Assembly (NCBI GenBank): GCA_022600955.1
Contig: JAHZJK010000011.1
Span: forward strand, 62,001 to 126,000
Length of the DNA stretch: 64,000 bases
From: Gammaproteobacteria bacterium
GTDB taxonomy: Bacteria > Pseudomonadota > Gammaproteobacteria > Steroidobacterales > Woeseiaceae
Reading direction: 5' to 3'
In this document: one piece after another, positions 1-64,000 of the stretch
How the letters are laid out: each line of letters opens with the position of its first letter
Numbering within the stretch: position 1 is the first letter of the stretch
Translations under genes and position numbers: made by a program
Notes under the pieces: model-generated
What the model saw: the letters and a program-made list of their open reading frames with translations, nothing else
What the model was told of the DNA's origin: nothing
Database searches by the model: none

Positions 1-1596
1 GAGCTCGATCAGGTCGACGCCTCGGCACGAGCACTCCAACTCGAGCTTCTGAGCGACTACATCACCGCACTCGAAGCGCTAGACTTCGATGAGCTGTCGC
101 GTGCCAACCAGGTCGATGCCGCCATGCTCATGACAAGGCTGCGCGCTGACCTCTGGTCTGCCCGGGAATTGCAGGAGTGGGCGTGGAATCCGCTCTACTA
201 CATCAATATTTCGGGAGGAGCCATTTATAGCCTTCTGGCACGCGACTATGCACCCATTGAACAGCGTCTGCAGAGTGCCACCGCTCGCCTCGAACAAATG
301 CCGCGCTTTATGCGGCAGGCGCGCGAATCGGTACAACCCGCCCGCGTGCCAAAAATACATGCCGAAACAGCGATACAACAGAATCCGGGGCTCGTCTCGA
401 TTATCGAGACCATGATTGTTCCTGCTATGGATGTGCTCGACGCGGCAGACCGGTCTCGACTCGCTGCGGCCATCGAAATTGCGAAAGATGCTGTTGCCGA
501 TCAGCAAACCTGGCTGGAAGAAGAACTCTTGCCCCAGGCGGAGGGCGACTTTCGCATTGGTGAACAGCTGTATGACAGGAAGCTGGCGTTTGCACTCGAC
601 TCACCGCTAAGCCGCAAACAGGTTACGGCACGCGCCGAGCAGGAATATGAAGCCGTGCGCAACGAAATGTACAACGTTGCCAAGACGGTCTATTCCAGGA
701 TTCATCCATACACTACTTTTCCCGACCACCCGGACGAAGCCTACAAACAGACTATTATTCGCGCAGGCCTGGAGCAGGCGTACAAGCAATTGCCGCCGCG
801 TGACGGCATTGTGGATATTGCCAAACAACAGCTGCAACAGGCGATCGACTTTGTCATCGAACACAACATTGTGACGATGCCCGAAGAGCCTGTCGAAATT
901 ATCATCATGCCGGAGTTTCAACGCGGTGTATCTGTTGCCTACCTTGACCCACCGGGAGCTCTTGACCGGGATCAGCCGGCTTTCTACGCAGTGGCACCAT
1001 TGCCGGATAACTGGACAGAAGAGCAGGTGCAGTCGTTCCTGCGTGAATACAATCTGTATTCGATACAGGATCTGACGATTCACGAAGGCGTTCCGGGACA
1101 CTACCTGCAGCTTGCACTCAGCAACCGCTATCCCTCAACACTGCGCTCTGTTCTGTGGTCAGGTCCTTTCGTCGAGGGCTGGGGCGTCTACGCCGAGCAG
1201 ATGATGATCGCCGAAGGTTATCTCGATCACGATCCGCTTATGAAATTGATCAACCTGAAGTGGTACCTGCGAGGCATCACGAACGCAATCATCGACTCTG
1301 CAATTCATGTCGACGGCATGACGCGCGAAGCGGCGATGAATCTGATGATCGAAGGTGGCTTCCAGGAAGAACGCGAAGCGGCTTTGAAATGGGTACGCGC
1401 GCAGCTGACGTCGGCGCAGCTTTCAACCTACTTTGTGGGTTATCAGGAGCATATCAGCCTGCGGGCCGCGGTAGAGCAGGCGTGGCAAAACGATTTCACC
1501 TTGCGCCGCTATCACGATCAGGCCCTCTCTTACGGTTCGCCCCCCGTAAAGTACGTTCGCGCGCTGATGCTCGACGAGCCCGTCCCACGGGAATAG
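1..1596 (+). CDS. DUF885 family metallopeptidase-like protein (5' end missing)
   Basis: The reading frame is open from the first base of the window, so only the C-terminal 531 residues are seen. The motif HEGVPGHYLQ, with its histidine codons at 1081 and 1099, is the zinc-binding-like HExxPGH signature of the DUF885 family, whose members are mostly exported or lipoprotein peptidase-like proteins. The downstream WGVYAEQM segment (about 1180-1210) is also conserved in the family and follows the predicted active site. Any signal peptide would lie outside the window. The next gene starts 104 bases downstream on the same strand with no clear terminator between, so cotranscription is possible. The family is secure; the substrate is unknown. 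Confidence 0.9.
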   Translation, partial: ELDQVDASARALQLELLSDYITALEALDFDELSRANQVDAAMLMTRLRADLWSARELQEWAWNPLYYINISGGAIYSLLARDYAPIEQRLQSATARLEQMPRFMRQARESVQPARVPKIHAETAIQQNPGLVSIIETMIVPAMDVLDAADRSRLAAAIEIAKDAVADQQTWLEEELLPQAEGDFRIGEQLYDRKLAFALDSPLSRKQVTARAEQEYEAVRNEMYNVAKTVYSRIHPYTTFPDHPDEAYKQTIIRAGLEQAYKQLPPRDGIVDIAKQQLQQAIDFVIEHNIVTMPEEPVEIIIMPEFQRGVSVAYLDPPGALDRDQPAFYAVAPLPDNWTEEQVQSFLREYNLYSIQDLTIHEGVPGHYLQLALSNRYPSTLRSVLWSGPFVEGWGVYAEQMMIAEGYLDHDPLMKLINLKWYLRGITNAIIDSAIHVDGMTREAAMNLMIEGGFQEEREAALKWVRAQLTSAQLSTYFVGYQEHISLRAAVEQAWQNDFTLRRYHDQALSYGSPPVKYVRALMLDEPVPRE

Positions 1597-1700
1597 GCTT
1601 ACCAGGCGCCGGTTACTCTTATTCCAAAAACGTATTAAGGATGCGGAGTATGCGCCGCCCGCCATGCAACGAAAAGCAGATCCGTTGCATCTAAACACTC

Positions 1701-4700
1701 ATGAATCTGACAGATCTGAGTACCAGGCAATGGCCTTCGGTCGTCGTCGCCGTCGCGCTGGTCGCGTTATTCGGCCTCACCTCAATTGCATCTCTGCCTA
1801 TCCAGTTATTGCCAGATATCGAAGAGCCGCAGATATCCGTTGCAAACTTCTGGCGCGCCGCGGCGCCAGAGGAGATGGAGGCCAACATCATCGAGCCGCA
1901 GGAAAACGTTCTGCGGAACACACCAGGGCTTACTAACATCAATTCGTTTATCGGCCGCGGGCAAGGCTTCGTCAACCTGTCGTTTGCCGTCGGCACCGAT
2001 ATTCAGACCGCGAAACTGGACGTCATCAACAATCTGACGCAGGCGCCGCCGCGACCAGCCGACGCTGTTGAGCCACAGGTAGGGGCGGGCGGCGGACCAC
2101 AAACACCGGGTGCTGCGTCGCTGCTTGTACGGGTGCTGCCCGACAATCCGAATCGTGAACTGTCGCACTACCAGAAACTCATCGAGGATCAGGTACAACC
2201 AAGGCTCGCCCGCATCCCGGGAGTTTCGCAAGTATTTCTGGCCGGTGAGCAACCTAAAGAGCTGCACATCACTTTCGATTCGTATCGCGCTGCCGCACTG
2301 GGAATACAGGTTAGCGACATTATCGCCACCGTGTCTCGCGCGACGGACTCGTCCGGCGGCTTTGCTGATGTCGGCCGCCGTCAATACACGGTCCGTTTCG
2401 TCGGGCAGTTCTCACCAGGTGAATTGAACGAACTGATTGTCGGATGGAGCAATGAGCGACCGATCTATCTGAACGAGGTTGCCGACGTCGACATCGTGCC
2501 GCGCAAGTTTGATGGTTTTACGCTGCGCAATGGTTTCCCGGCCTACTACATCACCGTACAGCGGCATCCCGATGCAAACACCGTATCCATCCTGGACGAA
2601 ATAAATGTTGCGATTGGTGAACTCAACGCCGGACCACTACAAGAGGCTGGGCTCGAGATCGACCTTAGTTTTGACGCGTCAATTCACATACGTCGCGCAA
2701 TCAACCTGGTGCAAGGCAACCTGGGTATCGGCCTGATGCTGGCGATCGGGGTTCTGTACTTCCTGATGCGTAATCGGCGAGCCACTTTCCTTGTGACAGC
2801 AACTGTGCCGTTGTCGGTGTTGGTTGCATTCGTGGCATTGCGCTTGTTCGACAAGTCTCTGAACGTGATTTCGCTTGCCGGTCTCGCCTTCTCGGTCGGG
2901 CTTGTCATGGACGCAGCCATCGTCACATTGGAAAACATTGTACGTTGCCGGCAGAACGGTGACTCCTTAAGTACAGCCGTCGCCAAGGGCACACGACAAA
3001 TAACAGGTGCACTGTTCGCATCTACGGTTACCAGTGTCGCGATATTTGTCCCGGTTCTGTTTATGGACGGCATGGAGGGTCAGCTGTTTCAAGACCTTGC
3101 GCTTACCATTGCTGTCGCGGTCACCGCATCGTTCCTTATCGCTGTCACCGTCTTGCCGGTGGCTGCATCGTTCCTTCTCAAGAAGGAAGAACAAGACCCC
3201 TGCGAGCACTGGTGGAAGAACATCACGGCGTTAATCATGCGACTTACGAGGACGCCTGTCATGTGTGTGGCATGGATCGTCGGTATTCTCGGCGCGTCTG
3301 TGCTGGCCGTAGTATTGCTGGTACCAAAAGCCAACTTGCTGCCGCAGGCCCCATCCGATTCACTAAACGCATTCTTCAGCATGCCGCCAGGTGGCACTGT
3401 TGAAATGGTTGAGACCGAGATCGCAGCTGTCGTTGTTGAACGCCTCAAACCTTACATGGACCACGAGAAGGAACCCTACATCCGGGGCTATAACCTGTCT
3501 TCGTTCGGCACATTCAATATGTTGTTTCTTTATCCTCAGGACCCAAATCGCATTGAGGAAATGATCGGCATTGTGCGCGACGAGGTGCTTGTCGACCTGC
3601 CTGACACGCAGGCTTTCGTGCAACGCTCGTCGCTACTGAATTTCGGCTTCGACGGTGGACGTTCGATTAATGTCGACCTGCAGGGCTCCGATATCAATGC
3701 GCTGTCCGAAGTGGCTATGGCCGGCATGGGGATCATCAATGAGGCCATTCCGGGCGCGCAGGTCAGGCCAAACCCTGGCCTTGCGATTGCTGAGCCTGAA
3801 CTACAGCTCGTACCCAACGATCGACGCATCACCGCTGCCGGTCTGGACAGGGCGACGGTCGCCAATATTGTACGCGCCGTAACCAGCGGCACTTACGTCG
3901 GCGAGTATTTTGACGGCAATGACCGCATGGACATGATACTCAAAGGCCCCAAATGGGCGTCTCCGGAGGAACTCGCCGCGATTCCGATTGCGACGCCGTT
4001 GGCCGGCATTCAGAGCATCGGCGAGCTGGCGGACATTCAGCGTACTGTCGGTCCGACCCAGTTGCTGCGCGTAAATGGTCAGCGAACAATCACTCTCTCG
4101 GTAACACCGCCGCCTGAAGTGACAGTACAGGAGGCACTGGCGACACTGCGAAACGTTGCTGATCCAAAACTTCGAGAAGTAATGCCGGATGATGTGAGCA
4201 TTGCCTATCGCGGTACCGCGGACCGTCTGGAGGCCGCGTTTTCGACTATGCAGGCGAATCTTGGTATAGCAGCACTGGTGCTGCTGCTGGTCCTGGCGGC
4301 GATGTTCCGTTCGATCTGGGATGCCATTCTCGTGATGTTGTCGATGCCTCTGGCAATCGCAGGTGGCGTTGTCGCGTTGCGAATTTTGAATCTCTTCACC
4401 AATCAGGCAATGGACTTACTGACAACGATCGGCTTTCTCATCCTGCTCGGACTTGTTGTCAATAATGCAATTCTTCTGGTCATGCAGACCCGCGTAGGGC
4501 AGAAGAACGGACTTGATCGCGCAACTGCCGTCGCTGAAGCCGTGAAAGTCCGCGCTCGCCCAATCTATATGAGCACGCTCACCAGCATTTTCGGTATGCT
4601 GCCATTGATGCTCGTGCCTGGCGTGGGGTCGCAGATCTACCGCGGCCTCGCAACGGTGATTATTGGTGGAATGTTCGTGAGTGCTGCATTCACTCTGATA

Positions 4701-4802
4701 CTAATGCCAAGTATTCTTCGCCTGCCGCCACTCAAGGTGCTGCGCGGCAAGTCACAGCAGTCCGACTCTGCTGATATTTCAGGAGCAACCGTCGATGCGT
4801 AA
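1701..4802 (+). CDS. RND-family efflux permease (AcrB/HAE type)
   Basis: This 1033-residue inner-membrane protein has the full length and internal duplication of RND exporters: a first membrane helix at residues 10-32, a large periplasmic loop, a helix cluster around 330-480, a second loop and a last helix cluster from about 850 to 1010. It should export substrates using the proton gradient, together with the adjacent adaptor. In helix 4 the relay region reads GLVMDAAIVTLEN, with one Asp where AcrB has two. In helix 10 the AcrB lysine position lies in GLVVNNAILL, so proton coupling may differ in detail. No strong ribosome binding site is seen, but this start puts the first helix at the usual place. 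The stop overlaps the adaptor start by eight bases. No outer-membrane channel gene is adjacent. The substrate cannot be inferred. Confidence 0.93.
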   Translation: MNLTDLSTRQWPSVVVAVALVALFGLTSIASLPIQLLPDIEEPQISVANFWRAAAPEEMEANIIEPQENVLRNTPGLTNINSFIGRGQGFVNLSFAVGTDIQTAKLDVINNLTQAPPRPADAVEPQVGAGGGPQTPGAASLLVRVLPDNPNRELSHYQKLIEDQVQPRLARIPGVSQVFLAGEQPKELHITFDSYRAAALGIQVSDIIATVSRATDSSGGFADVGRRQYTVRFVGQFSPGELNELIVGWSNERPIYLNEVADVDIVPRKFDGFTLRNGFPAYYITVQRHPDANTVSILDEINVAIGELNAGPLQEAGLEIDLSFDASIHIRRAINLVQGNLGIGLMLAIGVLYFLMRNRRATFLVTATVPLSVLVAFVALRLFDKSLNVISLAGLAFSVGLVMDAAIVTLENIVRCRQNGDSLSTAVAKGTRQITGALFASTVTSVAIFVPVLFMDGMEGQLFQDLALTIAVAVTASFLIAVTVLPVAASFLLKKEEQDPCEHWWKNITALIMRLTRTPVMCVAWIVGILGASVLAVVLLVPKANLLPQAPSDSLNAFFSMPPGGTVEMVETEIAAVVVERLKPYMDHEKEPYIRGYNLSSFGTFNMLFLYPQDPNRIEEMIGIVRDEVLVDLPDTQAFVQRSSLLNFGFDGGRSINVDLQGSDINALSEVAMAGMGIINEAIPGAQVRPNPGLAIAEPELQLVPNDRRITAAGLDRATVANIVRAVTSGTYVGEYFDGNDRMDMILKGPKWASPEELAAIPIATPLAGIQSIGELADIQRTVGPTQLLRVNGQRTITLSVTPPPEVTVQEALATLRNVADPKLREVMPDDVSIAYRGTADRLEAAFSTMQANLGIAALVLLLVLAAMFRSIWDAILVMLSMPLAIAGGVVALRILNLFTNQAMDLLTTIGFLILLGLVVNNAILLVMQTRVGQKNGLDRATAVAEAVKVRARPIYMSTLTSIFGMLPLMLVPGVGSQIYRGLATVIIGGMFVSAAFTLILMPSILRLPPLKVLRGKSQQSDSADISGATVDA

Positions 4803-5880
4803 CAATAAAAAAATGATTTTCGCGGCGCTGCTGTTTCTCGGCACACCGGCGCTGGCCCAACAACCACCGGCGGCAAGTGTGGTCCGGGTTGCCAACGTCG
4901 TGAAAGCCGAGGTCGCTCCAACAGTCGCAGTGCCCGGTACTATTTATAGTCGGAATGATGTGCAGGTCACCGCAGGCGTGACAGGGCAGCTGCTCGCGGT
5001 AGCCGAGCCCGGAACGTTTGTTGATAAGGGTGATCCTGTTGCCCGCATCGACGCGCAACCGCTGCGCCTACAGCGTGCGGAGCAAGAGGCACTGCTGGCA
5101 CGAGCTGAGATAAATGTACGACAGCTTGAAAGCCAGCTCCGCCGGCAACGCGAACTCGGCAATTCCAGCCTGGTATCGGAGTTTGACCTGGAACAGACAG
5201 AAGCCAACCGTGATCTGGCGATCAGTGACGCGAACATAACAAAGGTCCGAATTCGCCAGATTGACGACCAGATTCACCGCGCCAACATACGCGCGCCGTT
5301 TTCCGGCGTCGTGATCAGCCGATTGCATCGCGCCGGTGAAGACGTAGCGCGGGGAGAGATCCTCGCAAGAATGACCGACATACAGAACATGGAGGTACGT
5401 GCATTCGTACCTCTCAAGCACCTGCCCCGCACCACTGTCGGTGAGGTCATTGAAGTATTTGCCACCGCAACCCGTACCGAAGGCAGGATTCGCGCACTCA
5501 TTCCTACGGGCGATATTCGTTCGCAAACGTTCGAAGCGCGAATTGATTTACCGAACAGTTCCGCGGCGAACTGGACTGTAGGGCAGTTGGTGAGCGTGGC
5601 AATTCCAATACGTGCACGCCAGATCTCACTCACCGTTCCCCGCGATGCACTGGTCTTGCGCAGTGACGGTACTTTCGTATTTCGTGTTAACGAAGAGAAT
5701 ATTGCTGAACAGGTCGCCGTTGAAATTGGTGATTCGTCTGGCGACCTGGTCGCCGTTAGCGGCTCGCTTCAGGAAGGCGACCGTATCGCAATTCGCGGTG
5801 CTGAGAACCTGCGTGACGGCGCCGGCGTCAAGGTCGTGGTATCGCAAGGCGCCAATGAACCGGAGACTAACGAAGGTTAG
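4795..5880 (+). CDS. RND efflux periplasmic adaptor (membrane fusion protein)
   Basis: A 361-residue adaptor that should link the RND permease to an outer-membrane channel. It starts with a signal peptide ending near ALAQQPP, followed by a split lipoyl/barrel-sandwich domain (halves around residues 60-90 and 165-200) and a helical hairpin around 95-160. A beta-barrel domain lies at about 205-270 and a membrane-proximal domain near the C-terminus. The ATG lies inside the last codons of the permease gene (eight-base overlap), which suggests translational coupling. The order permease-then-adaptor is the reverse of acrAB. A few bases after the stop the sequence becomes intergenic for about 65 bases. 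Confidence 0.92.
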   Translation: MRNNKKMIFAALLFLGTPALAQQPPAASVVRVANVVKAEVAPTVAVPGTIYSRNDVQVTAGVTGQLLAVAEPGTFVDKGDPVARIDAQPLRLQRAEQEALLARAEINVRQLESQLRRQRELGNSSLVSEFDLEQTEANRDLAISDANITKVRIRQIDDQIHRANIRAPFSGVVISRLHRAGEDVARGEILARMTDIQNMEVRAFVPLKHLPRTTVGEVIEVFATATRTEGRIRALIPTGDIRSQTFEARIDLPNSSAANWTVGQLVSVAIPIRARQISLTVPRDALVLRSDGTFVFRVNEENIAEQVAVEIGDSSGDLVAVSGSLQEGDRIAIRGAENLRDGAGVKVVVSQGANEPETNEG

Positions 5881-5945
5881 CTTTTCGAGTCCGGCTACTA
5901 CTAGATCGCGGTGGTTTGTAGTGTTACTTTAACGCTCCGAAACGT

Positions 5946-6431
5946 ATGACTCACCGGACAAGCTCTATGACCGAATCAAGCGCTGACGCTGAACGAAAAG
6001 CGTTGGAATCCTGGTACAAGCCTTTGCTCGATAACGTGGTGAAGGAGATGATCAGAATTAAGGCAATATCAGGGGAGGCTGTGCAAGCTACGCCTGTCTG
6101 GATGGTGCCCGATGACATCCTTATGGCGAAAGTCTGGGGCGTAAATCGTGAAAATGATTTCGTCTGGACGATTTCTGTCGATAAGCTGATTGCAGATTAC
6201 GTCGCAGGTTCGTTGGCGGCCACACCAAGGGATGTAGCCAGACACTTTTCACTGAAGTGGCAAATGGATGCCGAGCGCTTGCTCAGTCTGAGCAAGGACA
6301 GACCTGCCGTTGAGAATATCGACCCGAAAGTGCGGCAACATTCGGAGCAGCTTGTTCGTTATGCAGAAACGCTCTATGACCTCGCCGGTCAGGACGACGC
6401 TTGGGAGCAACTGCCGACGTTTGCCAGTTGA
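5946..6431 (+). CDS. DUF4826-like cytosolic protein
   Basis: This 161-residue soluble protein has no signal peptide or membrane helix. The segments ARHFSLKWQMDAERL (about residues 99-113) and YDLAGQDDAWEQ near the C-terminus resemble, from memory, the conserved part of the DUF4826 family of small gammaproteobacterial proteins of unknown function. The family call was not checked by a search. An alternative ATG at 5967 would remove seven residues; neither has a strong ribosome binding site. It follows the efflux adaptor by 65 bases on the same strand and is convergent with the oxygenase that ends at 6439. No function is proposed. Confidence 0.7.
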   Translation: MTHRTSSMTESSADAERKALESWYKPLLDNVVKEMIRIKAISGEAVQATPVWMVPDDILMAKVWGVNRENDFVWTISVDKLIADYVAGSLAATPRDVARHFSLKWQMDAERLLSLSKDRPAVENIDPKVRQHSEQLVRYAETLYDLAGQDDAWEQLPTFAS

Positions 6432-6438
6432 ATCTCTG

Positions 6439-7155
6439 TCAACGGTGCAGCCAGCCCAGGTAACTGGTGCGATTGCGGCCGGCAAAAGGTGAAACCAGCT
6501 GAACTGAGTGCATCTGCGGCACCAGGAATATATTTAGCGAATTGAACGTGGGGACGAACGCTTCCTCGATATTGTCGGCATCATCGAAGAACGCCAGGTG
6601 CCCTCCCCAGTTCTTATCCCAATTGTCGGTCATACTAAATACATAGGCAGCAACCCTGTCATGGCTATCGTGTCGGTCGTCATGGGCAGTCAGGAAATGA
6701 CCAGGTGCGTAGTTTGAAGCGTAACTGTCGGCCTTGCGAATGGCCCTTTCCCCTGTCAGGGTCCTCATCAGGTTCAGCACTTCTTCACTATTCATAAACT
6801 CATGGATCTGATGCATTGGATGCCCGGGCTGTTCTTTTAGATCGATCGCCTGGCTGATGTAATACTGATAGAACACATATTGAAATTGGCTGCGAGCCCT
6901 TGCGTAGATGCTGTTCATGAGTTGTTGCTGCTGCTGAGGACCAGCGGCCTGTATCTGCTGGACGGAGCTTTCAAAGTAGTTGTTTCCGTCATTGTAGGCC
7001 AGGTACCAGTCCTTGTTCTCGACGTGAATTCTGTGCAGGTAGTCGGCCGTCTCCGCTGTAAAAAACTTCGCGACCTGCAATCGACCCTGCTGCTGCAAAA
7101 TTCTACCGAGTGCCTCGGGATCAAGGTCGGGACTGATTTCTAGTTGTTGGGTCAT
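6439..7155 (-). CDS. 2OG-Fe(II) oxygenase, prolyl-4-hydroxylase-like
   Basis: A 238-residue non-heme iron oxygenase. Visible ligands are His158 and Asp160 in FLTAHDDRHD, a distal His216 in VPQMHSVQLV, and Arg227 or Arg229 for the 2-oxoglutarate carboxylate in FAGRNRTSYLGW. The core strands from residue 145 on match the double-stranded beta-helix of the P4H-like group that hydroxylates protein or peptide side chains. The N-terminal 140 residues are mainly helical and glutamine-rich around 66-79. It is the first of three such oxygenases within 8 kb, interleaved with sulfotransferases. It diverges from the methyltransferase gene at 7297. The substrate is unknown; a role on a peptide or protein substrate is inference from the family. 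Confidence 0.85.
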   Translation of the reverse strand: MTQQLEISPDLDPEALGRILQQQGRLQVAKFFTAETADYLHRIHVENKDWYLAYNDGNNYFESSVQQIQAAGPQQQQQLMNSIYARARSQFQYVFYQYYISQAIDLKEQPGHPMHQIHEFMNSEEVLNLMRTLTGERAIRKADSYASNYAPGHFLTAHDDRHDSHDRVAAYVFSMTDNWDKNWGGHLAFFDDADNIEEAFVPTFNSLNIFLVPQMHSVQLVSPFAGRNRTSYLGWLHR

Positions 7156-7233
7156 CGCGTTTGACTAGTTCCTGACATTTTGGCGTGGGTGACAATGGGC
7201 TGAACGTCTGATGCAGCGAAAATAACACGCTGC

Positions 7234-7264
7234 TTGCCAGGTTGTCAGGCGCAATTGTTATACT
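7234..7264 (+). promoter_or_regulatory. Candidate promoter of the methyltransferase gene
   Basis: TTGCCA at 7234-7239 and TATACT at 7259-7264 are separated by 19 bases, slightly longer than ideal. Transcription would start near 7271, which argues against the in-frame TTG at 7234 being the translation start and fits the start at 7297. Confidence 0.4.
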
Positions 7265-7296
7265 TTGCGGTCCCGCCCGAAAGGGGGTTACGAAAG

Positions 7297-8277
7297 TTGG
7301 CAATAGAAATGAATGAAGAGTCGGCAAAAGTAGCGGTTGCAGACAGTTGGAATACGTATTGGCAGAGCCCACATGCGAACGCCGCGTACACCAGCAATGG
7401 TGCCGGTCACCCGAGCGTGCTGGCCTTCTGGAACGACTATTTTCGTGAAGTTCACACGCGTGAGGACAGTCCTCGTATCATTGATATAGCGAGCGGCAAC
7501 GGTGCTGTTGTCGATTGCGCCAAGACTGTTTTTGCTGAGAATTTGCCGGACTTTACGTGTCTCGACGTATCCAGCGCTGCGATCGACCTTCTGAAGTCCA
7601 GACTTCCCGGCGTTAACGGTGTCATAGCGGATGCGAAGACGATTCCGCTCGACTCGGGTATGTTCGACCTCGCAACGAGTCAGTTTGGTTTGGAGTACGC
7701 TGGCCTCGACGCGCTCGATGAGGTGATCCGCATACTTTCTGACAAAGGCGAACTTGTCTTGCTGCTGCACCATCGCGGTGGATCAATCTATGCGCACTGT
7801 CACGAGGGCCTTGAGGCGATTCGCGAAGTCCGGGCGTCGCAGTTTATTTCGCACTCCATAGCCACGTTTGACGCTGGCTTTGCAAGCCTCAAGGGTGATG
7901 ATCACAGCGACTATTCTGCTGCCGGAAATAAACTCGCGCCTGCAATCACGGCAATGGGTGCGATTATAGATAAGTACGGCGTCAACGTCGTTGACGGTCT
8001 GGTTGTCGCGCTGTACCGCGACGTGCGGACGATTCTTTCACGCATGAGTCACTATCACCCCGATGATGTCAGCGATTGGTTACACAAGATGCAGGAGGAA
8101 GTCGAAGCCTATGAGGGCCGTATGGCTTCGATGTGTGAAGCGGCAATTGACAGTGAGGCATTCGCGGCTCTGCGCCAGTCTATCTCGGACAAATCCCTCG
8201 AGATCGTAAAGAGTGAGGCACTTGAGGTTCCCGGAGAGCAATCGCCAATCGCTTGGGTACTGGTTGCCCGAAAGTAA
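7297..8277 (+). CDS. Class I SAM-dependent methyltransferase
   Basis: A 326-residue protein with the Methyltransf_11-type Rossmann fold. Motif I is IDIASGNGAV near residue 58, followed by an acidic residue in FTCLDVS and a motif II/III region with PLDSGMFDLATSQFG. A C-terminal helical extension of about 150 residues may form a substrate cap. The TTG start at 7297 has AAGGGGG nine bases upstream; an ATG at 7309 is the alternative. A longer frame back to 7234 would run through the putative promoter. It diverges from the 2OG oxygenase gene and its 3' end faces the sulfotransferase that ends at 8338. The methyl acceptor is unknown. Confidence 0.85.
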   Translation: MAIEMNEESAKVAVADSWNTYWQSPHANAAYTSNGAGHPSVLAFWNDYFREVHTREDSPRIIDIASGNGAVVDCAKTVFAENLPDFTCLDVSSAAIDLLKSRLPGVNGVIADAKTIPLDSGMFDLATSQFGLEYAGLDALDEVIRILSDKGELVLLLHHRGGSIYAHCHEGLEAIREVRASQFISHSIATFDAGFASLKGDDHSDYSAAGNKLAPAITAMGAIIDKYGVNVVDGLVVALYRDVRTILSRMSHYHPDDVSDWLHKMQEEVEAYEGRMASMCEAAIDSEAFAALRQSISDKSLEIVKSEALEVPGEQSPIAWVLVARK

Positions 8278-8337
8278 TTGCAGGTTAAGCCGATTGTCGG
8301 TGCTCCGTAGTGAGCAAGCGAGCCTGGAGAAACGGTC

Positions 8338-9864
8338 TTAAACCGTTTGTAACTCATCCAGCATAGCCCCAAGATACGGCTGGTAGCTTTGCCACAGGTT
8401 CACCGAACTGGTGTACATGGGTTGCCGAACCTGAAACGCACTTGCGGTTTTGACAACAGCTCTGGTCGTATCAAAATCGATGCATGCTTTTTCGAAATCA
8501 AGATCGCAAGTCGCCAGAAGTTTTCTAATTTCGCTTTCCGCATTTTGCGTCAAAGCTTCATAGTGAATGTCGTAAATTGTATCTGGAATGGTCTCGTGCC
8601 AATGCTTCATAAGCGCTGAGTATTCATTGTGAAATTGCGCCACAGTCTTCAGGTCATAGGCAAACCGATAGTTGCCGGTCGTGAAGTTTTGCTTGTAAAT
8701 TGACAAACAGGTATCTCTTGCATCCCTGACACAATGAATGATCTTTGCATTGGGTAATGCGATTTTGATAATTCCAATCATCATCATATTGAACGGCATT
8801 TTGTCAGTTACACGGGCTGCACTTTTGTTCAACAGCCCGATTTGCTCCAGATAGGTTTTTCCAACAGTCTCGAAAGTTCCTTGCGGGTAAGATTCCAGGG
8901 GCAAGTATTCGTAATGTCTTGTCTCGCCCAGAAACAGCTTCGTGCCTAGGGCGAACATGTAATCAAGCTCCCCTGCGCCATGAACCTCAGAATGGCTGGC
9001 GAGAATTTTTTCAACCAGAGATGTTCCGGAGCGAGGCATACCGACGATAAATATCGGTTGATTTGAACTCACAGAGTTGACCTGCAAATCCGCTATCGCG
9101 CGTGCGTTAAAGTTGCGAATGATGCTCTGGATTAGCGATCGGTCACTCTCAATACTGTAATTGAACTCCGCAGACCTGCGATCATTGCCGGCCTTGAGAA
9201 ACTCAAATGCACGCTGATAATCTTCGAAATCTTCACAAGCCTTGCCCAGCGCGAATGCGAGGTGAATTCGACTTTCATCACTTAGCCCGGGATGCTGATA
9301 CAAATCCAGCATCGAGTTGAAATGCGGGTCTGAACTGTTTTCGTATTTGTGGATACCGGAATAGGTAAAATGCGCCTGGGTATAATCGGGTTGTTGGGCA
9401 ATGACCTGCTTATAGTATTCCGACGCCTCTTCGAGTTTTCCCTGTGATTTCAATATATTAGCCAGCAAGTACTTCGCGATATGGAAGTACTGATGCTCGG
9501 CGATAATGCCTCGATAGGTATTACTGGCCCGTCGAATGTCACCTGCCAACTGATAGCTGTCAGCAAGGTTCATTCTCGCTTCGAGAAAACCGGGATCGAT
9601 CGCCAGCGTGTTCTTCCAAAGTACATCCGCTTCGTCGCGCCTGCCAGTCCGGGCGCATATCAGGGCCAGCTTACAATTCAGGTCCGGGCTCCTGACTTTT
9701 TCAGCGAGCAGGGCGCGATAGCCGGCTTCGGCAACAGCCAGCTGCCCTGTCGAATGTGCGTGCACGGCCTGCTGCAGCCTGGCGGTCTGTTTGTCTGAAA
9801 TGCGATGCCCTGACGCTGCCTTTTTCTGACGCTTCTTTGCCGGGTTTCGTCGTTTATTGGCCAT
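8338..9864 (-). CDS. TPR-domain sulfotransferase
   Basis: A 508-residue fusion. The N-terminus is very basic (residues 1-20), TPR-like helical repeats fill roughly 30-165, and a PAPS-dependent sulfotransferase domain follows from about 268. The 5'-phosphosulfate loop is VGMPRSGTSLVEKIL (about 274-288) and the 3'-phosphate site includes CVRDARDTCLSIY (about 378-390). The catalytic-region helix and the C-terminal VRQPMYTSSVNLW segment match the bacterial relatives of tyrosylprotein sulfotransferase. It lies 32 bases downstream of a second TPR-sulfotransferase, so the two are probably cotranscribed. No signal peptide is visible, so the enzyme is probably cytosolic. The acceptor is unknown; a peptide or protein acceptor is inferred from the fold and the TPRs. 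Confidence 0.9.
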   Translation of the reverse strand: MANKRRNPAKKRQKKAASGHRISDKQTARLQQAVHAHSTGQLAVAEAGYRALLAEKVRSPDLNCKLALICARTGRRDEADVLWKNTLAIDPGFLEARMNLADSYQLAGDIRRASNTYRGIIAEHQYFHIAKYLLANILKSQGKLEEASEYYKQVIAQQPDYTQAHFTYSGIHKYENSSDPHFNSMLDLYQHPGLSDESRIHLAFALGKACEDFEDYQRAFEFLKAGNDRRSAEFNYSIESDRSLIQSIIRNFNARAIADLQVNSVSSNQPIFIVGMPRSGTSLVEKILASHSEVHGAGELDYMFALGTKLFLGETRHYEYLPLESYPQGTFETVGKTYLEQIGLLNKSAARVTDKMPFNMMMIGIIKIALPNAKIIHCVRDARDTCLSIYKQNFTTGNYRFAYDLKTVAQFHNEYSALMKHWHETIPDTIYDIHYEALTQNAESEIRKLLATCDLDFEKACIDFDTTRAVVKTASAFQVRQPMYTSSVNLWQSYQPYLGAMLDELQTV

Positions 9865-9896
9865 CGCTGTTCACTCTTCGCCCGGTGCCAGGCACG

Positions 9897-11876
9897 CTAG
9901 CTTGCGGTGGGAAGGTCGCTCGATTCTACAATTCGCTTTAGCGGCCCCAGAAAAGACTCGTAATTTTTCCAATGCTCCAGCGCATTACTGTAAAGCGGCT
10001 GCCGGACTTGTTCCGAGCTGGGCGTTGCGACCGCTCGCTTGTTCAAATGAAAGTCCAGGCAAGCATCTTCAAATTTCAGCCCACAGTATCGCAGTACTTC
10101 CTCAACAACCTGAGGAAACTTGTCGACGAGTTCCTCATACTGAACGGTCAGAATCTGCCTTGGTAGCACTGCATGCCAATGATTCATCAGGTCCAGGTAG
10201 TCGTTGTAATACCTGCCAATCGTTTCGAGTTTGTACGAGAATTGGAAACTGTCAGCGAAGAACTGACGGTACTGACTCCAGCCACTTGCCATGGGATTGC
10301 GCCTGATATCGATGATTTTCGCATTCGGGAAAAGCGTTTTGATCAAGCCGATATGTTGAAAATTCTGTGGTGCCTTATCAATGAAATACGGCGCCTGCTT
10401 TCTGTAGGGCCTGGCGTACTCAAGATAGCGCTGCGCCATATCCTGCATCACTCCGGAGCCCAGGTTTTCGATTGAGCGAGGATATTGCTCTTGTTCAGGC
10501 TGGCCCTGACCGTTCAGTGTCCGGACGATCGAAGCGATTTCGTCAAGTTCCTGGGTTGCATCAACCAGGCTATGGCTCGACAGAATTTGCTCAATAAGCG
10601 TGGAACCACTCCGCGGCAGACCAACGACAAATATAGGCGCATCGGCTTCATCGCCGTGTTGATTCCGGGCGGAAAAATACTCCATTGTAAAAAACGACTT
10701 GAGCAAGTCATTCTGGCTGGAATAATGCAGATGCCGAATATCGGCATAACTGCTGTTCGCCGAATCATAGTGCTGAAAACTGCGTTCGAACTCACCCGCA
10801 TCTTCAAACGCTTTTCCTAGCGCGAACTCGACCAACACTTTGTTCAGCGGCGAAAGTTGTTCGTTGCCGAGCAGTGCCCGCATTGCCTCGATTTCGTCAG
10901 CAGAAAACTTGTACGTCTTCAGGTCTGCCAGTTCCCAATAGGCCTGCGCCAGGGTTGCCTCAGATTCAATCGCACGCTGATAGCAGCGCGTAGCTTCTCT
11001 GGTGTCACCGACAGTCTTCAGCACCTTGCCCAAGTGCAACAAGCTCAATGCGCGTTTCGCTGGTACCTCGGTCAACTCGCGATATATCTCGATCGCGTCA
11101 TCGAATTGACTCAGGTTGAACAACAATTCGGCTTTAAGTTCGTATACCTCCAGGACTTCTGGGGCTAGTTCGATCAGCTGCTGACACTGCTCTAACGCCT
11201 CTTGATGCTGTCTGTTCGCGAGCAGAGAATAGGCGTAATCAAGACGCAGGGCCGCATCAGCGGGTCGTGCGTCGATGCAATCAAGCAGCGTAGTCGTGCT
11301 GAATTCAGGATGGCCGAATCGCCTCGCTATTTTCGCCAAGAGCCTAAGTGTATGAACTTCGGTCGGCACCAGTTCCAGTAATTGGCGGCACATCGCGTCT
11401 GCTGTCTGGAAATCACCCGTAGCAAACTTCTGCTCTGCAGCATTCAGTTTCTCGTAAAATGTACGAATCATCTCGTACTGTTTCGATGCGTCTTTACTGG
11501 CGTCAGCTTGCCCGTCCTGCCGCAAACAATCGCTCAGCAGACGCCAACTCTCGATGACTTCAGGCCTTGCGCTTGTCACTTCAGCCAGCAGCTTTATTGC
11601 CTCTCGCGGTTCGTCAGCTCTCATTCGGAGTTTGGCCAATTCGATTTTCGCCGGCATATTGTCTGCATCGTGTTCAAGCAAGGATCGCAGTACGCTGGTT
11701 GCTCCGTCAAAGTCGTCGCGTAGCACATGGCAGCGTGCCAGCAAGAATAATGCGGGCGCCCTGAGAAGGTCGCCTTCGAGAAAGTCGCTCAATGCTTTCT
11801 GCACTTCTAATGCATCGCCCGGCAGCATTGTCTCAAGCTCTTTGAGAGTCTTTTTCCTGTTGTACGCTTCAAGCAT
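9897..11876 (-). CDS. Large TPR-domain sulfotransferase
   Basis: A 659-residue protein with a longer TPR array (about residues 30-320, at least eight repeat-like helix pairs) and a C-terminal sulfotransferase domain. The PAPS loop is VGLPRSGSTLIEQIL (about 418-432) and the 3'-phosphate segment is IRRNPMASGWSQYRQFF. The C-terminal VRQPLYSNALEHW segment is shared with the neighbouring sulfotransferases at 8338 and 19817, so these are paralogues. No good ribosome binding site precedes the ATG at 11876, so the start is less certain. Ninety bases separate it from the upstream oxygenase gene. As with its paralogues, the acceptor is not evident. Confidence 0.9.
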   Translation of the reverse strand: MLEAYNRKKTLKELETMLPGDALEVQKALSDFLEGDLLRAPALFLLARCHVLRDDFDGATSVLRSLLEHDADNMPAKIELAKLRMRADEPREAIKLLAEVTSARPEVIESWRLLSDCLRQDGQADASKDASKQYEMIRTFYEKLNAAEQKFATGDFQTADAMCRQLLELVPTEVHTLRLLAKIARRFGHPEFSTTTLLDCIDARPADAALRLDYAYSLLANRQHQEALEQCQQLIELAPEVLEVYELKAELLFNLSQFDDAIEIYRELTEVPAKRALSLLHLGKVLKTVGDTREATRCYQRAIESEATLAQAYWELADLKTYKFSADEIEAMRALLGNEQLSPLNKVLVEFALGKAFEDAGEFERSFQHYDSANSSYADIRHLHYSSQNDLLKSFFTMEYFSARNQHGDEADAPIFVVGLPRSGSTLIEQILSSHSLVDATQELDEIASIVRTLNGQGQPEQEQYPRSIENLGSGVMQDMAQRYLEYARPYRKQAPYFIDKAPQNFQHIGLIKTLFPNAKIIDIRRNPMASGWSQYRQFFADSFQFSYKLETIGRYYNDYLDLMNHWHAVLPRQILTVQYEELVDKFPQVVEEVLRYCGLKFEDACLDFHLNKRAVATPSSEQVRQPLYSNALEHWKNYESFLGPLKRIVESSDLPTAS

Positions 11877-11966
11877 GTTGGTTTTGGTTCTATCGAGTCA
11901 ATCGGACAATTGTACGTGTGCGGCTGCCAATAGACCAACCGGGAGTCTTCGGGGTTTTATCCTCGC

Positions 11967-12560
11967 CTAGCGAGAATTCGACTGAAGTGCATCTGGCTGA
12001 ATAAAGTCAATCCACCCCGTGAATATCATCTTTTCATGCGTTTCGGAGACGACGCCCCGATGCAAATGAGTCATATCACTCGGCCAGATTATCAAGTCGC
12101 CCTTTACGCATTCGGTGGTCAGCTCCTGGTGCGGGAATTCCGTTCCCCCATTGGGCGTATCGGTCAGATATACCATCCAGACGAGCGCACGATGGGCGTA
12201 CTGAATACTATCTCGCTCGCAATGTATCGCGGGGTAGCCACCGCCTGCCGGATATTTTTGAAGGCTCGAAAACTTTGAATACCCGACAGGGCCCATTCCT
12301 GTCGCACCCGCACCAATATAGTATTTTTCAATGTATTCGCCGACATGCGTTTTTAGCAATTCGAAAAACGGTTCGAAGCTCCCGTACAGCTCGATGGGAA
12401 CACACAGGTCCATCGAATCCTTCATGCTTTTGTCGATCCTCGGGTTTTCACCCAGCCTGCCAGGCTGTGCAAGGTGCACATTTTTGTCGTAGAGCCCGAT
12501 TATCTTGTCACAGAGTTCGGTATCAATTTTGTAGATTTCAATAAATGTCTTGAGACTCAT
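11967..12560 (-). CDS. 2OG-Fe(II) oxygenase with an HxE metal motif
   Basis: A 197-residue oxygenase of the prolyl-hydroxylase-like group. The first metal pair reads His113-Cys-Glu115 (AIHCERDS) rather than the usual HxD. The distal histidine is His165 or His167 in DMTHLHRGVV, and Lys177 in SETHEKMIFTGW may hold the co-substrate. The signature TPNGGTEFPHQ between the metal sites is typical of P4H-like enzymes. The ATG at 12560 has the strong ribosome binding site AGGTGG and a candidate TATAAT box 25 bases upstream. It lies between sulfotransferase genes on the same strand, which suggests joint action on one substrate. Confidence 0.85.
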   Translation of the reverse strand: MSLKTFIEIYKIDTELCDKIIGLYDKNVHLAQPGRLGENPRIDKSMKDSMDLCVPIELYGSFEPFFELLKTHVGEYIEKYYIGAGATGMGPVGYSKFSSLQKYPAGGGYPAIHCERDSIQYAHRALVWMVYLTDTPNGGTEFPHQELTTECVKGDLIIWPSDMTHLHRGVVSETHEKMIFTGWIDFIQPDALQSNSR

Positions 12561-12585
12561 ATACCACCTTTTCGACGCACGAAAA

Positions 12586-12591
12586 ATTATA
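12586..12591 (-). promoter_or_regulatory. Candidate -10 box upstream of the HxE oxygenase gene
   Basis: On the minus strand the bases read TATAAT, 25 bases before the ATG at 12560, leaving a short leader that contains AGGTGG. No convincing -35 hexamer is present at the usual spacing, so an activator may be needed. Confidence 0.35.
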
Positions 12592-12631
12592 CACCATGGT
12601 CAACGAGCCGATATTCGAGTCGGCTGCAGCA

Positions 12632-13684
12632 CTAGCCAAATTGACGCATGCTGGTACTAACAAGTTCGCACTGATTGGCGAGCTCGTCGAGCCACATCAG
12701 AGCCGCCTTAATCTCCGCTCCGAATGTCGACCGCGATTGGGCCAGAATCGCGGCGCGGGTCTGAGCATTGTATTGAACCTCAGGAGCTTTCGAATAGGTC
12801 TGCATCACTGAACTCTGTACAGCACTTTCGATAACGCTTTCTGAGGCGGGTATCTTGAGAAAGTCCAATACCCGCGCGAGGGAATCAGCCGGAGTGGCAA
12901 TCAGGGTTTCAAATTCCAATGCCTCGATTTGTCCGGGGAACGCCTCAAGAGATTGAGTAGCGCTGGTTGTTTCGCTCAGCCAGCTCAACGCAGCCAACTG
13001 CCCCAGATTAAGCTCACTCAATCGAATATCGAGATCGGTTTTCTGCCGCAGGCGTTGTATTCGCAGTTTTGCAAATCCCTTCAGGTCTACAACCGCGTTT
13101 TCGCCCGCAAGCAACGTCGCAATATGGGTTTCTACGCGATTGAAGACGAATATGGATCTGGTGCTCGGCTCTGCGGATTGAAAAACGGGCAGCAAGTCGG
13201 TGCAAATACTGGTCGCCTTGATCACCGTATGGGACGCACCGCGGCTCCACAATTTTGAGAGCGTTTTCAAGTACTTCAGATGCGATTTCCGACTAACAAA
13301 TGAGCGGCCCTCGTCAGCGTCGGCAAAATCTTGTGCGAGCGACCGCAATGGCAATGGTTCACGCAGACTCTGCGTATTGCCAGCAAAACCTGCCAGGCGA
13401 GACAAAAGGGTCGAGCCACAATGGCCAACGTGAAATACAAGACTCACCGGTTTCGCTACAGGTGTCGGGTCGATGACTTCCGTAACCTCTTGCCAGGGGA
13501 TCCAGGCACCCTGTGTCGTTTCGCTCAATACTCGCTGGTCCAGAAAACTGGCGGCCTCGACTTTCGCCTTGGGCAGCTCTACGAGTAGTAGCTGGTCGTT
13601 GATAAGATCGAGTTGGTGAGGAAAAATTTCGGGTCGCTGAGCCAGCCTGTCAAGCCAGGCATTCGACATATTTGCTGTACTCAT
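12632..13684 (-). CDS. Sulfotransferase-like protein without TPRs
   Basis: About 350 residues. The P-loop-like phosphosulfate site reads FHVGHCGSTLLSRL (about residues 84-97 from this start), in the position and context of the sulfotransferase 5'-PSB. The 3'-phosphate region may be FVFNRVETHIATLL. The protein lacks the TPR array of its three neighbours and is only distantly related to them. Starts at GTG 13729 and ATG 13684 are both possible; neither has a good ribosome binding site and the ATG is used here. The family is well supported, activity less so because the loop departs from the PRSGT consensus. Confidence 0.75.
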   Translation of the reverse strand: MSTANMSNAWLDRLAQRPEIFPHQLDLINDQLLLVELPKAKVEAASFLDQRVLSETTQGAWIPWQEVTEVIDPTPVAKPVSLVFHVGHCGSTLLSRLAGFAGNTQSLREPLPLRSLAQDFADADEGRSFVSRKSHLKYLKTLSKLWSRGASHTVIKATSICTDLLPVFQSAEPSTRSIFVFNRVETHIATLLAGENAVVDLKGFAKLRIQRLRQKTDLDIRLSELNLGQLAALSWLSETTSATQSLEAFPGQIEALEFETLIATPADSLARVLDFLKIPASESVIESAVQSSVMQTYSKAPEVQYNAQTRAAILAQSRSTFGAEIKAALMWLDELANQCELVSTSMRQFG

Positions 13685-13830
13685 GCTTGGTTCATCTCTA
13701 TATACTTTCGCGAAAACATCGTCAGTCACTCATTGTACGTCAGATAAATCGGCCATGAAGAAAGACTGCGATTTCCATTGGTAGTAAACTGGAACGAGCT
13801 CTTGGACAGAATTATAGCGACGTACAAATC

Positions 13831-14496
13831 ATGATACTGGAAATCCCTGACTTTCTTGGCCGCATAGATACCCGGCGTTTACGACGAATTGCTGCGGAGG
13901 CAAACTTTGTCAATGGCCGATTGACCAATCCGCACAACGAAACGAAAGACAACCAGCAGATTGACCACACCGTACCTGGCTATCAGGAATCGAGTCAGAT
14001 CGTGATGAGCGCACTTACTCGTCATGAAGCCGTGCGCGAATTTGCAATGCCGAACAGGATAGCGCCTCCTTTGCTGTGCAAGTATGACGTCGGAATGGCC
14101 TACGGCGCTCACTTCGACGTCGCTTTGCTGCCGCTGCCAGAACTTCAATCGCTGCTGCGTTCTGACCTGTCAGCCACTCTCTTTCTGAATGACCCGGATA
14201 GTTACGACGGTGGGGAGCTGGTTCTGCAACTGGAAAGCCGAAAGGTACCGATCAAGCTGCCTGCCGGCGGTCTGGTTGTCTACCCGTCGACGATGCTGCA
14301 CGAAGTAACGGAAGTTACGCGCGGCCAACGCCTGGTTGCGATTACCTTTATTGAAAGCAAGATCATTGATGAACGCAAACGCCATATGATCTATACGCTT
14401 GGCGAAGTGTCGGCGCTGGAAGGCATGAGCATGAAACCCGAGAATCGAATGCTTCTTGATCTGGTACGACATAATCTGATTCGTATGTGGTCCTGA
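13831..14496 (+). CDS. PKHD-type 2OG-Fe(II) hydroxylase (PiuC/YbiX family)
   Basis: A 221-residue Fe(II) dioxygenase of the PKHD group. Metal ligands are His94 and Asp96 in YGAHFDVAL and His157 in STMLHEVTEV; Arg167 in RGQRLVAITF should bind 2-oxoglutarate. The length and the tail LLDLVRHNLIRMW match PiuC/YbiX proteins, which are often found next to TonB-dependent receptor genes and linked to iron acquisition. Here the nearest receptor is 7 kb away. The gene diverges from the sulfotransferase-like gene at 12632, with about 150 bases between the starts. The substrate of this family is not firmly known. Confidence 0.9.
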   Translation: MILEIPDFLGRIDTRRLRRIAAEANFVNGRLTNPHNETKDNQQIDHTVPGYQESSQIVMSALTRHEAVREFAMPNRIAPPLLCKYDVGMAYGAHFDVALLPLPELQSLLRSDLSATLFLNDPDSYDGGELVLQLESRKVPIKLPAGGLVVYPSTMLHEVTEVTRGQRLVAITFIESKIIDERKRHMIYTLGEVSALEGMSMKPENRMLLDLVRHNLIRMWS

Positions 14497-14515
14497 TCGA
14501 GGCAAAACTTCGGTT

Positions 14516-15301
14516 TTAGTCCGCGACCCCGCCATTGCCTGAAAAGTACGCGACCAGCACGTCGTCCAGCAACGGACCCCAGTTGCGCCAATCATGTCCC
14601 TCGCTCACTTCGATGAAACTGAGTTCGTATCCTTTGCTAGCCAGCAGACGCCTGAATCTCCTGACGGCTTTCGTGTTGTCGTTCTTCGTGCCTACACTCA
14701 AGAATATCTTCAGGGGCAAGGTCTCTGATTGCTCATACAGCTCACGTACAACATCGACGTGATCGCCACTCGCGGGTGACTGCATGGCGATACCGGCAAA
14801 GTACCTGGAAAGCATGAGTCCAAAGCAAGCGCTATTCAGACCACCGAACGACAACCCTAATATGACCCGATGGTCGCGTGACGAACTCACAGGCTGCTCA
14901 TTGCTGATGGTTGGAATGAGTTCGTTCGCAAAAAAGTCAGCGAAGTCCGTGTTGCACATGAACTGTTTGGTGCGGCGGTTTTCCGTCGGCCTGTCTGGGT
15001 TGCGGCTGTCCAGAAACACGACTATCACTGGATCGATTATCCCTGCACTGATTGATCGGTCCAACACGGCCTTCATCCCGCCTGGCTCCAGGTACCACTG
15101 TCCGTCTGTTACATACAGAGTAGGTAAGGATTGCTGCGCAGATATTCCGGCCGGCCGGTATACCCTGTACTGCAAATCGTAGCCCAGGATTGAGCTTGAA
15201 ATTCGCTGGTTATCACCAAGACTGCCCTCAGAGGCAACAGCAGAGCAGCCGAGAAAGAGCAAAACCTGAAGGAAAAGAGACTGCCACCTCAGGGTGTACA
15301 T
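14516..15301 (-). CDS. Exported esterase D-like alpha/beta hydrolase
   Basis: A 261-residue protein with a signal peptide (hydrophobic 8-20, then SAVASEGS) and an enterochelin-esterase/esterase D-like fold. The nucleophile elbow is GLSFGGLNS with Ser as nucleophile, and the likely catalytic His is in SEGHDWRNWG near the C-terminus. Early in the sequence LPTLYVTDGQWYL matches the strand and loop preceding the active site in this family. It ends 19 bases from the PKHD gene and faces it. The protein is probably periplasmic and hydrolyses an ester or peptide; the substrate is unknown. Confidence 0.85.
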   Translation of the reverse strand: MYTLRWQSLFLQVLLFLGCSAVASEGSLGDNQRISSSILGYDLQYRVYRPAGISAQQSLPTLYVTDGQWYLEPGGMKAVLDRSISAGIIDPVIVVFLDSRNPDRPTENRRTKQFMCNTDFADFFANELIPTISNEQPVSSSRDHRVILGLSFGGLNSACFGLMLSRYFAGIAMQSPASGDHVDVVRELYEQSETLPLKIFLSVGTKNDNTKAVRRFRRLLASKGYELSFIEVSEGHDWRNWGPLLDDVLVAYFSGNGGVAD

Positions 15302-15313
15302 CTTCGGTGCCGG

Positions 15314-15799
15314 TTATCGTACGCGTTTTACACGCGTTGACTTGCCACCTTCTGCCACAAGGAAAAATGAACTCATGATTCCCGATTTTATTCTCGCCTC
15401 AAACGGAGCTTTCAACTTCCAGCTGCTACCGTTCGTTTGCTTCCAGACCGCACCATCTTCCGTATAGAAATAATGTAGCTGTCTGCCAACTTTGTGTACT
15501 TTGACAATCGTAACCATTACTTCGTCAACCGACACCTCCGGCTCAGACGTCTTGCTTCCAAAGCTGTCTTTTTGGACTTGTTCTAAATCCTGCTGATTGA
15601 AAACACCGCCGTCGGCAACCGTGTCATAGCACAGTAGACGCGCTGATTTAGCCTCGATTTTTTGACAGCCCTGCGCGTCGGTGACATTGACTGGTTCTTC
15701 GGCCGATGCTGGCAGGAGGAGAACCTGCGACGCCAGAACACCGAGTAACAACGATCGCCTGAACATCGGCCAAAAAGGGCCTTTTTGTGATAATTTCAT
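15314..15799 (-). CDS. Small exported protein of unknown function
   Basis: A 161-residue protein starting at the ATG at 15799, which has AGGAAG nine bases upstream. A longer frame starts at 15844 but lacks a site. A signal peptide ends near LLPASAEEP. The mature part has a motif ARLLCYDTV near residue 55, similar to the ARLxCYD motif of several exported gammaproteobacterial proteins, and a basic C-terminus ending TRVKRVR. It lies 12 bases upstream of the esterase gene on the same strand and diverges from the first DUF547 gene. I do not recognise a family with a known function. Confidence 0.7.
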   Translation of the reverse strand: MKLSQKGPFWPMFRRSLLLGVLASQVLLLPASAEEPVNVTDAQGCQKIEAKSARLLCYDTVADGGVFNQQDLEQVQKDSFGSKTSEPEVSVDEVMVTIVKVHKVGRQLHYFYTEDGAVWKQTNGSSWKLKAPFEARIKSGIMSSFFLVAEGGKSTRVKRVR

Positions 15800-15967
15800 A
15801 GTGAATTTTCTTCCTGGTTCATTGTCTAATTTTGCGTCGAACAATCACCTCTAGTCAACAAGTATAAACAGCCGGAAATAGGCATCAGACGTGGTTGAAA
15901 TCGACCAAAACTCCACATGATTTAAGATTAGATTCTGTGTTGTAATTGTGATTACTGTAAGGGAGTA

Positions 15968-17188
15968 ATGATAGTGAAATACATTGGATTGGCGACTCTG
16001 ATCGCTTGCGGTTTGCTGGGAACTTATCACACGGCGCATGGCGCTTTGTCAGAAGTACCTGAACAATTTCAGGGATATGATGACGAATCGGAATTTGTCA
16101 TCGATTACGGTGATCTCACAGCCCTGCTGAAAACGGTGGTAGTGGATGTGGGGCGATCAACTCGTCGCGTTGCAGCTCCCGGTGCGGATGTAACCGGTAC
16201 CCGAATGAAGACAAAGGTCAAGATGACCGCCAATGAAGGCAATCGCTTCTATTTCAAAACGTTCAAGAATGAAGAGGCAAGCCAGGAATTTCTGCGCGAG
16301 ATTCAGGCCAGCCTGGAACAGTTGCCGTCCGAAGCGCCACTTAAACACTTTTCACGTGACGAGCAGTTAGCCTATTGGCTGAACTTGTACAACGTGACGG
16401 TTCTGAATGAAGTTGTCGCGATATACCCGAAGAAGAATCTCAAGAAGATTTCTCGTGGCAAGAAGTCTATTTTCGAACAGAAATTGCTCAATGTTGCTGG
16501 TGTACCGCTAAGTTTGAACGATATTCAGTACACTATTCTGACTCAAAACTATGACGGCAACCCGCTGATAATGTATGGCTTGTATCAGGGCATCATTGGC
16601 GGCCCGAACATTCGCAAGACTGCTTATGTCGGTAGTGACGTCTATCGGGCTCTGACAGACAATGCGCGCGAATTCGTCAACTCCAACCGCGGCACATATG
16701 CAAAATATGAAGGTGAATTCCGGGCGTCAAGCTTCTATGACCGGAATAAGGTCTACTTTCCAAACTTTACTGCGGATCTGACGCAACATCTTTCGACGTA
16801 TCTCCAGGGCAGCATGCTGACCAAACTTGAGACAGCCACCAAGATCAAGGCGAACATTGACGACTGGTCTGTGAACGACCTGGGAGGAAGCCAACGGAGA
16901 ATCGGTGGAAGCCTTGCGACAAGCAGAGCCGCATTGCTGGACTCTGTTAAGGGAACGACGCCAGCGGACGGAGGCGGTGTCATGGGAGCTGCCGTCGGCG
17001 CTGGCTCCAGTTCCATGGCAGCCAAAGGCCAGCGCATTAGTCGCATCGACCCTGGTTTACTCGCGATTCTTCATGAGATCAATGACAAGCGTCTGGCAGA
17101 AAACCAGCGCAATGCCAGCGTCTCAATTGAAGAGCTTGAGGACGATGACGTCAAGACTGACTCTGCAACCAGTTCGGAAGAACAATAA
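15968..17188 (+). CDS. Exported DUF547 protein, copy 1
   Basis: A 406-residue protein with a signal peptide (residues 1-26, ending AHGA) and a DUF547 domain at about 60-290. The domain signature is DEQLAYWLNLYNVTVLNE (about residue 133), followed by PLSLNDIQYTIL and YGLYQGIIGGPNIR. The C-terminal 100 residues are glycine/alanine-rich, then acidic. AAGGGAG precedes the ATG. DUF547 proteins are usually periplasmic; some show weak similarity to papain-like or transglutaminase folds, but no function is established. It is the first of three adjacent paralogues on this strand. Confidence 0.85.
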   Translation: MIVKYIGLATLIACGLLGTYHTAHGALSEVPEQFQGYDDESEFVIDYGDLTALLKTVVVDVGRSTRRVAAPGADVTGTRMKTKVKMTANEGNRFYFKTFKNEEASQEFLREIQASLEQLPSEAPLKHFSRDEQLAYWLNLYNVTVLNEVVAIYPKKNLKKISRGKKSIFEQKLLNVAGVPLSLNDIQYTILTQNYDGNPLIMYGLYQGIIGGPNIRKTAYVGSDVYRALTDNAREFVNSNRGTYAKYEGEFRASSFYDRNKVYFPNFTADLTQHLSTYLQGSMLTKLETATKIKANIDDWSVNDLGGSQRRIGGSLATSRAALLDSVKGTTPADGGGVMGAAVGAGSSSMAAKGQRISRIDPGLLAILHEINDKRLAENQRNASVSIEELEDDDVKTDSATSSEEQ

Positions 17189-17242
17189 GCCGGCTAACAA
17201 CCTGCTTGCAGCACCCACTATCGACTGGTGCCGTGATTGAAT

Positions 17243-17293
17243 CAGCCGGGACCCACTGTGCGGTCCCGGCTGGCAACCTGGTTTCGCGCCAGG
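17243..17293 (+). terminator. Double hairpin after DUF547 copy 1
   Basis: Two stem-loops follow the stop at 17188. The first pairs 17243-17253 with 17262-17272 (eleven base pairs, CAGCCGGGACC). The second pairs CCTGG at 17277-17281 with CCAGG at 17289-17293. A proper T-run is missing, so this may slow or end transcription inefficiently or stabilise the upstream mRNA. Confidence 0.5.
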
Positions 17294-17390
17294 CTTTGGT
17301 CTGAATTACTTTACTTTTCCGTAATTTAGACAATCTATTGAACTCCGCCTCGTTACCCGCCTCTAATCACTCAGGAGCGTATAGCTACTC

Positions 17391-17414
17391 ACCTGTTTAG
17401 CTCTTTAAACAGGT
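17391..17414 (+). promoter_or_regulatory. Inverted repeat in the leader of DUF547 copy 2
   Basis: ACCTGTTTA at 17391-17399 and TAAACAGGT at 17406-17414 form a perfect nine-base inverted repeat with a six-base spacer, 23 bases before the ATG at 17438 and just before its GGGGAGG ribosome binding site. It could be an operator or an mRNA hairpin that controls translation. Confidence 0.5.
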
Positions 17415-17437
17415 ATTCAGAGCGCGGGGAGGCGACG

Positions 17438-18613
17438 ATGATCAAACAGTTTGGTACCGCAATAATTATTTCTTGTGTATTGCTATTTGGCAGCAACGCT
17501 GCGATAGCCGCTGCGTCGGATGTCCCGGAACCATTTCGCGGCTTTGATGACGATTCCAAATATCGGTTCGGTTATGCAGATTTAACGGCCATGCTGGACG
17601 CTGTTGTGGCGGATGTCGGTCGCTCAAATCGGATGAAAGCCCCTCAGGTCAAGAGCCAGACCGGGACACGCATGACGGCCAAGGTCAATCGGGCAACCGT
17701 CAATGAAGGCAATCGTTTTTACTTTGAAACTTTTGAAAACGATCCGGCGAACAAACAGCGACTTGAGGCTATTCAACAAAACCTTGAGAATTCCACTAGT
17801 GAGATTCCTCTCGAGAAATTCAGCCGTGATGAGCAGCTGGCGTTCTGGCTGAATCTCTACAACGCCACGATCCTGAATGAGATCACCAAGATCTATCCGC
17901 AGCGAAATCTCAAGAAGGCGTTGTTTGGAAAAAACTCTATTCTGGATAAAAAATTGCTCACGGTCGAAGGTGTGTCGTTAAGTTTGAACGATATCCAGCA
18001 CACGATATTGAAAGAGAATTACGACCGTGACCCATTGGTCATCTACGGTCTCCATCAGGGCATTATCGGCTCACCCAATATTCGTCGAAGCGCTTACACA
18101 GGCGCGAATGTATATGCCGCACTGGAAGAGAACGCCATTTTATTTATCAACTCAAATCGCGGCACAATTAGCAGAAATTCCAAGACATTTCGTGTCTCCA
18201 GTTTTTACGAGCGCAACGAGGAGTTCTTCCCTAATTTCACGGTCGACCTGAGTTCGCATCTCCTGAAGTACCTGGACGGAGAAGAGCATGCTGCGTTGCA
18301 GGTTGCGTCCAAAATAAAGCCGGATATCAACGACTGGACGGTGACGGACCTTGGCGGGACGCGCCGCGAGATAAGCGGCAGCTTTTCAGGCAATAGTGCG
18401 GCTTTGATGGGTGCGGTCAGCGGCGCCTCATCCAGCAACTACGGCGGTGCTGCCGCGGCTACTGGCGCAGCGTCGAGCGGTGGCATTAGTTCTGCTGTAG
18501 CGAGGCAGGTGCAGGAGAAAACCGGAAAGAGTACAGAGCCCGAAGAGGAAGAAGAGGAGGCTCCGGATGATCCGGAAGCAGCTCCCCAATCCGACGATAA
18601 CCAAACCAATTAG
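17438..18613 (+). CDS. Exported DUF547 protein, copy 2
   Basis: A 391-residue paralogue of copies 1 and 3, with a signal peptide (ending near AIAAASD) and the DUF547 domain at about 55-290. Signature segments include DEQLAFWLNLYNATILNE, SLNDIQHTILKENY and YGLHQGIIGSPNIRR. The C-terminus is alanine/glycine-rich and then strongly acidic, with a run of seven glutamates broken once. The ATG has the strong site GGGGAGG. The gene stands 250 bases after copy 1 and has its own leader with an inverted repeat, so it may be expressed separately. Copy 3 starts only 18 bases downstream. The function is unknown. Confidence 0.85.
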   Translation: MIKQFGTAIIISCVLLFGSNAAIAAASDVPEPFRGFDDDSKYRFGYADLTAMLDAVVADVGRSNRMKAPQVKSQTGTRMTAKVNRATVNEGNRFYFETFENDPANKQRLEAIQQNLENSTSEIPLEKFSRDEQLAFWLNLYNATILNEITKIYPQRNLKKALFGKNSILDKKLLTVEGVSLSLNDIQHTILKENYDRDPLVIYGLHQGIIGSPNIRRSAYTGANVYAALEENAILFINSNRGTISRNSKTFRVSSFYERNEEFFPNFTVDLSSHLLKYLDGEEHAALQVASKIKPDINDWTVTDLGGTRREISGSFSGNSAALMGAVSGASSSNYGGAAAATGAASSGGISSAVARQVQEKTGKSTEPEEEEEEAPDDPEAAPQSDDNQTN

Positions 18614-18631
18614 ACGCAAGAGAATAAGCGT

Positions 18632-19804
18632 GTGCGAGTAATCATAATGAAGAACCCAGCGCCGACCGTTATTTTTGTTTGTGGAATCCTTGCACTGTCC
18701 GTAGTGAACAGTGCCGCCAAAGCAGAAGTCCCGGAGCCTTTCCAGGGCTTTGACGATAGTTCGATTTACAGCATCAATTATGATGATCTGACCAACCTGC
18801 TTGAGACGTCGGTTGTCGACAAAGGCCGATCGAAACGACAGGTAGTGAAGCCAGCGCCGAGTATTACGGGCACACGAATGAAGCCCAAGATCAAGAAAAC
18901 GGCGAATGAGGGCAACCGATTTCACTATGAAGGATTTAATGGCAATGAGGATGCGTTAGATTATCTGCTTGGCTTGCGGACCAGCATATCCAGTATTCCG
19001 GATGAGATGCCGCTCGAGAGATTCTCGCGAGATGAACAACTCGCCTACTGGTTAAATCTATACAACGTCACCGTACTGAGTGAAATCGCCGCCGTGTACC
19101 CGAGGCGAAGCCTCAAGAAGTATCATCACGGCAAACGCTCCATATTCTCCGAGAAAATACTTACTGTGTCAGGTGTGGACCTCAGTCTGGATGATATTCA
19201 ATTCACGATTTTGCGGCAGAATTACGGAAGCAACCCGCTTGTTCTCTATGGATTGTACCAGGGCATTGTAGGAGGCCCGAATATTCGTACGTCGGCGTAC
19301 ACGGGCTCAACCGTTTATGTAGCGCTTGAAGACAACGCGTATGAATTCATTAATTCGAACCGCGGCACCTATGGACACGATGATAAGACCGTACGGGTAT
19401 CGAGTTTTTATGACCGCAGTAGCCAGTATTTCCCGAAATTCAAATCCGATCTCTCCCAACACCTGTTGGGATACCTGCGTGGGGAGCTGCGAAATCGGCT
19501 GGCCACGGCCATCAATGTTCAGCCTAATATTAACGACTGGACGGTGACCGACCTGGGTGCAACTCGTCAGAACAATATTGGCGGCAGCCTTGCAAACAAC
19601 CAGGCCGCCATGCTGGACTCTTTTAAGGGCCGCAGGAAAGCTAATGGCGGAATCACATTTGCGGGCGTTATTGTAAAGCGGCCTCGTGATGAGGCGAAAG
19701 ACGACGACGATGTCACGATCGACGACCTGGGCAGAGTGCCTGGTGAGAAACAAGGTGCCAGCGTAGAAGAAATCGCTATAGAAGATGCAGAGACAGGGAA
19801 CTAG
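18632..19804 (+). CDS. Exported DUF547 protein, copy 3
   Basis: A 390-residue paralogue with signal peptide (ending near AAKAEVP) and the same domain: DEQLAYWLNLYNVTVLSE, LSLDDIQFTILRQN and YGLYQGIVGGPNIRT. The GTG at 18632 has AAGAG about nine bases upstream; an ATG at 18647 lacks such a site and would remove five residues. The C-terminal tail is acidic but unlike that of copy 2, so tails diverge faster than the domain. It follows copy 2 by 18 bases and ends 12 bases from the facing sulfotransferase gene. The function is unknown. Confidence 0.85.
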   Translation: MRVIIMKNPAPTVIFVCGILALSVVNSAAKAEVPEPFQGFDDSSIYSINYDDLTNLLETSVVDKGRSKRQVVKPAPSITGTRMKPKIKKTANEGNRFHYEGFNGNEDALDYLLGLRTSISSIPDEMPLERFSRDEQLAYWLNLYNVTVLSEIAAVYPRRSLKKYHHGKRSIFSEKILTVSGVDLSLDDIQFTILRQNYGSNPLVLYGLYQGIVGGPNIRTSAYTGSTVYVALEDNAYEFINSNRGTYGHDDKTVRVSSFYDRSSQYFPKFKSDLSQHLLGYLRGELRNRLATAINVQPNINDWTVTDLGATRQNNIGGSLANNQAAMLDSFKGRRKANGGITFAGVIVKRPRDEAKDDDDVTIDDLGRVPGEKQGASVEEIAIEDAETGN

Positions 19805-19816
19805 CGGCGTACATTT

Positions 19817-21448
19817 TCAAGTATGCAACCCGTCACCAAAGACGCCGTTAAATTGATCGTGATAGTTCTTCCAACGACCGATCGACTTGTCGTGTAGCGG
19901 TTCCCTCACTTGCCAGACACTTGCCGTTTTGACGCTGTTCTTTAACTCATGGAACAACAAACAAGCGTCGTGCCAGTCATGCCCCAGCGATTCTAGTAAA
20001 TCCGTTAGCGTGGCTCGTGGTTGAAGCACCAGGTCTTCATAGCGCACTCGGATCAAATCTGAACCCAGTAGCGATTCCCAATGATTGACCAGCTCATTTT
20101 GCTGTTCGATGTAATGGCGAATATCCCTGAGATTGGTGGAATACGATTGGTTCGGCCCCAGCCGTACTGAATAAATTGAGGTAGCAACGTCGCGCCAGTC
20201 ACGCTCGGTAACAAGAATCTTTGCCCTTGGTAAAAGAGCCTTTATCAGACCGATGTAAAGAAAGTTGTCGGGGCGTTTATCCGTAACCGCCTGCGCAAGC
20301 CCAAAGCGCTTCCTGGTCAGCTCCGAGTGTTGCCGCTGCCAGTCATGCACTGCGTTGACAGAAACGTCGTCAAGGCCACTTGGGTAGTCTGGAAACTCTC
20401 TTGCGATCAGTCGCGGAAAAAACTCACTTTCACCACCGGCAACGAAAGCTGGATGGGACGCCAGCATTTGTTCCAGCAGCGTAGACCCGCTACGAAACAT
20501 CCCACAGATGAAAACAGGTTCACCCGATACATCGCCGAATTGATTCAACCAATCGGGCGTACACTGCTTCACTATGCGACCGAAGTCGGTTTCAATCTGC
20601 GCCGGGTTGTAAGCCGGCATAGTTCGCGCATCCGTCGCATTGGCTTTCGTGAAATGCTGCCATGCCAGTTCGTAGTGGCCTAGCAGTTCGTATGCCCTCC
20701 CCAACGCATGCTGTACATCGCTGTTCTCGCTTTGGCGCGCAGTTGTTATCAGCTGCATCAGGACTGGATCATTGAGATCGGTGAACTTTTTTGTATCTGC
20801 GAGACGCGCCAGAGCGGACACGTTGGTGGGATCAGCTCGGAGACTTTCGCGGAAATTTTCGCTTGCTGCCCCCCTGTCACCCTCCTGTTCTGAGAGATTT
20901 CCTAAATTGTAGTATGCGCTCGAATAGCCCGGATTCAGATCCAGCGCTTCATTCAGGTGCTCCCTCGCTTTGTCATGCGCGTGCAGGTGTTCCATATAGA
21001 CATTGGCGATGTTGAGATGTACTTCCTCGGGCATATCGATTTTGAGCAGCAGCGCACGCTCATAGAACTCAATTGCAGCCTCAAACCGTCCACCTCTGGC
21101 AAGATTGTAGGCGTAGTTGAAAGCCGCGGTGGCGGACCCGGGATCGAATTTCAGGTAGTTCTCATAGGCGTTGTAAATGATATCCAGCGGATACCGCCTT
21201 TGACGCATGTGTCCTGCAATTTTGTCTATCGCAGCGAGATCATTCCTGGAGTGAACCAGAAGCAAATGCAACTGCTCTAGTGCATTGTCTGTCTGATGCT
21301 GGCTTTCCAGGCTCTGCACCAACATCCAGCGAGCTGGCCGATTTCCTGGCTGGCTGAGCAACAGCTGCGAGAGCAACGCAATGGCCTCGTCAAACTGAAA
21401 TCTTCTGAAGGCAGTTGTTGCCTGTTGCAAAGCGAGATTGCTCGTCAT
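19817..21448 (-). CDS. TPR-domain sulfotransferase
   Basis: A 543-residue fusion of TPR-like repeats (about residues 1-270) with a sulfotransferase domain. The PAPS loop is CGMFRSGSTLLEQML (about 315-329), the 3'-phosphate segment is TERDWRDVATSIY, and VREPLHDKSIGRW occurs near the C-terminus as in the paralogues at 8338 and 9897. A clear repeat unit, NLGNLSEQEGDRGAASENF, lies near 181-199. It stands directly after the three DUF547 genes in the opposite orientation. No signal peptide is seen. The acceptor is unknown. Confidence 0.9.
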   Translation of the reverse strand: MTSNLALQQATTAFRRFQFDEAIALLSQLLLSQPGNRPARWMLVQSLESQHQTDNALEQLHLLLVHSRNDLAAIDKIAGHMRQRRYPLDIIYNAYENYLKFDPGSATAAFNYAYNLARGGRFEAAIEFYERALLLKIDMPEEVHLNIANVYMEHLHAHDKAREHLNEALDLNPGYSSAYYNLGNLSEQEGDRGAASENFRESLRADPTNVSALARLADTKKFTDLNDPVLMQLITTARQSENSDVQHALGRAYELLGHYELAWQHFTKANATDARTMPAYNPAQIETDFGRIVKQCTPDWLNQFGDVSGEPVFICGMFRSGSTLLEQMLASHPAFVAGGESEFFPRLIAREFPDYPSGLDDVSVNAVHDWQRQHSELTRKRFGLAQAVTDKRPDNFLYIGLIKALLPRAKILVTERDWRDVATSIYSVRLGPNQSYSTNLRDIRHYIEQQNELVNHWESLLGSDLIRVRYEDLVLQPRATLTDLLESLGHDWHDACLLFHELKNSVKTASVWQVREPLHDKSIGRWKNYHDQFNGVFGDGLHT

Positions 21449-21505
21449 TTCCGCAATGAAGATCCCATGTTGAAGCCGATAAGACTACTTTTTCTATCGC
21501 CCAAA

Positions 21506-21532
21506 AGAAAGCGGGCCATTGGCCCGCTTTCT
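21506..21532 (-). terminator. Rho-independent terminator of the TonB-dependent receptor gene
   Basis: A perfect twelve-base stem (21506-21517 with 21521-21532) with a three-base loop lies 25 bases beyond the receptor stop. Read on the minus strand, the stem ends in CTTTCTTTT, giving a T-rich tail. Confidence 0.85.
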
Positions 21533-21557
21533 GGTACTGCATGTTTCTAAGAATTGC

Positions 21558-24500
21558 TTAGAAACGAACCGTTGCTTTGGCGTACAGGAAACGACCCAAT
21601 GTGTCGTAGAAACCTGCAATCGTATTAGCATTGTTGGAAATAGTACCACCGATCAGAGGTGGCTCTTCATCCAGAACGTTGTTAACACCGACCGTGATGT
21701 CGCTGTTCTCCATGAATTGGAAAACACCATTCAGGTCAAAGTAGCTTTGGTTCTTGGACATTTCGCCCTGGGCGATAGTATCCGTGGTTCCAAGTACTCC
21801 GTTCTCGAAATAATCGACACCGGAGAAGAAACGCCACCTGGCTTCAATCTGCCATGTCTCATTGGAATCATACGTTACAGAAGCAGTATGACGCCATTCC
21901 GGAGACGGGTAGCAGCGGTCGCTGATGACACCAACACAATCATATGATGAGGAAGGTACAGCCGGGAGAGGCGTCGTCTTCTTCGTCAACATGTATGTGG
22001 CGATAAGATCGGTCGTAAAGGTACCGCCCGCTCCATCAATTTCCCAACTACCGGCGACATCGACACCTTCCCAATTCGCCTCACCAAGGTTCAACGTAGT
22101 GTCCTGAACAAACCCTTGTGTGCCCTGCCAGAGGTTACCAGCCGGGTTACGAGTAATTTGGTCACACAGAGTGTTGAACAAACCACACTGATTCAGAATC
22201 GTCGCAGCACCAATGTTACTGATGGTTTGATCGATACTGATATCCCAGTAGTCAACCGAAACCGTCATTGAGTCTGTCGGATCGATGACGAAACCGACTG
22301 TAATGGTGTCAGCTTCTTCAGGAACCAGTCCCGGGTTACCACCCGTTATTGAGTTGTACTGGCCAGCAGGGCTTGCGGTGATGCTTCCGTACTGTGCAGC
22401 AGATACGCCCATGTTCGCGCATTGCGCTGGCGTAAATGTAGGCGCCGCACCGGCACATGGATCAGCACCAGTCCACAATCCGAGAGACTGAACTCCGAAC
22501 AGTTCGCCGACATTTGGAGCGCGTACAGCGCGGTTGAAACCTGCGCGCATGCGAACTTTCTCAATCGGCTGCCAGTCCAGACCGGCACGGTAGGTGTTAG
22601 CTCCACCGCTCGTGCTGTAGTCAGAGTAGCGGAACGCGAGATCAAGCGTAAGCGCTTCAGCACCGGCCATACCCGTCAGCAGAGGAATATTCGCCTCTGT
22701 GAACAGCTCCGTGACGGTGTAGCCGCCAGCGACGCTCGGTGTCGGTCCACCCTGGCCAAGCAGCGAACCATCTGCAAACACAGAATCGGAAACACGCTCG
22801 TAATTCTCATCGCGATGCTCGATACCAGCAACCAGCATGATTGAATCGTCTGCACCCGGCAGGGTGTAGCCCAAATCACCTGTGACGAAGAAGCTCATCA
22901 CTTCGGTCGAGGTCTTACCTGTTCCGATCGCGGTACCCAGAAGCGGAGCAGCCATCTCCGGCGTTACGCCCTGGTAGGTAAATACTTCGTAAGGAATACA
23001 ACCAGGCGTGGCCGCACAGGCGGCGCCATCTACTGCAGTCGTGATCCTGGGAGCGAAGAAGTCGTTTATGTAAGCGAGACTGGATGACGTAGAGCCATAC
23101 AGGAACGACGCGTCGTAGTCCCAGTTATCAGTAATCGCACCGCGAACACCGGTAGTTACGCGGAAGCCGTCATGCAGGAAGTTACTGGCACGTGGCCCGC
23201 CTTCGACATTACGCTTGCCGATGTAAACACCGAACTGGTTAAACTCTGAGCTGTTTGGATCGTATTGAGAAAAACGATCAGCGGGAAGTGCAGCTGCAAA
23301 TCCTGCTGGGTCATTCGCGATCGTTGCACAGACAGTTGGGTCACCAGGAGGCGTCGCTGTCGGATCACCGTATGCAGCACAATACTGATTGTCGAACAGA
23401 GCGATCAATGAATCCGTGAACGCTTGCGGCCATACAGAGTTATCACGTGGCAAGTTATATTCTTCAGAGAAGAATGTACCTGATTCAGCAATCTGGCCCG
23501 TTGTGCGGTTGTTTGCATAGTTGGCTTCGAAGTAAACCGTTGCACGCTCACTCAGTTCATAGTCGATCAATGTACCGAAGGAATAACGCTCATCCGGACG
23601 CATGAAGTGGTTGACCGGCGCATAGTTGTAACGGTTGGTACCGTCATCCGGCGCCAATGAACCATCTGGTTGCAGCGTCAGGAACAACGAACGTGCGAAG
23701 TCGGAACCAGCATCACCAGATGGGGCAATGAAGAAGTTCGGAACAATTGCATTTGCAGAACCGCCACAAACAGTAGCAGCACCATTAAGCGCACAAGAAG
23801 AGTAGTCACGATCTGCCTGCAATAATTCTTCATTATCACGCCAGGTAGCGTAGGCGGTGGCATTACCACGGCCGTCGGCGAAATCACTACCGACCACGAT
23901 ATCTACATTGTAGGCCTGACCATCAATGCCCGAACCACCGTCAGGGTATACGAAGTTCTTGGCGTCCATGAGACCACGGAGGTAGCCGGTGCTATTGTCG
24001 TGCTGGTAACCACTTGCACCGATGCTGAACTCCACACCGTTCATACGACGCATGATGAAGTTGACAACACCTGCCACAGCATCCGCACCGTAAGTAGCCG
24101 ATGCACCACCTGTCAGAACTTCAATTCGTTCGATCATGGCGGAAGGTATCTGGTTCACGTCAACAGCCTGGGTCGAAACACCACCCGGTTGCATACGACG
24201 ACCGTTCAACAATACCAAGGTTCTGTTGGCACCAAGTCCGCGCAGGTCAATCGACGCAGTACCTGAAATGCCGTTGGCATCAAATGAATGGAGCCCCGTC
24301 TCTACAGACGGCAAACTGTTTAACACATCCTCAACACGCGTGAGACCGAGTGAAGAAATATCGTCTGCTGTCATTACGGTCACTGGACTGGTGCGGCCAA
24401 AGCCGTCCTGCGTCACAATTCGTGAACCGGTTGTTACGATTTCTTCAATCGGCAGGTCACTGAATTCTTCAGCATCCTGCGCAAGTGCCACGCTGCTCAG

Positions 24501-24566
24501 ACCGCCGAATCCCGACACTCCGAGTGCAGCCGCTACAGCTGCTGCCACTGGCTTACGTTTTAACAT
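21558..24566 (-). CDS. TonB-dependent outer-membrane receptor
   Basis: A 1002-residue receptor. A signal peptide (basic start, alanine-rich core, ending SVALAQ) is followed by a TonB-box-like IEEIVTTGSRI (about residues 40-50). A plug domain contains DVLNSLPSVETG and LRGLGANRTLVLLNGRR, and a long beta-barrel ends in KATVRF with a terminal phenylalanine. The NVGEL and N-G-containing barrel segments resemble those of the large receptors of marine gammaproteobacteria that take up polymers or oligopeptides. AGGGG precedes the ATG. No transporter or regulator is adjacent, so the ligand cannot be inferred. The gene has its own terminator and a long upstream region. Confidence 0.95.
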   Translation of the reverse strand: MLKRKPVAAAVAAALGVSGFGGLSSVALAQDAEEFSDLPIEEIVTTGSRIVTQDGFGRTSPVTVMTADDISSLGLTRVEDVLNSLPSVETGLHSFDANGISGTASIDLRGLGANRTLVLLNGRRMQPGGVSTQAVDVNQIPSAMIERIEVLTGGASATYGADAVAGVVNFIMRRMNGVEFSIGASGYQHDNSTGYLRGLMDAKNFVYPDGGSGIDGQAYNVDIVVGSDFADGRGNATAYATWRDNEELLQADRDYSSCALNGAATVCGGSANAIVPNFFIAPSGDAGSDFARSLFLTLQPDGSLAPDDGTNRYNYAPVNHFMRPDERYSFGTLIDYELSERATVYFEANYANNRTTGQIAESGTFFSEEYNLPRDNSVWPQAFTDSLIALFDNQYCAAYGDPTATPPGDPTVCATIANDPAGFAAALPADRFSQYDPNSSEFNQFGVYIGKRNVEGGPRASNFLHDGFRVTTGVRGAITDNWDYDASFLYGSTSSSLAYINDFFAPRITTAVDGAACAATPGCIPYEVFTYQGVTPEMAAPLLGTAIGTGKTSTEVMSFFVTGDLGYTLPGADDSIMLVAGIEHRDENYERVSDSVFADGSLLGQGGPTPSVAGGYTVTELFTEANIPLLTGMAGAEALTLDLAFRYSDYSTSGGANTYRAGLDWQPIEKVRMRAGFNRAVRAPNVGELFGVQSLGLWTGADPCAGAAPTFTPAQCANMGVSAAQYGSITASPAGQYNSITGGNPGLVPEEADTITVGFVIDPTDSMTVSVDYWDISIDQTISNIGAATILNQCGLFNTLCDQITRNPAGNLWQGTQGFVQDTTLNLGEANWEGVDVAGSWEIDGAGGTFTTDLIATYMLTKKTTPLPAVPSSSYDCVGVISDRCYPSPEWRHTASVTYDSNETWQIEARWRFFSGVDYFENGVLGTTDTIAQGEMSKNQSYFDLNGVFQFMENSDITVGVNNVLDEEPPLIGGTISNNANTIAGFYDTLGRFLYAKATVRF

Positions 24567-24976
24567 TAGTAATCCCCTAAATAATGTTTGGAATAAAGAA
24601 CTTCCATAGATTTACCCTTGAATTTTTTCCGCCCGCAAAAGCGCCACGTAGCAAAAAAGCCTCAAATAGGTTGCGGGTGATGCTATCCCACTACGGCTAA
24701 AAGCTCAACTGAATGTACCGAAATTGACACAAACATTTGCTTCTAAGAAACTTTTGCTTCAAAAACAGTGACTTACCTTGTTGTTTTTTTGTCTACTGCT
24801 AGTGCAGTGTTTTTTTTCACGTATAAATCCGGCCACTATCGAACAATCGACAAGAATCAGGCTCCAAAGGCCGACATGACGGCCGCAGCGATTGTATTTG
24901 TCTTACTTCCGTTGCAAGGTTCTGCCTCCGCAACGTGATCTGAACTAATGGCCGAAAACTGGCCGGAAACCCTGAA
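24567..24976. other. Divergent intergenic region, 410 bases
   Basis: This AT-rich gap separates the receptor gene (minus) from the asparaginase-like gene (plus) and must hold both promoters. I see no convincing ORF. A five-base stem ACTGC/GCAGT at 24795-24808 followed by eight T residues (24810-24817) looks terminator-like on the plus strand, but no gene ends nearby. TTGACA at 24724-24729 lacks a good -10 partner. Confidence 0.6.
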
Positions 24977-25858
24977 ATGAAGCAACTGACCAAGAAATAT
25001 GCCCTCGCATTGCATGGTGGCGCAGGCGCTGTCGCTGGACGCGACTACACAACGACCGAAAAGCACCTGGGTGATCTTGCCCGAGACTGCGAGCAGCAAC
25101 TTGCCAAAGGTACGAAAGCGCTGGATGTCGTTGAATTCGCCGTCACCGAACTCGAGTCCTGCGGACTTTACGTTGCCGGCCGGGGCTCAGCACCCAATAG
25201 TGCCGGTTACATTGAGCTCGACGCATCGATCATGCATGGCCCAAGTCGAGCAGCAGGTGCCGTAGCGATATTGCCTGGATTCAAGAATCCAGTCGGCATT
25301 GCGCGTGCCGTCATGGAGCGAACACCGCACGTCATGCTGGCGGGTGCAGGCGCGAAAGCATTTGCCCGTGATCAGGAATTTCAGGAAGTCGAAGACGCCG
25401 GCAACTATTACGTGCTACCCGTTGGCGTCACGCCTGATGACCTGTCCAGCGCCGCGCATGGCACGGTCGGCGCGGTTGCGCTGGACCTGTCCGGGTCGCT
25501 GGCGGCCGCGACCTCCACGGGTGGCACTTTTGGCAAACTGGAAGGGCGCGTCGGGGACACACCTTTAATAGGGCCGGGAACCTGGGCCGATGATCAGGTC
25601 GCGATTTCCTGCACAGGCACCGGAGAACACATCATCCGATCCGGTGGTGCAGTTGCAATCGCTTGCGCGATAAAGTCGGGGGTACCACTCGACGACGCTG
25701 TCAAACAGGTGCTCGACGAAATAAAGCGACTCGGCGGTGATGCCGGCGTTATCGCTGTCAGCAGACGTGGCGATATCGTGACACCTTACAACTCCGAAGG
25801 CATGAAACGCGCGACCGCTGCGTCTGACCAGCCGATAGAAACCAAAACATTCGAATAG
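24977..25858 (+). CDS. Isoaspartyl peptidase/L-asparaginase (Ntn hydrolase)
   Basis: A 293-residue plant-type asparaginase. The N-terminus ALHGGAGAV is typical, and the autoprocessing site is at [10 protein letters not shown], where the Thr becomes the N-terminal nucleophile of the beta subunit after self-cleavage. [16 protein letters not shown] and the glycine-rich loop that follows complete the active site. The enzyme should remove isoaspartyl residues from peptides or hydrolyse asparagine in the cytosol. It is the first gene of a compact run with the BKACE and thioesterase genes, the next starting 13 bases after its stop. How it fits that pathway is unclear. Confidence 0.9.
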
Positions 25859-25871
25859 CCTGGAGCACTCC

Positions 25872-26762
25872 TTGAATCGCAAGCCAATCATTACCTGTGC
25901 CGTCACGGGCTCGGGAGATACCGCTGCCAAACACCCGGACCTGCCAAAGTCGCCGCAGGAAATTGCGACAGCGGCAATCGAGGCGGCCAAGGCCGGTGCC
26001 GCGATCGCACACATACATGTGCGCGAACCAGGGACAGGCAAACCATTACGCGACCTGGCTTTGTATCGGGAAGTCGTTGAACGCATCCGCGAGCACGATA
26101 CCGATGTCATTCTGAATTTGACAACCGGCATGGGTGGCGACCTGTTTCTTGGCCCCGACGATGACCCGCTCAACTTCACTGCGGACACAGACTGCGTTGG
26201 TCAAATGGAACGCATGCAGCATGTCGAGGCCCTGTTGCCGGAAATATGCTCGCTGGATTGCGGCTCCTTCAACTACATGGGTAAGAACTACGTGTACGTC
26301 TCAACGCAGACGATGCTCGAACTCGGGGCGAAGCGCCTGCAGGAGATCGGCGTCAAGCCCGAGCTTGAAGTTTTCGATACAGGCCAGGTCTGGTTTGCCA
26401 ACCACCTGGTCGAACAGGGACTCATCGATAGCCCACCACTGTTTCAGATCTGCCTCGGTATCCCATGGGGCGCGCCTGCGACGCCGCGCGTGTTTCAGGC
26501 CATGGTCGACGGACTACCTGCCGACTGCAACTGGACTGGCTTTGCGATCGGCGCGAACGAAATGCCGATCGTTGCCCAGTCGCTGTTACTGGGTGGCAAT
26601 GTCCGGGTTGGCCTGGAAGACAACCTCTACCTTGAAAAGGGTGTGCTCGCGAGTAACGCGCAATTGGTTGAAAAAGCCCGCAAGATAGTCGAAGCGCTGG
26701 GCGCAACGGTGCAATCCGTCGACGAGGCTCGTGAAACGCTAGGACTGACCAAACGCAGTTGA
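25872..26762 (+). CDS. Beta-keto acid cleavage enzyme (BKACE, DUF849)
   Basis: A 296-residue TIM-barrel enzyme of the BKACE family, which joins a beta-keto acid with acetyl-CoA to give a CoA ester and acetoacetate. Family features are the N-terminal [16 protein letters not shown], the metal-binding [13 protein letters not shown] (two histidines near residue 48), and LNLTTGMGG. The last active-site region is [13 protein letters not shown]. It starts at a TTG with GGAG six bases upstream. The next gene encodes a hotdog thioesterase, an order like that of the carnitine-degradation genes cdhC/cdhB, where 3-dehydrocarnitine is cleaved and betainyl-CoA is hydrolysed. That substrate is inference; no carnitine dehydrogenase is present here. 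Confidence 0.9.
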
Positions 26763-26773
26763 GGAGTACAGCA

Positions 26774-27175
26774 ATGCATGCAGTTCATCAGGCTGTCGCA
26801 CATCCGTGGCAATGCGACATCATGGGCCACATGACCACACGCTTTTATATGGCGATGTTCGACGATTCTTCTTATTGCTACATCCACAAACTGTTCGGCT
26901 GGAACGGCGCACGCAAAGACGGACTCGGCTGGGTCGATGTTAAACACACGATCGAGTACCAGTCCGAAGTCCACGCTGGCGACCTCCTTGAAGTAAGAGC
27001 GAAACTGCAGAAGATCGGTGGCAAGTCACTAACGGTTTCATACGAAATGGTTCGACTTGCGGACGGCGAGATCGCGGCGACGCTTGAAGGCGTTATGGTA
27101 CTGTTCGACCTGCAAAAACGCGTTGCCGTGGCCATTCCAGACGACCTGCGCGACGCAGCCGGGAAACACATTTAG
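26774..27175 (+). CDS. Hotdog-fold acyl-CoA thioesterase (4HBT family)
   Basis: A 133-residue protein starting at an ATG with GAGGAG eight bases upstream. CDIMGHMTTRFYMAMFDDS near the N-terminus is the 4HBT active-site region, and VDVKHTIEYQSEVHAGDLL is the matching central strand. It should hydrolyse a short acyl-CoA in the cytosol. Its place right after the BKACE gene suggests that it releases CoA from the BKACE product, as CdhB does with betainyl-CoA, but the actual substrate is not shown by the sequence. Confidence 0.85.
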   Translation: MHAVHQAVAHPWQCDIMGHMTTRFYMAMFDDSSYCYIHKLFGWNGARKDGLGWVDVKHTIEYQSEVHAGDLLEVRAKLQKIGGKSLTVSYEMVRLADGEIAATLEGVMVLFDLQKRVAVAIPDDLRDAAGKHI

Positions 27176-27187
27176 AAAGACAGACAA

Positions 27188-28243
27188 ATGAACGCATCGA
27201 TGGCGCCATTGCCGAATATCATTGAGCCGCGCTGGTGGACGGGTACACCGGCCATGGACCCAACGCGATTCACGATCGACTGCTCCGCCTACAATATGGA
27301 CGATGCCGATCTCTCGGCAGGCAGCGATCTCGCAATTCGTATGGCGTCGACGTTTGAGGCTGTCGGTCTCGTCTATCTCACGAATACCGGTCTTACTGAC
27401 CTGCAAGCGATGCGCTCTGCGGCCAAACTCGTCATGGAAAATGAAATGTACTACGAAGCTGGCGCCAATCCGCGCGACAGTCTCGAACCAAACGTCTACG
27501 AAATCGGTGCGCCCCTGGAAGCGCATCTGCACTATCACCATGAAATGGCATATGTGGGTCAGAGCACACGCATGCTGGGCTTCATGGCGCGGAGCACTGT
27601 TGGACTGAAAGGGGCAACCTTTGTTTCCGATAATGTGCAGGCCACAGACGCAATACTCGAGACCAGTTTTGGCCAGAAGCTCAAGCGGCTGGGGCTTTGC
27701 TACCACCGCGACCTGACAGACCGGGCAAGCTTCGCCGGCAGCGAAGAAATTGGCGTCTACAACCACTGGCAGAAGTCGATGCTCACGGAAGACCCTGCCG
27801 CAGCCGAAGCAAAGGCACAGTCGCGAGGCCTGCAAATCGAATGGGGCAAGAACCGTTTGCTCAGGACTCGTTACTACGTCTCGGCTTTCGAATACTTTGC
27901 GCCGCTGGACCGCAACCTGTTGTTTGCGAGCGTCGCCGATGACGGCATGTGGTTCGACACATGGCCAAAGGTGCAACACCTCGCCTACGACGAGCGCCCA
28001 CTCAAGCTTACGTTCGGTGACGGTAGCGAGATGACGCGTGAGGAGAAAAAACTGTTCGTCGACATCTACGATCGTTTTGGCATTCCGATCAACTGGAGCG
28101 TTGGCGACGTCGCGATCGTCTGCAATTACCGTTGGGCACACGGCCGTCCGGGAATCCGGCTTGACGACAATGAGGACCGCACGCTCGGCGTAATGCTGGG
28201 CGAAACATTTGATCGTGTTCAGGACCTGCCCAACAAGTGGTAA
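27188..28243 (+). CDS. TauD/TfdA-family 2OG dioxygenase
   Basis: A 351-residue non-heme iron dioxygenase. The first metal pair lies in HLHYHHEMAY, and the distal His with the co-substrate Arg is in NYRWAHGRPGIRL near the C-terminus, both typical of TauD-like enzymes. The N-terminal DUF971 domain found in gamma-butyrobetaine hydroxylase is absent. It starts 12 bases after the thioesterase gene. A hydroxylase acting on a quaternary amine or a short acid upstream of the BKACE step would fit the context, but this is speculation. The next gene begins 25 bases downstream. Confidence 0.85.
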   Translation: MNASMAPLPNIIEPRWWTGTPAMDPTRFTIDCSAYNMDDADLSAGSDLAIRMASTFEAVGLVYLTNTGLTDLQAMRSAAKLVMENEMYYEAGANPRDSLEPNVYEIGAPLEAHLHYHHEMAYVGQSTRMLGFMARSTVGLKGATFVSDNVQATDAILETSFGQKLKRLGLCYHRDLTDRASFAGSEEIGVYNHWQKSMLTEDPAAAEAKAQSRGLQIEWGKNRLLRTRYYVSAFEYFAPLDRNLLFASVADDGMWFDTWPKVQHLAYDERPLKLTFGDGSEMTREEKKLFVDIYDRFGIPINWSVGDVAIVCNYRWAHGRPGIRLDDNEDRTLGVMLGETFDRVQDLPNKW

Positions 28244-28268
28244 GACCGCAGCAATTGAGGAATTAACT

Positions 28269-30368
28269 ATGAGTAACACCGCGTTAAAAGTCACTTTGGT
28301 GCTGTGCCTGTTCGGCGCCGCATGCGGCGAATCCGAACAACCCACTGCGGAGCAGAAACCCAAGATGCTGAAAATGCACGGCGATACCCGAACGGATAAA
28401 TACTACTGGTTGCGGGAGCGTGACAATCCTGACGTTATCAAGTTCCTCGAAGATGAGAATGAACATGCCGACACGGTGCTTGGCAAATCGTCTGGCCTGC
28501 AGGAACGACTCGTCAGGGAAATGGAGTCACGGATAGCACAGCAAGACGAATCGGCCCCGTATCGGTACGGCGACTATTTCTATTACTACCGTTATGAAGC
28601 GGGCCAGGAGTATCCGGTCTATTGCCGCCGCAAAGGCACGATGACAGCCGATGAAGAAGTCCTGCTCGACGTCAACGTGCTCGCCCGGGACCACGACTAC
28701 TTTTCCGTCTCCGGATTTACGATAAGCCCTGACCACAGCAAGATCGGCTACGGGGTCGACACGACCGGCCGGCGATTCTACGACCTGTACTTTGTCGACA
28801 TTGCGAGCGGTGAGCAGATCGGCGAACCCATACAGAACGTAACCCCGTACTTTGAGTTTGCGAATGACAACGACACCGTCTTTTACGTTCGCCAGGATCC
28901 ACAGACGCTCCGCTGGTACCAGGTCTATCGCAGAGAAACAGGCGAAAGCCTGGACACGCTTGTCTACCAGGAAGATGACGAGACCTTCAGTGTCTATCTC
29001 GACAAGTCGAATGCCGGGGCCTTTGTATTCGTCATCACCGAAAGCACGATATCCAGCGAAGTCCACTACCTCGCTGCTGATGACCCTGCTGCGGAACTAC
29101 AGTTGTTCTTGCCCAGGCGCGATCACCACGAATACAGTGTCAGCGATGCGGGCGACCGTTTCTATATTCTTAGTAACGCTGACGCTGAAAACTTCCAGTT
29201 ACTGGAAACTCCGCTTGGCGACACCCGTGAGTCGGCCTGGAAAACCGTTGTTGCTCATCGGGCCGACACACTTCTGAGTGATTTTGTTGCGCTGCAAGAC
29301 TTTGTGGCAATCGACTCGACGGCGCTTGGGCTCAATCAGATCGAGATTCTCGATCGCAGCACCGGCGAACGACACGCGATCAGTTTTTCCGAGGAGGCGT
29401 ACCAGGCAAGCAGCGGGGCGAATTACGAATACGCAACAACAACATTGCGCTACTACTACGAGTCTATGACGACACCCGACTCGGTGCTCGACTATGACAT
29501 ACCGAGTCGCAGCACAACGCTCATCAAGGAAAAACAGGTACTCGGTGATTTCGATCGCGACAACTATCATTCGGAGCGCCGTTTTGCGACCGCACGAGAT
29601 GGCACCAAAGTGCCGGTCTCGATCGTGTACCGCAAAGGCACCGTTATGGACGGTTCGAGTCCGTTGATGCAGTACGGCTATGGGTCGTACGGCTATTCAG
29701 TACACCCTTCTTTCAGCAGCAACCGTTTGAGCTTGCTGGATCGCGGCTTCATTTTCGCGATCGCGCATATTCGTGGTGGTTCGGAGATGGGACGTGATTG
29801 GTATTTCGATGGCCGCCAGCTAAAAAAGAAGAACACCTTCTACGACTTCATCGACGTTTCGAAATTTCTGATCGACGAAGGATACACATCGCCCGAACAC
29901 CTTTACGCTCGCGGCGGCAGCGCGGGCGGCTTACTCATGGGTGCAGTCATGAACATGGCACCCGAGTTGTACAACGGCATCACCTCGCGAGTACCCTTTG
30001 TCGACGTGGTCACCACAATGCTTGATGAGGATATTCCGCTTACGACCAGCGAGTACGACGAGTGGGGCAATCCGAATGTGAAAGAATTCTACGACTACAT
30101 GCTGTCGTACTCGCCCTATGATCAGGTCACTGCACAGGACTACCCGCACTTGCTGGTTACGACGGGCCTGCATGATTCACAAGTGCAGTATTGGGAACCA
30201 GCGAAATGGGTCGCGAAACTGCGCGAGCTAAAAACCGATGACAATCTGTTGCTCTTGAAAACGGACATGCAGGCTGGCCACAGCGGTAAAACGGGTCGCT
30301 TCCAGAGTCTCGAAGACGATGCGCTGTATTACGCGTTCTTTCTTGGTCTCGAAGGTATCACCGAATAG
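28269..30368 (+). CDS. Lipoprotein oligopeptidase, family S9A (oligopeptidase B-like)
   Basis: A 699-residue serine peptidase. The ATG at 28269 has GAGGAA eight bases upstream; an in-frame start at 28209 would overlap the dioxygenase gene. A lipobox at LFGAAC predicts a lipid-anchored export form. The beta-propeller domain (about 60-430) is followed by the alpha/beta-hydrolase domain with Ser551 in GGSAGGLLMG, Asp636 in GLHDSQVQYW and His671 in AGHSGKTGR. The DKYYWLRERDNPDV segment near residue 37 is typical of S9A enzymes. Membrane anchoring is unusual for oligopeptidase B. The stop overlaps that of the facing lrp-like gene by eleven bases. Confidence 0.9.
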   Translation: MSNTALKVTLVLCLFGAACGESEQPTAEQKPKMLKMHGDTRTDKYYWLRERDNPDVIKFLEDENEHADTVLGKSSGLQERLVREMESRIAQQDESAPYRYGDYFYYYRYEAGQEYPVYCRRKGTMTADEEVLLDVNVLARDHDYFSVSGFTISPDHSKIGYGVDTTGRRFYDLYFVDIASGEQIGEPIQNVTPYFEFANDNDTVFYVRQDPQTLRWYQVYRRETGESLDTLVYQEDDETFSVYLDKSNAGAFVFVITESTISSEVHYLAADDPAAELQLFLPRRDHHEYSVSDAGDRFYILSNADAENFQLLETPLGDTRESAWKTVVAHRADTLLSDFVALQDFVAIDSTALGLNQIEILDRSTGERHAISFSEEAYQASSGANYEYATTTLRYYYESMTTPDSVLDYDIPSRSTTLIKEKQVLGDFDRDNYHSERRFATARDGTKVPVSIVYRKGTVMDGSSPLMQYGYGSYGYSVHPSFSSNRLSLLDRGFIFAIAHIRGGSEMGRDWYFDGRQLKKKNTFYDFIDVSKFLIDEGYTSPEHLYARGGSAGGLLMGAVMNMAPELYNGITSRVPFVDVVTTMLDEDIPLTTSEYDEWGNPNVKEFYDYMLSYSPYDQVTAQDYPHLLVTTGLHDSQVQYWEPAKWVAKLRELKTDDNLLLLKTDMQAGHSGKTGRFQSLEDDALYYAFFLGLEGITE

Positions 30369-30828
30369 GCAAGGCCGTTGTATGTTTGATATCCGACAGG
30401 ACAATACTTGAGGTCACTTCCTGAATGCCGGGCAGTTGTGACAGCTTTTCAAAGAAGAACTGTTCGTATGCCTTGATATCCTCGGCAACTATACGCAGCA
30501 GAAAGTCGACGTTGCCCAGGACAACGTAACAGTCCATGACTTCCGGGTAACGTTTGACCTCTTCGGCAAAGCTCGACAGGTTGCTGCGGCCATGGGATGT
30601 CAATTTGACGTGCGCGAACACCATCGTCGTCAATCCAACTTTTTCGCGATCCAGAATCACAGGCTGGTCCCGGATCACACCATCCTCGCGCATGCGCTGG
30701 ATACGTCGCCAGCATGCTGACTGCGACAGGCCGATCCGTTCACCAATTGAGGTAGCATTGATAGCCGGATGGCTCTGCAGCAGATCGAGGATTTTACGAT
30801 CAGTCGAGTCAAGGGTAGCGCTCTGCAT
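30358..30828 (-). CDS. Lrp/AsnC-family transcriptional regulator
   Basis: A 156-residue regulator. The N-terminal winged helix contains ILDLLQSHPAINATSIGERI and SQSACWRRIQRMREDGVI (recognition helix, about 33-50). The C-terminal RAM domain with CYVVLGNVDFLLRIV should bind an amino acid and form oligomers. It diverges from the leucine-dehydrogenase-like gene and the branched-chain 2-oxoacid dehydrogenase genes, so it probably controls branched-chain amino acid breakdown and itself. Confidence 0.92.
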   Translation of the reverse strand: MQSATLDSTDRKILDLLQSHPAINATSIGERIGLSQSACWRRIQRMREDGVIRDQPVILDREKVGLTTMVFAHVKLTSHGRSNLSSFAEEVKRYPEVMDCYVVLGNVDFLLRIVAEDIKAYEQFFFEKLSQLPGIQEVTSSIVLSDIKHTTALPIR

Positions 30829-30960
30829 GATTTATGCTCTGAATATGTATAGATGCATTGATTATGCGCGTTTTTGCGCTTTGACAACAGCATTTGCAAG
30901 TATTATCGCCTTTAACCGCGATATATTAGTCTACGTATGCACGGCTCACAGGGGAGAGGC
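30829..30960. promoter_or_regulatory. Divergent promoter region of the lrp-like and leucine dehydrogenase genes
   Basis: TTGACA (30881-30886) and TATTAT (30901-30906) face the dehydrogenase gene, with only 14 bases between. On the other strand, TTGTCA (30882-30887) and CATAAT (30861-30866) are 15 bases apart. The two candidate -35 boxes overlap, and GCGC is repeated around TTTTT at 30866-30879. The weak spacings fit a promoter pair that needs a regulator such as the Lrp-like protein. Confidence 0.4.
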
Positions 30961-32013
30961 ATGAGCGTCTTTGATCACCCGGAATTCAACGACCACGAAG
31001 CGCTGCACTTCTTCAATGACGAGGCAACCGGCCTCAAGGCAATAATCGCCGTGCACTCGACGGCGCTCGGCCCTGCTGCTGGCGGCTGTCGCCGCTGGTC
31101 CTACGCCAGTGATGCTGAGGCGCTGACAGACGCGCTACGACTTTCCCGAGGTATGACTTACAAGAACGCGGTATCTGAACTGCCTTTCGGTGGCGGCAAA
31201 GCCGTGATGCTTGCAAGTGACGATGCGCCGAAATCGGCCGAGCTGTTTGCCGCCTTCGGGCGTGCTGTTGACTCACTGGGTGGAAGCTACATAACCGCGG
31301 AAGATGTCGGCTGTTCAGTTGACGACATGCGCGCTGTGCAGGATCAAACGCAATACGTTTCCGGGTTGCCACAAAGCGGACAGAACGCGGGCGGCGATCC
31401 GTCGCCGTGGACAGCGTTTGGGGTATTTCTTGGCATACAGGCGGCGGTAAAAGTGCGCCTCGGCAAGGATTCGCTCGACGGCCTCGCTGTCGCTGTACAA
31501 GGCGTTGGCCATGTTGGCGCCCATCTGTGCAAATTCCTTCATGAGGCTGGCGCGAGATTGCTGGTTGCCGACGTCAACGGCGACAATCTCAAAGCCGTGA
31601 GCTCAGCCTTGCCGGTCGAAGTAGTGGCACCCGCCGAAATTCTGTATGCGAATGTCGACGTCCTGGCACCTTGTGCACTTGGCAATATTCTTACTTCGGC
31701 GACGATTCCGAAGCTTAAGGCAACGGTAATCGCCGGCGCGGCCAACAACCAGCTTTCGACAGAAGGTGACGGGCGCAGACTAACCGAGCGCGAAATTCTT
31801 TACGCCCCTGACTACGTCATCAATGCCGGCGGTATTATCAGTGTCTCCCGGGAATACTACGGCGGCAGCTCCGAAGATGAAGTCCGTGCCGACATTGAAA
31901 AGATTCCACAAAGACTCGAGGCAATTTTCGCGGAGGCCGCTGAGACAGGTCGCCCAACCAATGAACTTGCTGACGAATACGCTCGCCGCCTGATCGCAGC
32001 GGGACGCAAATAA
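30961..32013 (+). CDS. Leucine/branched-chain amino acid dehydrogenase
   Basis: A 350-residue amino acid dehydrogenase that should deaminate leucine, valine or isoleucine to the 2-oxo acid with NAD. The catalytic lysines lie in SRGMTYKNAVSELPFGGGKA (about residues 62-81), and the Rossmann loop is VQGVGHVGAHL (about 179-189). The start at 30961 has AGGGGAG upstream and drops eight residues of a longer frame. It heads the operon of the branched-chain 2-oxoacid dehydrogenase genes, the next gene starting 13 bases downstream, which supports leucine-type rather than phenylalanine-type specificity. Confidence 0.92.
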   Translation: MSVFDHPEFNDHEALHFFNDEATGLKAIIAVHSTALGPAAGGCRRWSYASDAEALTDALRLSRGMTYKNAVSELPFGGGKAVMLASDDAPKSAELFAAFGRAVDSLGGSYITAEDVGCSVDDMRAVQDQTQYVSGLPQSGQNAGGDPSPWTAFGVFLGIQAAVKVRLGKDSLDGLAVAVQGVGHVGAHLCKFLHEAGARLLVADVNGDNLKAVSSALPVEVVAPAEILYANVDVLAPCALGNILTSATIPKLKATVIAGAANNQLSTEGDGRRLTEREILYAPDYVINAGGIISVSREYYGGSSEDEVRADIEKIPQRLEAIFAEAAETGRPTNELADEYARRLIAAGRK

Positions 32014-32026
32014 CAGGAACGATGGA

Positions 32027-33268
32027 ATGAACAGTAAATCTCGATTGCAGATTCCAAGGCCTACCGCCCGTCCTGGTGAAAAACCAGATTTCAGTTATCT
32101 CGATCTGTCACCTGCCGGTAGTATCGACAAGCCTCCTATCGATGCCCGAACGCGCGATATCGAACACCTTAGTGGCGGGCTTGTTCGGGTCCTCGACGAG
32201 GATCATTCGGCGAAAGGTGCATGGAATCCGAATTTCGACGCCAATCAACTGCAGGTCGGCCTGCGCTGGATGCTTTTGAACCGCGTCTTCGACGAACGCA
32301 TGTGGCAGATTCAGCGCCAGGGTCGTATCTCCTTCTATATGCAGGCGACCGGGGAAGAAGCCGTATCGATCGCTCAGGGTATGGCGCTTCGCCCTGGCGA
32401 CATGTGTTTTCCGTCTTACCGCAATCAGGGCCTGTTCATGTACCGCGGCGTGAAGCTCGTCGACATGATGTGTCAGTGCCTGTCGAATACCCGCGACATG
32501 TGCCAGGGCCGACAACTGCCGATCATGTATCACACTAAAACCGGCAACGTGTTTTCGGTATCCGGCAATCTCGGCACACAGTATCCACACGCGGTTGGCT
32601 GGGCGATGGCGTCTGCTATCAAGGGCGAAGATCATATTGCCGCATCCTGGGTCGGCGACGGTACGACTGCCGAAGCAGATTTCCATCACGCACTGACATT
32701 TGCTGCCGTATACCAGGCGCCCGTTATCCTGAATGTTGTCAACAACCAATGGGCGATCTCGACCTTCCAGGGAACCGCTGCCGGGCAACGACGCGCTTTT
32801 GCTGCTCGCGGGCTGGGTCTCGGCATTCCCGGAATCCGCGTCGACGGCAACGACTTCCTCGCAGTCTATTCGGCCTCTCTGTGGGCCGCCGATCGCGCGC
32901 GCCGCGGTGGTGGTCCGACGCTGATTGAATTGGTCACCTACCGTGGTGGACCGCACTCGACGAGCGACGATCCGAGCAAATACCGGCCGAAAGACGAATG
33001 GCTATCGTTCCCGTTGGGCGATCCCATCGAACGACTCAAGCAGCACATGATTGCGGAAGGGCACTGGTCGGATGCAAGGCACGAGAGCCTCGTTGACGAA
33101 CTTCGCACCGAGGTCACCGCCGCCTGGAAGGAAGCTCAAAAGCACGGCACGATGACTGAAGGCCCCTGGCTCGATCCTGCAACGATGTTTGACGACGTCT
33201 TTGCCGAGGCACCGAGAAACCTCGATTCGCAACGTCGTCGCATGCTCGAAGTAGAGAGGGGCGAGTAA
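32027..33268 (+). CDS. bkdA1: Branched-chain 2-oxoacid dehydrogenase E1 alpha subunit
   Basis: A 413-residue thiamine diphosphate enzyme subunit. The cofactor motif is GDGTTAEADFHHAL...NNQWAIS (about residues 208-242), and RGGPHSTSDDPSKYRPKDEW near 305 is the phosphorylation-loop region of this E1 type. An N-terminal extension of about 80 residues is typical of the branched-chain enzyme. With E1 beta and E2 it forms the complex that decarboxylates the products of the upstream dehydrogenase. Its stop TAA shares one base with the E1 beta ATG. Confidence 0.92.
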   Translation: MNSKSRLQIPRPTARPGEKPDFSYLDLSPAGSIDKPPIDARTRDIEHLSGGLVRVLDEDHSAKGAWNPNFDANQLQVGLRWMLLNRVFDERMWQIQRQGRISFYMQATGEEAVSIAQGMALRPGDMCFPSYRNQGLFMYRGVKLVDMMCQCLSNTRDMCQGRQLPIMYHTKTGNVFSVSGNLGTQYPHAVGWAMASAIKGEDHIAASWVGDGTTAEADFHHALTFAAVYQAPVILNVVNNQWAISTFQGTAAGQRRAFAARGLGLGIPGIRVDGNDFLAVYSASLWAADRARRGGGPTLIELVTYRGGPHSTSDDPSKYRPKDEWLSFPLGDPIERLKQHMIAEGHWSDARHESLVDELRTEVTAAWKEAQKHGTMTEGPWLDPATMFDDVFAEAPRNLDSQRRRMLEVERGE

Positions 33269-34284
33269 TGGCGCAGATGAATATGATCGAGGCCATCCGC
33301 TCGGCACATGACGTGATGATGGATCGCGACTCAAGCGTCGTGGTGCTTGGTGAAGACGTTGGCTACTTCGGTGGCGTGTTCCGCTGCACCGATGGTCTGC
33401 AAAGAAAGTACGGAGAGCACCGCGTTATTGATGCACCCATTTCCGAAGGCGGGATTATTGGTGCCGCGATCGGCATGGGCGTCAACGGCCTGCGACCAGT
33501 CGCTGAAATTCAGTTCGCCGACTACATCTATCCGGGTTTCGACCAGATCGTCAGTGAACTTGCTCGACTTCGCTATCGCTCAAGCGGCGACTTTTTCTCG
33601 CCGGTTACCATTCGAACTCCGTGTGGCGGCGGTATACGTGGCGGACAGACGCATTCGCAATCGCCAGAGGGTATCTTCACTCACGTCACGGGCATTAAGA
33701 CTGTCATGCCGTCGAACCCTTACGATGCAAAAGGCCTGCTGATTGCGGCGATCGAATCCGATGACCCGGTCGTCTTCTTCGAACCCAAACGCATCTACAA
33801 CGGTCCTTTCGACGGTGACCCCGAAAAACCGGCAGTATCATGGGGCTCGCACCCGAAAGGCGAAGTCCCTGAAGGCTATTACACAGTGCCACTCGGACAG
33901 GCAGAGATCGCTCGAGCGGGTGAAGAGCTCACCATTATTACTTACGGAACGCTGGTGCATGTTGCGATAGCAGCTGCAGAGGCAACTGGGGTTGACTGCG
34001 AAGTTGTCGACGTGCGCACCTTGTCGCCACTGGATGTTGCGACGCTGGCCGATTCAGTGAAGAAGACCGGGCGCTGCCTGATCGCCCACGAAGCAACCCG
34101 CTTCAGCGGTTACGGTGCCGAGCTCGCAGCGACTATACAAAAAGAGTGCTTCTATCAACTGGAGGCGCCTATCAGTCGCGTCGCCGGTTGGGATACACCC
34201 TATCCACATGCGTTCGAATGGCAATACTTCCCTGGGCTGAAACGCATGTCAGCCGGCATTCGCAGAGTCATGGAGGCAGAATGA
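33268..34284 (+). CDS. bkdA2: Branched-chain 2-oxoacid dehydrogenase E1 beta subunit
   Basis: A 338-residue partner of E1 alpha. Family segments are VLGEDVGYFGGVFRCTDGL, APISEGGIIGAAIGMG and HSQSPEGIFTHVTG; the glutamate in ISEGG contacts the thiamine ring. GAGAGGGGCGAG precedes the ATG. The C-terminal VAGWDTPYPHAFEWQYFP matches the branched-chain enzyme. The gene overlaps E1 alpha by one base and the E2 gene by four, so all three are probably translated in a coupled way. Confidence 0.92.
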   Translation: MAQMNMIEAIRSAHDVMMDRDSSVVVLGEDVGYFGGVFRCTDGLQRKYGEHRVIDAPISEGGIIGAAIGMGVNGLRPVAEIQFADYIYPGFDQIVSELARLRYRSSGDFFSPVTIRTPCGGGIRGGQTHSQSPEGIFTHVTGIKTVMPSNPYDAKGLLIAAIESDDPVVFFEPKRIYNGPFDGDPEKPAVSWGSHPKGEVPEGYYTVPLGQAEIARAGEELTIITYGTLVHVAIAAAEATGVDCEVVDVRTLSPLDVATLADSVKKTGRCLIAHEATRFSGYGAELAATIQKECFYQLEAPISRVAGWDTPYPHAFEWQYFPGLKRMSAGIRRVMEAE

Positions 34285-35528
34285 GCGAGCATATTTTCAA
34301 ACTGCCGGACCTCGGCGAAGGCACGGTCGAATCAGAGATCGGTGAATGGTTCATCAAAGTCGGTGAGTTCGTCGAGGAAGAAGCCCTCGTCGGCACGATG
34401 ATGACAGACAAGGCAGCCGTAGAGCTCGCTTCGCCCGTCAGCGGCACGGTCGTCAGACTCGCCGGTGAACCGGGCGACATTGTCGCCGTCGGCTCAGCCC
34501 TGGTCGTATTCGAGACTGACAAGGACGCACCCGCCGGGGAACCTCCCGCGGAAAGTGCGGCTCCGGCGGAGCAAGCTCCAGCCGCTGACCCGGCGCCGGC
34601 CAAGGTAGCGCCCGCCGCTGAGGAAATCTCGATACCCGAGGCTGCAACAACAGAAAGAACCCGCGTCATGACATCGCCAGCGATTCGCCGACGTGCGAAG
34701 GACGCCGGCATCGATTTGTCAGACGTACCCGGCAGCGGGCCGGGTGGCCGCATTCGACGTCGCGACTTCGATATGTATATGAAGGCGCAGGCAACGGGCG
34801 TTTCGATGGCGCGCGCTGCGACTCCCGCGACGGGCGTCAAGGAAATCAAGGTAATCGGCTTGCGGCGCATCATCGCTGAACGCATGACGCAAGCGAAGCA
34901 GGAAATTCCACACTTCGCCTATGTCGAGGAAATCGACATCACCGAGCTGGAAGCTCTGCGCAAGCACATGAATGGTAAGAAAGACGATCCGTCGCAACGC
35001 TTGACGATACTGCCGTTTCTTGGCCTCGCACTCATCAAGGCATTGAAAGAGTTTCCGCAGTGCAATTCAACCTATGACAAACAGCGCAATGTGTTGCTGC
35101 AACATGAAGCGGTTCACCTGGGCGTCGCTACACAAACACCTGACGGACTCAAAGTTCCTGTTATCAAGCACGCAGAGATTCGTGATATTGACGGGCTCTC
35201 GAGCGAGATCCGGCGAGTCTCCGCAGCCGCGCGCGACAACAGTGCGAAAAAAGCTGAGCTGAGTGGCTCAACAATCACAATCACCAGCCTCGGCAAACTG
35301 GGTGGAATCGCGTCCACACCCGTTATCAACCTGCCCGAAGTTGGCATTATCGGGGTCAACCGGGCGGTCGAACGACCCATGGTGTTCAATGGTCAGATCG
35401 CGGTGCGCCTGATGATGAACCTGTCGTCATCATTCGATCACCGTTTTGTCGATGGCTACGATGCCGCCGCAATGATTCAACGCATCAAGGAAATGCTGGA
35501 ACACCCGGCCACGATCTTCCTGCCGTAG
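34281..35528 (+). CDS. bkdB: Branched-chain 2-oxoacid dehydrogenase E2 (dihydrolipoyl acyltransferase)
   Basis: A 415-residue acyltransferase. A single lipoyl domain carries the lipoylation site in MTDKAAVE (Lys about 44). An alanine/proline-rich linker follows (about 80-115), then a subunit-binding domain at TSPAIRRRAKDAGI (about 133). The catalytic domain has SSSFDHRFVDGYDAA near the C-terminus with the active His. The ATG at 34281 overlaps the E1 beta stop; a longer in-frame start is inside E1 beta. No E3 (lipoamide dehydrogenase) follows, so that subunit must be encoded elsewhere. Confidence 0.93.
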   Translation: MSEHIFKLPDLGEGTVESEIGEWFIKVGEFVEEEALVGTMMTDKAAVELASPVSGTVVRLAGEPGDIVAVGSALVVFETDKDAPAGEPPAESAAPAEQAPAADPAPAKVAPAAEEISIPEAATTERTRVMTSPAIRRRAKDAGIDLSDVPGSGPGGRIRRRDFDMYMKAQATGVSMARAATPATGVKEIKVIGLRRIIAERMTQAKQEIPHFAYVEEIDITELEALRKHMNGKKDDPSQRLTILPFLGLALIKALKEFPQCNSTYDKQRNVLLQHEAVHLGVATQTPDGLKVPVIKHAEIRDIDGLSSEIRRVSAAARDNSAKKAELSGSTITITSLGKLGGIASTPVINLPEVGIIGVNRAVERPMVFNGQIAVRLMMNLSSSFDHRFVDGYDAAAMIQRIKEMLEHPATIFLP

Positions 35529-35534
35529 TATCAG

Positions 35535-36968
35535 TTACTCAGACAGCACTCGCCCCGGGTTGAGCGTATTCGCGGGGTCAAGACTGTGCTTTAGCGTGCG
35601 CATCAGTGCAATCTCTGCATCGCTGCGACTGCTCGGAAGCCATGTCAGTTTCTCAGTGCCAATACCATGTTCAGCTGACACCGACCCGCCGGACTGGCCG
35701 AGTGGCTCGTAGACACATTCGTCACTGCGTTGATGATTGTCCCCTGCTTCGTTCGGCGCCACGAAAAAATGCAGGTTGCCGTCCGCTATATGGCCGAGCG
35801 TATAGCACTCCCCGTTAGTCCAGGACTTGCTCACGCGGTGTTTAACTTGTGCAACGTACGACTCCATGTCGCGTATCGGCAGGCTGACGTCATACAGATA
35901 GACCGGAGCCGGCTTCAGCACAGCATCAAACTCTTCCCGAATATTCCAGATATCCCGGGTTTCCGCTTCTGACTTTGGTATGACCGCATCGCTGATCAAT
36001 TCGCGTTGCAACGCCTCCGTCAGAACCGCCTCGAAGCGCGCATCGTCGGCATCTGCATCACTGCCTTCTGCCTGGAAAACAACATAAAACGGATAGTCGC
36101 GCGCTAGCGGCGCACGGTGACCGCCAGCGTCGGTAACCGCCTGGTAGTAGTCGCCCCACATGAGTTCGAAAGCGCTGAGAGATCCTGCAAGTTGTTTCTG
36201 AACGAAGCCAAGGAAGGCCACTACGGCATCGAAATCCTGCATGGAAACCAGCGCATTCTGTCGACTGGCGGGCTGCGGGAATAATCGCAGCACGGCTTTC
36301 GTGACCACGCCAAGAGTCCCTTCTGTCCCTATGAAGAGTTGCTTGGTGTCGTAGCCGGCATTGTTCTTTAGCATGCGATTCATCGAAGCTACGACGGTGC
36401 CGTCGGCCATCACAGCTTCCAGCCCAAGCACGAGCGTACGCATCATGCCGTAACGCAGCACGTTGATGCCGCCCGCGTTGGTCGCAATATTGCCGCCGAT
36501 AGTGCAACTGCCTCGCGCGCCTAAATCGAGCGGGAATCGCAAGCCCTTTAGGGCGACTGCGTCCTGCACGTTTTGCAGGATTGCACCGGCCTCAACCGTC
36601 ACCGTCGCACCGACGGGATCAATCTCAATGACACGATTCATTTTTTCAAGTGACAACACGACGTCACTCGATACGGATTCTACAGCCGCAACGCAGTTGG
36701 TCAGTCCGCCATGCGTAATAACAGACTGCCCGACTTCATTGCAGGCTTTGAGAATCGCCGCGACCTCTTCTGTCGATGACGGCATGACAAGCGCCGTCGC
36801 CTGCATGGGAGTACTGTTCCAGTAGCTGGTCGCACGGGCTGCTATCTGCTCAGGACCGATCACGCGACTCTCGCCGACGATATCCTCTAATGTTCTGCTA
36901 ATCCCGTTCAAGTTCTTGTTTTTTATACCGCTACAATGCCTGTCGGTATACACTACCGCAGAAGTCAT
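35535..36968 (-). CDS. FAD-linked oxidase, D-2-hydroxyglutarate dehydrogenase-like
   Basis: About 477 residues with the GlcD/D2HGDH architecture. The FAD-binding part contains GARGSCTIGGNIATNAGG and NNAGYDTKQLFIGTEGTLG; the C-terminal part has the metal-site motifs HIADGNLHFF and SAEHGIGTEK. It should oxidise a D-2-hydroxy acid and pass electrons to a carrier. The first ATG is at 36968, but a TTG at 36911 or TTG at 36980 are also possible. It ends six bases from the facing E2 gene and diverges from dgcN with only 21 bases between ATG codons. A link to D-glutamate breakdown is suggested by position only. Confidence 0.85.
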   Translation of the reverse strand: MTSAVVYTDRHCSGIKNKNLNGISRTLEDIVGESRVIGPEQIAARATSYWNSTPMQATALVMPSSTEEVAAILKACNEVGQSVITHGGLTNCVAAVESVSSDVVLSLEKMNRVIEIDPVGATVTVEAGAILQNVQDAVALKGLRFPLDLGARGSCTIGGNIATNAGGINVLRYGMMRTLVLGLEAVMADGTVVASMNRMLKNNAGYDTKQLFIGTEGTLGVVTKAVLRLFPQPASRQNALVSMQDFDAVVAFLGFVQKQLAGSLSAFELMWGDYYQAVTDAGGHRAPLARDYPFYVVFQAEGSDADADDARFEAVLTEALQRELISDAVIPKSEAETRDIWNIREEFDAVLKPAPVYLYDVSLPIRDMESYVAQVKHRVSKSWTNGECYTLGHIADGNLHFFVAPNEAGDNHQRSDECVYEPLGQSGGSVSAEHGIGTEKLTWLPSSRSDAEIALMRTLKHSLDPANTLNPGRVLSE

Positions 36969-36989
36969 ACAACAGCACAAAAAAATTCA

Positions 36990-38018
36990 ATGGCGCTAAC
37001 CACGATCAGCCTGCAGGCTCCATACCTGATATACCTAGGTGATTGTCCTGACGAACTTCACGCGAAAACGGGTGCCGGTATCGCTTACTGGCGTCCCGAT
37101 TCATGTATGGCACAAATGCGCCTCCCCGATTGCCCCGTTGATCTGGGACTGCCTGATATGTCTGCCACCGAAGCCAAAACCGCGGGCGTCAAGACAGCAA
37201 TTATCGGCGTCGCACCGGTAGGTGGACGGATTCCCGACCACTGGTTAGCCCAACTTACGAAGCTGGCGGAAACAGGCATCTCGATTGCATCCGGAATGCA
37301 CACGAAGCTGGTCGACGTTCCACAACTGGCCTCCGCAGCTAGCGAAAGCGGCGCAGAGCTGATTGACGTGCGGGTACCACCGGAAAACATTCCCGTTGGC
37401 GATGGCCGACCGAGGTCTGGAAAGCGGGTCCTGATGATTGGCACCGATTGTGCTGTAGGCAAGAAATACAGCGCGCTCGCATTGCACCGGGAACTGGATC
37501 GCCGCGGCATCAAGGCGACCTTTCGTGCAACCGGGCAGACCGGCATCATGATTGCTGGAGAAGGCATACCGATTGATGCCGTCATCGCCGATTTCATCTC
37601 GGGCGCGGCGGAAACGCTGTCGCCGGACAACGACGACGATCACTGGGATGTCATTGAGGGGCAAGGCTCGCTACTCAACCCCAGCTATGCGGGCGTAAGC
37701 CTCGGACTCATGCATGGGTCGCAACCAGATGCGATTGTTTTGTGTCACGACGCGCTGCGTACCGAGATCGACGAGACGGGCGGTGACTACCCGATCCCAG
37801 AAATTGACGACGTTATTGACGAGTCTCTGCGACTCGCGCGCCGTACCAACCCACGCTGTTTTTGCGCTGGCGTCAGCGTAAACACCTCGCAGTTGGGTGA
37901 GTTCGACCGCGAAACCTATCTGTCTGGTTTGCAGGGCGAGCTGGGTATTCCCTGCGTCGACCCTGTCGCGACCGGCATGACACCGATCGCAAATTTCCTG
38001 CTAAAGGTCGCCTCGTGA
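36990..38018 (+). CDS. dgcN: D-glutamate N-acyltransferase-like protein DgcN (DUF1611)
   Basis: A 342-residue protein of the DUF1611 family. Its opening ALTTISLQAPYLIYLGD and the P-loop-like GTDCAVGKKYSA (about residue 152) agree with DgcN, the enzyme reported to acylate D-glutamate in marine proteobacteria. EGQGSLLNPSYAGVSLGLMHG near 217 is also conserved. The ATG at 36990 gives the usual N-terminus; a frame back to 36936 lacks family similarity. The next gene encodes the racemase partner with a four-base overlap. The pair assignment rests on both genes together. Confidence 0.88.
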   Translation: MALTTISLQAPYLIYLGDCPDELHAKTGAGIAYWRPDSCMAQMRLPDCPVDLGLPDMSATEAKTAGVKTAIIGVAPVGGRIPDHWLAQLTKLAETGISIASGMHTKLVDVPQLASAASESGAELIDVRVPPENIPVGDGRPRSGKRVLMIGTDCAVGKKYSALALHRELDRRGIKATFRATGQTGIMIAGEGIPIDAVIADFISGAAETLSPDNDDDHWDVIEGQGSLLNPSYAGVSLGLMHGSQPDAIVLCHDALRTEIDETGGDYPIPEIDDVIDESLRLARRTNPRCFCAGVSVNTSQLGEFDRETYLSGLQGELGIPCVDPVATGMTPIANFLLKVAS

Positions 38019-39013
38019 CGCGCAAGATTCGTGTCTATAAGGAAACCCTCGCGGCGATTCGCCCATTCCGAATCGCCGACCATGTCTGGTACGACTTCCC
38101 ATGCACGATCTGTGAGATCGAACAGGATGGCTACGTCGGTCGTGGTGAAGCTCATGGCGTTTACTATCTCGGCGAAACGCCGAAATCCATGCAACAACAA
38201 CTGGAGTCTGTTGCGGAGCAGATTTGTGCCGGTGCAACCCGGGAACAACTACTTGAAATATTGCCGCCGGGTGGCGCCCGCATGGCGGCGGACTCCGCGC
38301 TGTGGGATCTGCAAGCACAACTTCGGGGCGTTGATGCCTGGACAATCGCAGGCGTGAAACCGCAACCTGTCCAGACCGTGTTCACTATCGGTCTTGAAAA
38401 AACCGCTGCAGAGATGCGTGCCAAGGCCGTAGAGGCGAGCCGGATCTCGCTGTTCAAGGTGAAGCTCGACAACGACCTGCCGGTCGAGCGAATGGAAGCC
38501 ATCCGCGGGGCTCGACCAGACGCGGCACTGGTCGTTGACGTCAATGAGGGCTGGAATATTGACGAGCTCAAAGAGTATGCGCCAGCGCTGCACAAGCTGG
38601 ACGTATTGATGATCGAGCAACCTCTGCCTCGCGGAAATGACGCCGACCTGGAGGGCCTGGACTGCCCGGTACCGCTATGTGCTGATGAGTCCTGCCTGCA
38701 TCTCGGCGAGCTCGAGGACATCTTGCCCCGATATCAGATGGTCAATATCAAACTCGATAAGGCCGGCGGTCTCACGCATGGGCTACAACTGGCAAGCGCC
38801 GCTCGTGCACAGGGACTCACTCTTATGGTCGGCTGCATGAGTGGTACGTCTCTGTCGATGGCACCCTCCCACGTCATCGCGCAGCTGTGCGACTTTGTCG
38901 ACATTGATGGCCCTCTGCTGATCAAGAAAGACCACGACGGCGGGCTGATCTACGACGATGGCGTAGTGAGTGTGCCGAAAAAGCGCTTCTGGGGTCAGCC
39001 CATCAAACCCTGA
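38015..39013 (+). CDS. dgcA: N-acyl-D-glutamate racemase-like enzyme DgcA (enolase superfamily)
   Basis: A 332-residue enolase-superfamily protein of the dipeptide-epimerase branch. Active-site residues expected in this branch are visible: SLFKVKLDN (KxK-like lysine, about residue 150), VVDVNEGW (Asp), MIEQPLPRG (Glu), CADESC (Asp) and NIKLDKAGGL (Lys). The GTG start overlaps the dgcN stop (GTGA). In the known pathway the enzyme converts N-acyl-D-glutamate to the L form. No deacylase or DgcR-like regulator is found nearby. Confidence 0.88.
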   Translation: MTRKIRVYKETLAAIRPFRIADHVWYDFPCTICEIEQDGYVGRGEAHGVYYLGETPKSMQQQLESVAEQICAGATREQLLEILPPGGARMAADSALWDLQAQLRGVDAWTIAGVKPQPVQTVFTIGLEKTAAEMRAKAVEASRISLFKVKLDNDLPVERMEAIRGARPDAALVVDVNEGWNIDELKEYAPALHKLDVLMIEQPLPRGNDADLEGLDCPVPLCADESCLHLGELEDILPRYQMVNIKLDKAGGLTHGLQLASAARAQGLTLMVGCMSGTSLSMAPSHVIAQLCDFVDIDGPLLIKKDHDGGLIYDDGVVSVPKKRFWGQPIKP

Positions 39014-39026
39014 AAATCTCGTGGCT

Positions 39027-41177
39027 TCAGTAGCGAAACGTGTAGGACAACTTCAGGTTCAGGTCACTCTGAGTACTGGACAGGCTATTGTCTGCACTCA
39101 CAACGCCGCCGTGGTTCAGCACGAAAACCAACTCACGACCGGCTTCTGGCACATAGCGCAGTCGGCTGTTCAGTCCATACACGTCAGCGGAATTATCGTA
39201 CTGCAGAAAACTACTCCATGACCATCGCGAGTTGAAGGCGATATCGGTGCGCAGACTCGCGAGGTGTGACGTAAAACTACCGCGCGGAAGGTCCACGACA
39301 TTCTCAGTAAAACTCAATCCCAGCGCGAAATAGGCCGATGGATTCCATTGCAATTCAACAAACTTTTCAAGTCGGTCGCCATCAAAGAATCCGCCATCCT
39401 GTAAAGACAGCACTACTCGCAGCGGTCTTTGCATACCGGTAGCAATCTCGGCCCGCACTCGATTGAAACGGTAGTCGCCTTGCGGGATTGAAAGTCGGTT
39501 AAACAATGAAAACGCGTTCCTCACGACCTCCCGGTTTCGCTCAAAATTGATGAACAGGAAATCGTCACCATTTGAATAGATGCTGGGTCGAAAGCGAATT
39601 TTCTGTGACAGCGTCGAGCCTTGTATATCCGTCACGTTGGTCGCGTCGAATTGCGCGTTAATCGCCCTCCAGAATCCTGTTGCCGGTCTGTAGCGGTAGC
39701 GGGTGCCGACGTCGACTCGCTGAATTCCAGCACGATTAACGAAGCCCAGCGCAGGTCGAAAATTCTCTTCGATGTATTGCGCATCGGCATATACGGAGAG
39801 TTTGTCACTCGGAATTTCGAATGCCACACCAAGCGCACGGTCATCGCCGCTGATTCCCGACGAACTCGTCTGTTGCAGCCACAGCTTGCTCGTCAGTATT
39901 TCGCCAAACGGTCCATTGCTGTTGCGATACAAAAAGTCGAAGCCGAGCAACGAGTTGCTGTCATTGGAGGCTGGATCGCCGTGCGTCATGATGAACCCGA
40001 CAGCGGACTCCTGCAGAACGTTGTAGGAGCCGCGTGCGACGAACAGATCCTTGGCATCAACAACGCCAGCCGCCTCCTGGCGAATCGCCAGGGTGCCGAC
40101 GTTGAAATCACCGACACGGCCCGTCAACTTGACACCAGCGTCGATACCGACAGGTTCTCCGTCGCCAGACAGGCCGATACGCCGTGAGAAAAACGGACGC
40201 CCATTGGTATCAATGTTGCCGAATTCAAAAATGCCGGCGTCTTGCAGGAAAAAGTCTCTTTTCTCTGGGAAGAACAACGAAAACCGGTCCAGCGCAACCT
40301 GTTGTTCGTCGACTTCAGCCGTAGAGAAATCTGTGTTGATGGTGAGCGTCGTACTTAGTGATGGCGTGATGCGATAGCGCAGGTCGAGAGACGGTTCGAA
40401 ACTGGAATTCGAGTCACCCAGCACAAGGTCGCGGCTTTGACCGACGTTCACTGACGGCACCACATCGAGCCCGAGTCCTTGTTCGATATCATCGATGCCA
40501 TGAACCTCGCCGCCATAGGCCGGCCAATCCTGACGTTCATGCGAGGACCAAAGATTGAATTCCTGTTTGCGCACGATACCGCGGCCAAAATTTATGCCCC
40601 AGGTTTCGGAGCCTGGTGAAAATGAAATCGACTTGAATGGAATAGCGATTTCAGTTGCCCAGCCGTCATCGTGCCGCGCCGATTCGGCCAACCAGATTGC
40701 GGCCCATTCCTCGATAAAGCGAGCGTTATTTTCTCGCAGCGCATCCCGCCGCACGCCATTCGCGTTTACCTGGAAAAAATAATCATTGCGCTTGTTGTTG
40801 AAACTGTCGAGCGTGACCCAGAATCTATCATCCGAGAAAAAGGACTTGCCCTGGATCATCTGCTTGGCACTTATTGCGCCCGGATCGCTATCCCGCAGGT
40901 CTGCCGCAATGTACAAATACTCGTCGTCATAGGCTACGCGCACAATTGTCACCTCGGTCGGGATCGCTCCGTCCGTTGGTGAAGTCTGATGAAAGTCTTC
41001 GACTTTGGCAGCGTCTCGCCAAACGTCGTCATCCAGACGCCCGTCAATTACGGGCGCATTGACGGCCCGGTAGATTTCAAATGACTTGCGTTCGCCATTG
41101 ACCGTATACACGGCCGCAGACTCCGATGTGACGAATAACAAGGTAACTACCAACAAGCCGCGTGTTGAATGCTGCAT
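39027..41177 (-). CDS. CBM9-like/DUF5916 outer-membrane-type protein
   Basis: A 716-residue exported protein with a signal peptide (residues 1-22). A CBM9-like domain at about 40-200 includes APVIDGRLDDDVWRDAA and DDEYLYIAADLRDSDPGA. A DUF5916 region follows, with FSLFFPEKRDFFLQDAGIFEF near residue 300. The rest consists of amphipathic strands and ends in LSYTFRY, a terminal aromatic typical of outer-membrane barrels. GGGGAG precedes the ATG. Such proteins are common in marine bacteria; the ligand is not known. It faces dgcA with 13 bases between and is transcribed on its own from a promoter after 41177. Confidence 0.85.
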   Translation of the reverse strand: MQHSTRGLLVVTLLFVTSESAAVYTVNGERKSFEIYRAVNAPVIDGRLDDDVWRDAAKVEDFHQTSPTDGAIPTEVTIVRVAYDDEYLYIAADLRDSDPGAISAKQMIQGKSFFSDDRFWVTLDSFNNKRNDYFFQVNANGVRRDALRENNARFIEEWAAIWLAESARHDDGWATEIAIPFKSISFSPGSETWGINFGRGIVRKQEFNLWSSHERQDWPAYGGEVHGIDDIEQGLGLDVVPSVNVGQSRDLVLGDSNSSFEPSLDLRYRITPSLSTTLTINTDFSTAEVDEQQVALDRFSLFFPEKRDFFLQDAGIFEFGNIDTNGRPFFSRRIGLSGDGEPVGIDAGVKLTGRVGDFNVGTLAIRQEAAGVVDAKDLFVARGSYNVLQESAVGFIMTHGDPASNDSNSLLGFDFLYRNSNGPFGEILTSKLWLQQTSSSGISGDDRALGVAFEIPSDKLSVYADAQYIEENFRPALGFVNRAGIQRVDVGTRYRYRPATGFWRAINAQFDATNVTDIQGSTLSQKIRFRPSIYSNGDDFLFINFERNREVVRNAFSLFNRLSIPQGDYRFNRVRAEIATGMQRPLRVVLSLQDGGFFDGDRLEKFVELQWNPSAYFALGLSFTENVVDLPRGSFTSHLASLRTDIAFNSRWSWSSFLQYDNSADVYGLNSRLRYVPEAGRELVFVLNHGGVVSADNSLSSTQSDLNLKLSYTFRY

Positions 41178-41265
41178 AACGTCTCCCCAGGAACGATTTT
41201 GCGATGTTCCTTAGAGGCCGCCCGTATACCTTTCGTTTCGAGGTATGCGACGAGACGTTCCGAAT

Positions 41266-42075
41266 TCAGGTTGAGCGGTGAGCGATACGCTCGATGTTGC
41301 CTTTGTACTTGCGACTGAGCTTAAGCTCGGTATCACCGCCAAGCGTCAGGAAATATTCACCGTTTCGATGTGGTCGCATAGCGGTTACACGGTGGCGGTT
41401 CACGATCGCCGAGCGATGTACCCGCACAAACACCTCGGGGTTCAGCAATGATTCGAGCTTTGCCATCGTGCCGCGGAGTACGTGCGTAGCACCGTCCACA
41501 TGCACACACATGTAGTCACCAGCGGCATCAATCCAGTCGATTGCATCGACTTCGATACACGCCGTTTCGGCGCCGTCGCGAATGGCCAGCCGCTGTGGAT
41601 AGCCCGGGTCCTTTCCTTCTGCGGCCAACAGCGCGCTTTCGAGAGAAAACTCTTTGCCGGTCAGGTCGCAGACCATCTGCAACAGCTTGCCGCAATGCTC
41701 GTCCGCCAGCTTTTCGTCAGCATTGTGCCTGGCCCGTTCGATCGCCTCTGCCAGTCGCTCATCGTTGATCGGTTTGAGCAGATAGTCGAGTGCGTTGGCA
41801 TCAAATGCCTTGAGTGCGAACTCGTCATACGCAGTAACAAAAATGACGGCGGGCATATTGCTGCTCGACAAAGCTCGCAGAACGTCAAAACCATCCATCC
41901 CGGGCATCTGTACGTCCAGGAACATCAGATCCGGAGCGTGCTCCTTCACATCTGCCAGTGCTTCACGACCATTCTTGCTTTGCGCGCAAATTTCGATGTC
42001 ATCGAATTTTTGCAGTCGAATCTCAAGACCCCGTCGCGCCAACTCTTCGTCATCAACGATTAGTGCTCTGATCAT
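41266..42075 (-). CDS. LytTR-family response regulator
   Basis: A 269-residue two-component regulator. The receiver domain has VDDEE (residues 8-12), the phosphoacceptor Asp54 in MFLDVQMPGMDG, and the Lys in YLLKPIND. The LytTR DNA-binding domain occupies about 165-269 (VFVRVHRSAIVNRHRV and LKLSRKYKGNIERI). The ATG at 42075 follows AGGAATGAA; a longer frame starting at 42180 lies inside the kinase gene and is rejected. One base separates it from the kinase stop. It probably regulates the divergent exporter genes. Confidence 0.92.
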   Translation of the reverse strand: MIRALIVDDEELARRGLEIRLQKFDDIEICAQSKNGREALADVKEHAPDLMFLDVQMPGMDGFDVLRALSSSNMPAVIFVTAYDEFALKAFDANALDYLLKPINDERLAEAIERARHNADEKLADEHCGKLLQMVCDLTGKEFSLESALLAAEGKDPGYPQRLAIRDGAETACIEVDAIDWIDAAGDYMCVHVDGATHVLRGTMAKLESLLNPEVFVRVHRSAIVNRHRVTAMRPHRNGEYFLTLGGDTELKLSRKYKGNIERIAHRST

Positions 42076-42076
42076 T

Positions 42077-43150
42077 TCATTCCTCGAACGGAATATTGAC
42101 GGTGATGCGCAATCCCGTCGGCTCATTCGGCGCGAGCGTAAAAGCCTGTTTGTCGCCGTACAGTTGTTGCAGACGCTCACGCGTATTCTTCAGGCCAACA
42201 CCGCTGGATTTCTGACCGCCGTTGCCGTTGCCAAGTCCCGGGCCGGTATCTGCAACCTGCATTACGAGTGTGCCGCGCTGCTTGCGCGCCGATATTCGTA
42301 ACGTGCCTCCTGCTTCGCTGGGTGAGATTGCATATTTGATCGCGTTCTCGATCAGCGGTTGCAATATCAGGCTGGGCACCAGGGCAGTAAGAGCAGCCGC
42401 TTCTATTTCCTTCTCTATTACCAGGCGATCACCGAAGCGCACTTTCTCAATCTCAAGATACAGGTCCAGCGCAGCCATTTCCGAGCCAAGCGTTACCTGG
42501 CTCATCGGGTCGTTGTCGAGTGTATAGCGCAAAAAGTCGCTTAGCCGGGTAACGGCTTTGTTTGCCGATTCGTTGGCACCATCAAGAATCAAAGTCGAAA
42601 TAGCGTTTAGTGTATTGAACAGAAAGTGCGGGTTGAGCTGGTAGCGCAGCATTTTTAGCTGCGACTGATGTGCTGCCGCGGTTGCCTTGAGCGTTTGCTC
42701 GGTCTGGTCCTGCAGTTGTCGATAGTACTTGATGCCAAAGTACAGACCACTCCAGCATAGCAGCACGTAGAAAGACCCCATGATACCGCTTACATAGTCG
42801 ACAAGATGTTCGGGGCGCCAACTGCCCTTGACCCAATCCCAGTACAGAACATTTTGCAGCCAGCGCCAGCCAAGCGCGACGCTGTAACACCCGAAAAGCA
42901 TCCCTGATGCCAGCAACAACGGAGACTCGCGCCACAACTTCCGATACAGAAGGCGCAGCGGGAAGGTCACGACAAACCCGGCCAGCGCTGTCGCCGCGAT
43001 AACCGCAAAATAAGACTCAGGCTTCTCGTGGGCAAGCGCCCCCAGCCACGCCGCGACTGTGTATCCGGCCCAACCCGCGGTGTTCAGGACCCAGAAAAGA
43101 CGCCCTCGATTCCTGAAAAAATGATCTGCCTGCAAAATACTTCTCACCAT
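42077..43150 (-). CDS. LytS/AlgZ-type sensor histidine kinase
   Basis: A 357-residue membrane kinase. Four membrane helices lie at about 20-40, 47-68, 76-98 and 120-142. The His_kinase (PF06580) motif is YQLNPHFLFNTLNAI with His175. The ATP-binding part has LILQPLIENAIKYA (N box) and VADTGPGLGNGNGG (G box) near the C-terminus. No periplasmic sensor domain is evident, so the signal may be sensed in the membrane. It is followed immediately by the LytTR regulator and diverges from the exporter operon at 43285. Confidence 0.9.
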   Translation of the reverse strand: MVRSILQADHFFRNRGRLFWVLNTAGWAGYTVAAWLGALAHEKPESYFAVIAATALAGFVVTFPLRLLYRKLWRESPLLLASGMLFGCYSVALGWRWLQNVLYWDWVKGSWRPEHLVDYVSGIMGSFYVLLCWSGLYFGIKYYRQLQDQTEQTLKATAAAHQSQLKMLRYQLNPHFLFNTLNAISTLILDGANESANKAVTRLSDFLRYTLDNDPMSQVTLGSEMAALDLYLEIEKVRFGDRLVIEKEIEAAALTALVPSLILQPLIENAIKYAISPSEAGGTLRISARKQRGTLVMQVADTGPGLGNGNGGQKSSGVGLKNTRERLQQLYGDKQAFTLAPNEPTGLRITVNIPFEE

Positions 43151-43284
43151 GACTTGGGCCGATTATAGAGTCAGCGCGCCCTTTTGCTGCACCTTTCAGC
43201 GCGAAATCAGCACCTTTGGTCGCTCCAGCACCAAAATCAAACCAAAAACAGCGCTCGCGCATCTAACACCTAACAAGCCAGTAA

Positions 43285-44601
43285 TTGGCATCTCTGTCTT
43301 GTACCAAAAGGGGGGTCAGGACTCTGAAAATCGCCGACACATCGGCTCAGGACGTGCGGCTCGCGCCGCCTGATCCTCGCCGCAATCAACTGATACTCGC
43401 CGCAATAGGCGTAGCCGTCATTGCATCCATAATTTTCGCGGCACCTTGGGTAAAACGCTGGGCGAACGCGACCGTCAGCGTGCCCTTTGATCGCATTCGC
43501 ATTGCGGAAGTCACCCGGGGTGACCTGGTAAGGGACGTCTCGGTACAGGGTAGAATCGTTGCGGCCGTGAGCCCCACGCTTTACGCCACCGCATCCGGCT
43601 CCATTACACTCAGCGTCGAAGCTGGTGAGCAGGTACTGGCCGGCCAGGTGCTCGCCAGTGTGACCAGTCCCGAGCTGACGAGCGAACTGCAGCGCGCAGA
43701 ATCAACACTCGCACAGCGAGAAGTAGAGCTCGAACGACAACGTATTGAATCCCGCCAGCAGGCGCTGGAGAAACGCAAATCCGCGGATCTCGCGGACGTT
43801 GCACTGATCGCAGCCAAGCGTGAGCAACGCCGTGCCGACGAAGCCAACAAGCGCGGTGTCATCCCGGTAATTGATTTTGAAAAAGCCCAGGATGACCTGC
43901 GCAACGCCGAACTGGCGCACCGTCATGCACTTGCTGACGCCGACCTATTCGACGAACGGCTGGCATTCGAGTTGCGCGCCAGCGAATTTGAGGTCAACCG
44001 GCAACAACTCTTTGTTGATGATCTGCAGCGGCAGGTCGATGATCTTTTCATCAAGTCACCCGTTGACGGCATCGTCGGCGACCTGCTGGTTGAACAAAAA
44101 TCGGCTGTGTCCCGCGATACGCCGGTCATGGCCGTCGTCGATCTCACCCGCTTCGAAATCGATGCGTTGATCCCCGAAAGCTACGCGGACGACCTGGCTA
44201 TCGGTATGAGCGCTGAAATCCAGGTCGGCGGAGAACGCTACGACGGCCAGCTTGTTGCGGTGTCTCCCGAGATCATCAACAACCAGGTCGCCAGCCGTAT
44301 ACGCTTCACGGGTAACGGTCCGGTCGGATTGCGCCAGAATCAACGTCTGACAACGCGCATCCTGCTCGCTGAGTTCAACAACGTACTCATGGTGCAGAGA
44401 GGACAGTTTCTGGACAGCGGTGCCGGACGAATCGCGTATGTCGTCAATGACGACAACGTCGCTGAACGCCGCCAGATTGAGACCGGTGCTCGCAGCCTCG
44501 GATCCGTACAAATTGTCGCCGGCCTGCAACCCGGCGACACAATCGTAATTTCAAACCTTGACCCGTTCCGAAGCTCGGAAACGGTTCTGTTAACCGACTA
44601 A
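43285..44601 (+). CDS. HlyD/MacA-type periplasmic adaptor of an ABC exporter
   Basis: About 425-438 residues: one membrane anchor (LILAAIGVAVIASIIFAAPW, near residue 36), a barrel-sandwich domain and a coiled-coil hairpin at about 130-240. Beta-barrel segments follow up to the C-terminus (VAERRQIETGARSLGSV). The start is uncertain: a TTG at 43285 has no ribosome binding site, while a CTG at 43324 has AGGGGGG nine bases upstream. The gene begins a four-gene unit with the ATPase and two permeases and should connect that exporter to an outer-membrane channel, which is not encoded here. Confidence 0.85.
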   Translation: MASLSCTKRGVRTLKIADTSAQDVRLAPPDPRRNQLILAAIGVAVIASIIFAAPWVKRWANATVSVPFDRIRIAEVTRGDLVRDVSVQGRIVAAVSPTLYATASGSITLSVEAGEQVLAGQVLASVTSPELTSELQRAESTLAQREVELERQRIESRQQALEKRKSADLADVALIAAKREQRRADEANKRGVIPVIDFEKAQDDLRNAELAHRHALADADLFDERLAFELRASEFEVNRQQLFVDDLQRQVDDLFIKSPVDGIVGDLLVEQKSAVSRDTPVMAVVDLTRFEIDALIPESYADDLAIGMSAEIQVGGERYDGQLVAVSPEIINNQVASRIRFTGNGPVGLRQNQRLTTRILLAEFNNVLMVQRGQFLDSGAGRIAYVVNDDNVAERRQIETGARSLGSVQIVAGLQPGDTIVISNLDPFRSSETVLLTD

Positions 44602-44628
44602 CCAGCGCTCAACGCAGGAGTTTTCGCA

Positions 44629-45330
44629 ATGTTGAAAATGAAATCTGTATCGAAGACCTACCGAACCGACCATGTGGAGACACATGCATTGCGGGAGTTT
44701 TCCCTGACTGTCGATGAAGGCGAGTTTCTCTCCGTCACGGGTCCGTCGGGGTCTGGCAAGACTACATTCCTGAACATCGCAGGCTTGCTCGAGGAACTAA
44801 CGAGCGGCACCTACGAACTCGATGGCGAAGATATCTCAGCGCTGAATGACAAGCAGCGCTCCAGGGTTCGCAATGAAAAGATTGGCTTCATCTTTCAAAG
44901 CTTCAACCTGATTCCAGAACTCGATATTTTCGACAACGTAGACGTGCCGCTGCGCTATAGAGGTTTCAACGCTGATGAGCGCCGCCGCCGCATTGAAAAA
45001 TGCCTGGATATGGTTGGCCTCGCATCGCGTATGAAGCACTACCCGGCACAACTGTCCGGCGGTCAGCAACAGCGTGTCGCTATCGCTCGTGCGCTTGCCG
45101 GCGAACCGCGTTTTCTACTGGCCGATGAGCCAACCGGTAACCTCGACACCAATATGGCAGACAGCGTGCTCGACCTGTTGCACGAGATTAATGACGGGGG
45201 CACCACGATCATCATGGTGACGCACGAACTGACGCTCGCAGATCGTGCCAAGCGGAACATCTTTGTTCGCGATGGCCAGGTCCACGACGGCCCACCTGAC
45301 GTTCATTTTGCAACCGCGGCCAGCGCATAG
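44629..45330 (+). CDS. ABC exporter ATP-binding subunit (MacB/LolD type)
   Basis: A 233-residue ATPase with Walker A GPSGSGKT (38-45), Q loop IFQSF, the signature LSGGQQQRVAIARAL (142-156) and Walker B FLLADEPTGNLD (162-173). It belongs to the MacB/LolD/FtsE group, which powers export by FtsX-like permeases. It follows the adaptor by 27 bases and precedes the first permease by eight. The nucleotide-binding domain is not fused to a permease, unlike E. coli MacB. Confidence 0.93.
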   Translation: MLKMKSVSKTYRTDHVETHALREFSLTVDEGEFLSVTGPSGSGKTTFLNIAGLLEELTSGTYELDGEDISALNDKQRSRVRNEKIGFIFQSFNLIPELDIFDNVDVPLRYRGFNADERRRRIEKCLDMVGLASRMKHYPAQLSGGQQQRVAIARALAGEPRFLLADEPTGNLDTNMADSVLDLLHEINDGGTTIIMVTHELTLADRAKRNIFVRDGQVHDGPPDVHFATAASA

Positions 45331-45338
45331 GAGGTTCC

Positions 45339-46658
45339 ATGTTTCGTTATTACCTGAAACTCGGTGTACTCAGTATTCGCGCCAATCCTGCCTTAAGTGC
45401 ACTCATGGTTGCGGCCATCGCGATCGGTATAGGCGCCTGTATGACGATGGCGACTGTCCGTCACGTCATGAGTGACAATCCGGTCGCCCACAAGAATGAC
45501 GTGTTGTTCCACGTACAGGTCGATAGCTGGAATCCCGACGATCCGTACGACGAGCCCAACGAGCCCCCTGAACAACTGACCTATATCGATGCGAAGGCAT
45601 TGCACACGGCAAACAGGGCGTTTCGACAGATCATCAGCATCAAAACGGGCCGAGTGATACAACCGGAGGGCGAAGATGTTCGTCCATTCCAACAGGAAGC
45701 GCGCGCGACGACAGCGGATTTTTTCCAGATGTTCGACGTGCCGTTCAGATACGGCTCAGGCTGGGACAAGTCAGCCGATGATGCTGAAGAATTCGTCGTC
45801 GTATTGTCGACCAGCCTCAACGAAAAACTGTTTGGTGGCGTCGATTCTGTCGGCGAAATGCTCACGATAAATACGCAGGCCTATCGCGTTGTAGGTGTAC
45901 TGGGTGACTGGCACCCGGTTCCGAAGTTTTATGACCTCAATAACAATCCGTATGAAGGGCCCGAAGAAATGTTCATCCCCTTCACGGTCGCGATAAGTGG
46001 CGAGTTTGGCAACAACGGCAATACCAATTGCTGGAAACCCGTACCCGATGGAGGCTACGACGCATTCCTGAACTCCGAATGCGTTTGGGTCCAGATGTGG
46101 GTTGAATTGCGAGACGCTTCCGAAAAAGCCACTTATCTGCAGTTCCTTGACAGCTATGTCGAAGAACAGAAGACGCTGGGGCGCTTCGCGCGCCCAATGA
46201 ACAACCGCCTCAGCACTCCGCAAGAATGGCTGGTAAATCGCGAGGTTGTGGATGACATGGTCGACGTGCTCCTGAGCCTCGCAGTGTTGTTCCTGCTTGT
46301 GTGCCTCCTGAACACCATTGGCCTGTTGCTGGCCAAAGTGATGCGGCGCACTAATGACATCAGCCTGCGACGTGCGCTGGGCGCCAGCAAGTCCGAGTTG
46401 TTCAAACAATACATCGTTGAGGCCGGCATGATCGGCGTGGCGGGTGGCGTTGCCGGTATTGGGATGACCTGGCTAGGACTGCGCGGCATAGAAAACGTGT
46501 TTTCAGAGTACGACTTCATCGCGTACCTGGTGCGCATGGACTGGTCGATGATCATGCTTGCGGTCCTGCTTGCGATCGTTTCGGCATTGGCCGCTGCCCT
46601 GTACCCGACGTGGCGCGCATGCAGCGTGTCTCCAGCTACCACACTAAGAATTCAATAG
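45339..46658 (+). CDS. FtsX-like ABC exporter permease 1
   Basis: A 439-residue permease with the MacB-type layout: one N-terminal helix (about 18-40), a MacB_PCD periplasmic domain (about 45-290) and three C-terminal helices. The DISLRRALGASKSELFKQYI segment before the last two helices is the conserved FtsX coupling region. It ends ATTLRIQ, as FtsX-like permeases often do. It pairs with the adjacent, differently sized permease, suggesting a heterodimeric exporter. Confidence 0.9.
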   Translation: MFRYYLKLGVLSIRANPALSALMVAAIAIGIGACMTMATVRHVMSDNPVAHKNDVLFHVQVDSWNPDDPYDEPNEPPEQLTYIDAKALHTANRAFRQIISIKTGRVIQPEGEDVRPFQQEARATTADFFQMFDVPFRYGSGWDKSADDAEEFVVVLSTSLNEKLFGGVDSVGEMLTINTQAYRVVGVLGDWHPVPKFYDLNNNPYEGPEEMFIPFTVAISGEFGNNGNTNCWKPVPDGGYDAFLNSECVWVQMWVELRDASEKATYLQFLDSYVEEQKTLGRFARPMNNRLSTPQEWLVNREVVDDMVDVLLSLAVLFLLVCLLNTIGLLLAKVMRRTNDISLRRALGASKSELFKQYIVEAGMIGVAGGVAGIGMTWLGLRGIENVFSEYDFIAYLVRMDWSMIMLAVLLAIVSALAAALYPTWRACSVSPATTLRIQ

Positions 46659-46667
46659 GAGCCCGCA

Positions 46668-47888
46668 ATGGAAATCGGACCAATATGGCGAGCAATGCTG
46701 AAGAACAAGGCTGGTTTTGTATTGATTGCGCTGCAGATTGCCGTAACGATGACCATCATGGTTAACGCCATTGGCATCATGCAGGAACGCGCAAACAATA
46801 TCGGTCGACCCAGCGGAATGGATGAAGCAAATACGTTCGCGCTGAGCAGTACTCTGTTTATTGAATACGAAGACGATCAACGAAAGGCCTTGATTGACGA
46901 GGATCTCACAGCAATTCGCGCTGTTCCCGGTGTCAGGAATGTTGTCGCGACCAATTCGTTTCCACTGCGCCAGGGCGGTTGGTCCATGGGCCTGCAACTC
47001 GAACCGGGGAACCAGAGCACCGACAGTGTTGGCACTGCGATCTACTTCGTGGATGAACATGGTGCTGAAACCTTTGATGCAAAAATTATCGACGGGCAAA
47101 ACTTCGCGCCTAACCAGGTTGCCTGGGACAACCCCGAAGACAATACCTGGCCTGCAATTGGCATCATTACTGAAGCACTCGCCGAAGAGATGTTCCCCGA
47201 TGAAACAGGCTCTGTTGTCGGCAAGACCGTCTACATCAATGACAATGACCCTGTGAATATTATCGGTATCGTGGATCAGCTGCAGGCGCCGTGGGAGGGC
47301 TGGACCGGCGTCGAGCGCTCCATGCTGGTGCCGGAACGTCGCATCTCGAGCTTTCAGCGATACGTGATCCGCACCGAGCCCGGTTATCGCGACGAACTCA
47401 TGCCACAAATCGAAGAGATGCTGGCGGCGCGTAACAAAGACCGCCTGATCCGCGGGCTCACGACGATGGAAGACGTACGCAAACTCGCCTACCTTGGTGA
47501 CTCCGCGATGATCAAGATCCTGACCTTTGTCGTCGGCCTGTTAACGATCATCACGGGTCTGGGGATCGTGGGTCTCGCGAGTTTCAATGTCAGTCGCCGC
47601 ACGCGACAGATCGGCATTCGTCGTGCGCTGGGTGCCACGAAGCCAGCAATTGTTCGCTACTTCATGCTGGAAAACCTGATCGTCAGCACGATAGGACTCG
47701 TCATCGGTGGCGTACTAGCAGTGGCATTAAACATTGCGATGGTCGAAGCTTTCGCGCTTGAACCACTGTCCTGGTATGTAATCCCGGCTGCAATGGTCGG
47801 ACTGTGGATCGTTGGTCAGGCTGCCGTCGCCGGCCCGGCCCGGCGAGCCAGCAACATCAGCCCGGCTATCGCGACGCGCTCCTCCTGA
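46668..47888 (+). CDS. FtsX-like ABC exporter permease 2
   Basis: A 406-residue second permease of the same layout: a first helix at about 18-38, a periplasmic domain to about 275 and three C-terminal helices. The coupling segment is RQIGIRRALGATKPAIVRYF. It starts nine bases after permease 1 and ends the operon. Only moderate resemblance to permease 1 is visible, so this is an old duplication. Function: export or membrane remodelling of an unknown substrate. Confidence 0.9.
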   Translation: MEIGPIWRAMLKNKAGFVLIALQIAVTMTIMVNAIGIMQERANNIGRPSGMDEANTFALSSTLFIEYEDDQRKALIDEDLTAIRAVPGVRNVVATNSFPLRQGGWSMGLQLEPGNQSTDSVGTAIYFVDEHGAETFDAKIIDGQNFAPNQVAWDNPEDNTWPAIGIITEALAEEMFPDETGSVVGKTVYINDNDPVNIIGIVDQLQAPWEGWTGVERSMLVPERRISSFQRYVIRTEPGYRDELMPQIEEMLAARNKDRLIRGLTTMEDVRKLAYLGDSAMIKILTFVVGLLTIITGLGIVGLASFNVSRRTRQIGIRRALGATKPAIVRYFMLENLIVSTIGLVIGGVLAVALNIAMVEAFALEPLSWYVIPAAMVGLWIVGQAAVAGPARRASNISPAIATRSS

Positions 47889-47894
47889 ATACAC

Positions 47895-47930
47895 GCAGCG
47901 GATGTCCCGGTTACCGGGCATCCGCTGCGC
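47895..47930. terminator. Long inverted repeat between convergent genes
   Basis: CGCAGCGGATG pairs with CATCCGCTGCG and CCCGG with CCGGG, giving a long stem with one bulged T and a very short loop. It lies between the last exporter gene and the facing M16 gene and could stop transcription from both sides. T-runs are absent on both strands. Confidence 0.6.
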
Positions 47931-47939
47931 ATTACATCG

Positions 47940-50678
47940 TTACCGCAACTTGTTGCCGAATGCGTCCCAGACCTCGACCGGACCGTAATCAAGCGCCCGA
48001 ATTTCGTCTTCTATCGTCGCAAGATCGCCAACAACCAACCATGTCAATGCATCTGGCTGGATCGAATCCATTGCTTGTGCGTGGACAGCATCCAGAGTAA
48101 TCGCAGCGATTCGGCTTGCCTGCCCTGCTGCATGATCCAACGGCAAGCCATACTTGCTCGAGGAAATCATGCTGTTCAGGAAGCCGCGATTGGTCGCATA
48201 GCTTCCTGGCAGCGACCGGGTTCGGTTCAGCTTTATGCGGTCGACCTCATTCGCCGTCGCGGGTCGGGTTGACAGGAACTCGTCAATCTCGCGCTTTACC
48301 TCAACCATGCTCGCCGCAGTCTTGTCTGTTTGTACTTTCCCATTTGCCGAGAAGCTCATGTCACCGCTCGTGTTGCTGCGGAAACTGGACCGTATGCCGT
48401 ATGACCATCCCTTGTCTTCGCGCAAGTTCATGTTCAGACGAGACTCGAAACCACCGCCCAGAGCACGATTCATGACGAACAGTGTCGACCAGGTGTCAGG
48501 GTCGTAGGGCGCAACCGCATGTCCAACCAGGATCGAGCTTGATGCTGCTCCCGGATAGTCGACAAGAACAACTCGGGCGTTCTGTTCAGCTGCCTTGCCG
48601 ATTGGCTGGCGCTCAGACGCATGGCTGGACTTCCACTTGCCGAATGCTGCATTCAAGGCTCGCTCGGCGGATTCGATATCAATATCCCCGATCATAAAAA
48701 CAGTCATGTTGTCGGGCGCGACCTCGCGCTTGTGAAACGTCAACAACTGCTCACGTGTTACACCTTCTACGAGCTGTGGCGTCCATACCGAACCCATTGG
48801 CGTACCCGCACCGTATATCGCCCGCTCAAACAGGCTGCGTGCACCGCTTGCGGGCGCCTGTTGCAAATTCGCGAGATACGCCATGTAGGCCGCCTTCTCC
48901 TTGTCGAGCTCTTCATTCGGGAAAGTCGGGTTGCGAAGAATTTCGGCCGCCAGGTCCAATGACGACTGCAAGTTGTTACGCAAAATGCGGTAAGCATAGG
49001 AACTGCTCTCCAGTCCAGCCGAGGCACCACCCGCCATGGCAATCCTGTCTTTAGCTGCCGCCAGCTCGTTCGCGTCATAACTCTTGCTGCCTTTTTCAAG
49101 CAGGCCCATCACGAAGTTAACGACGCCAACGTCGTCGGCCGATTCTGCGGTCGAACCCGTGCCAATCTGGATTGAGACATCGACGAGCGGAATGGAACCG
49201 CGTTGTGCGACGACCAGCTTCATCCCGTTTCGCAGCTCCCGGGTCTGGGTCGCGGGAAACTGTATCTCTGTGCTCGCCGTTACTTGCGGAATACTGGAAC
49301 GATCGACCGGCTGTGAAGAACTCACATACTCTGGAAACGGCTCCACAGTCAGCTGGTAGTAGCCGCGATCCAGCCAGGTAGCCGCAGTCCTGCGCAGCTT
49401 CTCCGGAGATGCGCTATTCAGCCACGCGAGTTGCGTATTAATTGACAGCGGATCGTCATTGAACAACAGGCCATCCGCCAGCGTTCGGCCGATTGCGGCA
49501 CCGGTTTCCAGTGCGCCGAGCATGTACATATTGACGAAAAGCTTGGCATTCTCAACGATCTGCTTGTCAGGACCCTGCTCTATGAACGCGGCGATCGTCT
49601 CATCCACGACCGACATGGCATCTTCCGGCGATACACCCTCGCGTAAATTGACAGTGAGACGATACTCGCCACTCAGTTGGCGGCCGAACACGGAACCCGA
49701 AACACTGGTCGCCAGTTGCAGTTCATCAACCAGTTTTTTCTGCAGTGGCGAGTTCTTGTTAGCGGCCAATGCATCGTGAACAAGGTACATCAGAGTACTG
49801 ACTTCCTCGCCGCGGCCAGGCATCGCCCATACTCTGGTGATACGCGTCTGACCAACGCGGTCGTACATTGACTCGATTCGATTGTCGACCAGGTTGGGTA
49901 TCCATTTTTTTGGGTAGCTCAGGGGATTGCCAGCAGGCGCCTCCGAAAAATAGTGGCTGACTTTTTTTCTGGCATCCTCGGTTGTGACGTCGCCCGCCAG
50001 CACCAGGATGACGTTGCTTGCGCCATAGTATGTTTCAAACCACTTGTGTACATCGTCCACTGTTGCCGCATTCAAGTCATCCATCGAACCTATGACGCTG
50101 TGCCGGTAAGGATGACCGGGCGGATAAACACCCTCGTTTATCTTGTCGCGCATCGCTGCATAGGGCCTTGTCTCACCCTGGCGTTTTTCGTTCTGCACAA
50201 CCCCTCGCTGCTCATCCAGCGCTTCTTGCGTGACCGCCCCCAGCAAGTGCGACATGCGATCGCTCTCCATCCACAACGCCATATCAAGTGCGCCGGTAGG
50301 AACAGTGGCATAGTAATTCGTGCGGTCACTGTTGGTTGTTCCATTCATTCCCGTGGCGCCCGCATCGGTGAACGGTCCGAAGTACTCGCCATCCCGGTTT
50401 TCGGTACCCTGAAACATCAGGTGCTCAAACAGGTGCGCGAAACCGGTTTTGCCTTCGGGTTCGTCTTTTGACCCAACGGCATACCAGACACCGACAAAAA
50501 CAGTCGGCGTTGAATGATCGGAATGCACCAGAACGGTCAGCCCGTTGTCGAGCGTAAACGACTCATAAGGAATATCGACCTGCGTTGCCAGCGGCTCATT
50601 GGCCGCACTGGCCGGCGCAATCAGCGCAATGGCGCAGGCTATCGTCAGGTAGGCGGTTACTCGAAACGGTGTAATCAC
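47940..50678 (-). CDS. Exported M16 zinc peptidase
   Basis: A 912-residue two-domain M16 peptidase. The GTG at 50678 has AAGGA six bases upstream and gives a clean signal peptide (ending ALIAPASAANE). Longer in-frame starts would overlap the lipoprotein gene. The N-terminal domain has the inverted zinc motif HLFEH (residues 82-86), and a downstream glutamate region with EKRQGETRPYA. The second domain, from about residue 450, has VNFVMGLLEKG where the zinc motif would be, so it is probably structural. It should be periplasmic and degrade peptides. It is the last gene of the minus-strand run. Confidence 0.9.
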   Translation of the reverse strand: MITPFRVTAYLTIACAIALIAPASAANEPLATQVDIPYESFTLDNGLTVLVHSDHSTPTVFVGVWYAVGSKDEPEGKTGFAHLFEHLMFQGTENRDGEYFGPFTDAGATGMNGTTNSDRTNYYATVPTGALDMALWMESDRMSHLLGAVTQEALDEQRGVVQNEKRQGETRPYAAMRDKINEGVYPPGHPYRHSVIGSMDDLNAATVDDVHKWFETYYGASNVILVLAGDVTTEDARKKVSHYFSEAPAGNPLSYPKKWIPNLVDNRIESMYDRVGQTRITRVWAMPGRGEEVSTLMYLVHDALAANKNSPLQKKLVDELQLATSVSGSVFGRQLSGEYRLTVNLREGVSPEDAMSVVDETIAAFIEQGPDKQIVENAKLFVNMYMLGALETGAAIGRTLADGLLFNDDPLSINTQLAWLNSASPEKLRRTAATWLDRGYYQLTVEPFPEYVSSSQPVDRSSIPQVTASTEIQFPATQTRELRNGMKLVVAQRGSIPLVDVSIQIGTGSTAESADDVGVVNFVMGLLEKGSKSYDANELAAAKDRIAMAGGASAGLESSSYAYRILRNNLQSSLDLAAEILRNPTFPNEELDKEKAAYMAYLANLQQAPASGARSLFERAIYGAGTPMGSVWTPQLVEGVTREQLLTFHKREVAPDNMTVFMIGDIDIESAERALNAAFGKWKSSHASERQPIGKAAEQNARVVLVDYPGAASSSILVGHAVAPYDPDTWSTLFVMNRALGGGFESRLNMNLREDKGWSYGIRSSFRSNTSGDMSFSANGKVQTDKTAASMVEVKREIDEFLSTRPATANEVDRIKLNRTRSLPGSYATNRGFLNSMISSSKYGLPLDHAAGQASRIAAITLDAVHAQAMDSIQPDALTWLVVGDLATIEDEIRALDYGPVEVWDAFGNKLR

Positions 50679-50743
50679 ATTGTGTCCTTGGGATTTCTCT
50701 ATTGGCGATTTTTGACCGCACAGCACCGGCTTAGTTCGACGTA

Positions 50744-51622
50744 CTAGTAAGCTCGATAGACTATCGAGGTGCCGAGCGACTGATTCTCTGAGAGGACACT
50801 GTTCCGGCCACTGCTCAATTCGTGCATCCACACTCTTGAGCGTCGTTCGCCGGACAGCCATGTAGTGTAATTCTCGGAAAATATAATAGCGTCAAGTTGT
50901 GGCACATACAGTAACGCCCGCAGCCCGATTGACTTTGGTGCATCGACGACAGACAGCAGCTCTCCCGCCAGGGTCGACAGGATGTACTCGCTGTTGTCCT
51001 GTGCGCTTGCACAGGCAAGTTGACCAACATCGAACAGGAATAACGCGTCTCTGAGTTCGCAACGAGCCGCAAGTTTCGGCAGTTCCTGCAAGTTGCCACT
51101 CATTACATTGTAGCGGAACACCTGCCGGTCTTGTTGCCGGCCCACTTCGAACAGGAGTTCTTCGCCTGAAACAGGGATAATGGCCGTCGCATCGAACAAC
51201 CGGTGGCGCAGAATTTCGGCGTCGGTCTCAAACCTCGTTGTGGTAGCCGCCGCAAGCAGGCGCGAACCGTCGTCGTAGACATATGTCCTGGTCTCTGGCA
51301 GGTAGACAGCCAGGACACCTTCATAAAGGTTTGTTAACTGGCCTGTCTTCACATCAATCCAGGAAATTCGATTGATTTCCCTGTTGTTGCTGCTCGCAAC
51401 CAGGCTCAGCAAGATGCGATCCCCTCCCAGTTCACTGACGCGTTTTATGTTGGCGTCATTGAGATTTGCAACAACGGTGCTGCTGCCATCGCTAAGGTCA
51501 AACTGTCCCAGGTAACTGCCGGCGGCGAAATACAGATATCCCGTCGCTTGCGAATCAGGGCCGCGTCCACAGGCAGTCAATGTGACAAAGAGACTTGCAA
51601 TGATCAGGAATCGTAAACGCAT
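50744..51622 (-). CDS. Lipoprotein with beta-propeller-like sequence
   Basis: A 292-residue lipoprotein with the lipobox LTAC at residues 15-18. The mature part consists of repeated short strands of the type seen in six- or seven-bladed propellers, for example GYLYFAAGSYLGQFDLSDGS and TQARTYVYDDGS-like blocks. I do not recognise a family. It lies between an acyl-CoA dehydrogenase gene (gap nine bases) and the M16 peptidase gene (gap 65 bases) on the same strand. The function is unknown. Confidence 0.75.
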   Translation of the reverse strand: MRLRFLIIASLFVTLTACGRGPDSQATGYLYFAAGSYLGQFDLSDGSSTVVANLNDANIKRVSELGGDRILLSLVASSNNREINRISWIDVKTGQLTNLYEGVLAVYLPETRTYVYDDGSRLLAAATTTRFETDAEILRHRLFDATAIIPVSGEELLFEVGRQQDRQVFRYNVMSGNLQELPKLAARCELRDALFLFDVGQLACASAQDNSEYILSTLAGELLSVVDAPKSIGLRALLYVPQLDAIIFSENYTTWLSGERRSRVWMHELSSGRNSVLSENQSLGTSIVYRAY

Positions 51623-51631
51623 TCGCGCACT

Positions 51632-53422
51632 TCACCCGCCGGTGAACTCTCCGATACCCATATCCAGGGTCGTACGGTCCAGGGACGCGACGAGTTCGAG
51701 CATCGGAATAGCTTTCGGCAACTCGTAGCGAAAGAAATATCGCGCTGCCGTGATCTTCCCTGTGTAGAAGTCATCGTCTGTCGCCAGCCCGCTGCCCTTT
51801 GCACTAGCTGCGCTGGCTTGCTGCAACCACAGCCAGGCAATGACGATATGGCCACAGGCGTCGAGGAACAACGTTGCATTTGCGAGCCGTTGCGTTACAT
51901 CGTTACAAGACAGTGCAGCTACTGTCGCCACTTGAAGTGTATTCAATGCGTCATCGAGCGCCTTTTTTTCGGCAACAAAATCATCACCGGCCAACGCGAT
52001 TGTCTGCCGAATCTCCTCAAGCAGAATATTCAGCGCCTCACCACCATACATTGCGACCTTGCGGCCGAGCAGGTCGATTCCATGAATCCCGTGCGCACCT
52101 TCGTGAATAGGGTTTAGACGGTTGTCGCGATAGAAGCGCTCAACCGGGTAATCGCGCGTGTAACCGTAACCGCCCAGGACCTGGATCGCCATCTTGTTGG
52201 CCTCGAGGCAGAATTCCGACGGCCAGGACTTCACTATCGGAGTGAGAATCTCGAGCAACAGGTGGAGGCGCTGCTTTTCGCCTGCGTCAGCTTCGATTTT
52301 TAGCCGGTCAACGAGCACGCAGCAGTAGAAAACCAGCGCTTGCGATCCTTCGACACTGGCCTTCTGTGATAACAACAAACGCCTTACATCAGCGTGTTCG
52401 ATAATTGGAATCTGCGGTGACTCCGGATCTTTGTTCTGTGGATGCCGACCTTGCGGTCGATTCCGGGCATAGTCGAGCGAGAACAGATAGCCCGCCAGCC
52501 CCGACATCGCCGCCCCCTGGCCGACGAGAATGCGTGCCTCATTCATCATATGGAACATGTAGTGCAGTCCCTGGTGTGGCTCGCCGACAAGGTAGCCGAC
52601 ACTCTCGCCGCTTTCTCCGAAATTCAGCAATGTGTTCGGCAAACCGCGCTGGCCCATTTTGTGATTGAGCCCGGCCAGCTCGATATTGTTGCGCTCGGCC
52701 ATGTTGCCGGACGCATCAACGCGAAACTTCGGCACGATAAACAACGAAATGCCTTTGACGCCCGCAGGTGCGCCGGGCAGTTTCGCCAGTACCATGTGCA
52801 CGATATTCTCGGAGACATCGTTGTCGCCTCCCGAAATCCACATTTTGGTTCCGCTGATGTTGAACAAGCCGTCATCCCGGGGTTCGGCGCGCGTTCGAAT
52901 ATCGGACAATGAAGAACCTGCCTGGGTCTCGGACAAGCACATCGTGCCAAACCAGCGACCCTCGAGCATCGCTGGAAGGAACTGTGCTTTTTGTTCGTCG
53001 CTACCGAAAGCCTCTAGCATATTGGCGGCGGCAACTGTCAACATGACAAACCCGTACGCCGGCCCGTTCGCCGCTGAGAACATGCCATTCATTGCGGTCT
53101 GGGTGACATACGGCATCTGCAAACCACCGATATCTTCATCAAAGCCTGCTGCAAAGAACCCGGCTTCGGCGAACGCATCAAGTGCCAGTTTTACTTCAGG
53201 TATCGACACCGCAGTGCCATTTTCGAAGCGCGGCTCATGCGCATCCAGCTTGTCAGCAAACGGTAAGAAAACTTCCTCGGCGATGGCTTCCGCACCATTG
53301 AATATCTCGTCAATCGTCTCCCGGTCAAAAGATGCGTAACGCTCCGACTCGAACAGGCTTTCGATATTGAGGACTTCGTACAGTTGAAAGTCTAGGTCTC
53401 GCCGATTGACGATCATGGACAT
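51632..53422 (-). CDS. Acyl-CoA dehydrogenase, DmdC-like with C-terminal extension
   Basis: A 596-residue FAD enzyme, longer than usual acyl-CoA dehydrogenases because of a C-terminal domain. FAD and substrate contacts are seen in MCLSETQAGSSLSDIRTRA and KMWISGGDNDVSEN. VLGGYGYTRDYPVERFYRDN contains the region after the catalytic glutamate, with HEGAHGIHGIDLLGRK nearby. This size and these motifs match the group that includes 3-methylmercaptopropionyl-CoA dehydrogenase, though no DMSP genes are near. The substrate is therefore open. It follows the molybdenum hydroxylase gene by 41 bases. Confidence 0.88.
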   Translation of the reverse strand: MSMIVNRRDLDFQLYEVLNIESLFESERYASFDRETIDEIFNGAEAIAEEVFLPFADKLDAHEPRFENGTAVSIPEVKLALDAFAEAGFFAAGFDEDIGGLQMPYVTQTAMNGMFSAANGPAYGFVMLTVAAANMLEAFGSDEQKAQFLPAMLEGRWFGTMCLSETQAGSSLSDIRTRAEPRDDGLFNISGTKMWISGGDNDVSENIVHMVLAKLPGAPAGVKGISLFIVPKFRVDASGNMAERNNIELAGLNHKMGQRGLPNTLLNFGESGESVGYLVGEPHQGLHYMFHMMNEARILVGQGAAMSGLAGYLFSLDYARNRPQGRHPQNKDPESPQIPIIEHADVRRLLLSQKASVEGSQALVFYCCVLVDRLKIEADAGEKQRLHLLLEILTPIVKSWPSEFCLEANKMAIQVLGGYGYTRDYPVERFYRDNRLNPIHEGAHGIHGIDLLGRKVAMYGGEALNILLEEIRQTIALAGDDFVAEKKALDDALNTLQVATVAALSCNDVTQRLANATLFLDACGHIVIAWLWLQQASAASAKGSGLATDDDFYTGKITAARYFFRYELPKAIPMLELVASLDRTTLDMGIGEFTGG

Positions 53423-53463
53423 ACAGTTCTCCGGTCACACCACCCGCTAGCGGCGTGCCTGTA

Positions 53464-55716
53464 TCAAGCGAGTCCGGCTCTTCGCAACGGCAACTCACGA
53501 ATACGTTTGCCTGTTGCAGCGAAGTAGGCGTTGACGATCGCGGGCGCCACTGGTGGCACGCCGGGCTCGCCGACACCACCGGGAGGCGCGTCAGATTCCA
53601 TGATGTGACAATGGATTTCCGTCGGCGCTTCGTTGATGCGTGTCATCGGATAGGTGTCGAAGTTGCCCTGCACGACAGCACCGTCTTTGGCTGTAATTTC
53701 ACCGTGTAGCGCGAGGCTCATCCCGAATATGCCGGCACCCTCCATCTGTGCCGTCACGCGATCCGGGTTGATGACCGTACCGGCATCAATGACGGTCCAC
53801 AGTTCGTGCACACGTAGTTTGCCGTTTTCATCAACGCTGACTTCAGCAACGACACCGACATAGGCGAGAAAAGAGCGGTGTACCGCGATGCCCAGCCCGT
53901 GGCCGTCCGGCAGTTCGCGACCCCAGCTCGCCAACTCCGCGACTTTCTCGACGACCGCGCTTAATCGACCGGTATCGATCGGGTGTTGTGCCAGTTCCTG
54001 GCCGTAGTTGGTGTATTTGCCGCCATCGTCAGCAGGATCGATCTTGCGTGCCGGGCCGATCATTTCAAGCAGGTGCTCTTTGGGATCCTTGCCCTTCGCG
54101 TGCGCCAGCTCATCGACAAACCCACTGGAGCCAAACGCGTGAAACACGTTGCAGACCGAGCGCAACCAGCCAATTCGCAGATGCGCCTTCGCGTCACAGG
54201 TTTCGATGCGCATGTTAGGCACGTCGTAGGGATTATCGACTAAGCCAAGATCGAGCTCGAAGCTACTCGGACCATTAACATCCGGGCTGAATGTTGAGAA
54301 AATTGACGGAAAACTGCTGCGCTGCAGCCAGCTGGTCGTGTTGCCGTCATCATCCACACCGGCACGGAAATATTGCGCGCTGACCGAATGCAGATAGCCG
54401 TGCCGAATATCGTCCTCGCGCGACCAGGTTACTTTGACCGGACGGCCCGATGCGCGTGCCAGCCAGGCTGCTTCGGCGATAAAGTCCGGCTTCGACTTGC
54501 GCCCGAAGCCGCCGCCGAGCAACGTAACGTTAATCGTCACCTGCTCTTTTTCAAGGCCGAGTGTGGCGGCCACTGTATTGCGCGCTGTCTGCGGGTCCTG
54601 CGTGCACGCCCAGACCTCGCAGCTGCCGTCTTCGTTAATTCTCGCCGTGGCGGCAGGCGGCTCCATTGGTGCCTGAGACAGATGCGGTGCGTAATAGATA
54701 GCCTCGTGCGTGCTGGAACTCTCAATGTCGGCATCACCACGCGTCAGCACTGCGGTACCCGGCGCCGATGCGGATGCTATCAGCGATTCTTTGTATGCCT
54801 CACTCTGATAGTCGGCATTTTCACCACGGTCCCATTCGACAGACAATGCCTTGCGGCCCTCTGCCGCCGACCAGGTGTTGTTTGCCAGTACGGCAACGCC
54901 ACCTTGAATATTAAAGACTGCGGGGACCGTCGGCTCGGGCATCTTGAAGACATCCACAACACCCGTTACCTGCCGCGCAGCCTCGCCATCGAAAGAGACA
55001 ACGCTGCCACCGAATGCCGGGCAGCGCTCGATCGATGCATACAGCATGTCGGGCAATGCGGTATCGATACCGTACATCCCGCCGCCGGTTGTGAATGCCA
55101 TGCCATCAATCGTATCCATCGGCTTGCCGATGTAACGATAGTTTTCGCGCGCTTTGAACTCGGCGCTCTCCGGTTGTGGCATGCCGACAGCCGTATCGAC
55201 CAGGTCACCGTAGCCTGCCGATCTGTCGCTCGCCGCATGATGCACGGCGTGCTCGCGCGCCACACATTCGCTCGCCGGAACAGCCCACATCGACGCAGCA
55301 GCCGCAATCATCATGTCACGCGCCGTGGCCCCGGCATTGCGCAACAAATCGAAGTGGCGCCGGATACTGGTAGAGCCATCGGTATTCTGATCACCATATT
55401 TCTCATGGCCGACCGCCTGAATGACTTCAATCTTGTCCCAGTCTGCCTCGAGCTCATCGGCAATGACCTGCGGCAATGACGTGCGAATACCCTGGCCCAT
55501 CTCTGAACGATGGCAATAGATCTGGACAATACCGTTATTACCAATATTGACGTAGACGTTCGGCGCAACCGAGGCCGATGCTTTGGCTATTGGAGCGATC
55601 GCCTGTTCGGCAGGCGAACAGGCACTTGCAAACGTTAGCGCGAAGACAAGCCCGCCACCGGCCTGACCGGTTCGTTGCATGAACTCGCGGCGACTGATCT
55701 TTTTCAGTTCGCTCAT
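53464..55716 (-). CDS. Molybdopterin-binding subunit of an IorB-type hydroxylase
   Basis: A 750-residue protein. The ATG at 55716 has GGAGG upstream and removes 19 residues of a longer frame. A twin-arginine signal reads [10 protein letters not shown], with a Cys (SACS) after the hydrophobic core. Molybdenum-cofactor segments include [13 protein letters not shown] and [19 protein letters not shown], where the Glu is the expected catalytic base. It is the periplasmic large subunit of a xanthine-dehydrogenase-family enzyme of the isoquinoline 1-oxidoreductase type. No FAD subunit gene is present, as expected for that type. Confidence 0.92.
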
Positions 55717-56171
55717 GACTGATCCTCCGCTGCCCGGTGAATCGCCTTGCGAATTCGAGTGTAGGTTCCGCAACGACAGATATTACCGCTCATCGCGGCA
55801 TCAATATCATCATCACTCGGGTTTGGCTTCTGTTCCAGCAATGCGGCAGCACTCATGATCTGACCCGACTGGCAGTAACCACACTGCGCTACGTTCAGCT
55901 CGCGCCACGCTACCTGCACGGGATGATCTCCTGCAGCAGACAAGCCTTCGATGGTAGTAACTTTGCCACCTGCGGCGACAGAAGCCGGCGCTGAGCAGGA
56001 CCGCATCGGCTGACCGTTCAGGTGTACTGTACAAGCCCCGCACAACGCTTTGCCGCAACCGAATTTTGTTCCTGTTAAGCCCGCGATATCGCGGATTGCC
56101 CACAACAGCGGCATCGCAGGATCCACGTCCAGACTGACGTTCTCGCCGTTCAATTCGAACTCAATTGCCAT
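55713..56171 (-). CDS. 2Fe-2S subunit of an IorA-type hydroxylase
   Basis: A 152-residue small subunit. The plant-type 2Fe-2S cluster is held by CGKALCGAC (about residues 40-48) and a fourth Cys further on. The second cluster is in CGYCQSGQI and [15 protein letters not shown]. Its stop overlaps the start of the large subunit (ATGA), and it has no signal of its own, consistent with export together with its Tat-carrying partner. It passes electrons from the molybdenum site. Confidence 0.93.
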
Positions 56172-56181
56172 TGTCTTCCCC

Positions 56182-57210
56182 TCAGGTAATCGCCTCGAGG
56201 CCCATCTCGGCCATTGGCTCTACGAAGTCGGCCATTTTCGCAGCGTTTTTGTTGGACGCATTGCCGTCCAGTGCGCGTTTGGCAACGCCTTGTACGATAG
56301 CAGCAAGGCGGAAGAAGCTAAAGGCAACGTAGTAGCCAAAGTTGTCAATGCCAGTAAGGCCCATGCGGCGGCAGTACGAGGCCACATATTGCTGCTCACT
56401 CGGTATGCCCAGTTCGGCCAGATCCCTGCCACGCAGGCCGGAAATTCCGCCAACGCCACCGGGCATCCGCAGCTGCATGCACAGGTAGCCCACATCAGCG
56501 AACGGATGACCGAGTGTTGATAACTCCCAGTCCAGTACGGCGATGACTTCGGGACGGTCGTTGTGAAATATCATGTTGTCCAGCCGGTAGTCACCGTGAA
56601 CCAGTGAGACGCGGCCATCATCGGCTGGCAAATGCTCAGCCAGCCATGCCAGAAGAGTCTCCATCGGCTCAATGCGGCGTGTTTCGGAGGCCCTGTACTG
56701 GCCACTCCAGCGTTCATACTGTCGCTCGAAATAGTTGCCCGGTTTACCATAGTCACTGAGACCAACTGCATCGATGTCGACACTGTGCAGCGCCGCAAGT
56801 ACACGGTTCATTTCATCGTAAATCAACGTGCGTTCGGGCTTTTCGACTTCCGGGATGGCTGCGTCCCAGAGGATGCGACCGTCACAAAACTCCATGACAT
56901 AGAACATGGAGCCAAGCACCTCTCGATCCTCGCACAGGTGAAGTACTTTCGGCACCGGGAAATCAGTTTCACCAAGCGCGGCCATAACCCGAAATTCGCG
57001 ATCCACAGCATGCGCAGATTTCAACAGCTTTCCTGGCGGCTGACGCCGCAGAACATAGCTGCCAGACTCAGCCGAAACTCGAAACGTTGGGTTCGATTGT
57101 CCGTCCGAGAATTTCTCGATCGCCTTTAGCCCGTGAAATCCACTGACATGCTGCTCAAGATACGGGCCAAGTACAGTCTCGTCGAGTGTGCTGACGCTCT
57201 CCGCCACGAC
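56182..57210 (-). CDS. APH-family kinase, LvaA/ACAD11-kinase-like
   Basis: A 342-residue protein of the aminoglycoside phosphotransferase fold. The GTG at 57210 lies four bases after the acyl-CoA dehydrogenase stop; a longer frame would overlap that gene. ATP-binding region: [13 protein letters not shown]. The catalytic loop is [13 protein letters not shown] and the metal-binding site is [18 protein letters not shown]. Adjacent to an acyl-CoA dehydrogenase, this kinase type phosphorylates 4-hydroxyacyl-CoA, as LvaA in levulinate breakdown and the kinase domain of ACAD11 do. Antibiotic resistance is not implied. The actual substrate is inferred from context. Confidence 0.88.
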
Positions 57211-57214
57211 CAGC

Positions 57215-58438
57215 CTACTTATTGAGTGCCGCGGTCGCAGCACAAAGGTTTCGGCCAAGCTGCATCATGTGTACCTGGTCCGGGCCATCCGCCAGGCGAA
57301 TCGTTCTTGCCGCAGCATAAGCGTGTGCCAGGAAGAAGTCCTGGCTCAGGCCACCGCCACCATGAATCTGCATCGCGCGATCCAATACGGTGCACGCCAT
57401 GGACGGTGCGACGATCTTGATCATAGAAATCAGTTCCTTGGCCGCCTTGTTGCCGCCATCATCCATGCGAGCGGCAGCTTTCATCGTCAACAGGCGCGCC
57501 TGCTCGATCTCACAAGCCGACTTCGCGATGTCCTCGCGTATGGACTGCTGCTTGCTAAGCGGGCGACCGAACGCAACCCGCGAGTCAGCGCGGATGCACA
57601 TGGCCTCCAGAGCACGTTGCGCCATGCCAACCAGTCGCATGCAGTGATGAATGCGACCCGGCCCCAATCGGCCCTGCGCGATTTCAAAACCACGGCCTTC
57701 GCCGAGTAGCATGTTACTCGCTGGTATCCGCACGTCTTCGAAGATTATTTCGGCGTGACCCTCAGGAGCATCATCGTATCCAAATACCTGCATCGGACGA
57801 AGTACGGTCACGCCGTCCGTATCCAGGGGCACAAGGATCATCGACTGTTGCTGATGCCTGTTGTCGTTGTCTGGATCGGTCTTGCCCATGACAATCATGA
57901 TCTTCGTATGGTTGTTGCAGGCTCCGCTGATGTACCATTTGCGACCATTGATCACATAGTCATCACCATCCCGAACAATCGCAGTTTCGATATTGGTTGC
58001 ATCCGACGATGCTACTGCGGGTTCAGTCATCGCGAACGCAGAGCGAATTTCACCGTGCAGGAGCGGAACCAGCCACTCTTCCTGCTGTGCGGCGTTTCCG
58101 TAGCGTGCCAATACTTCCATGTTACCGGTATCGGGAGCACTGCAATTGAAAACTTCTGAAGACCAGATTACACGTCCCATTATTTCAGCGAGCGGCGCGT
58201 ATTCGAGATTGCTAAGCCCGGCGCTAAACTGCCCGTATTCTTTGGGCAAAAACAGATTCCAAAGACCCGCCTCTTTGGCCAGTACTTTGAGCTCCCCGAT
58301 CTTCGCCGCCGGCTCCCAACGATCGCCTTCGGCAACCTGCTGCTGCACCAGGGCCTCATTCGGATAGATGTGTTCATCCATGAATGCCAACAGCTGCTCG
58401 CGTAAGGCTTGTACTTTGGGGGAATACTCGAAATCCAT
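57215..58438 (-). CDS. Acyl-CoA dehydrogenase, LvaC/ACAD11-like
   Basis: A 407-residue FAD protein. The ATG at 58438 has CGGAG upstream; the 77-residue extension to 58669 runs through the AraC gene and is rejected. FAD and substrate segments are [28 protein letters not shown] and [19 protein letters not shown]; the C-terminus has [19 protein letters not shown]. It is the first gene of a seven-gene run and pairs with the kinase directly downstream. Together they may remove the phosphate formed at C4, giving an enoyl-CoA; this is inference from LvaA/LvaC. Confidence 0.9.
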
Positions 58439-58487
58439 CGTTTGCTCCGGAGTTATCAGTTTTTTAAGCGCAATGGATAGTAGCGTA

Positions 58488-59408
58488 TCACCCTGGCGCT
58501 TGCGCGAGGGCTTGCCGGCGCACGCGTCCAGGTGGTTCGCCAACAATACTCTTGAACGCTTTGCGAAAAGCCGCCTCCGACTGATAACCGGTTTGGAAAG
58601 CGATGTCGGCGATCGACATCTCCGAGCGTTGCAGCATTTCCTGTGCCTCATGCATGCGCCATCCCGCAAGATAGCGCATCGGCGTCAACCCTGTTAAGTC
58701 GCGGAAACGTTTCGCGAACGCGGAGCGACTCATCGCAACTTCCGCCGCCAGCGTATCGACGCTCCACTCGCCAGCAAGATCAGCATGCATAAGATTTAGT
58801 GCTCGGCCGACCTTGGTATCAGCCAGTGCACATAGCATTCCCGCAGTGAGACCCTGATCCATTTGCGAACGTAATACGTGAATAAACAACACATAGGCGA
58901 GCTCATTGATCACTGCATCCGTGCCCGGCTGTCCTCTCTCCAACTCACCGATTATGAGCTGCAGCAATGTCTGTGTACCACCGAGCCCGCTCGACTTCTT
59001 GAGGTCGAGCAAAACCATGGGCGGCAATCCATCCAGCAACGGCCACACAGCCTTGCTCTGAAATTCGAAAAATCCGCACAACAGACTGGTCACCGGGCCT
59101 GACAACACTTCCGGTGGGCTTTGGTTTATCAGCGTTGGATCCGGCGGCTCTGCACTACTGCCGAGCGAGTGTGGCGCATCATGCGGGAATATCACGAGGT
59201 CACCAGACACCATCTGAGTTGGTGCTGCGCCGTCGTCCGTATGTAACCAGCCGTTGCCACGTTCGATCAGGTGAAATGCCACTTTGCGATGCCCGGATGT
59301 ATCTACCGCCCACGTACCGCAAAAATCCGGTCGCGCATACACTTCGGCCTTCAGGCGCATTTTTCGCAAAATATAGCTAAGGGCGTCTGTTTCTGGACGA
59401 TTTGACAT
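58488..59408 (-). CDS. AraC-family transcriptional regulator with cupin domain
   Basis: A 306-residue regulator. The N-terminal cupin_6-like domain (about 10-180) may bind an effector. Two helix-turn-helix motifs lie in [20 protein letters not shown] and [20 protein letters not shown] near the C-terminus. The ATG at 59408 has AAGAG eight bases upstream; a start at 59429 has no such site. It lies 49 bases before the acyl-CoA dehydrogenase gene on the same strand and diverges from the cupredoxin-like gene, so it could control either side. Confidence 0.9.
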
Positions 59409-59502
59409 GTTTTCGCTCTTTTTTGGCATATTCTAACGACGTGAATCGATGGATAGTACGCCTACATTCAACGTAAACACAAACCGAGTCCTGGAGACCA
59501 AC

Positions 59503-59874
59503 ATGAATACCCTCAAATTCCTCGCCCTTACTATTATCGCCACCGGCTTCTTTGGAAGCGCACTTGCGGATACGCCGACGACTCGTGCCGACGGCGTTAC
59601 GGTGATTCATCTGGATGAATACAACGGCTACTTTTCTGCGGAAGAGACACTGGCCGGACTGAAAGCCGGCGACTACGAGTTCGTTATCACCAATAAGGCC
59701 GGAAAACTTGTCGGCTTTCAGATTCAGAACTACAAGACACACGAGACCCTGGACAAGTTCGGTCTGAAGCCGGGTGAGACACGTACATCCAGAGTAACCA
59801 TCACCGAGGATGGCGTGCGCTACCGCTGCCCGATCAACGTAACGCCTTGGTATGACCTCGACGGCATCAAGTGA
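59503..59874 (+). CDS. Small exported cupredoxin-like protein
   Basis: A 123-residue protein starting at an ATG with GGAG eight bases upstream; the frame back to 59449 is less likely. A signal peptide ends near GSALADTP. The mature part has the alternating strands of a small beta sandwich (DYEFVITNKAGKLVGFQI), with single His in NYKTHETLD and Cys in YRCPINVTPW as possible metal ligands. A complete type 1 copper set is not evident. It stands 25 bases before the thioredoxin gene on the same strand. The function is unknown. Confidence 0.65.
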   Translation: MNTLKFLALTIIATGFFGSALADTPTTRADGVTVIHLDEYNGYFSAEETLAGLKAGDYEFVITNKAGKLVGFQIQNYKTHETLDKFGLKPGETRTSRVTITEDGVRYRCPINVTPWYDLDGIK

Positions 59875-59899
59875 GTCGCTGAGTACAAAGGAGAACATC

Positions 59900-60220
59900 A
59901 TGACCGTGAAAATAACTGACCAAAGCTTCGATACCGAAGTGCTGCATGCAAGTGAGCCTGTGCTCGTGGACTTGTGGGCAGAATGGTGCGGACCATGCCG
60001 GGCAATCGCGCCGATACTCGAGGAGCTTGCCGATGATTACCAGGGAAAGATTAAGGTAACCAAACTCGACATCGATTCGAATCCCGAAACCGCCGCACGT
60101 TTTTCAGTTCGCAGCATCCCGACATTGTTGTTGTTTGACAAAGGTGAACTCGTTGATTCAACCGTCGGTGTACAACCCAAAGCCGCGCTGGAAGCGCTGG
60201 TCGACAAATACGTGGCCTGA
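59900..60220 (+). CDS. trxA: Thioredoxin
   Basis: A 106-residue cytosolic thioredoxin with the active site WAEWCGPCRAIAP (Cys30 and Cys33), the conserved Asp26-type position replaced by its neighbour in LVDLWAEW, and the cis-proline loop SIPTLLLF. AAGGAGAAC precedes the ATG at 59900; a longer frame starts inside the previous gene. It reduces protein disulfides with thioredoxin reductase. A strong hairpin lies 25 bases downstream. Confidence 0.93.
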   Translation: MTVKITDQSFDTEVLHASEPVLVDLWAEWCGPCRAIAPILEELADDYQGKIKVTKLDIDSNPETAARFSVRSIPTLLLFDKGELVDSTVGVQPKAALEALVDKYVA

Positions 60221-60245
60221 GCCTCCCCTCTCTGCCGCGTCGAAC

Positions 60246-60271
60246 GGCCCGGACGGGCAACCGTCCGGGCC
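60246..60271 (+). terminator. Hairpin terminator after thioredoxin
   Basis: GGCCCGGACGG (60246-60256) pairs perfectly with CCGTCCGGGCC (60261-60271) around a GCAA tetraloop. The following ACCCCTTCG has no real T-run, so termination may be partial, but the stem is very stable and separates the thioredoxin gene from the B12 promoter. Confidence 0.65.
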
Positions 60272-60281
60272 ACCCCTTCGA

Positions 60282-60310
60282 TTGACACGACCTGAACCGT
60301 AGTCTAATTT
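60282..60310 (+). promoter_or_regulatory. Promoter of the B12 transport operon
   Basis: TTGACA (60282-60287) and TAATTT (60305-60310) stand 17 bases apart. Transcription should start near 60317, exactly where the riboswitch begins. Confidence 0.8.
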
Positions 60311-60317
60311 TCCTCAC

Positions 60318-60478
60318 AGATGGTGCCCCGCTCATCCGGGGCTAAGAGGGAACCCGGTGTCATGCCGGGGCTGTACCCGCAACTGTATGCTAGTAGATTT
60401 TGGCCAGTCAGCCACTGCGACGAATGTTTCGGGAAGGCGGCCAACGTTGTTAATCAGCAAGCCAGGAAACCTGCCATC
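60318..60478 (+). promoter_or_regulatory. Cobalamin riboswitch
   Basis: The leader has the ordered elements of a cobalamin riboswitch: TGGTGCC (60321-60327), GGGAACCCGGTG (60348-60359), CCGGGGCTGTACCCGCAACTG (60365-60385), GCCACTG (60411-60417) and GGGAAGGCGG (60431-60440). The B12 box AGCCAGGAAACCTGCC is at 60460-60475. It should lower expression of the downstream btuFCD-like genes when adenosylcobalamin or another cobalamin is plentiful. The expression platform between 60480 and 60690 is not obvious; a CACTGC/GCAGTG hairpin at 60558-60572 is one candidate. Confidence 0.93.
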
Positions 60479-60633
60479 GCGTCGTTCGTCCTGGGCCGGG
60501 TTTGCCTTCTGGGCCGGAATACAACTTCCCGTGAAACGACAGATAGTCGGCTCGTCGCACTGCTCAGCAGTGATGCCGTATTGTCTCGTTTTCATTTGCA
60601 CCGGTTTCGACGCCCGGTCATCGAGAGCCCAAC

Positions 60634-60693
60634 ATGAGCAGAAGCGCTTTTCCCGTTTCCGCAACACGACACAATTTGTCGGAGTGCAATTGA
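60634..60693 (+). CDS. Possible 19-codon leader ORF before btuF
   Basis: An ATG at 60634, preceded by GAGAG, opens a 19-codon frame whose TGA stop (60691-60693) overlaps the TTG start of the next gene. It may couple translation of btuF to a short leader under riboswitch control. No conservation data are available, so it may also be chance. Confidence 0.3.
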   Translation: MSRSAFPVSATRHNLSECN

Positions 60694-61493
60694 AGCGTTG
60701 CGCGAATATTGCCATGCTACTCGCGCTTGCACTGAGCAACGCGGCGCTGGCGGCGGACCCTGTGAAACGCGTCGTCAGTCTCGACTATTGCGCTGATCAA
60801 TTTGTGCTGAAGCTATTGCCGCCCGAGAACATTCTTGCGCTCTCGCCGGACGCGACGGCCCACTACTCCTATATGCGGCAGCTAGCCAGAGGCATCCCTC
60901 AGGTCCGACCCATAGCCGAAGACGTACTCTTGATGCAGCCCGATCTCATTGTACGGTCTTACGGCGGTGGTCCACGCGTAGCACATTTTTTTGAGCGTGC
61001 TGGAGTATCGATTCTGCAGGTTCCGTATGCGAACGACGTAGCGGATATTCAAAAAAATATGCAGTTAATGGCAAACGCCTTGGGCGTTCCCGAACGCGGC
61101 CATGAAATAGTTGCCGATATGCAGCAACGCCTGCAGAAGCTGGCGTCGCGACCGCAATTGCGCAGCACACTCTATATGACACCCAATGGCGTAACAGCCG
61201 GGTCCGGCACGCTCATTCACGAGATGTTCGAAGCGGCAGGCCTGAGCAACTTCCAGCGCGAAGCTGGCTGGCGCTCTATTCCGATCGAACGCCTCGCATA
61301 CGAACAGCCGGACAGGATCGCGACCGCAGTCTTTGGCGACAACACCGAGCAAACGGCGCGTTGGAGCGCAATGCGGCACCCAATTGCACAGCGGCAAGTT
61401 CAGAACAAACCGACTGTCGTGCTCGAAGGGGCGTGGACCGCCTGTGGGGGCTGGTTCCTGGTCGATGCCATTGAAGCGCTGGCTAGTCAATGA
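60690..61493 (+). CDS. btuF: Cobalamin ABC transporter substrate-binding protein (BtuF-like)
   Basis: About 267 residues. The TTG at 60690 has CGGAG five bases upstream and yields a signal peptide (ALALSNAALAADP); an ATG at 60714 is the alternative. The fold is that of siderophore/B12 binding proteins: RVVSLDYCADQFVLKL, ENILALSPDATAHYSY and a long connecting helix near DIQKNMQLMANAL. The B12 assignment comes from the riboswitch upstream; by sequence alone an iron-siderophore ligand would also be possible. Its stop overlaps the permease start by four bases. Confidence 0.85.
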   Translation: MKRCANIAMLLALALSNAALAADPVKRVVSLDYCADQFVLKLLPPENILALSPDATAHYSYMRQLARGIPQVRPIAEDVLLMQPDLIVRSYGGGPRVAHFFERAGVSILQVPYANDVADIQKNMQLMANALGVPERGHEIVADMQQRLQKLASRPQLRSTLYMTPNGVTAGSGTLIHEMFEAAGLSNFQREAGWRSIPIERLAYEQPDRIATAVFGDNTEQTARWSAMRHPIAQRQVQNKPTVVLEGAWTACGGWFLVDAIEALASQ

Positions 61494-62479
61494 CTGAGCG
61501 ACTATTGCTAGTAGCATTGATCACCAGCAGCCTGCTCGCACTGTTCGCTGCCTGCATGCTCGGATCAACGCCGATGGAGCTGCCGCGGGTGATCGCCGCA
61601 TTGTTCGGCCAGTCGTCGACAGCTGACGCGGTTGTCATCTGGCAAATCCGGTTGCCGCGTGCGCTCGCCGCGTGGCTGGTCGGCGCTGCATTGGGCGCCA
61701 GCGGTGCGGCACTCCAGGGTCTGTTGCGGAATCCGCTGGCAGAGCCTGGCGTACTGGGCGTTACCGCCACCGCGTCCCTGTTCGCGACCTTCGCACTCTA
61801 TTACGGCCTTGCAGCAAGCTCGGTATTTGTGTTGCCGGCTTTTTCCATTATTGGTGCACTCATTGCAACCGGACTGCTGGCAACCGCGGCAATTCGAATC
61901 AAGTCTGTCGTGACTCTGATTCTGCTGGGCGTCGGTCTGTCGAGTTTTTCCGCAGCAGCGATGTCTTTACTACTAAACCTCGCGCCCAATCCGTTCACTC
62001 TCTCCGACATGATCAACTGGTTACTTGGGTCGGTGGCGAACCGCAGTTTTGAAGATATTGAAATGGCCTTACCATTCATCCTGCTCGGTCTGGGGATTCT
62101 GTTTGTAACCCGGCGAGGCCTGTCCGCCCTGACACTGGGCGAGGAAGCAGCCAGTGGACTTGGCCTGAACCTGCGTACGCAGCGAATAGCGGTTGTATTA
62201 GGTGCAGGTATCGCGACCGGCGCCTCGGTCGCACTTGCCGGCGCTATTGGTTTTGTCGGCATTGTCGCACCGCACATTGTTCGTCCGGTTGTACATCATG
62301 ATCCTGCTCGCAGCCTGCTGCCAAGTGCGCTGCTCGCGGGCCTGATACTGGTGGTGGCCGACATTGGCGTACGCATACTGCCGACGACAACGGAATTGAA
62401 ACTCGGTGTCGTGGCGGCACTGATCGGGGCACCTGCGTTTGCCTGGATAGCGATGCAGCGACGGAGCACGCATGAGTGA
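61490..62479 (+). CDS. btuC: Cobalamin ABC transporter permease (BtuC/FecCD family)
   Basis: A 329-residue inner-membrane permease with about ten helices. Family segments are IRLPRALAAWLVGAALGASG near residue 46 and IGFVGIVAPHIVRPVV near 250, the latter being the coupling region to the ATPase. It overlaps the preceding gene by four bases and the ATPase gene by eight. With BtuF and BtuD it should import cobalamin from the periplasm; the outer-membrane BtuB is not encoded nearby. Confidence 0.9.
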   Translation: MTERLLLVALITSSLLALFAACMLGSTPMELPRVIAALFGQSSTADAVVIWQIRLPRALAAWLVGAALGASGAALQGLLRNPLAEPGVLGVTATASLFATFALYYGLAASSVFVLPAFSIIGALIATGLLATAAIRIKSVVTLILLGVGLSSFSAAAMSLLLNLAPNPFTLSDMINWLLGSVANRSFEDIEMALPFILLGLGILFVTRRGLSALTLGEEAASGLGLNLRTQRIAVVLGAGIATGASVALAGAIGFVGIVAPHIVRPVVHHDPARSLLPSALLAGLILVVADIGVRILPTTTELKLGVVAALIGAPAFAWIAMQRRSTHE

Positions 62480-63254
62480 TCTGACCGCCAGTGATCTGTG
62501 TGTACGTGCAGGTAATGCTTTGCTCGTTGACGACGCAACCCTCACGCTGAAGAGTGGCGAACTGGTATCGATACTCGGGCCCAATGGCGCCGGCAAAACG
62601 TCGTTGATACGCGCAATGATCGGCCTGCTGCCACCTGACAGAGGAGACTGCCAGTTAAATGGTGTGGACTGTTACCGCCTGCCGCCATTTGAACGCGCGC
62701 AACAGGTTTCGTATTTGCCACAACGTCGCCCGCTTGCCTGGCCGAATCGTGTTCGGGACATAGTTGCACTCGGTCGATTTGCGCATGGCGCCGCGCTCGG
62801 ACGCCTGGGCCAGCAAGACGCTGCGGCAGTTGAGAGTGCCATGGATGCCTGTGATTTGATTCCACTGGCCGACCGAACCGCCGACACTCTCTCGGGCGGC
62901 GAACTCGCGCGGGTACATTTTGCAAGAACGCTGGCAGCACACACACCGCTACTCGTCGCTGATGAACCGGTCGACGCACTCGACCCTTTGCACCAGCTAA
63001 GCGTTGCCAGCCTAATGCGGAACTATGTCGATCAGGGTGGCGGCGCGCTCGTTGTCCTGCATAACATCGCCCTGGCCGCCCGCATCTCGGACCGCCTGGT
63101 CTGGATGAAGAAAGGCCGCATCGTCTTCGATGGCTCGCCCCAAGCAACACTCACAGCGGAGACAATGGCAACGATATTCGGCGTCGAAGCCCGCATCATA
63201 ACTGACGCGCACGGAGTCGACGTCCGCATCGACAGTGCCCTTGGGCGCGGCTGA
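62472..63254 (+). CDS. btuD: Cobalamin ABC transporter ATPase (BtuD-like)
   Basis: A 260-residue ATPase with Walker A GPNGAGKT (36-43), Q loop YLPQRR, the signature LSGGELARVHFARTL and Walker B LLVADEPVDALDPLHQ. It ends the transport operon. FIFGVEARI-like segments near the C-terminus are typical of the FecE/HmuV/BtuD group. It overlaps btuC by eight bases, supporting coupled translation. Confidence 0.9.
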   Translation: MSDLTASDLCVRAGNALLVDDATLTLKSGELVSILGPNGAGKTSLIRAMIGLLPPDRGDCQLNGVDCYRLPPFERAQQVSYLPQRRPLAWPNRVRDIVALGRFAHGAALGRLGQQDAAAVESAMDACDLIPLADRTADTLSGGELARVHFARTLAAHTPLLVADEPVDALDPLHQLSVASLMRNYVDQGGGALVVLHNIALAARISDRLVWMKKGRIVFDGSPQATLTAETMATIFGVEARIITDAHGVDVRIDSALGRG

Positions 63255-63337
63255 AAACGCCGGCACTTCAGTTCAGCGTGACATGTCGCCAGGTTTTGCC
63301 GATACTGCGGCGCCCCGACACCACACATTGAGAGCAA

Positions 63338-64000
63338 ATGTTTCGCAATCTGCGTTTTTACCGTCTCGACGGAGACTGGCCCGAGTCCGAAGAAGCTGTA
63401 TCACAACAATTGCAGAAGTCTGCATTCAGGGCGTGCGGACCATTGACGGAACGCAGCTCTGGCTGGGTGGCCATCGACTCGGAAAATGCTGAGGCCCTGG
63501 CGCGTCGTGTCAATGGCGCTGACCTGATGCGCTTACGCAGCCAGTCGCGCGTACTGCCACCTTCTGCTATCAACGAAGAGCTCGAAGTACGCATCGAAGA
63601 GTACCGCGAGCGCATGCAGGAAAAACCCAGCCCGCGCGAGAAGCGTCGATTGAAAGCCGAAACACGGGTTGAATTGTTGCCGAAGGCGATGCTGAAGTCC
63701 GACCGCATCTGGGGTTACGTCGACCTCAAGGAAAAAGTGCTCGACATTGACGCTGGCCAGAATGCGGCTGCAGAACGTTTTCTGCTACGACTGCGCTCAC
63801 CGTTCGAACAAGTCCTGATCAATCCGTTGCTATTCAACGAACCCGTAAGCGGACTGCTGACGAAGATATTCTTCGGCAATGCGCCAGGCCAGTTTGCGGT
63901 CGGACGCGAATGCCGCATGCAAGACGCTGCCGACGCAGGGTCAATCGTTCGCTGGACGGATTTCGACCTCTCCGACAAGACCATCCGCGATCACGTCGCA
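63338..64000 (+). CDS. rdgC: Recombination-associated protein RdgC (3' end missing)
   Basis: The frame opens at an ATG at 63338 and runs off the window after 221 codons, of about 300 expected. The N-terminus MFRNLRFYRLDGDWP, the stretch CGPLTERSSGW, RLRSQSRVLPPSAINEELE, and LKSDRIWGYVDLKEKVLDID match RdgC closely. RdgC is a ring-forming DNA-binding protein that limits RecA filament formation. It follows btuD by 83 bases; AGAG lies five bases upstream of the ATG. Confidence 0.9.
   Translation, partial: MFRNLRFYRLDGDWPESEEAVSQQLQKSAFRACGPLTERSSGWVAIDSENAEALARRVNGADLMRLRSQSRVLPPSAINEELEVRIEEYRERMQEKPSPREKRRLKAETRVELLPKAMLKSDRIWGYVDLKEKVLDIDAGQNAAAERFLLRLRSPFEQVLINPLLFNEPVSGLLTKIFFGNAPGQFAVGRECRMQDAADAGSIVRWTDFDLSDKTIRDHVA

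Follow-up and report, generated by a model that had tools for sequence, protein, structure and literature searches.

What is modified by a bacterial gene island in which sulfotransferases, 2OG-Fe(II) oxygenases and a methyltransferase stand side by side? The question is raised by positions 6439 to 24566 of the window, the 64,000-nucleotide stretch of gammaproteobacterial DNA analysed here. A first-pass annotation of the window had proposed that hydroxylation, sulfation and methylation act there on one shared secreted or peptide substrate, possibly the exported DUF547 proteins of the island. Sulfotransferases with TPR repeats (TPR-STs) are a common yet anonymous enzyme family, and no paper treating their function was found, as judged by titles and the beginnings of abstracts.

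Gene content of the island and its relatives

Profile matches in the window recovered every gene named by the first-pass annotation, each in the family given to it. The reverse strand carries a prolyl-hydroxylase-like 2OG-Fe(II) oxygenase (6439-7155; PF13661, 2OG_Oxy_4), TPR-ST 1 (8338-9864), TPR-ST 2 (9897-11876), a further 2OG-Fe(II) oxygenase (11967-12560; PF13640, 2OG_Oxy_3, 29.5 bits against a cut-off of 27), a TPR-less sulfotransferase-like protein with a marginal match to PF00685 (Sulfotransfer_1; 12632-13729; 22.3 bits, cut-off 22), an exported esterase (14516-15301; PF00756) and TPR-ST 3 (19817-21448). The forward strand carries a SAM methyltransferase assigned by family match (7234-8277), a PKHD-type Fe2+-dependent dioxygenase (13831-14496) and three exported DUF547 proteins, all above the cut-off of PF04784 (15968-17188, 17438-18613 and 18632-19804). 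The one DUF547 protein compared with the solitary DUF547 of this genome does not retain the Cys residues of the latter. The dioxygenase matches 2OG_Oxy_3 and scores 202.9 bits, against a cut-off of 143, with the NCBIfam model of the PKHD hydroxylase YbiX/PiuC (NF003974/PRK05467). All three TPR-STs combine TPR with Sulfotransfer_3 (E values 3e-35 to 4e-47). Two genes had been missed, both on the reverse strand: a small exported protein that is VasI-like below cut-off (15314-15844; 19.8 bits, cut-off 26.5) and a TonB-dependent receptor (TBDR; 21558-24566; PF00593/PF07715). The TBDR lies 110 bp upstream of TPR-ST 3 on the same strand and is separated from TPR-STs 1 and 2 by eight non-ST genes. 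From 6 to 22 kb the G+C content dips to 50.0-52.5%, compared with 53.6-58.6% in the remaining window (2-kb steps).

Most of this order is shared by loci L022 and L023, where RND, HlyD, DUF4826, the ST-like gene, TPR-ST 1, TPR-ST 2, the esterase, the VasI-like gene and three DUF547 genes are found; the end of L023 also shows part of TPR-ST 3. Both contigs stop before the position of the TBDR would be reached. L023 and L085 (genome G007; 17,090 bases each) are very probably one contig. A syntenic copy of the oxygenase at 11967 (75% identity) is present in L023/L085 only and absent from L022, the relatives of the TPR-less protein at 12632 are distant in both loci (20-21% identity), and neither copy has the methyltransferase at 7234 or the oxygenases at 6439 and 13831. 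L025, from another gammaproteobacterium, keeps a core in which a TPR-2OG oxygenase stands before three DUF547 genes, with an ST (47% identity) and a TBDR (58%). Since much of the order is found again in L022 and L023, and the core of three DUF547 genes, ST and TBDR in L025, the island is more than a chance grouping. The HlyD gene that neighbours it belongs with the RND pump. At the same chromosomal site (DUF885, RND, HlyD), genomes of the same genus carry other cassettes of like kind, namely TBDR, methyltransferase, ST and ST in L104 and L077, and the end of a TBDR with methyltransferase, SapC and 2OG_Oxy_5 in L258.

Neighbours of the TPR-sulfotransferases

The TBDR is a recurring partner of TPR-STs, and the window is one case of a wider pattern. 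Genes were called with a codon-model gene caller in 100 regions around TPR-STs (open frame of at least about 480 aa), taken from the listed 150 of 176 matches in 40 genomes, and 109 distinct TPR-STs of at least 450 aa were scored. Between ST and TBDR there is no intervening non-ST gene in 65 cases, one in 18, two in 4 and three or more in 4, with no TBDR in view in 18. When at least two genes are visible on each side (n = 78), the corresponding numbers are 45, 14, 4, 3 and 12. Among genes of the same loci that lie more than two genes from an ST, 15 of 214 directly adjoin a TBDR, a background that is probably high since the loci were chosen around STs. Most neighbourhoods come from draft assemblies, and the TBDR HMM was built from five receptors. 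The genome of the window itself has 34 TBDR matches and nine Sulfotransfer_3 matches, eight of them of the TPR type. A TBDR is at most one non-ST gene away from five of these eight (the window gene at 19817, two in L014, and those in L015 and L016), but not from the window pair 8338/9897 or from the gene in L017. Homologues of the window TBDR (50-58% identity) adjoin homologous STs in L099 and L025, and TPR-ST 2 shares 42% identity with the second ST in the TBDR-ST-ST set of L099.

This adjacency is clade-bound and not universal. TPR-ST matches occur in 67 of 150 Pseudomonadota genomes searched, and the best match was taken in 40 of the 67, hand-picked to span families. Of the resulting 48 TPR-STs at 40 loci, 8 are TBDR-adjacent, 31 are not and 9 lie at contig edges. 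Over the 154 labelled tips of the ST tree, adjacency switches 18 times, compared with 40-52 times in 50 shuffles. Since 31 of 48 TPR-STs are not TBDR-adjacent, the family must have other substrates too.

Within the clades concerned, trees and distances show that the pairing is durable. From 97 pairs, 81 distinct TBDRs of at least 600 aa were kept and compared with 86 others, drawn from three genomes (the best 30 matches in each). L215, among those others, adjoins an ST and was relabelled, giving sets of 82 and 85. With these sets the TBDR tree shows 12 switches of the paired state, where 50 shuffles gave 48-64. ST-ST and TBDR-TBDR distances correlate over the 81 pairs (r 0.512; maximum of 999 permutations 0.200), and when swaps were confined within genomes the maximum was 0.381 and r was reached in 0 of 999. 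Linked inheritance alone could yield such mirrored trees, which are no proof of contact between enzyme and substrate. In a very gappy TBDR alignment (3527 columns), and hence a weak test, no column splits paired from unpaired receptors. Median Tyr content is 4.6% in paired TBDRs and 3.3% in the others, and Trp and Cys are likewise higher; tests on independent pairs do not reach significance (for Tyr, median p 0.375).

Hydroxylases are the other recurring element. In the 40 genomes, 25 of 46 matches to Asp_Arg_Hydrox (PF05118) have a listed ST no more than 6 kb away, where ST density would predict 0.8, and the other 21 do not; 22 of the 30 lower-scoring matches are near a listed ST, a split chosen after the ranking was seen. 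For 2OG_Oxy_5, 8 of 36 matches are within the same distance and 28 are not (0.5 expected). Both expectations are based on start positions and on the assumption that genes are evenly spread. A compact AspH-like family forms the largest cluster of neighbours, at 20 of 100 loci (350 clusters of 551 neighbours). The 1799 called genes include two natural fusions of hydroxylase and ST, namely TPR-2OG_Oxy_5-TPR-ST (982 aa, L096) and AspH-ST (628 aa, L065), and each adjoins a TBDR. The theme of hydroxylation, sulfation and methylation thus holds, as the kit recurs across loci, and the partner that usually goes with it is the receptor. What does not carry over is the particular choice of oxygenases: outside the own genome, none of the other TPR-ST neighbourhoods compared contains a homologue of those at 6439 and 13831. 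A homologue of the one at 6439 (33% identity) does sit in L275, in a TBDR/methyltransferase/hydroxylase cluster without ST. Of five strong homologues of the window methyltransferase outside its own genome, four stand beside a TPR-ST and one (L257) does not. Weaker relatives occur with 2OG_Oxy_5, partly with TBDR and SapC, and without ST (L258, L259, L260, L264, L275).

The substrate of the island

The TPR-STs themselves point towards a protein. Their ST domain has a predicted sulfotransferase fold nearest to TPSTs, and among PDB matches it is closer to protein-tyrosine STs than to PKS-type STs. A PAPS 5' loop (RSGxT) is present together with a Glu (E340) that we take to be the catalytic residue. 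R319 and E340 are invariant across nine aligned STs and align with TPST, so that the kinship with tyrosylprotein sulfotransferase claimed at first pass is borne out. The N-terminal part is, by PDB matches, a TPR superhelix like that of OGT, a type of structure that typically binds peptides. By inspection the proteins are cytoplasmic, with no signal or anchor.

The island is tentatively interpreted as a TBDR-centred modification cassette in which the receptor is modified before export, a reading that is quite possible although short of probable. A polypeptide substrate is favoured because of the TPST-like fold, the peptide-binding type of superhelix, the hydroxylase fusions and the recurrence of the receptor amid varying neighbours, and the receptor is chosen because it is the polypeptide most often present at the loci. 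TPR-STs would be PAPS-dependent enzymes of the cytoplasm that join a protein-tyrosine-sulfotransferase catalytic domain to a superhelix binding polypeptide, each serving its cognate TBDR. The ST would most likely sulfate residues of the receptor chain before it crosses the inner membrane. At many loci, hydroxylation by the neighbouring (twice fused) 2OG-Fe(II) oxygenase may come before or together with sulfation. The mature receptor would then present sulfated loops or pore residues, by which ligand binding could be tuned. The exported DUF547 proteins, the esterase and the VasI-like protein might, as a guess, be periplasmic partners of its uptake route. A more specific relay is possible but doubtful: the oxygenase would hydroxylate the nascent TBDR, a fused or neighbouring TPST-like ST would sulfate that hydroxyl (or a tyrosine), and the methyltransferase may cap it. 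In that case bacterial receptors would carry a programmed chemistry, added after translation, that determines which ligand they take. The 12 of 78 TPR-STs with no TBDR in view speak against the receptor as target. So do the distance of TPR-STs 1 and 2 from the window TBDR, the 31 of 48 TPR-STs without TBDR adjacency in Pseudomonadota at large, the PF05118 and 2OG_Oxy_5 genes remote from a listed ST, and the alignment and residue comparisons, which yield no evidence of a modified site. If receptor modification is true, protein sulfation and hydroxylation would be added to the outer membrane.

The main rival, which we consider somewhat unlikely, is that a sulfated, hydroxylated peptide or metallophore is exported and then re-imported or sensed via the paired TBDR, as with methanobactin or RaxX. 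Methanobactin operons are described as containing a precursor peptide, commonly together with a TBDR and in some species with a sulfotransferase (PMC3621798), and RaxST is described as a bacterial tyrosylprotein sulfotransferase that modifies a small exported peptide (PMC6637879). At L122, a C39-peptidase ABC exporter adjoins the TBDR-ST pair; a C39 domain is however found in only one of 1799 called genes. Across 104 loci, the small ORFs that lie in gaps no more than 4 kb from an ST fall into 10 similarity groups of just two loci each, and the median gap is 33 bp, although the survey covers gaps only and would miss a precursor encoded elsewhere or inside a called gene. It is unlikely that the STs and hydroxylases instead act on a small molecule imported by the TBDR, as trapping, detoxification or a first catabolic step. 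TBDRs are common nutrient importers, and Rieske oxygenase, FAD oxidase and MTHFR-like proteins near some modules also fit such a route. The ST domain, nearer to protein-tyrosine STs than to PKS-type STs, and the OGT-like superhelix argue against it, as does the recurrence of ST and TBDR while the remaining neighbours vary.

The substrates proposed at first pass, the exported DUF547 proteins, are a very improbable answer. The window, L022, L023 and L025 do each have three DUF547 genes near an ST; a TBDR also adjoins these genes in the window and in L025, and in the latter they are preceded by the TPR-2OG oxygenase. The DUF547 type is nevertheless a local addition, since strong matches occur in only 2 of 40 genomes (G000 and G007, own included; weak in three more) and single copies without ST are found in L024 (11 kb examined) and L026 (21 kb examined). 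Seven loci in six assemblies have the type (L020 and L023 share one MAG name), of which L020 and L021, on contigs of just 6.3-6.4 kb, are little informative on ST presence. Own genome aside, L022, L023/L085 and L025 are the only TPR-ST neighbourhoods compared that have DUF547 at all, while the TBDR is the partner that recurs. The acidic tails are poorly conserved. The pairing with one receptor class and the hydroxylase fusions lead back to a testable proposal, that the receptors or their cargo are sulfated.

Comparison with known systems

TPST2 has an Arg two residues past the catalytic Glu with a role in substrate binding, whereas ST 3 has Glu at that place. The window TPR-STs also differ from TPST1 and TPST2 in being bacterial, cytoplasmic by inspection, provided with an N-terminal TPR superhelix and paired with TBDRs. 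OGT likewise joins a TPR superhelix to a transferase domain, but it is a glycosyltransferase and the TPR-STs are sulfotransferases. RaxST of the Xanthomonas raxX-raxSTAB cluster is described as a bacterial protein-sulfating enzyme (PMC6637879), and the window STs may resemble it in activity. The island differs in its TBDR partner and TPR domain. In the window, the gaps 17189-17437 and 24567-24976 show no obvious raxX-like precursor, and no small-ORF family occurs in at least three ST loci. A RaxB-like C39-peptidase ABC exporter is likewise absent from the 20 proteins scanned between 124 and 26762 and from 10 further window proteins.

Methanobactin operons (MbnS/MbnT) are described as combining, as the island does, genes for a sulfotransferase and a TBDR (PMC3621798). 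A difference is that MbnS is a PF00685 protein acting on a peptide. No MbnB/MbnC-like families were detected among the island genes scanned with Pfam, using what we take to be the family of MbnB. In YbiX-Fiu a 2OG oxygenase stands beside a TBDR, and we know of no sulfotransferase at this locus or at PiuC-PiuA. The 2OG oxygenase gene of PiuC-PiuA is described as adjoining the TBDR gene (PMC11878004). The window has a YbiX-type protein too, although its gene (13831) does not adjoin the TBDR. Were receptors sulfated and hydroxylated, this would also bear on the role of PiuC/YbiX and other 2OG oxygenases encoded next to TonB receptors.

Chromosomal site and neighbouring genes

The sequence on either side of the island (window 1-6431 and 24977-26762) marks a variable site when compared with loci L104, L077 and L258 from genomes of the same genus. 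The DUF885/RND/HlyD neighbourhood of these related genomes carries differing TonB-dependent receptor (TBDR) cassettes, with sulfotransferases that are diverged or absent, and in L104 an asparaginase gene is also located at this site. Past the far side of the island, window positions 27188-30368 encode a 2OG dioxygenase of the TauD family, together with a prolyl oligopeptidase. A cobalamin riboswitch (60304-60491) overlaps the start of the listed ORF for a 378-aa periplasmic binding protein-like gene.

Exported DUF547 proteins

The solitary DUF547 protein encoded elsewhere in the same genome (L018) has a Cys-containing motif that is missing from the one exported DUF547 protein compared with it (window 15968-17188). 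Because of this absence, the exported type may be non-catalytic.

Composition of TBDR modules

The TBDR modules of three loci (L258, L259 and L275) contain SapC (PF07277), a methyltransferase and a TPR-2OG oxygenase, with no sulfotransferase in view within them. A protein of approximately 310 amino acids is found near TBDR-sulfotransferase modules at 19 of the 100 sampled loci, i.e. at L014 in the window's own genome (3943-4881) and 18 others; the two members scanned had no Pfam match. Among the 1799 genes called, a C39 domain occurs once, in an ABC exporter near the TBDR-sulfotransferase pair of L122 (4316-6439). This C39-peptidase exporter is reminiscent of RaxB of the Xanthomonas raxX-raxSTAB system.
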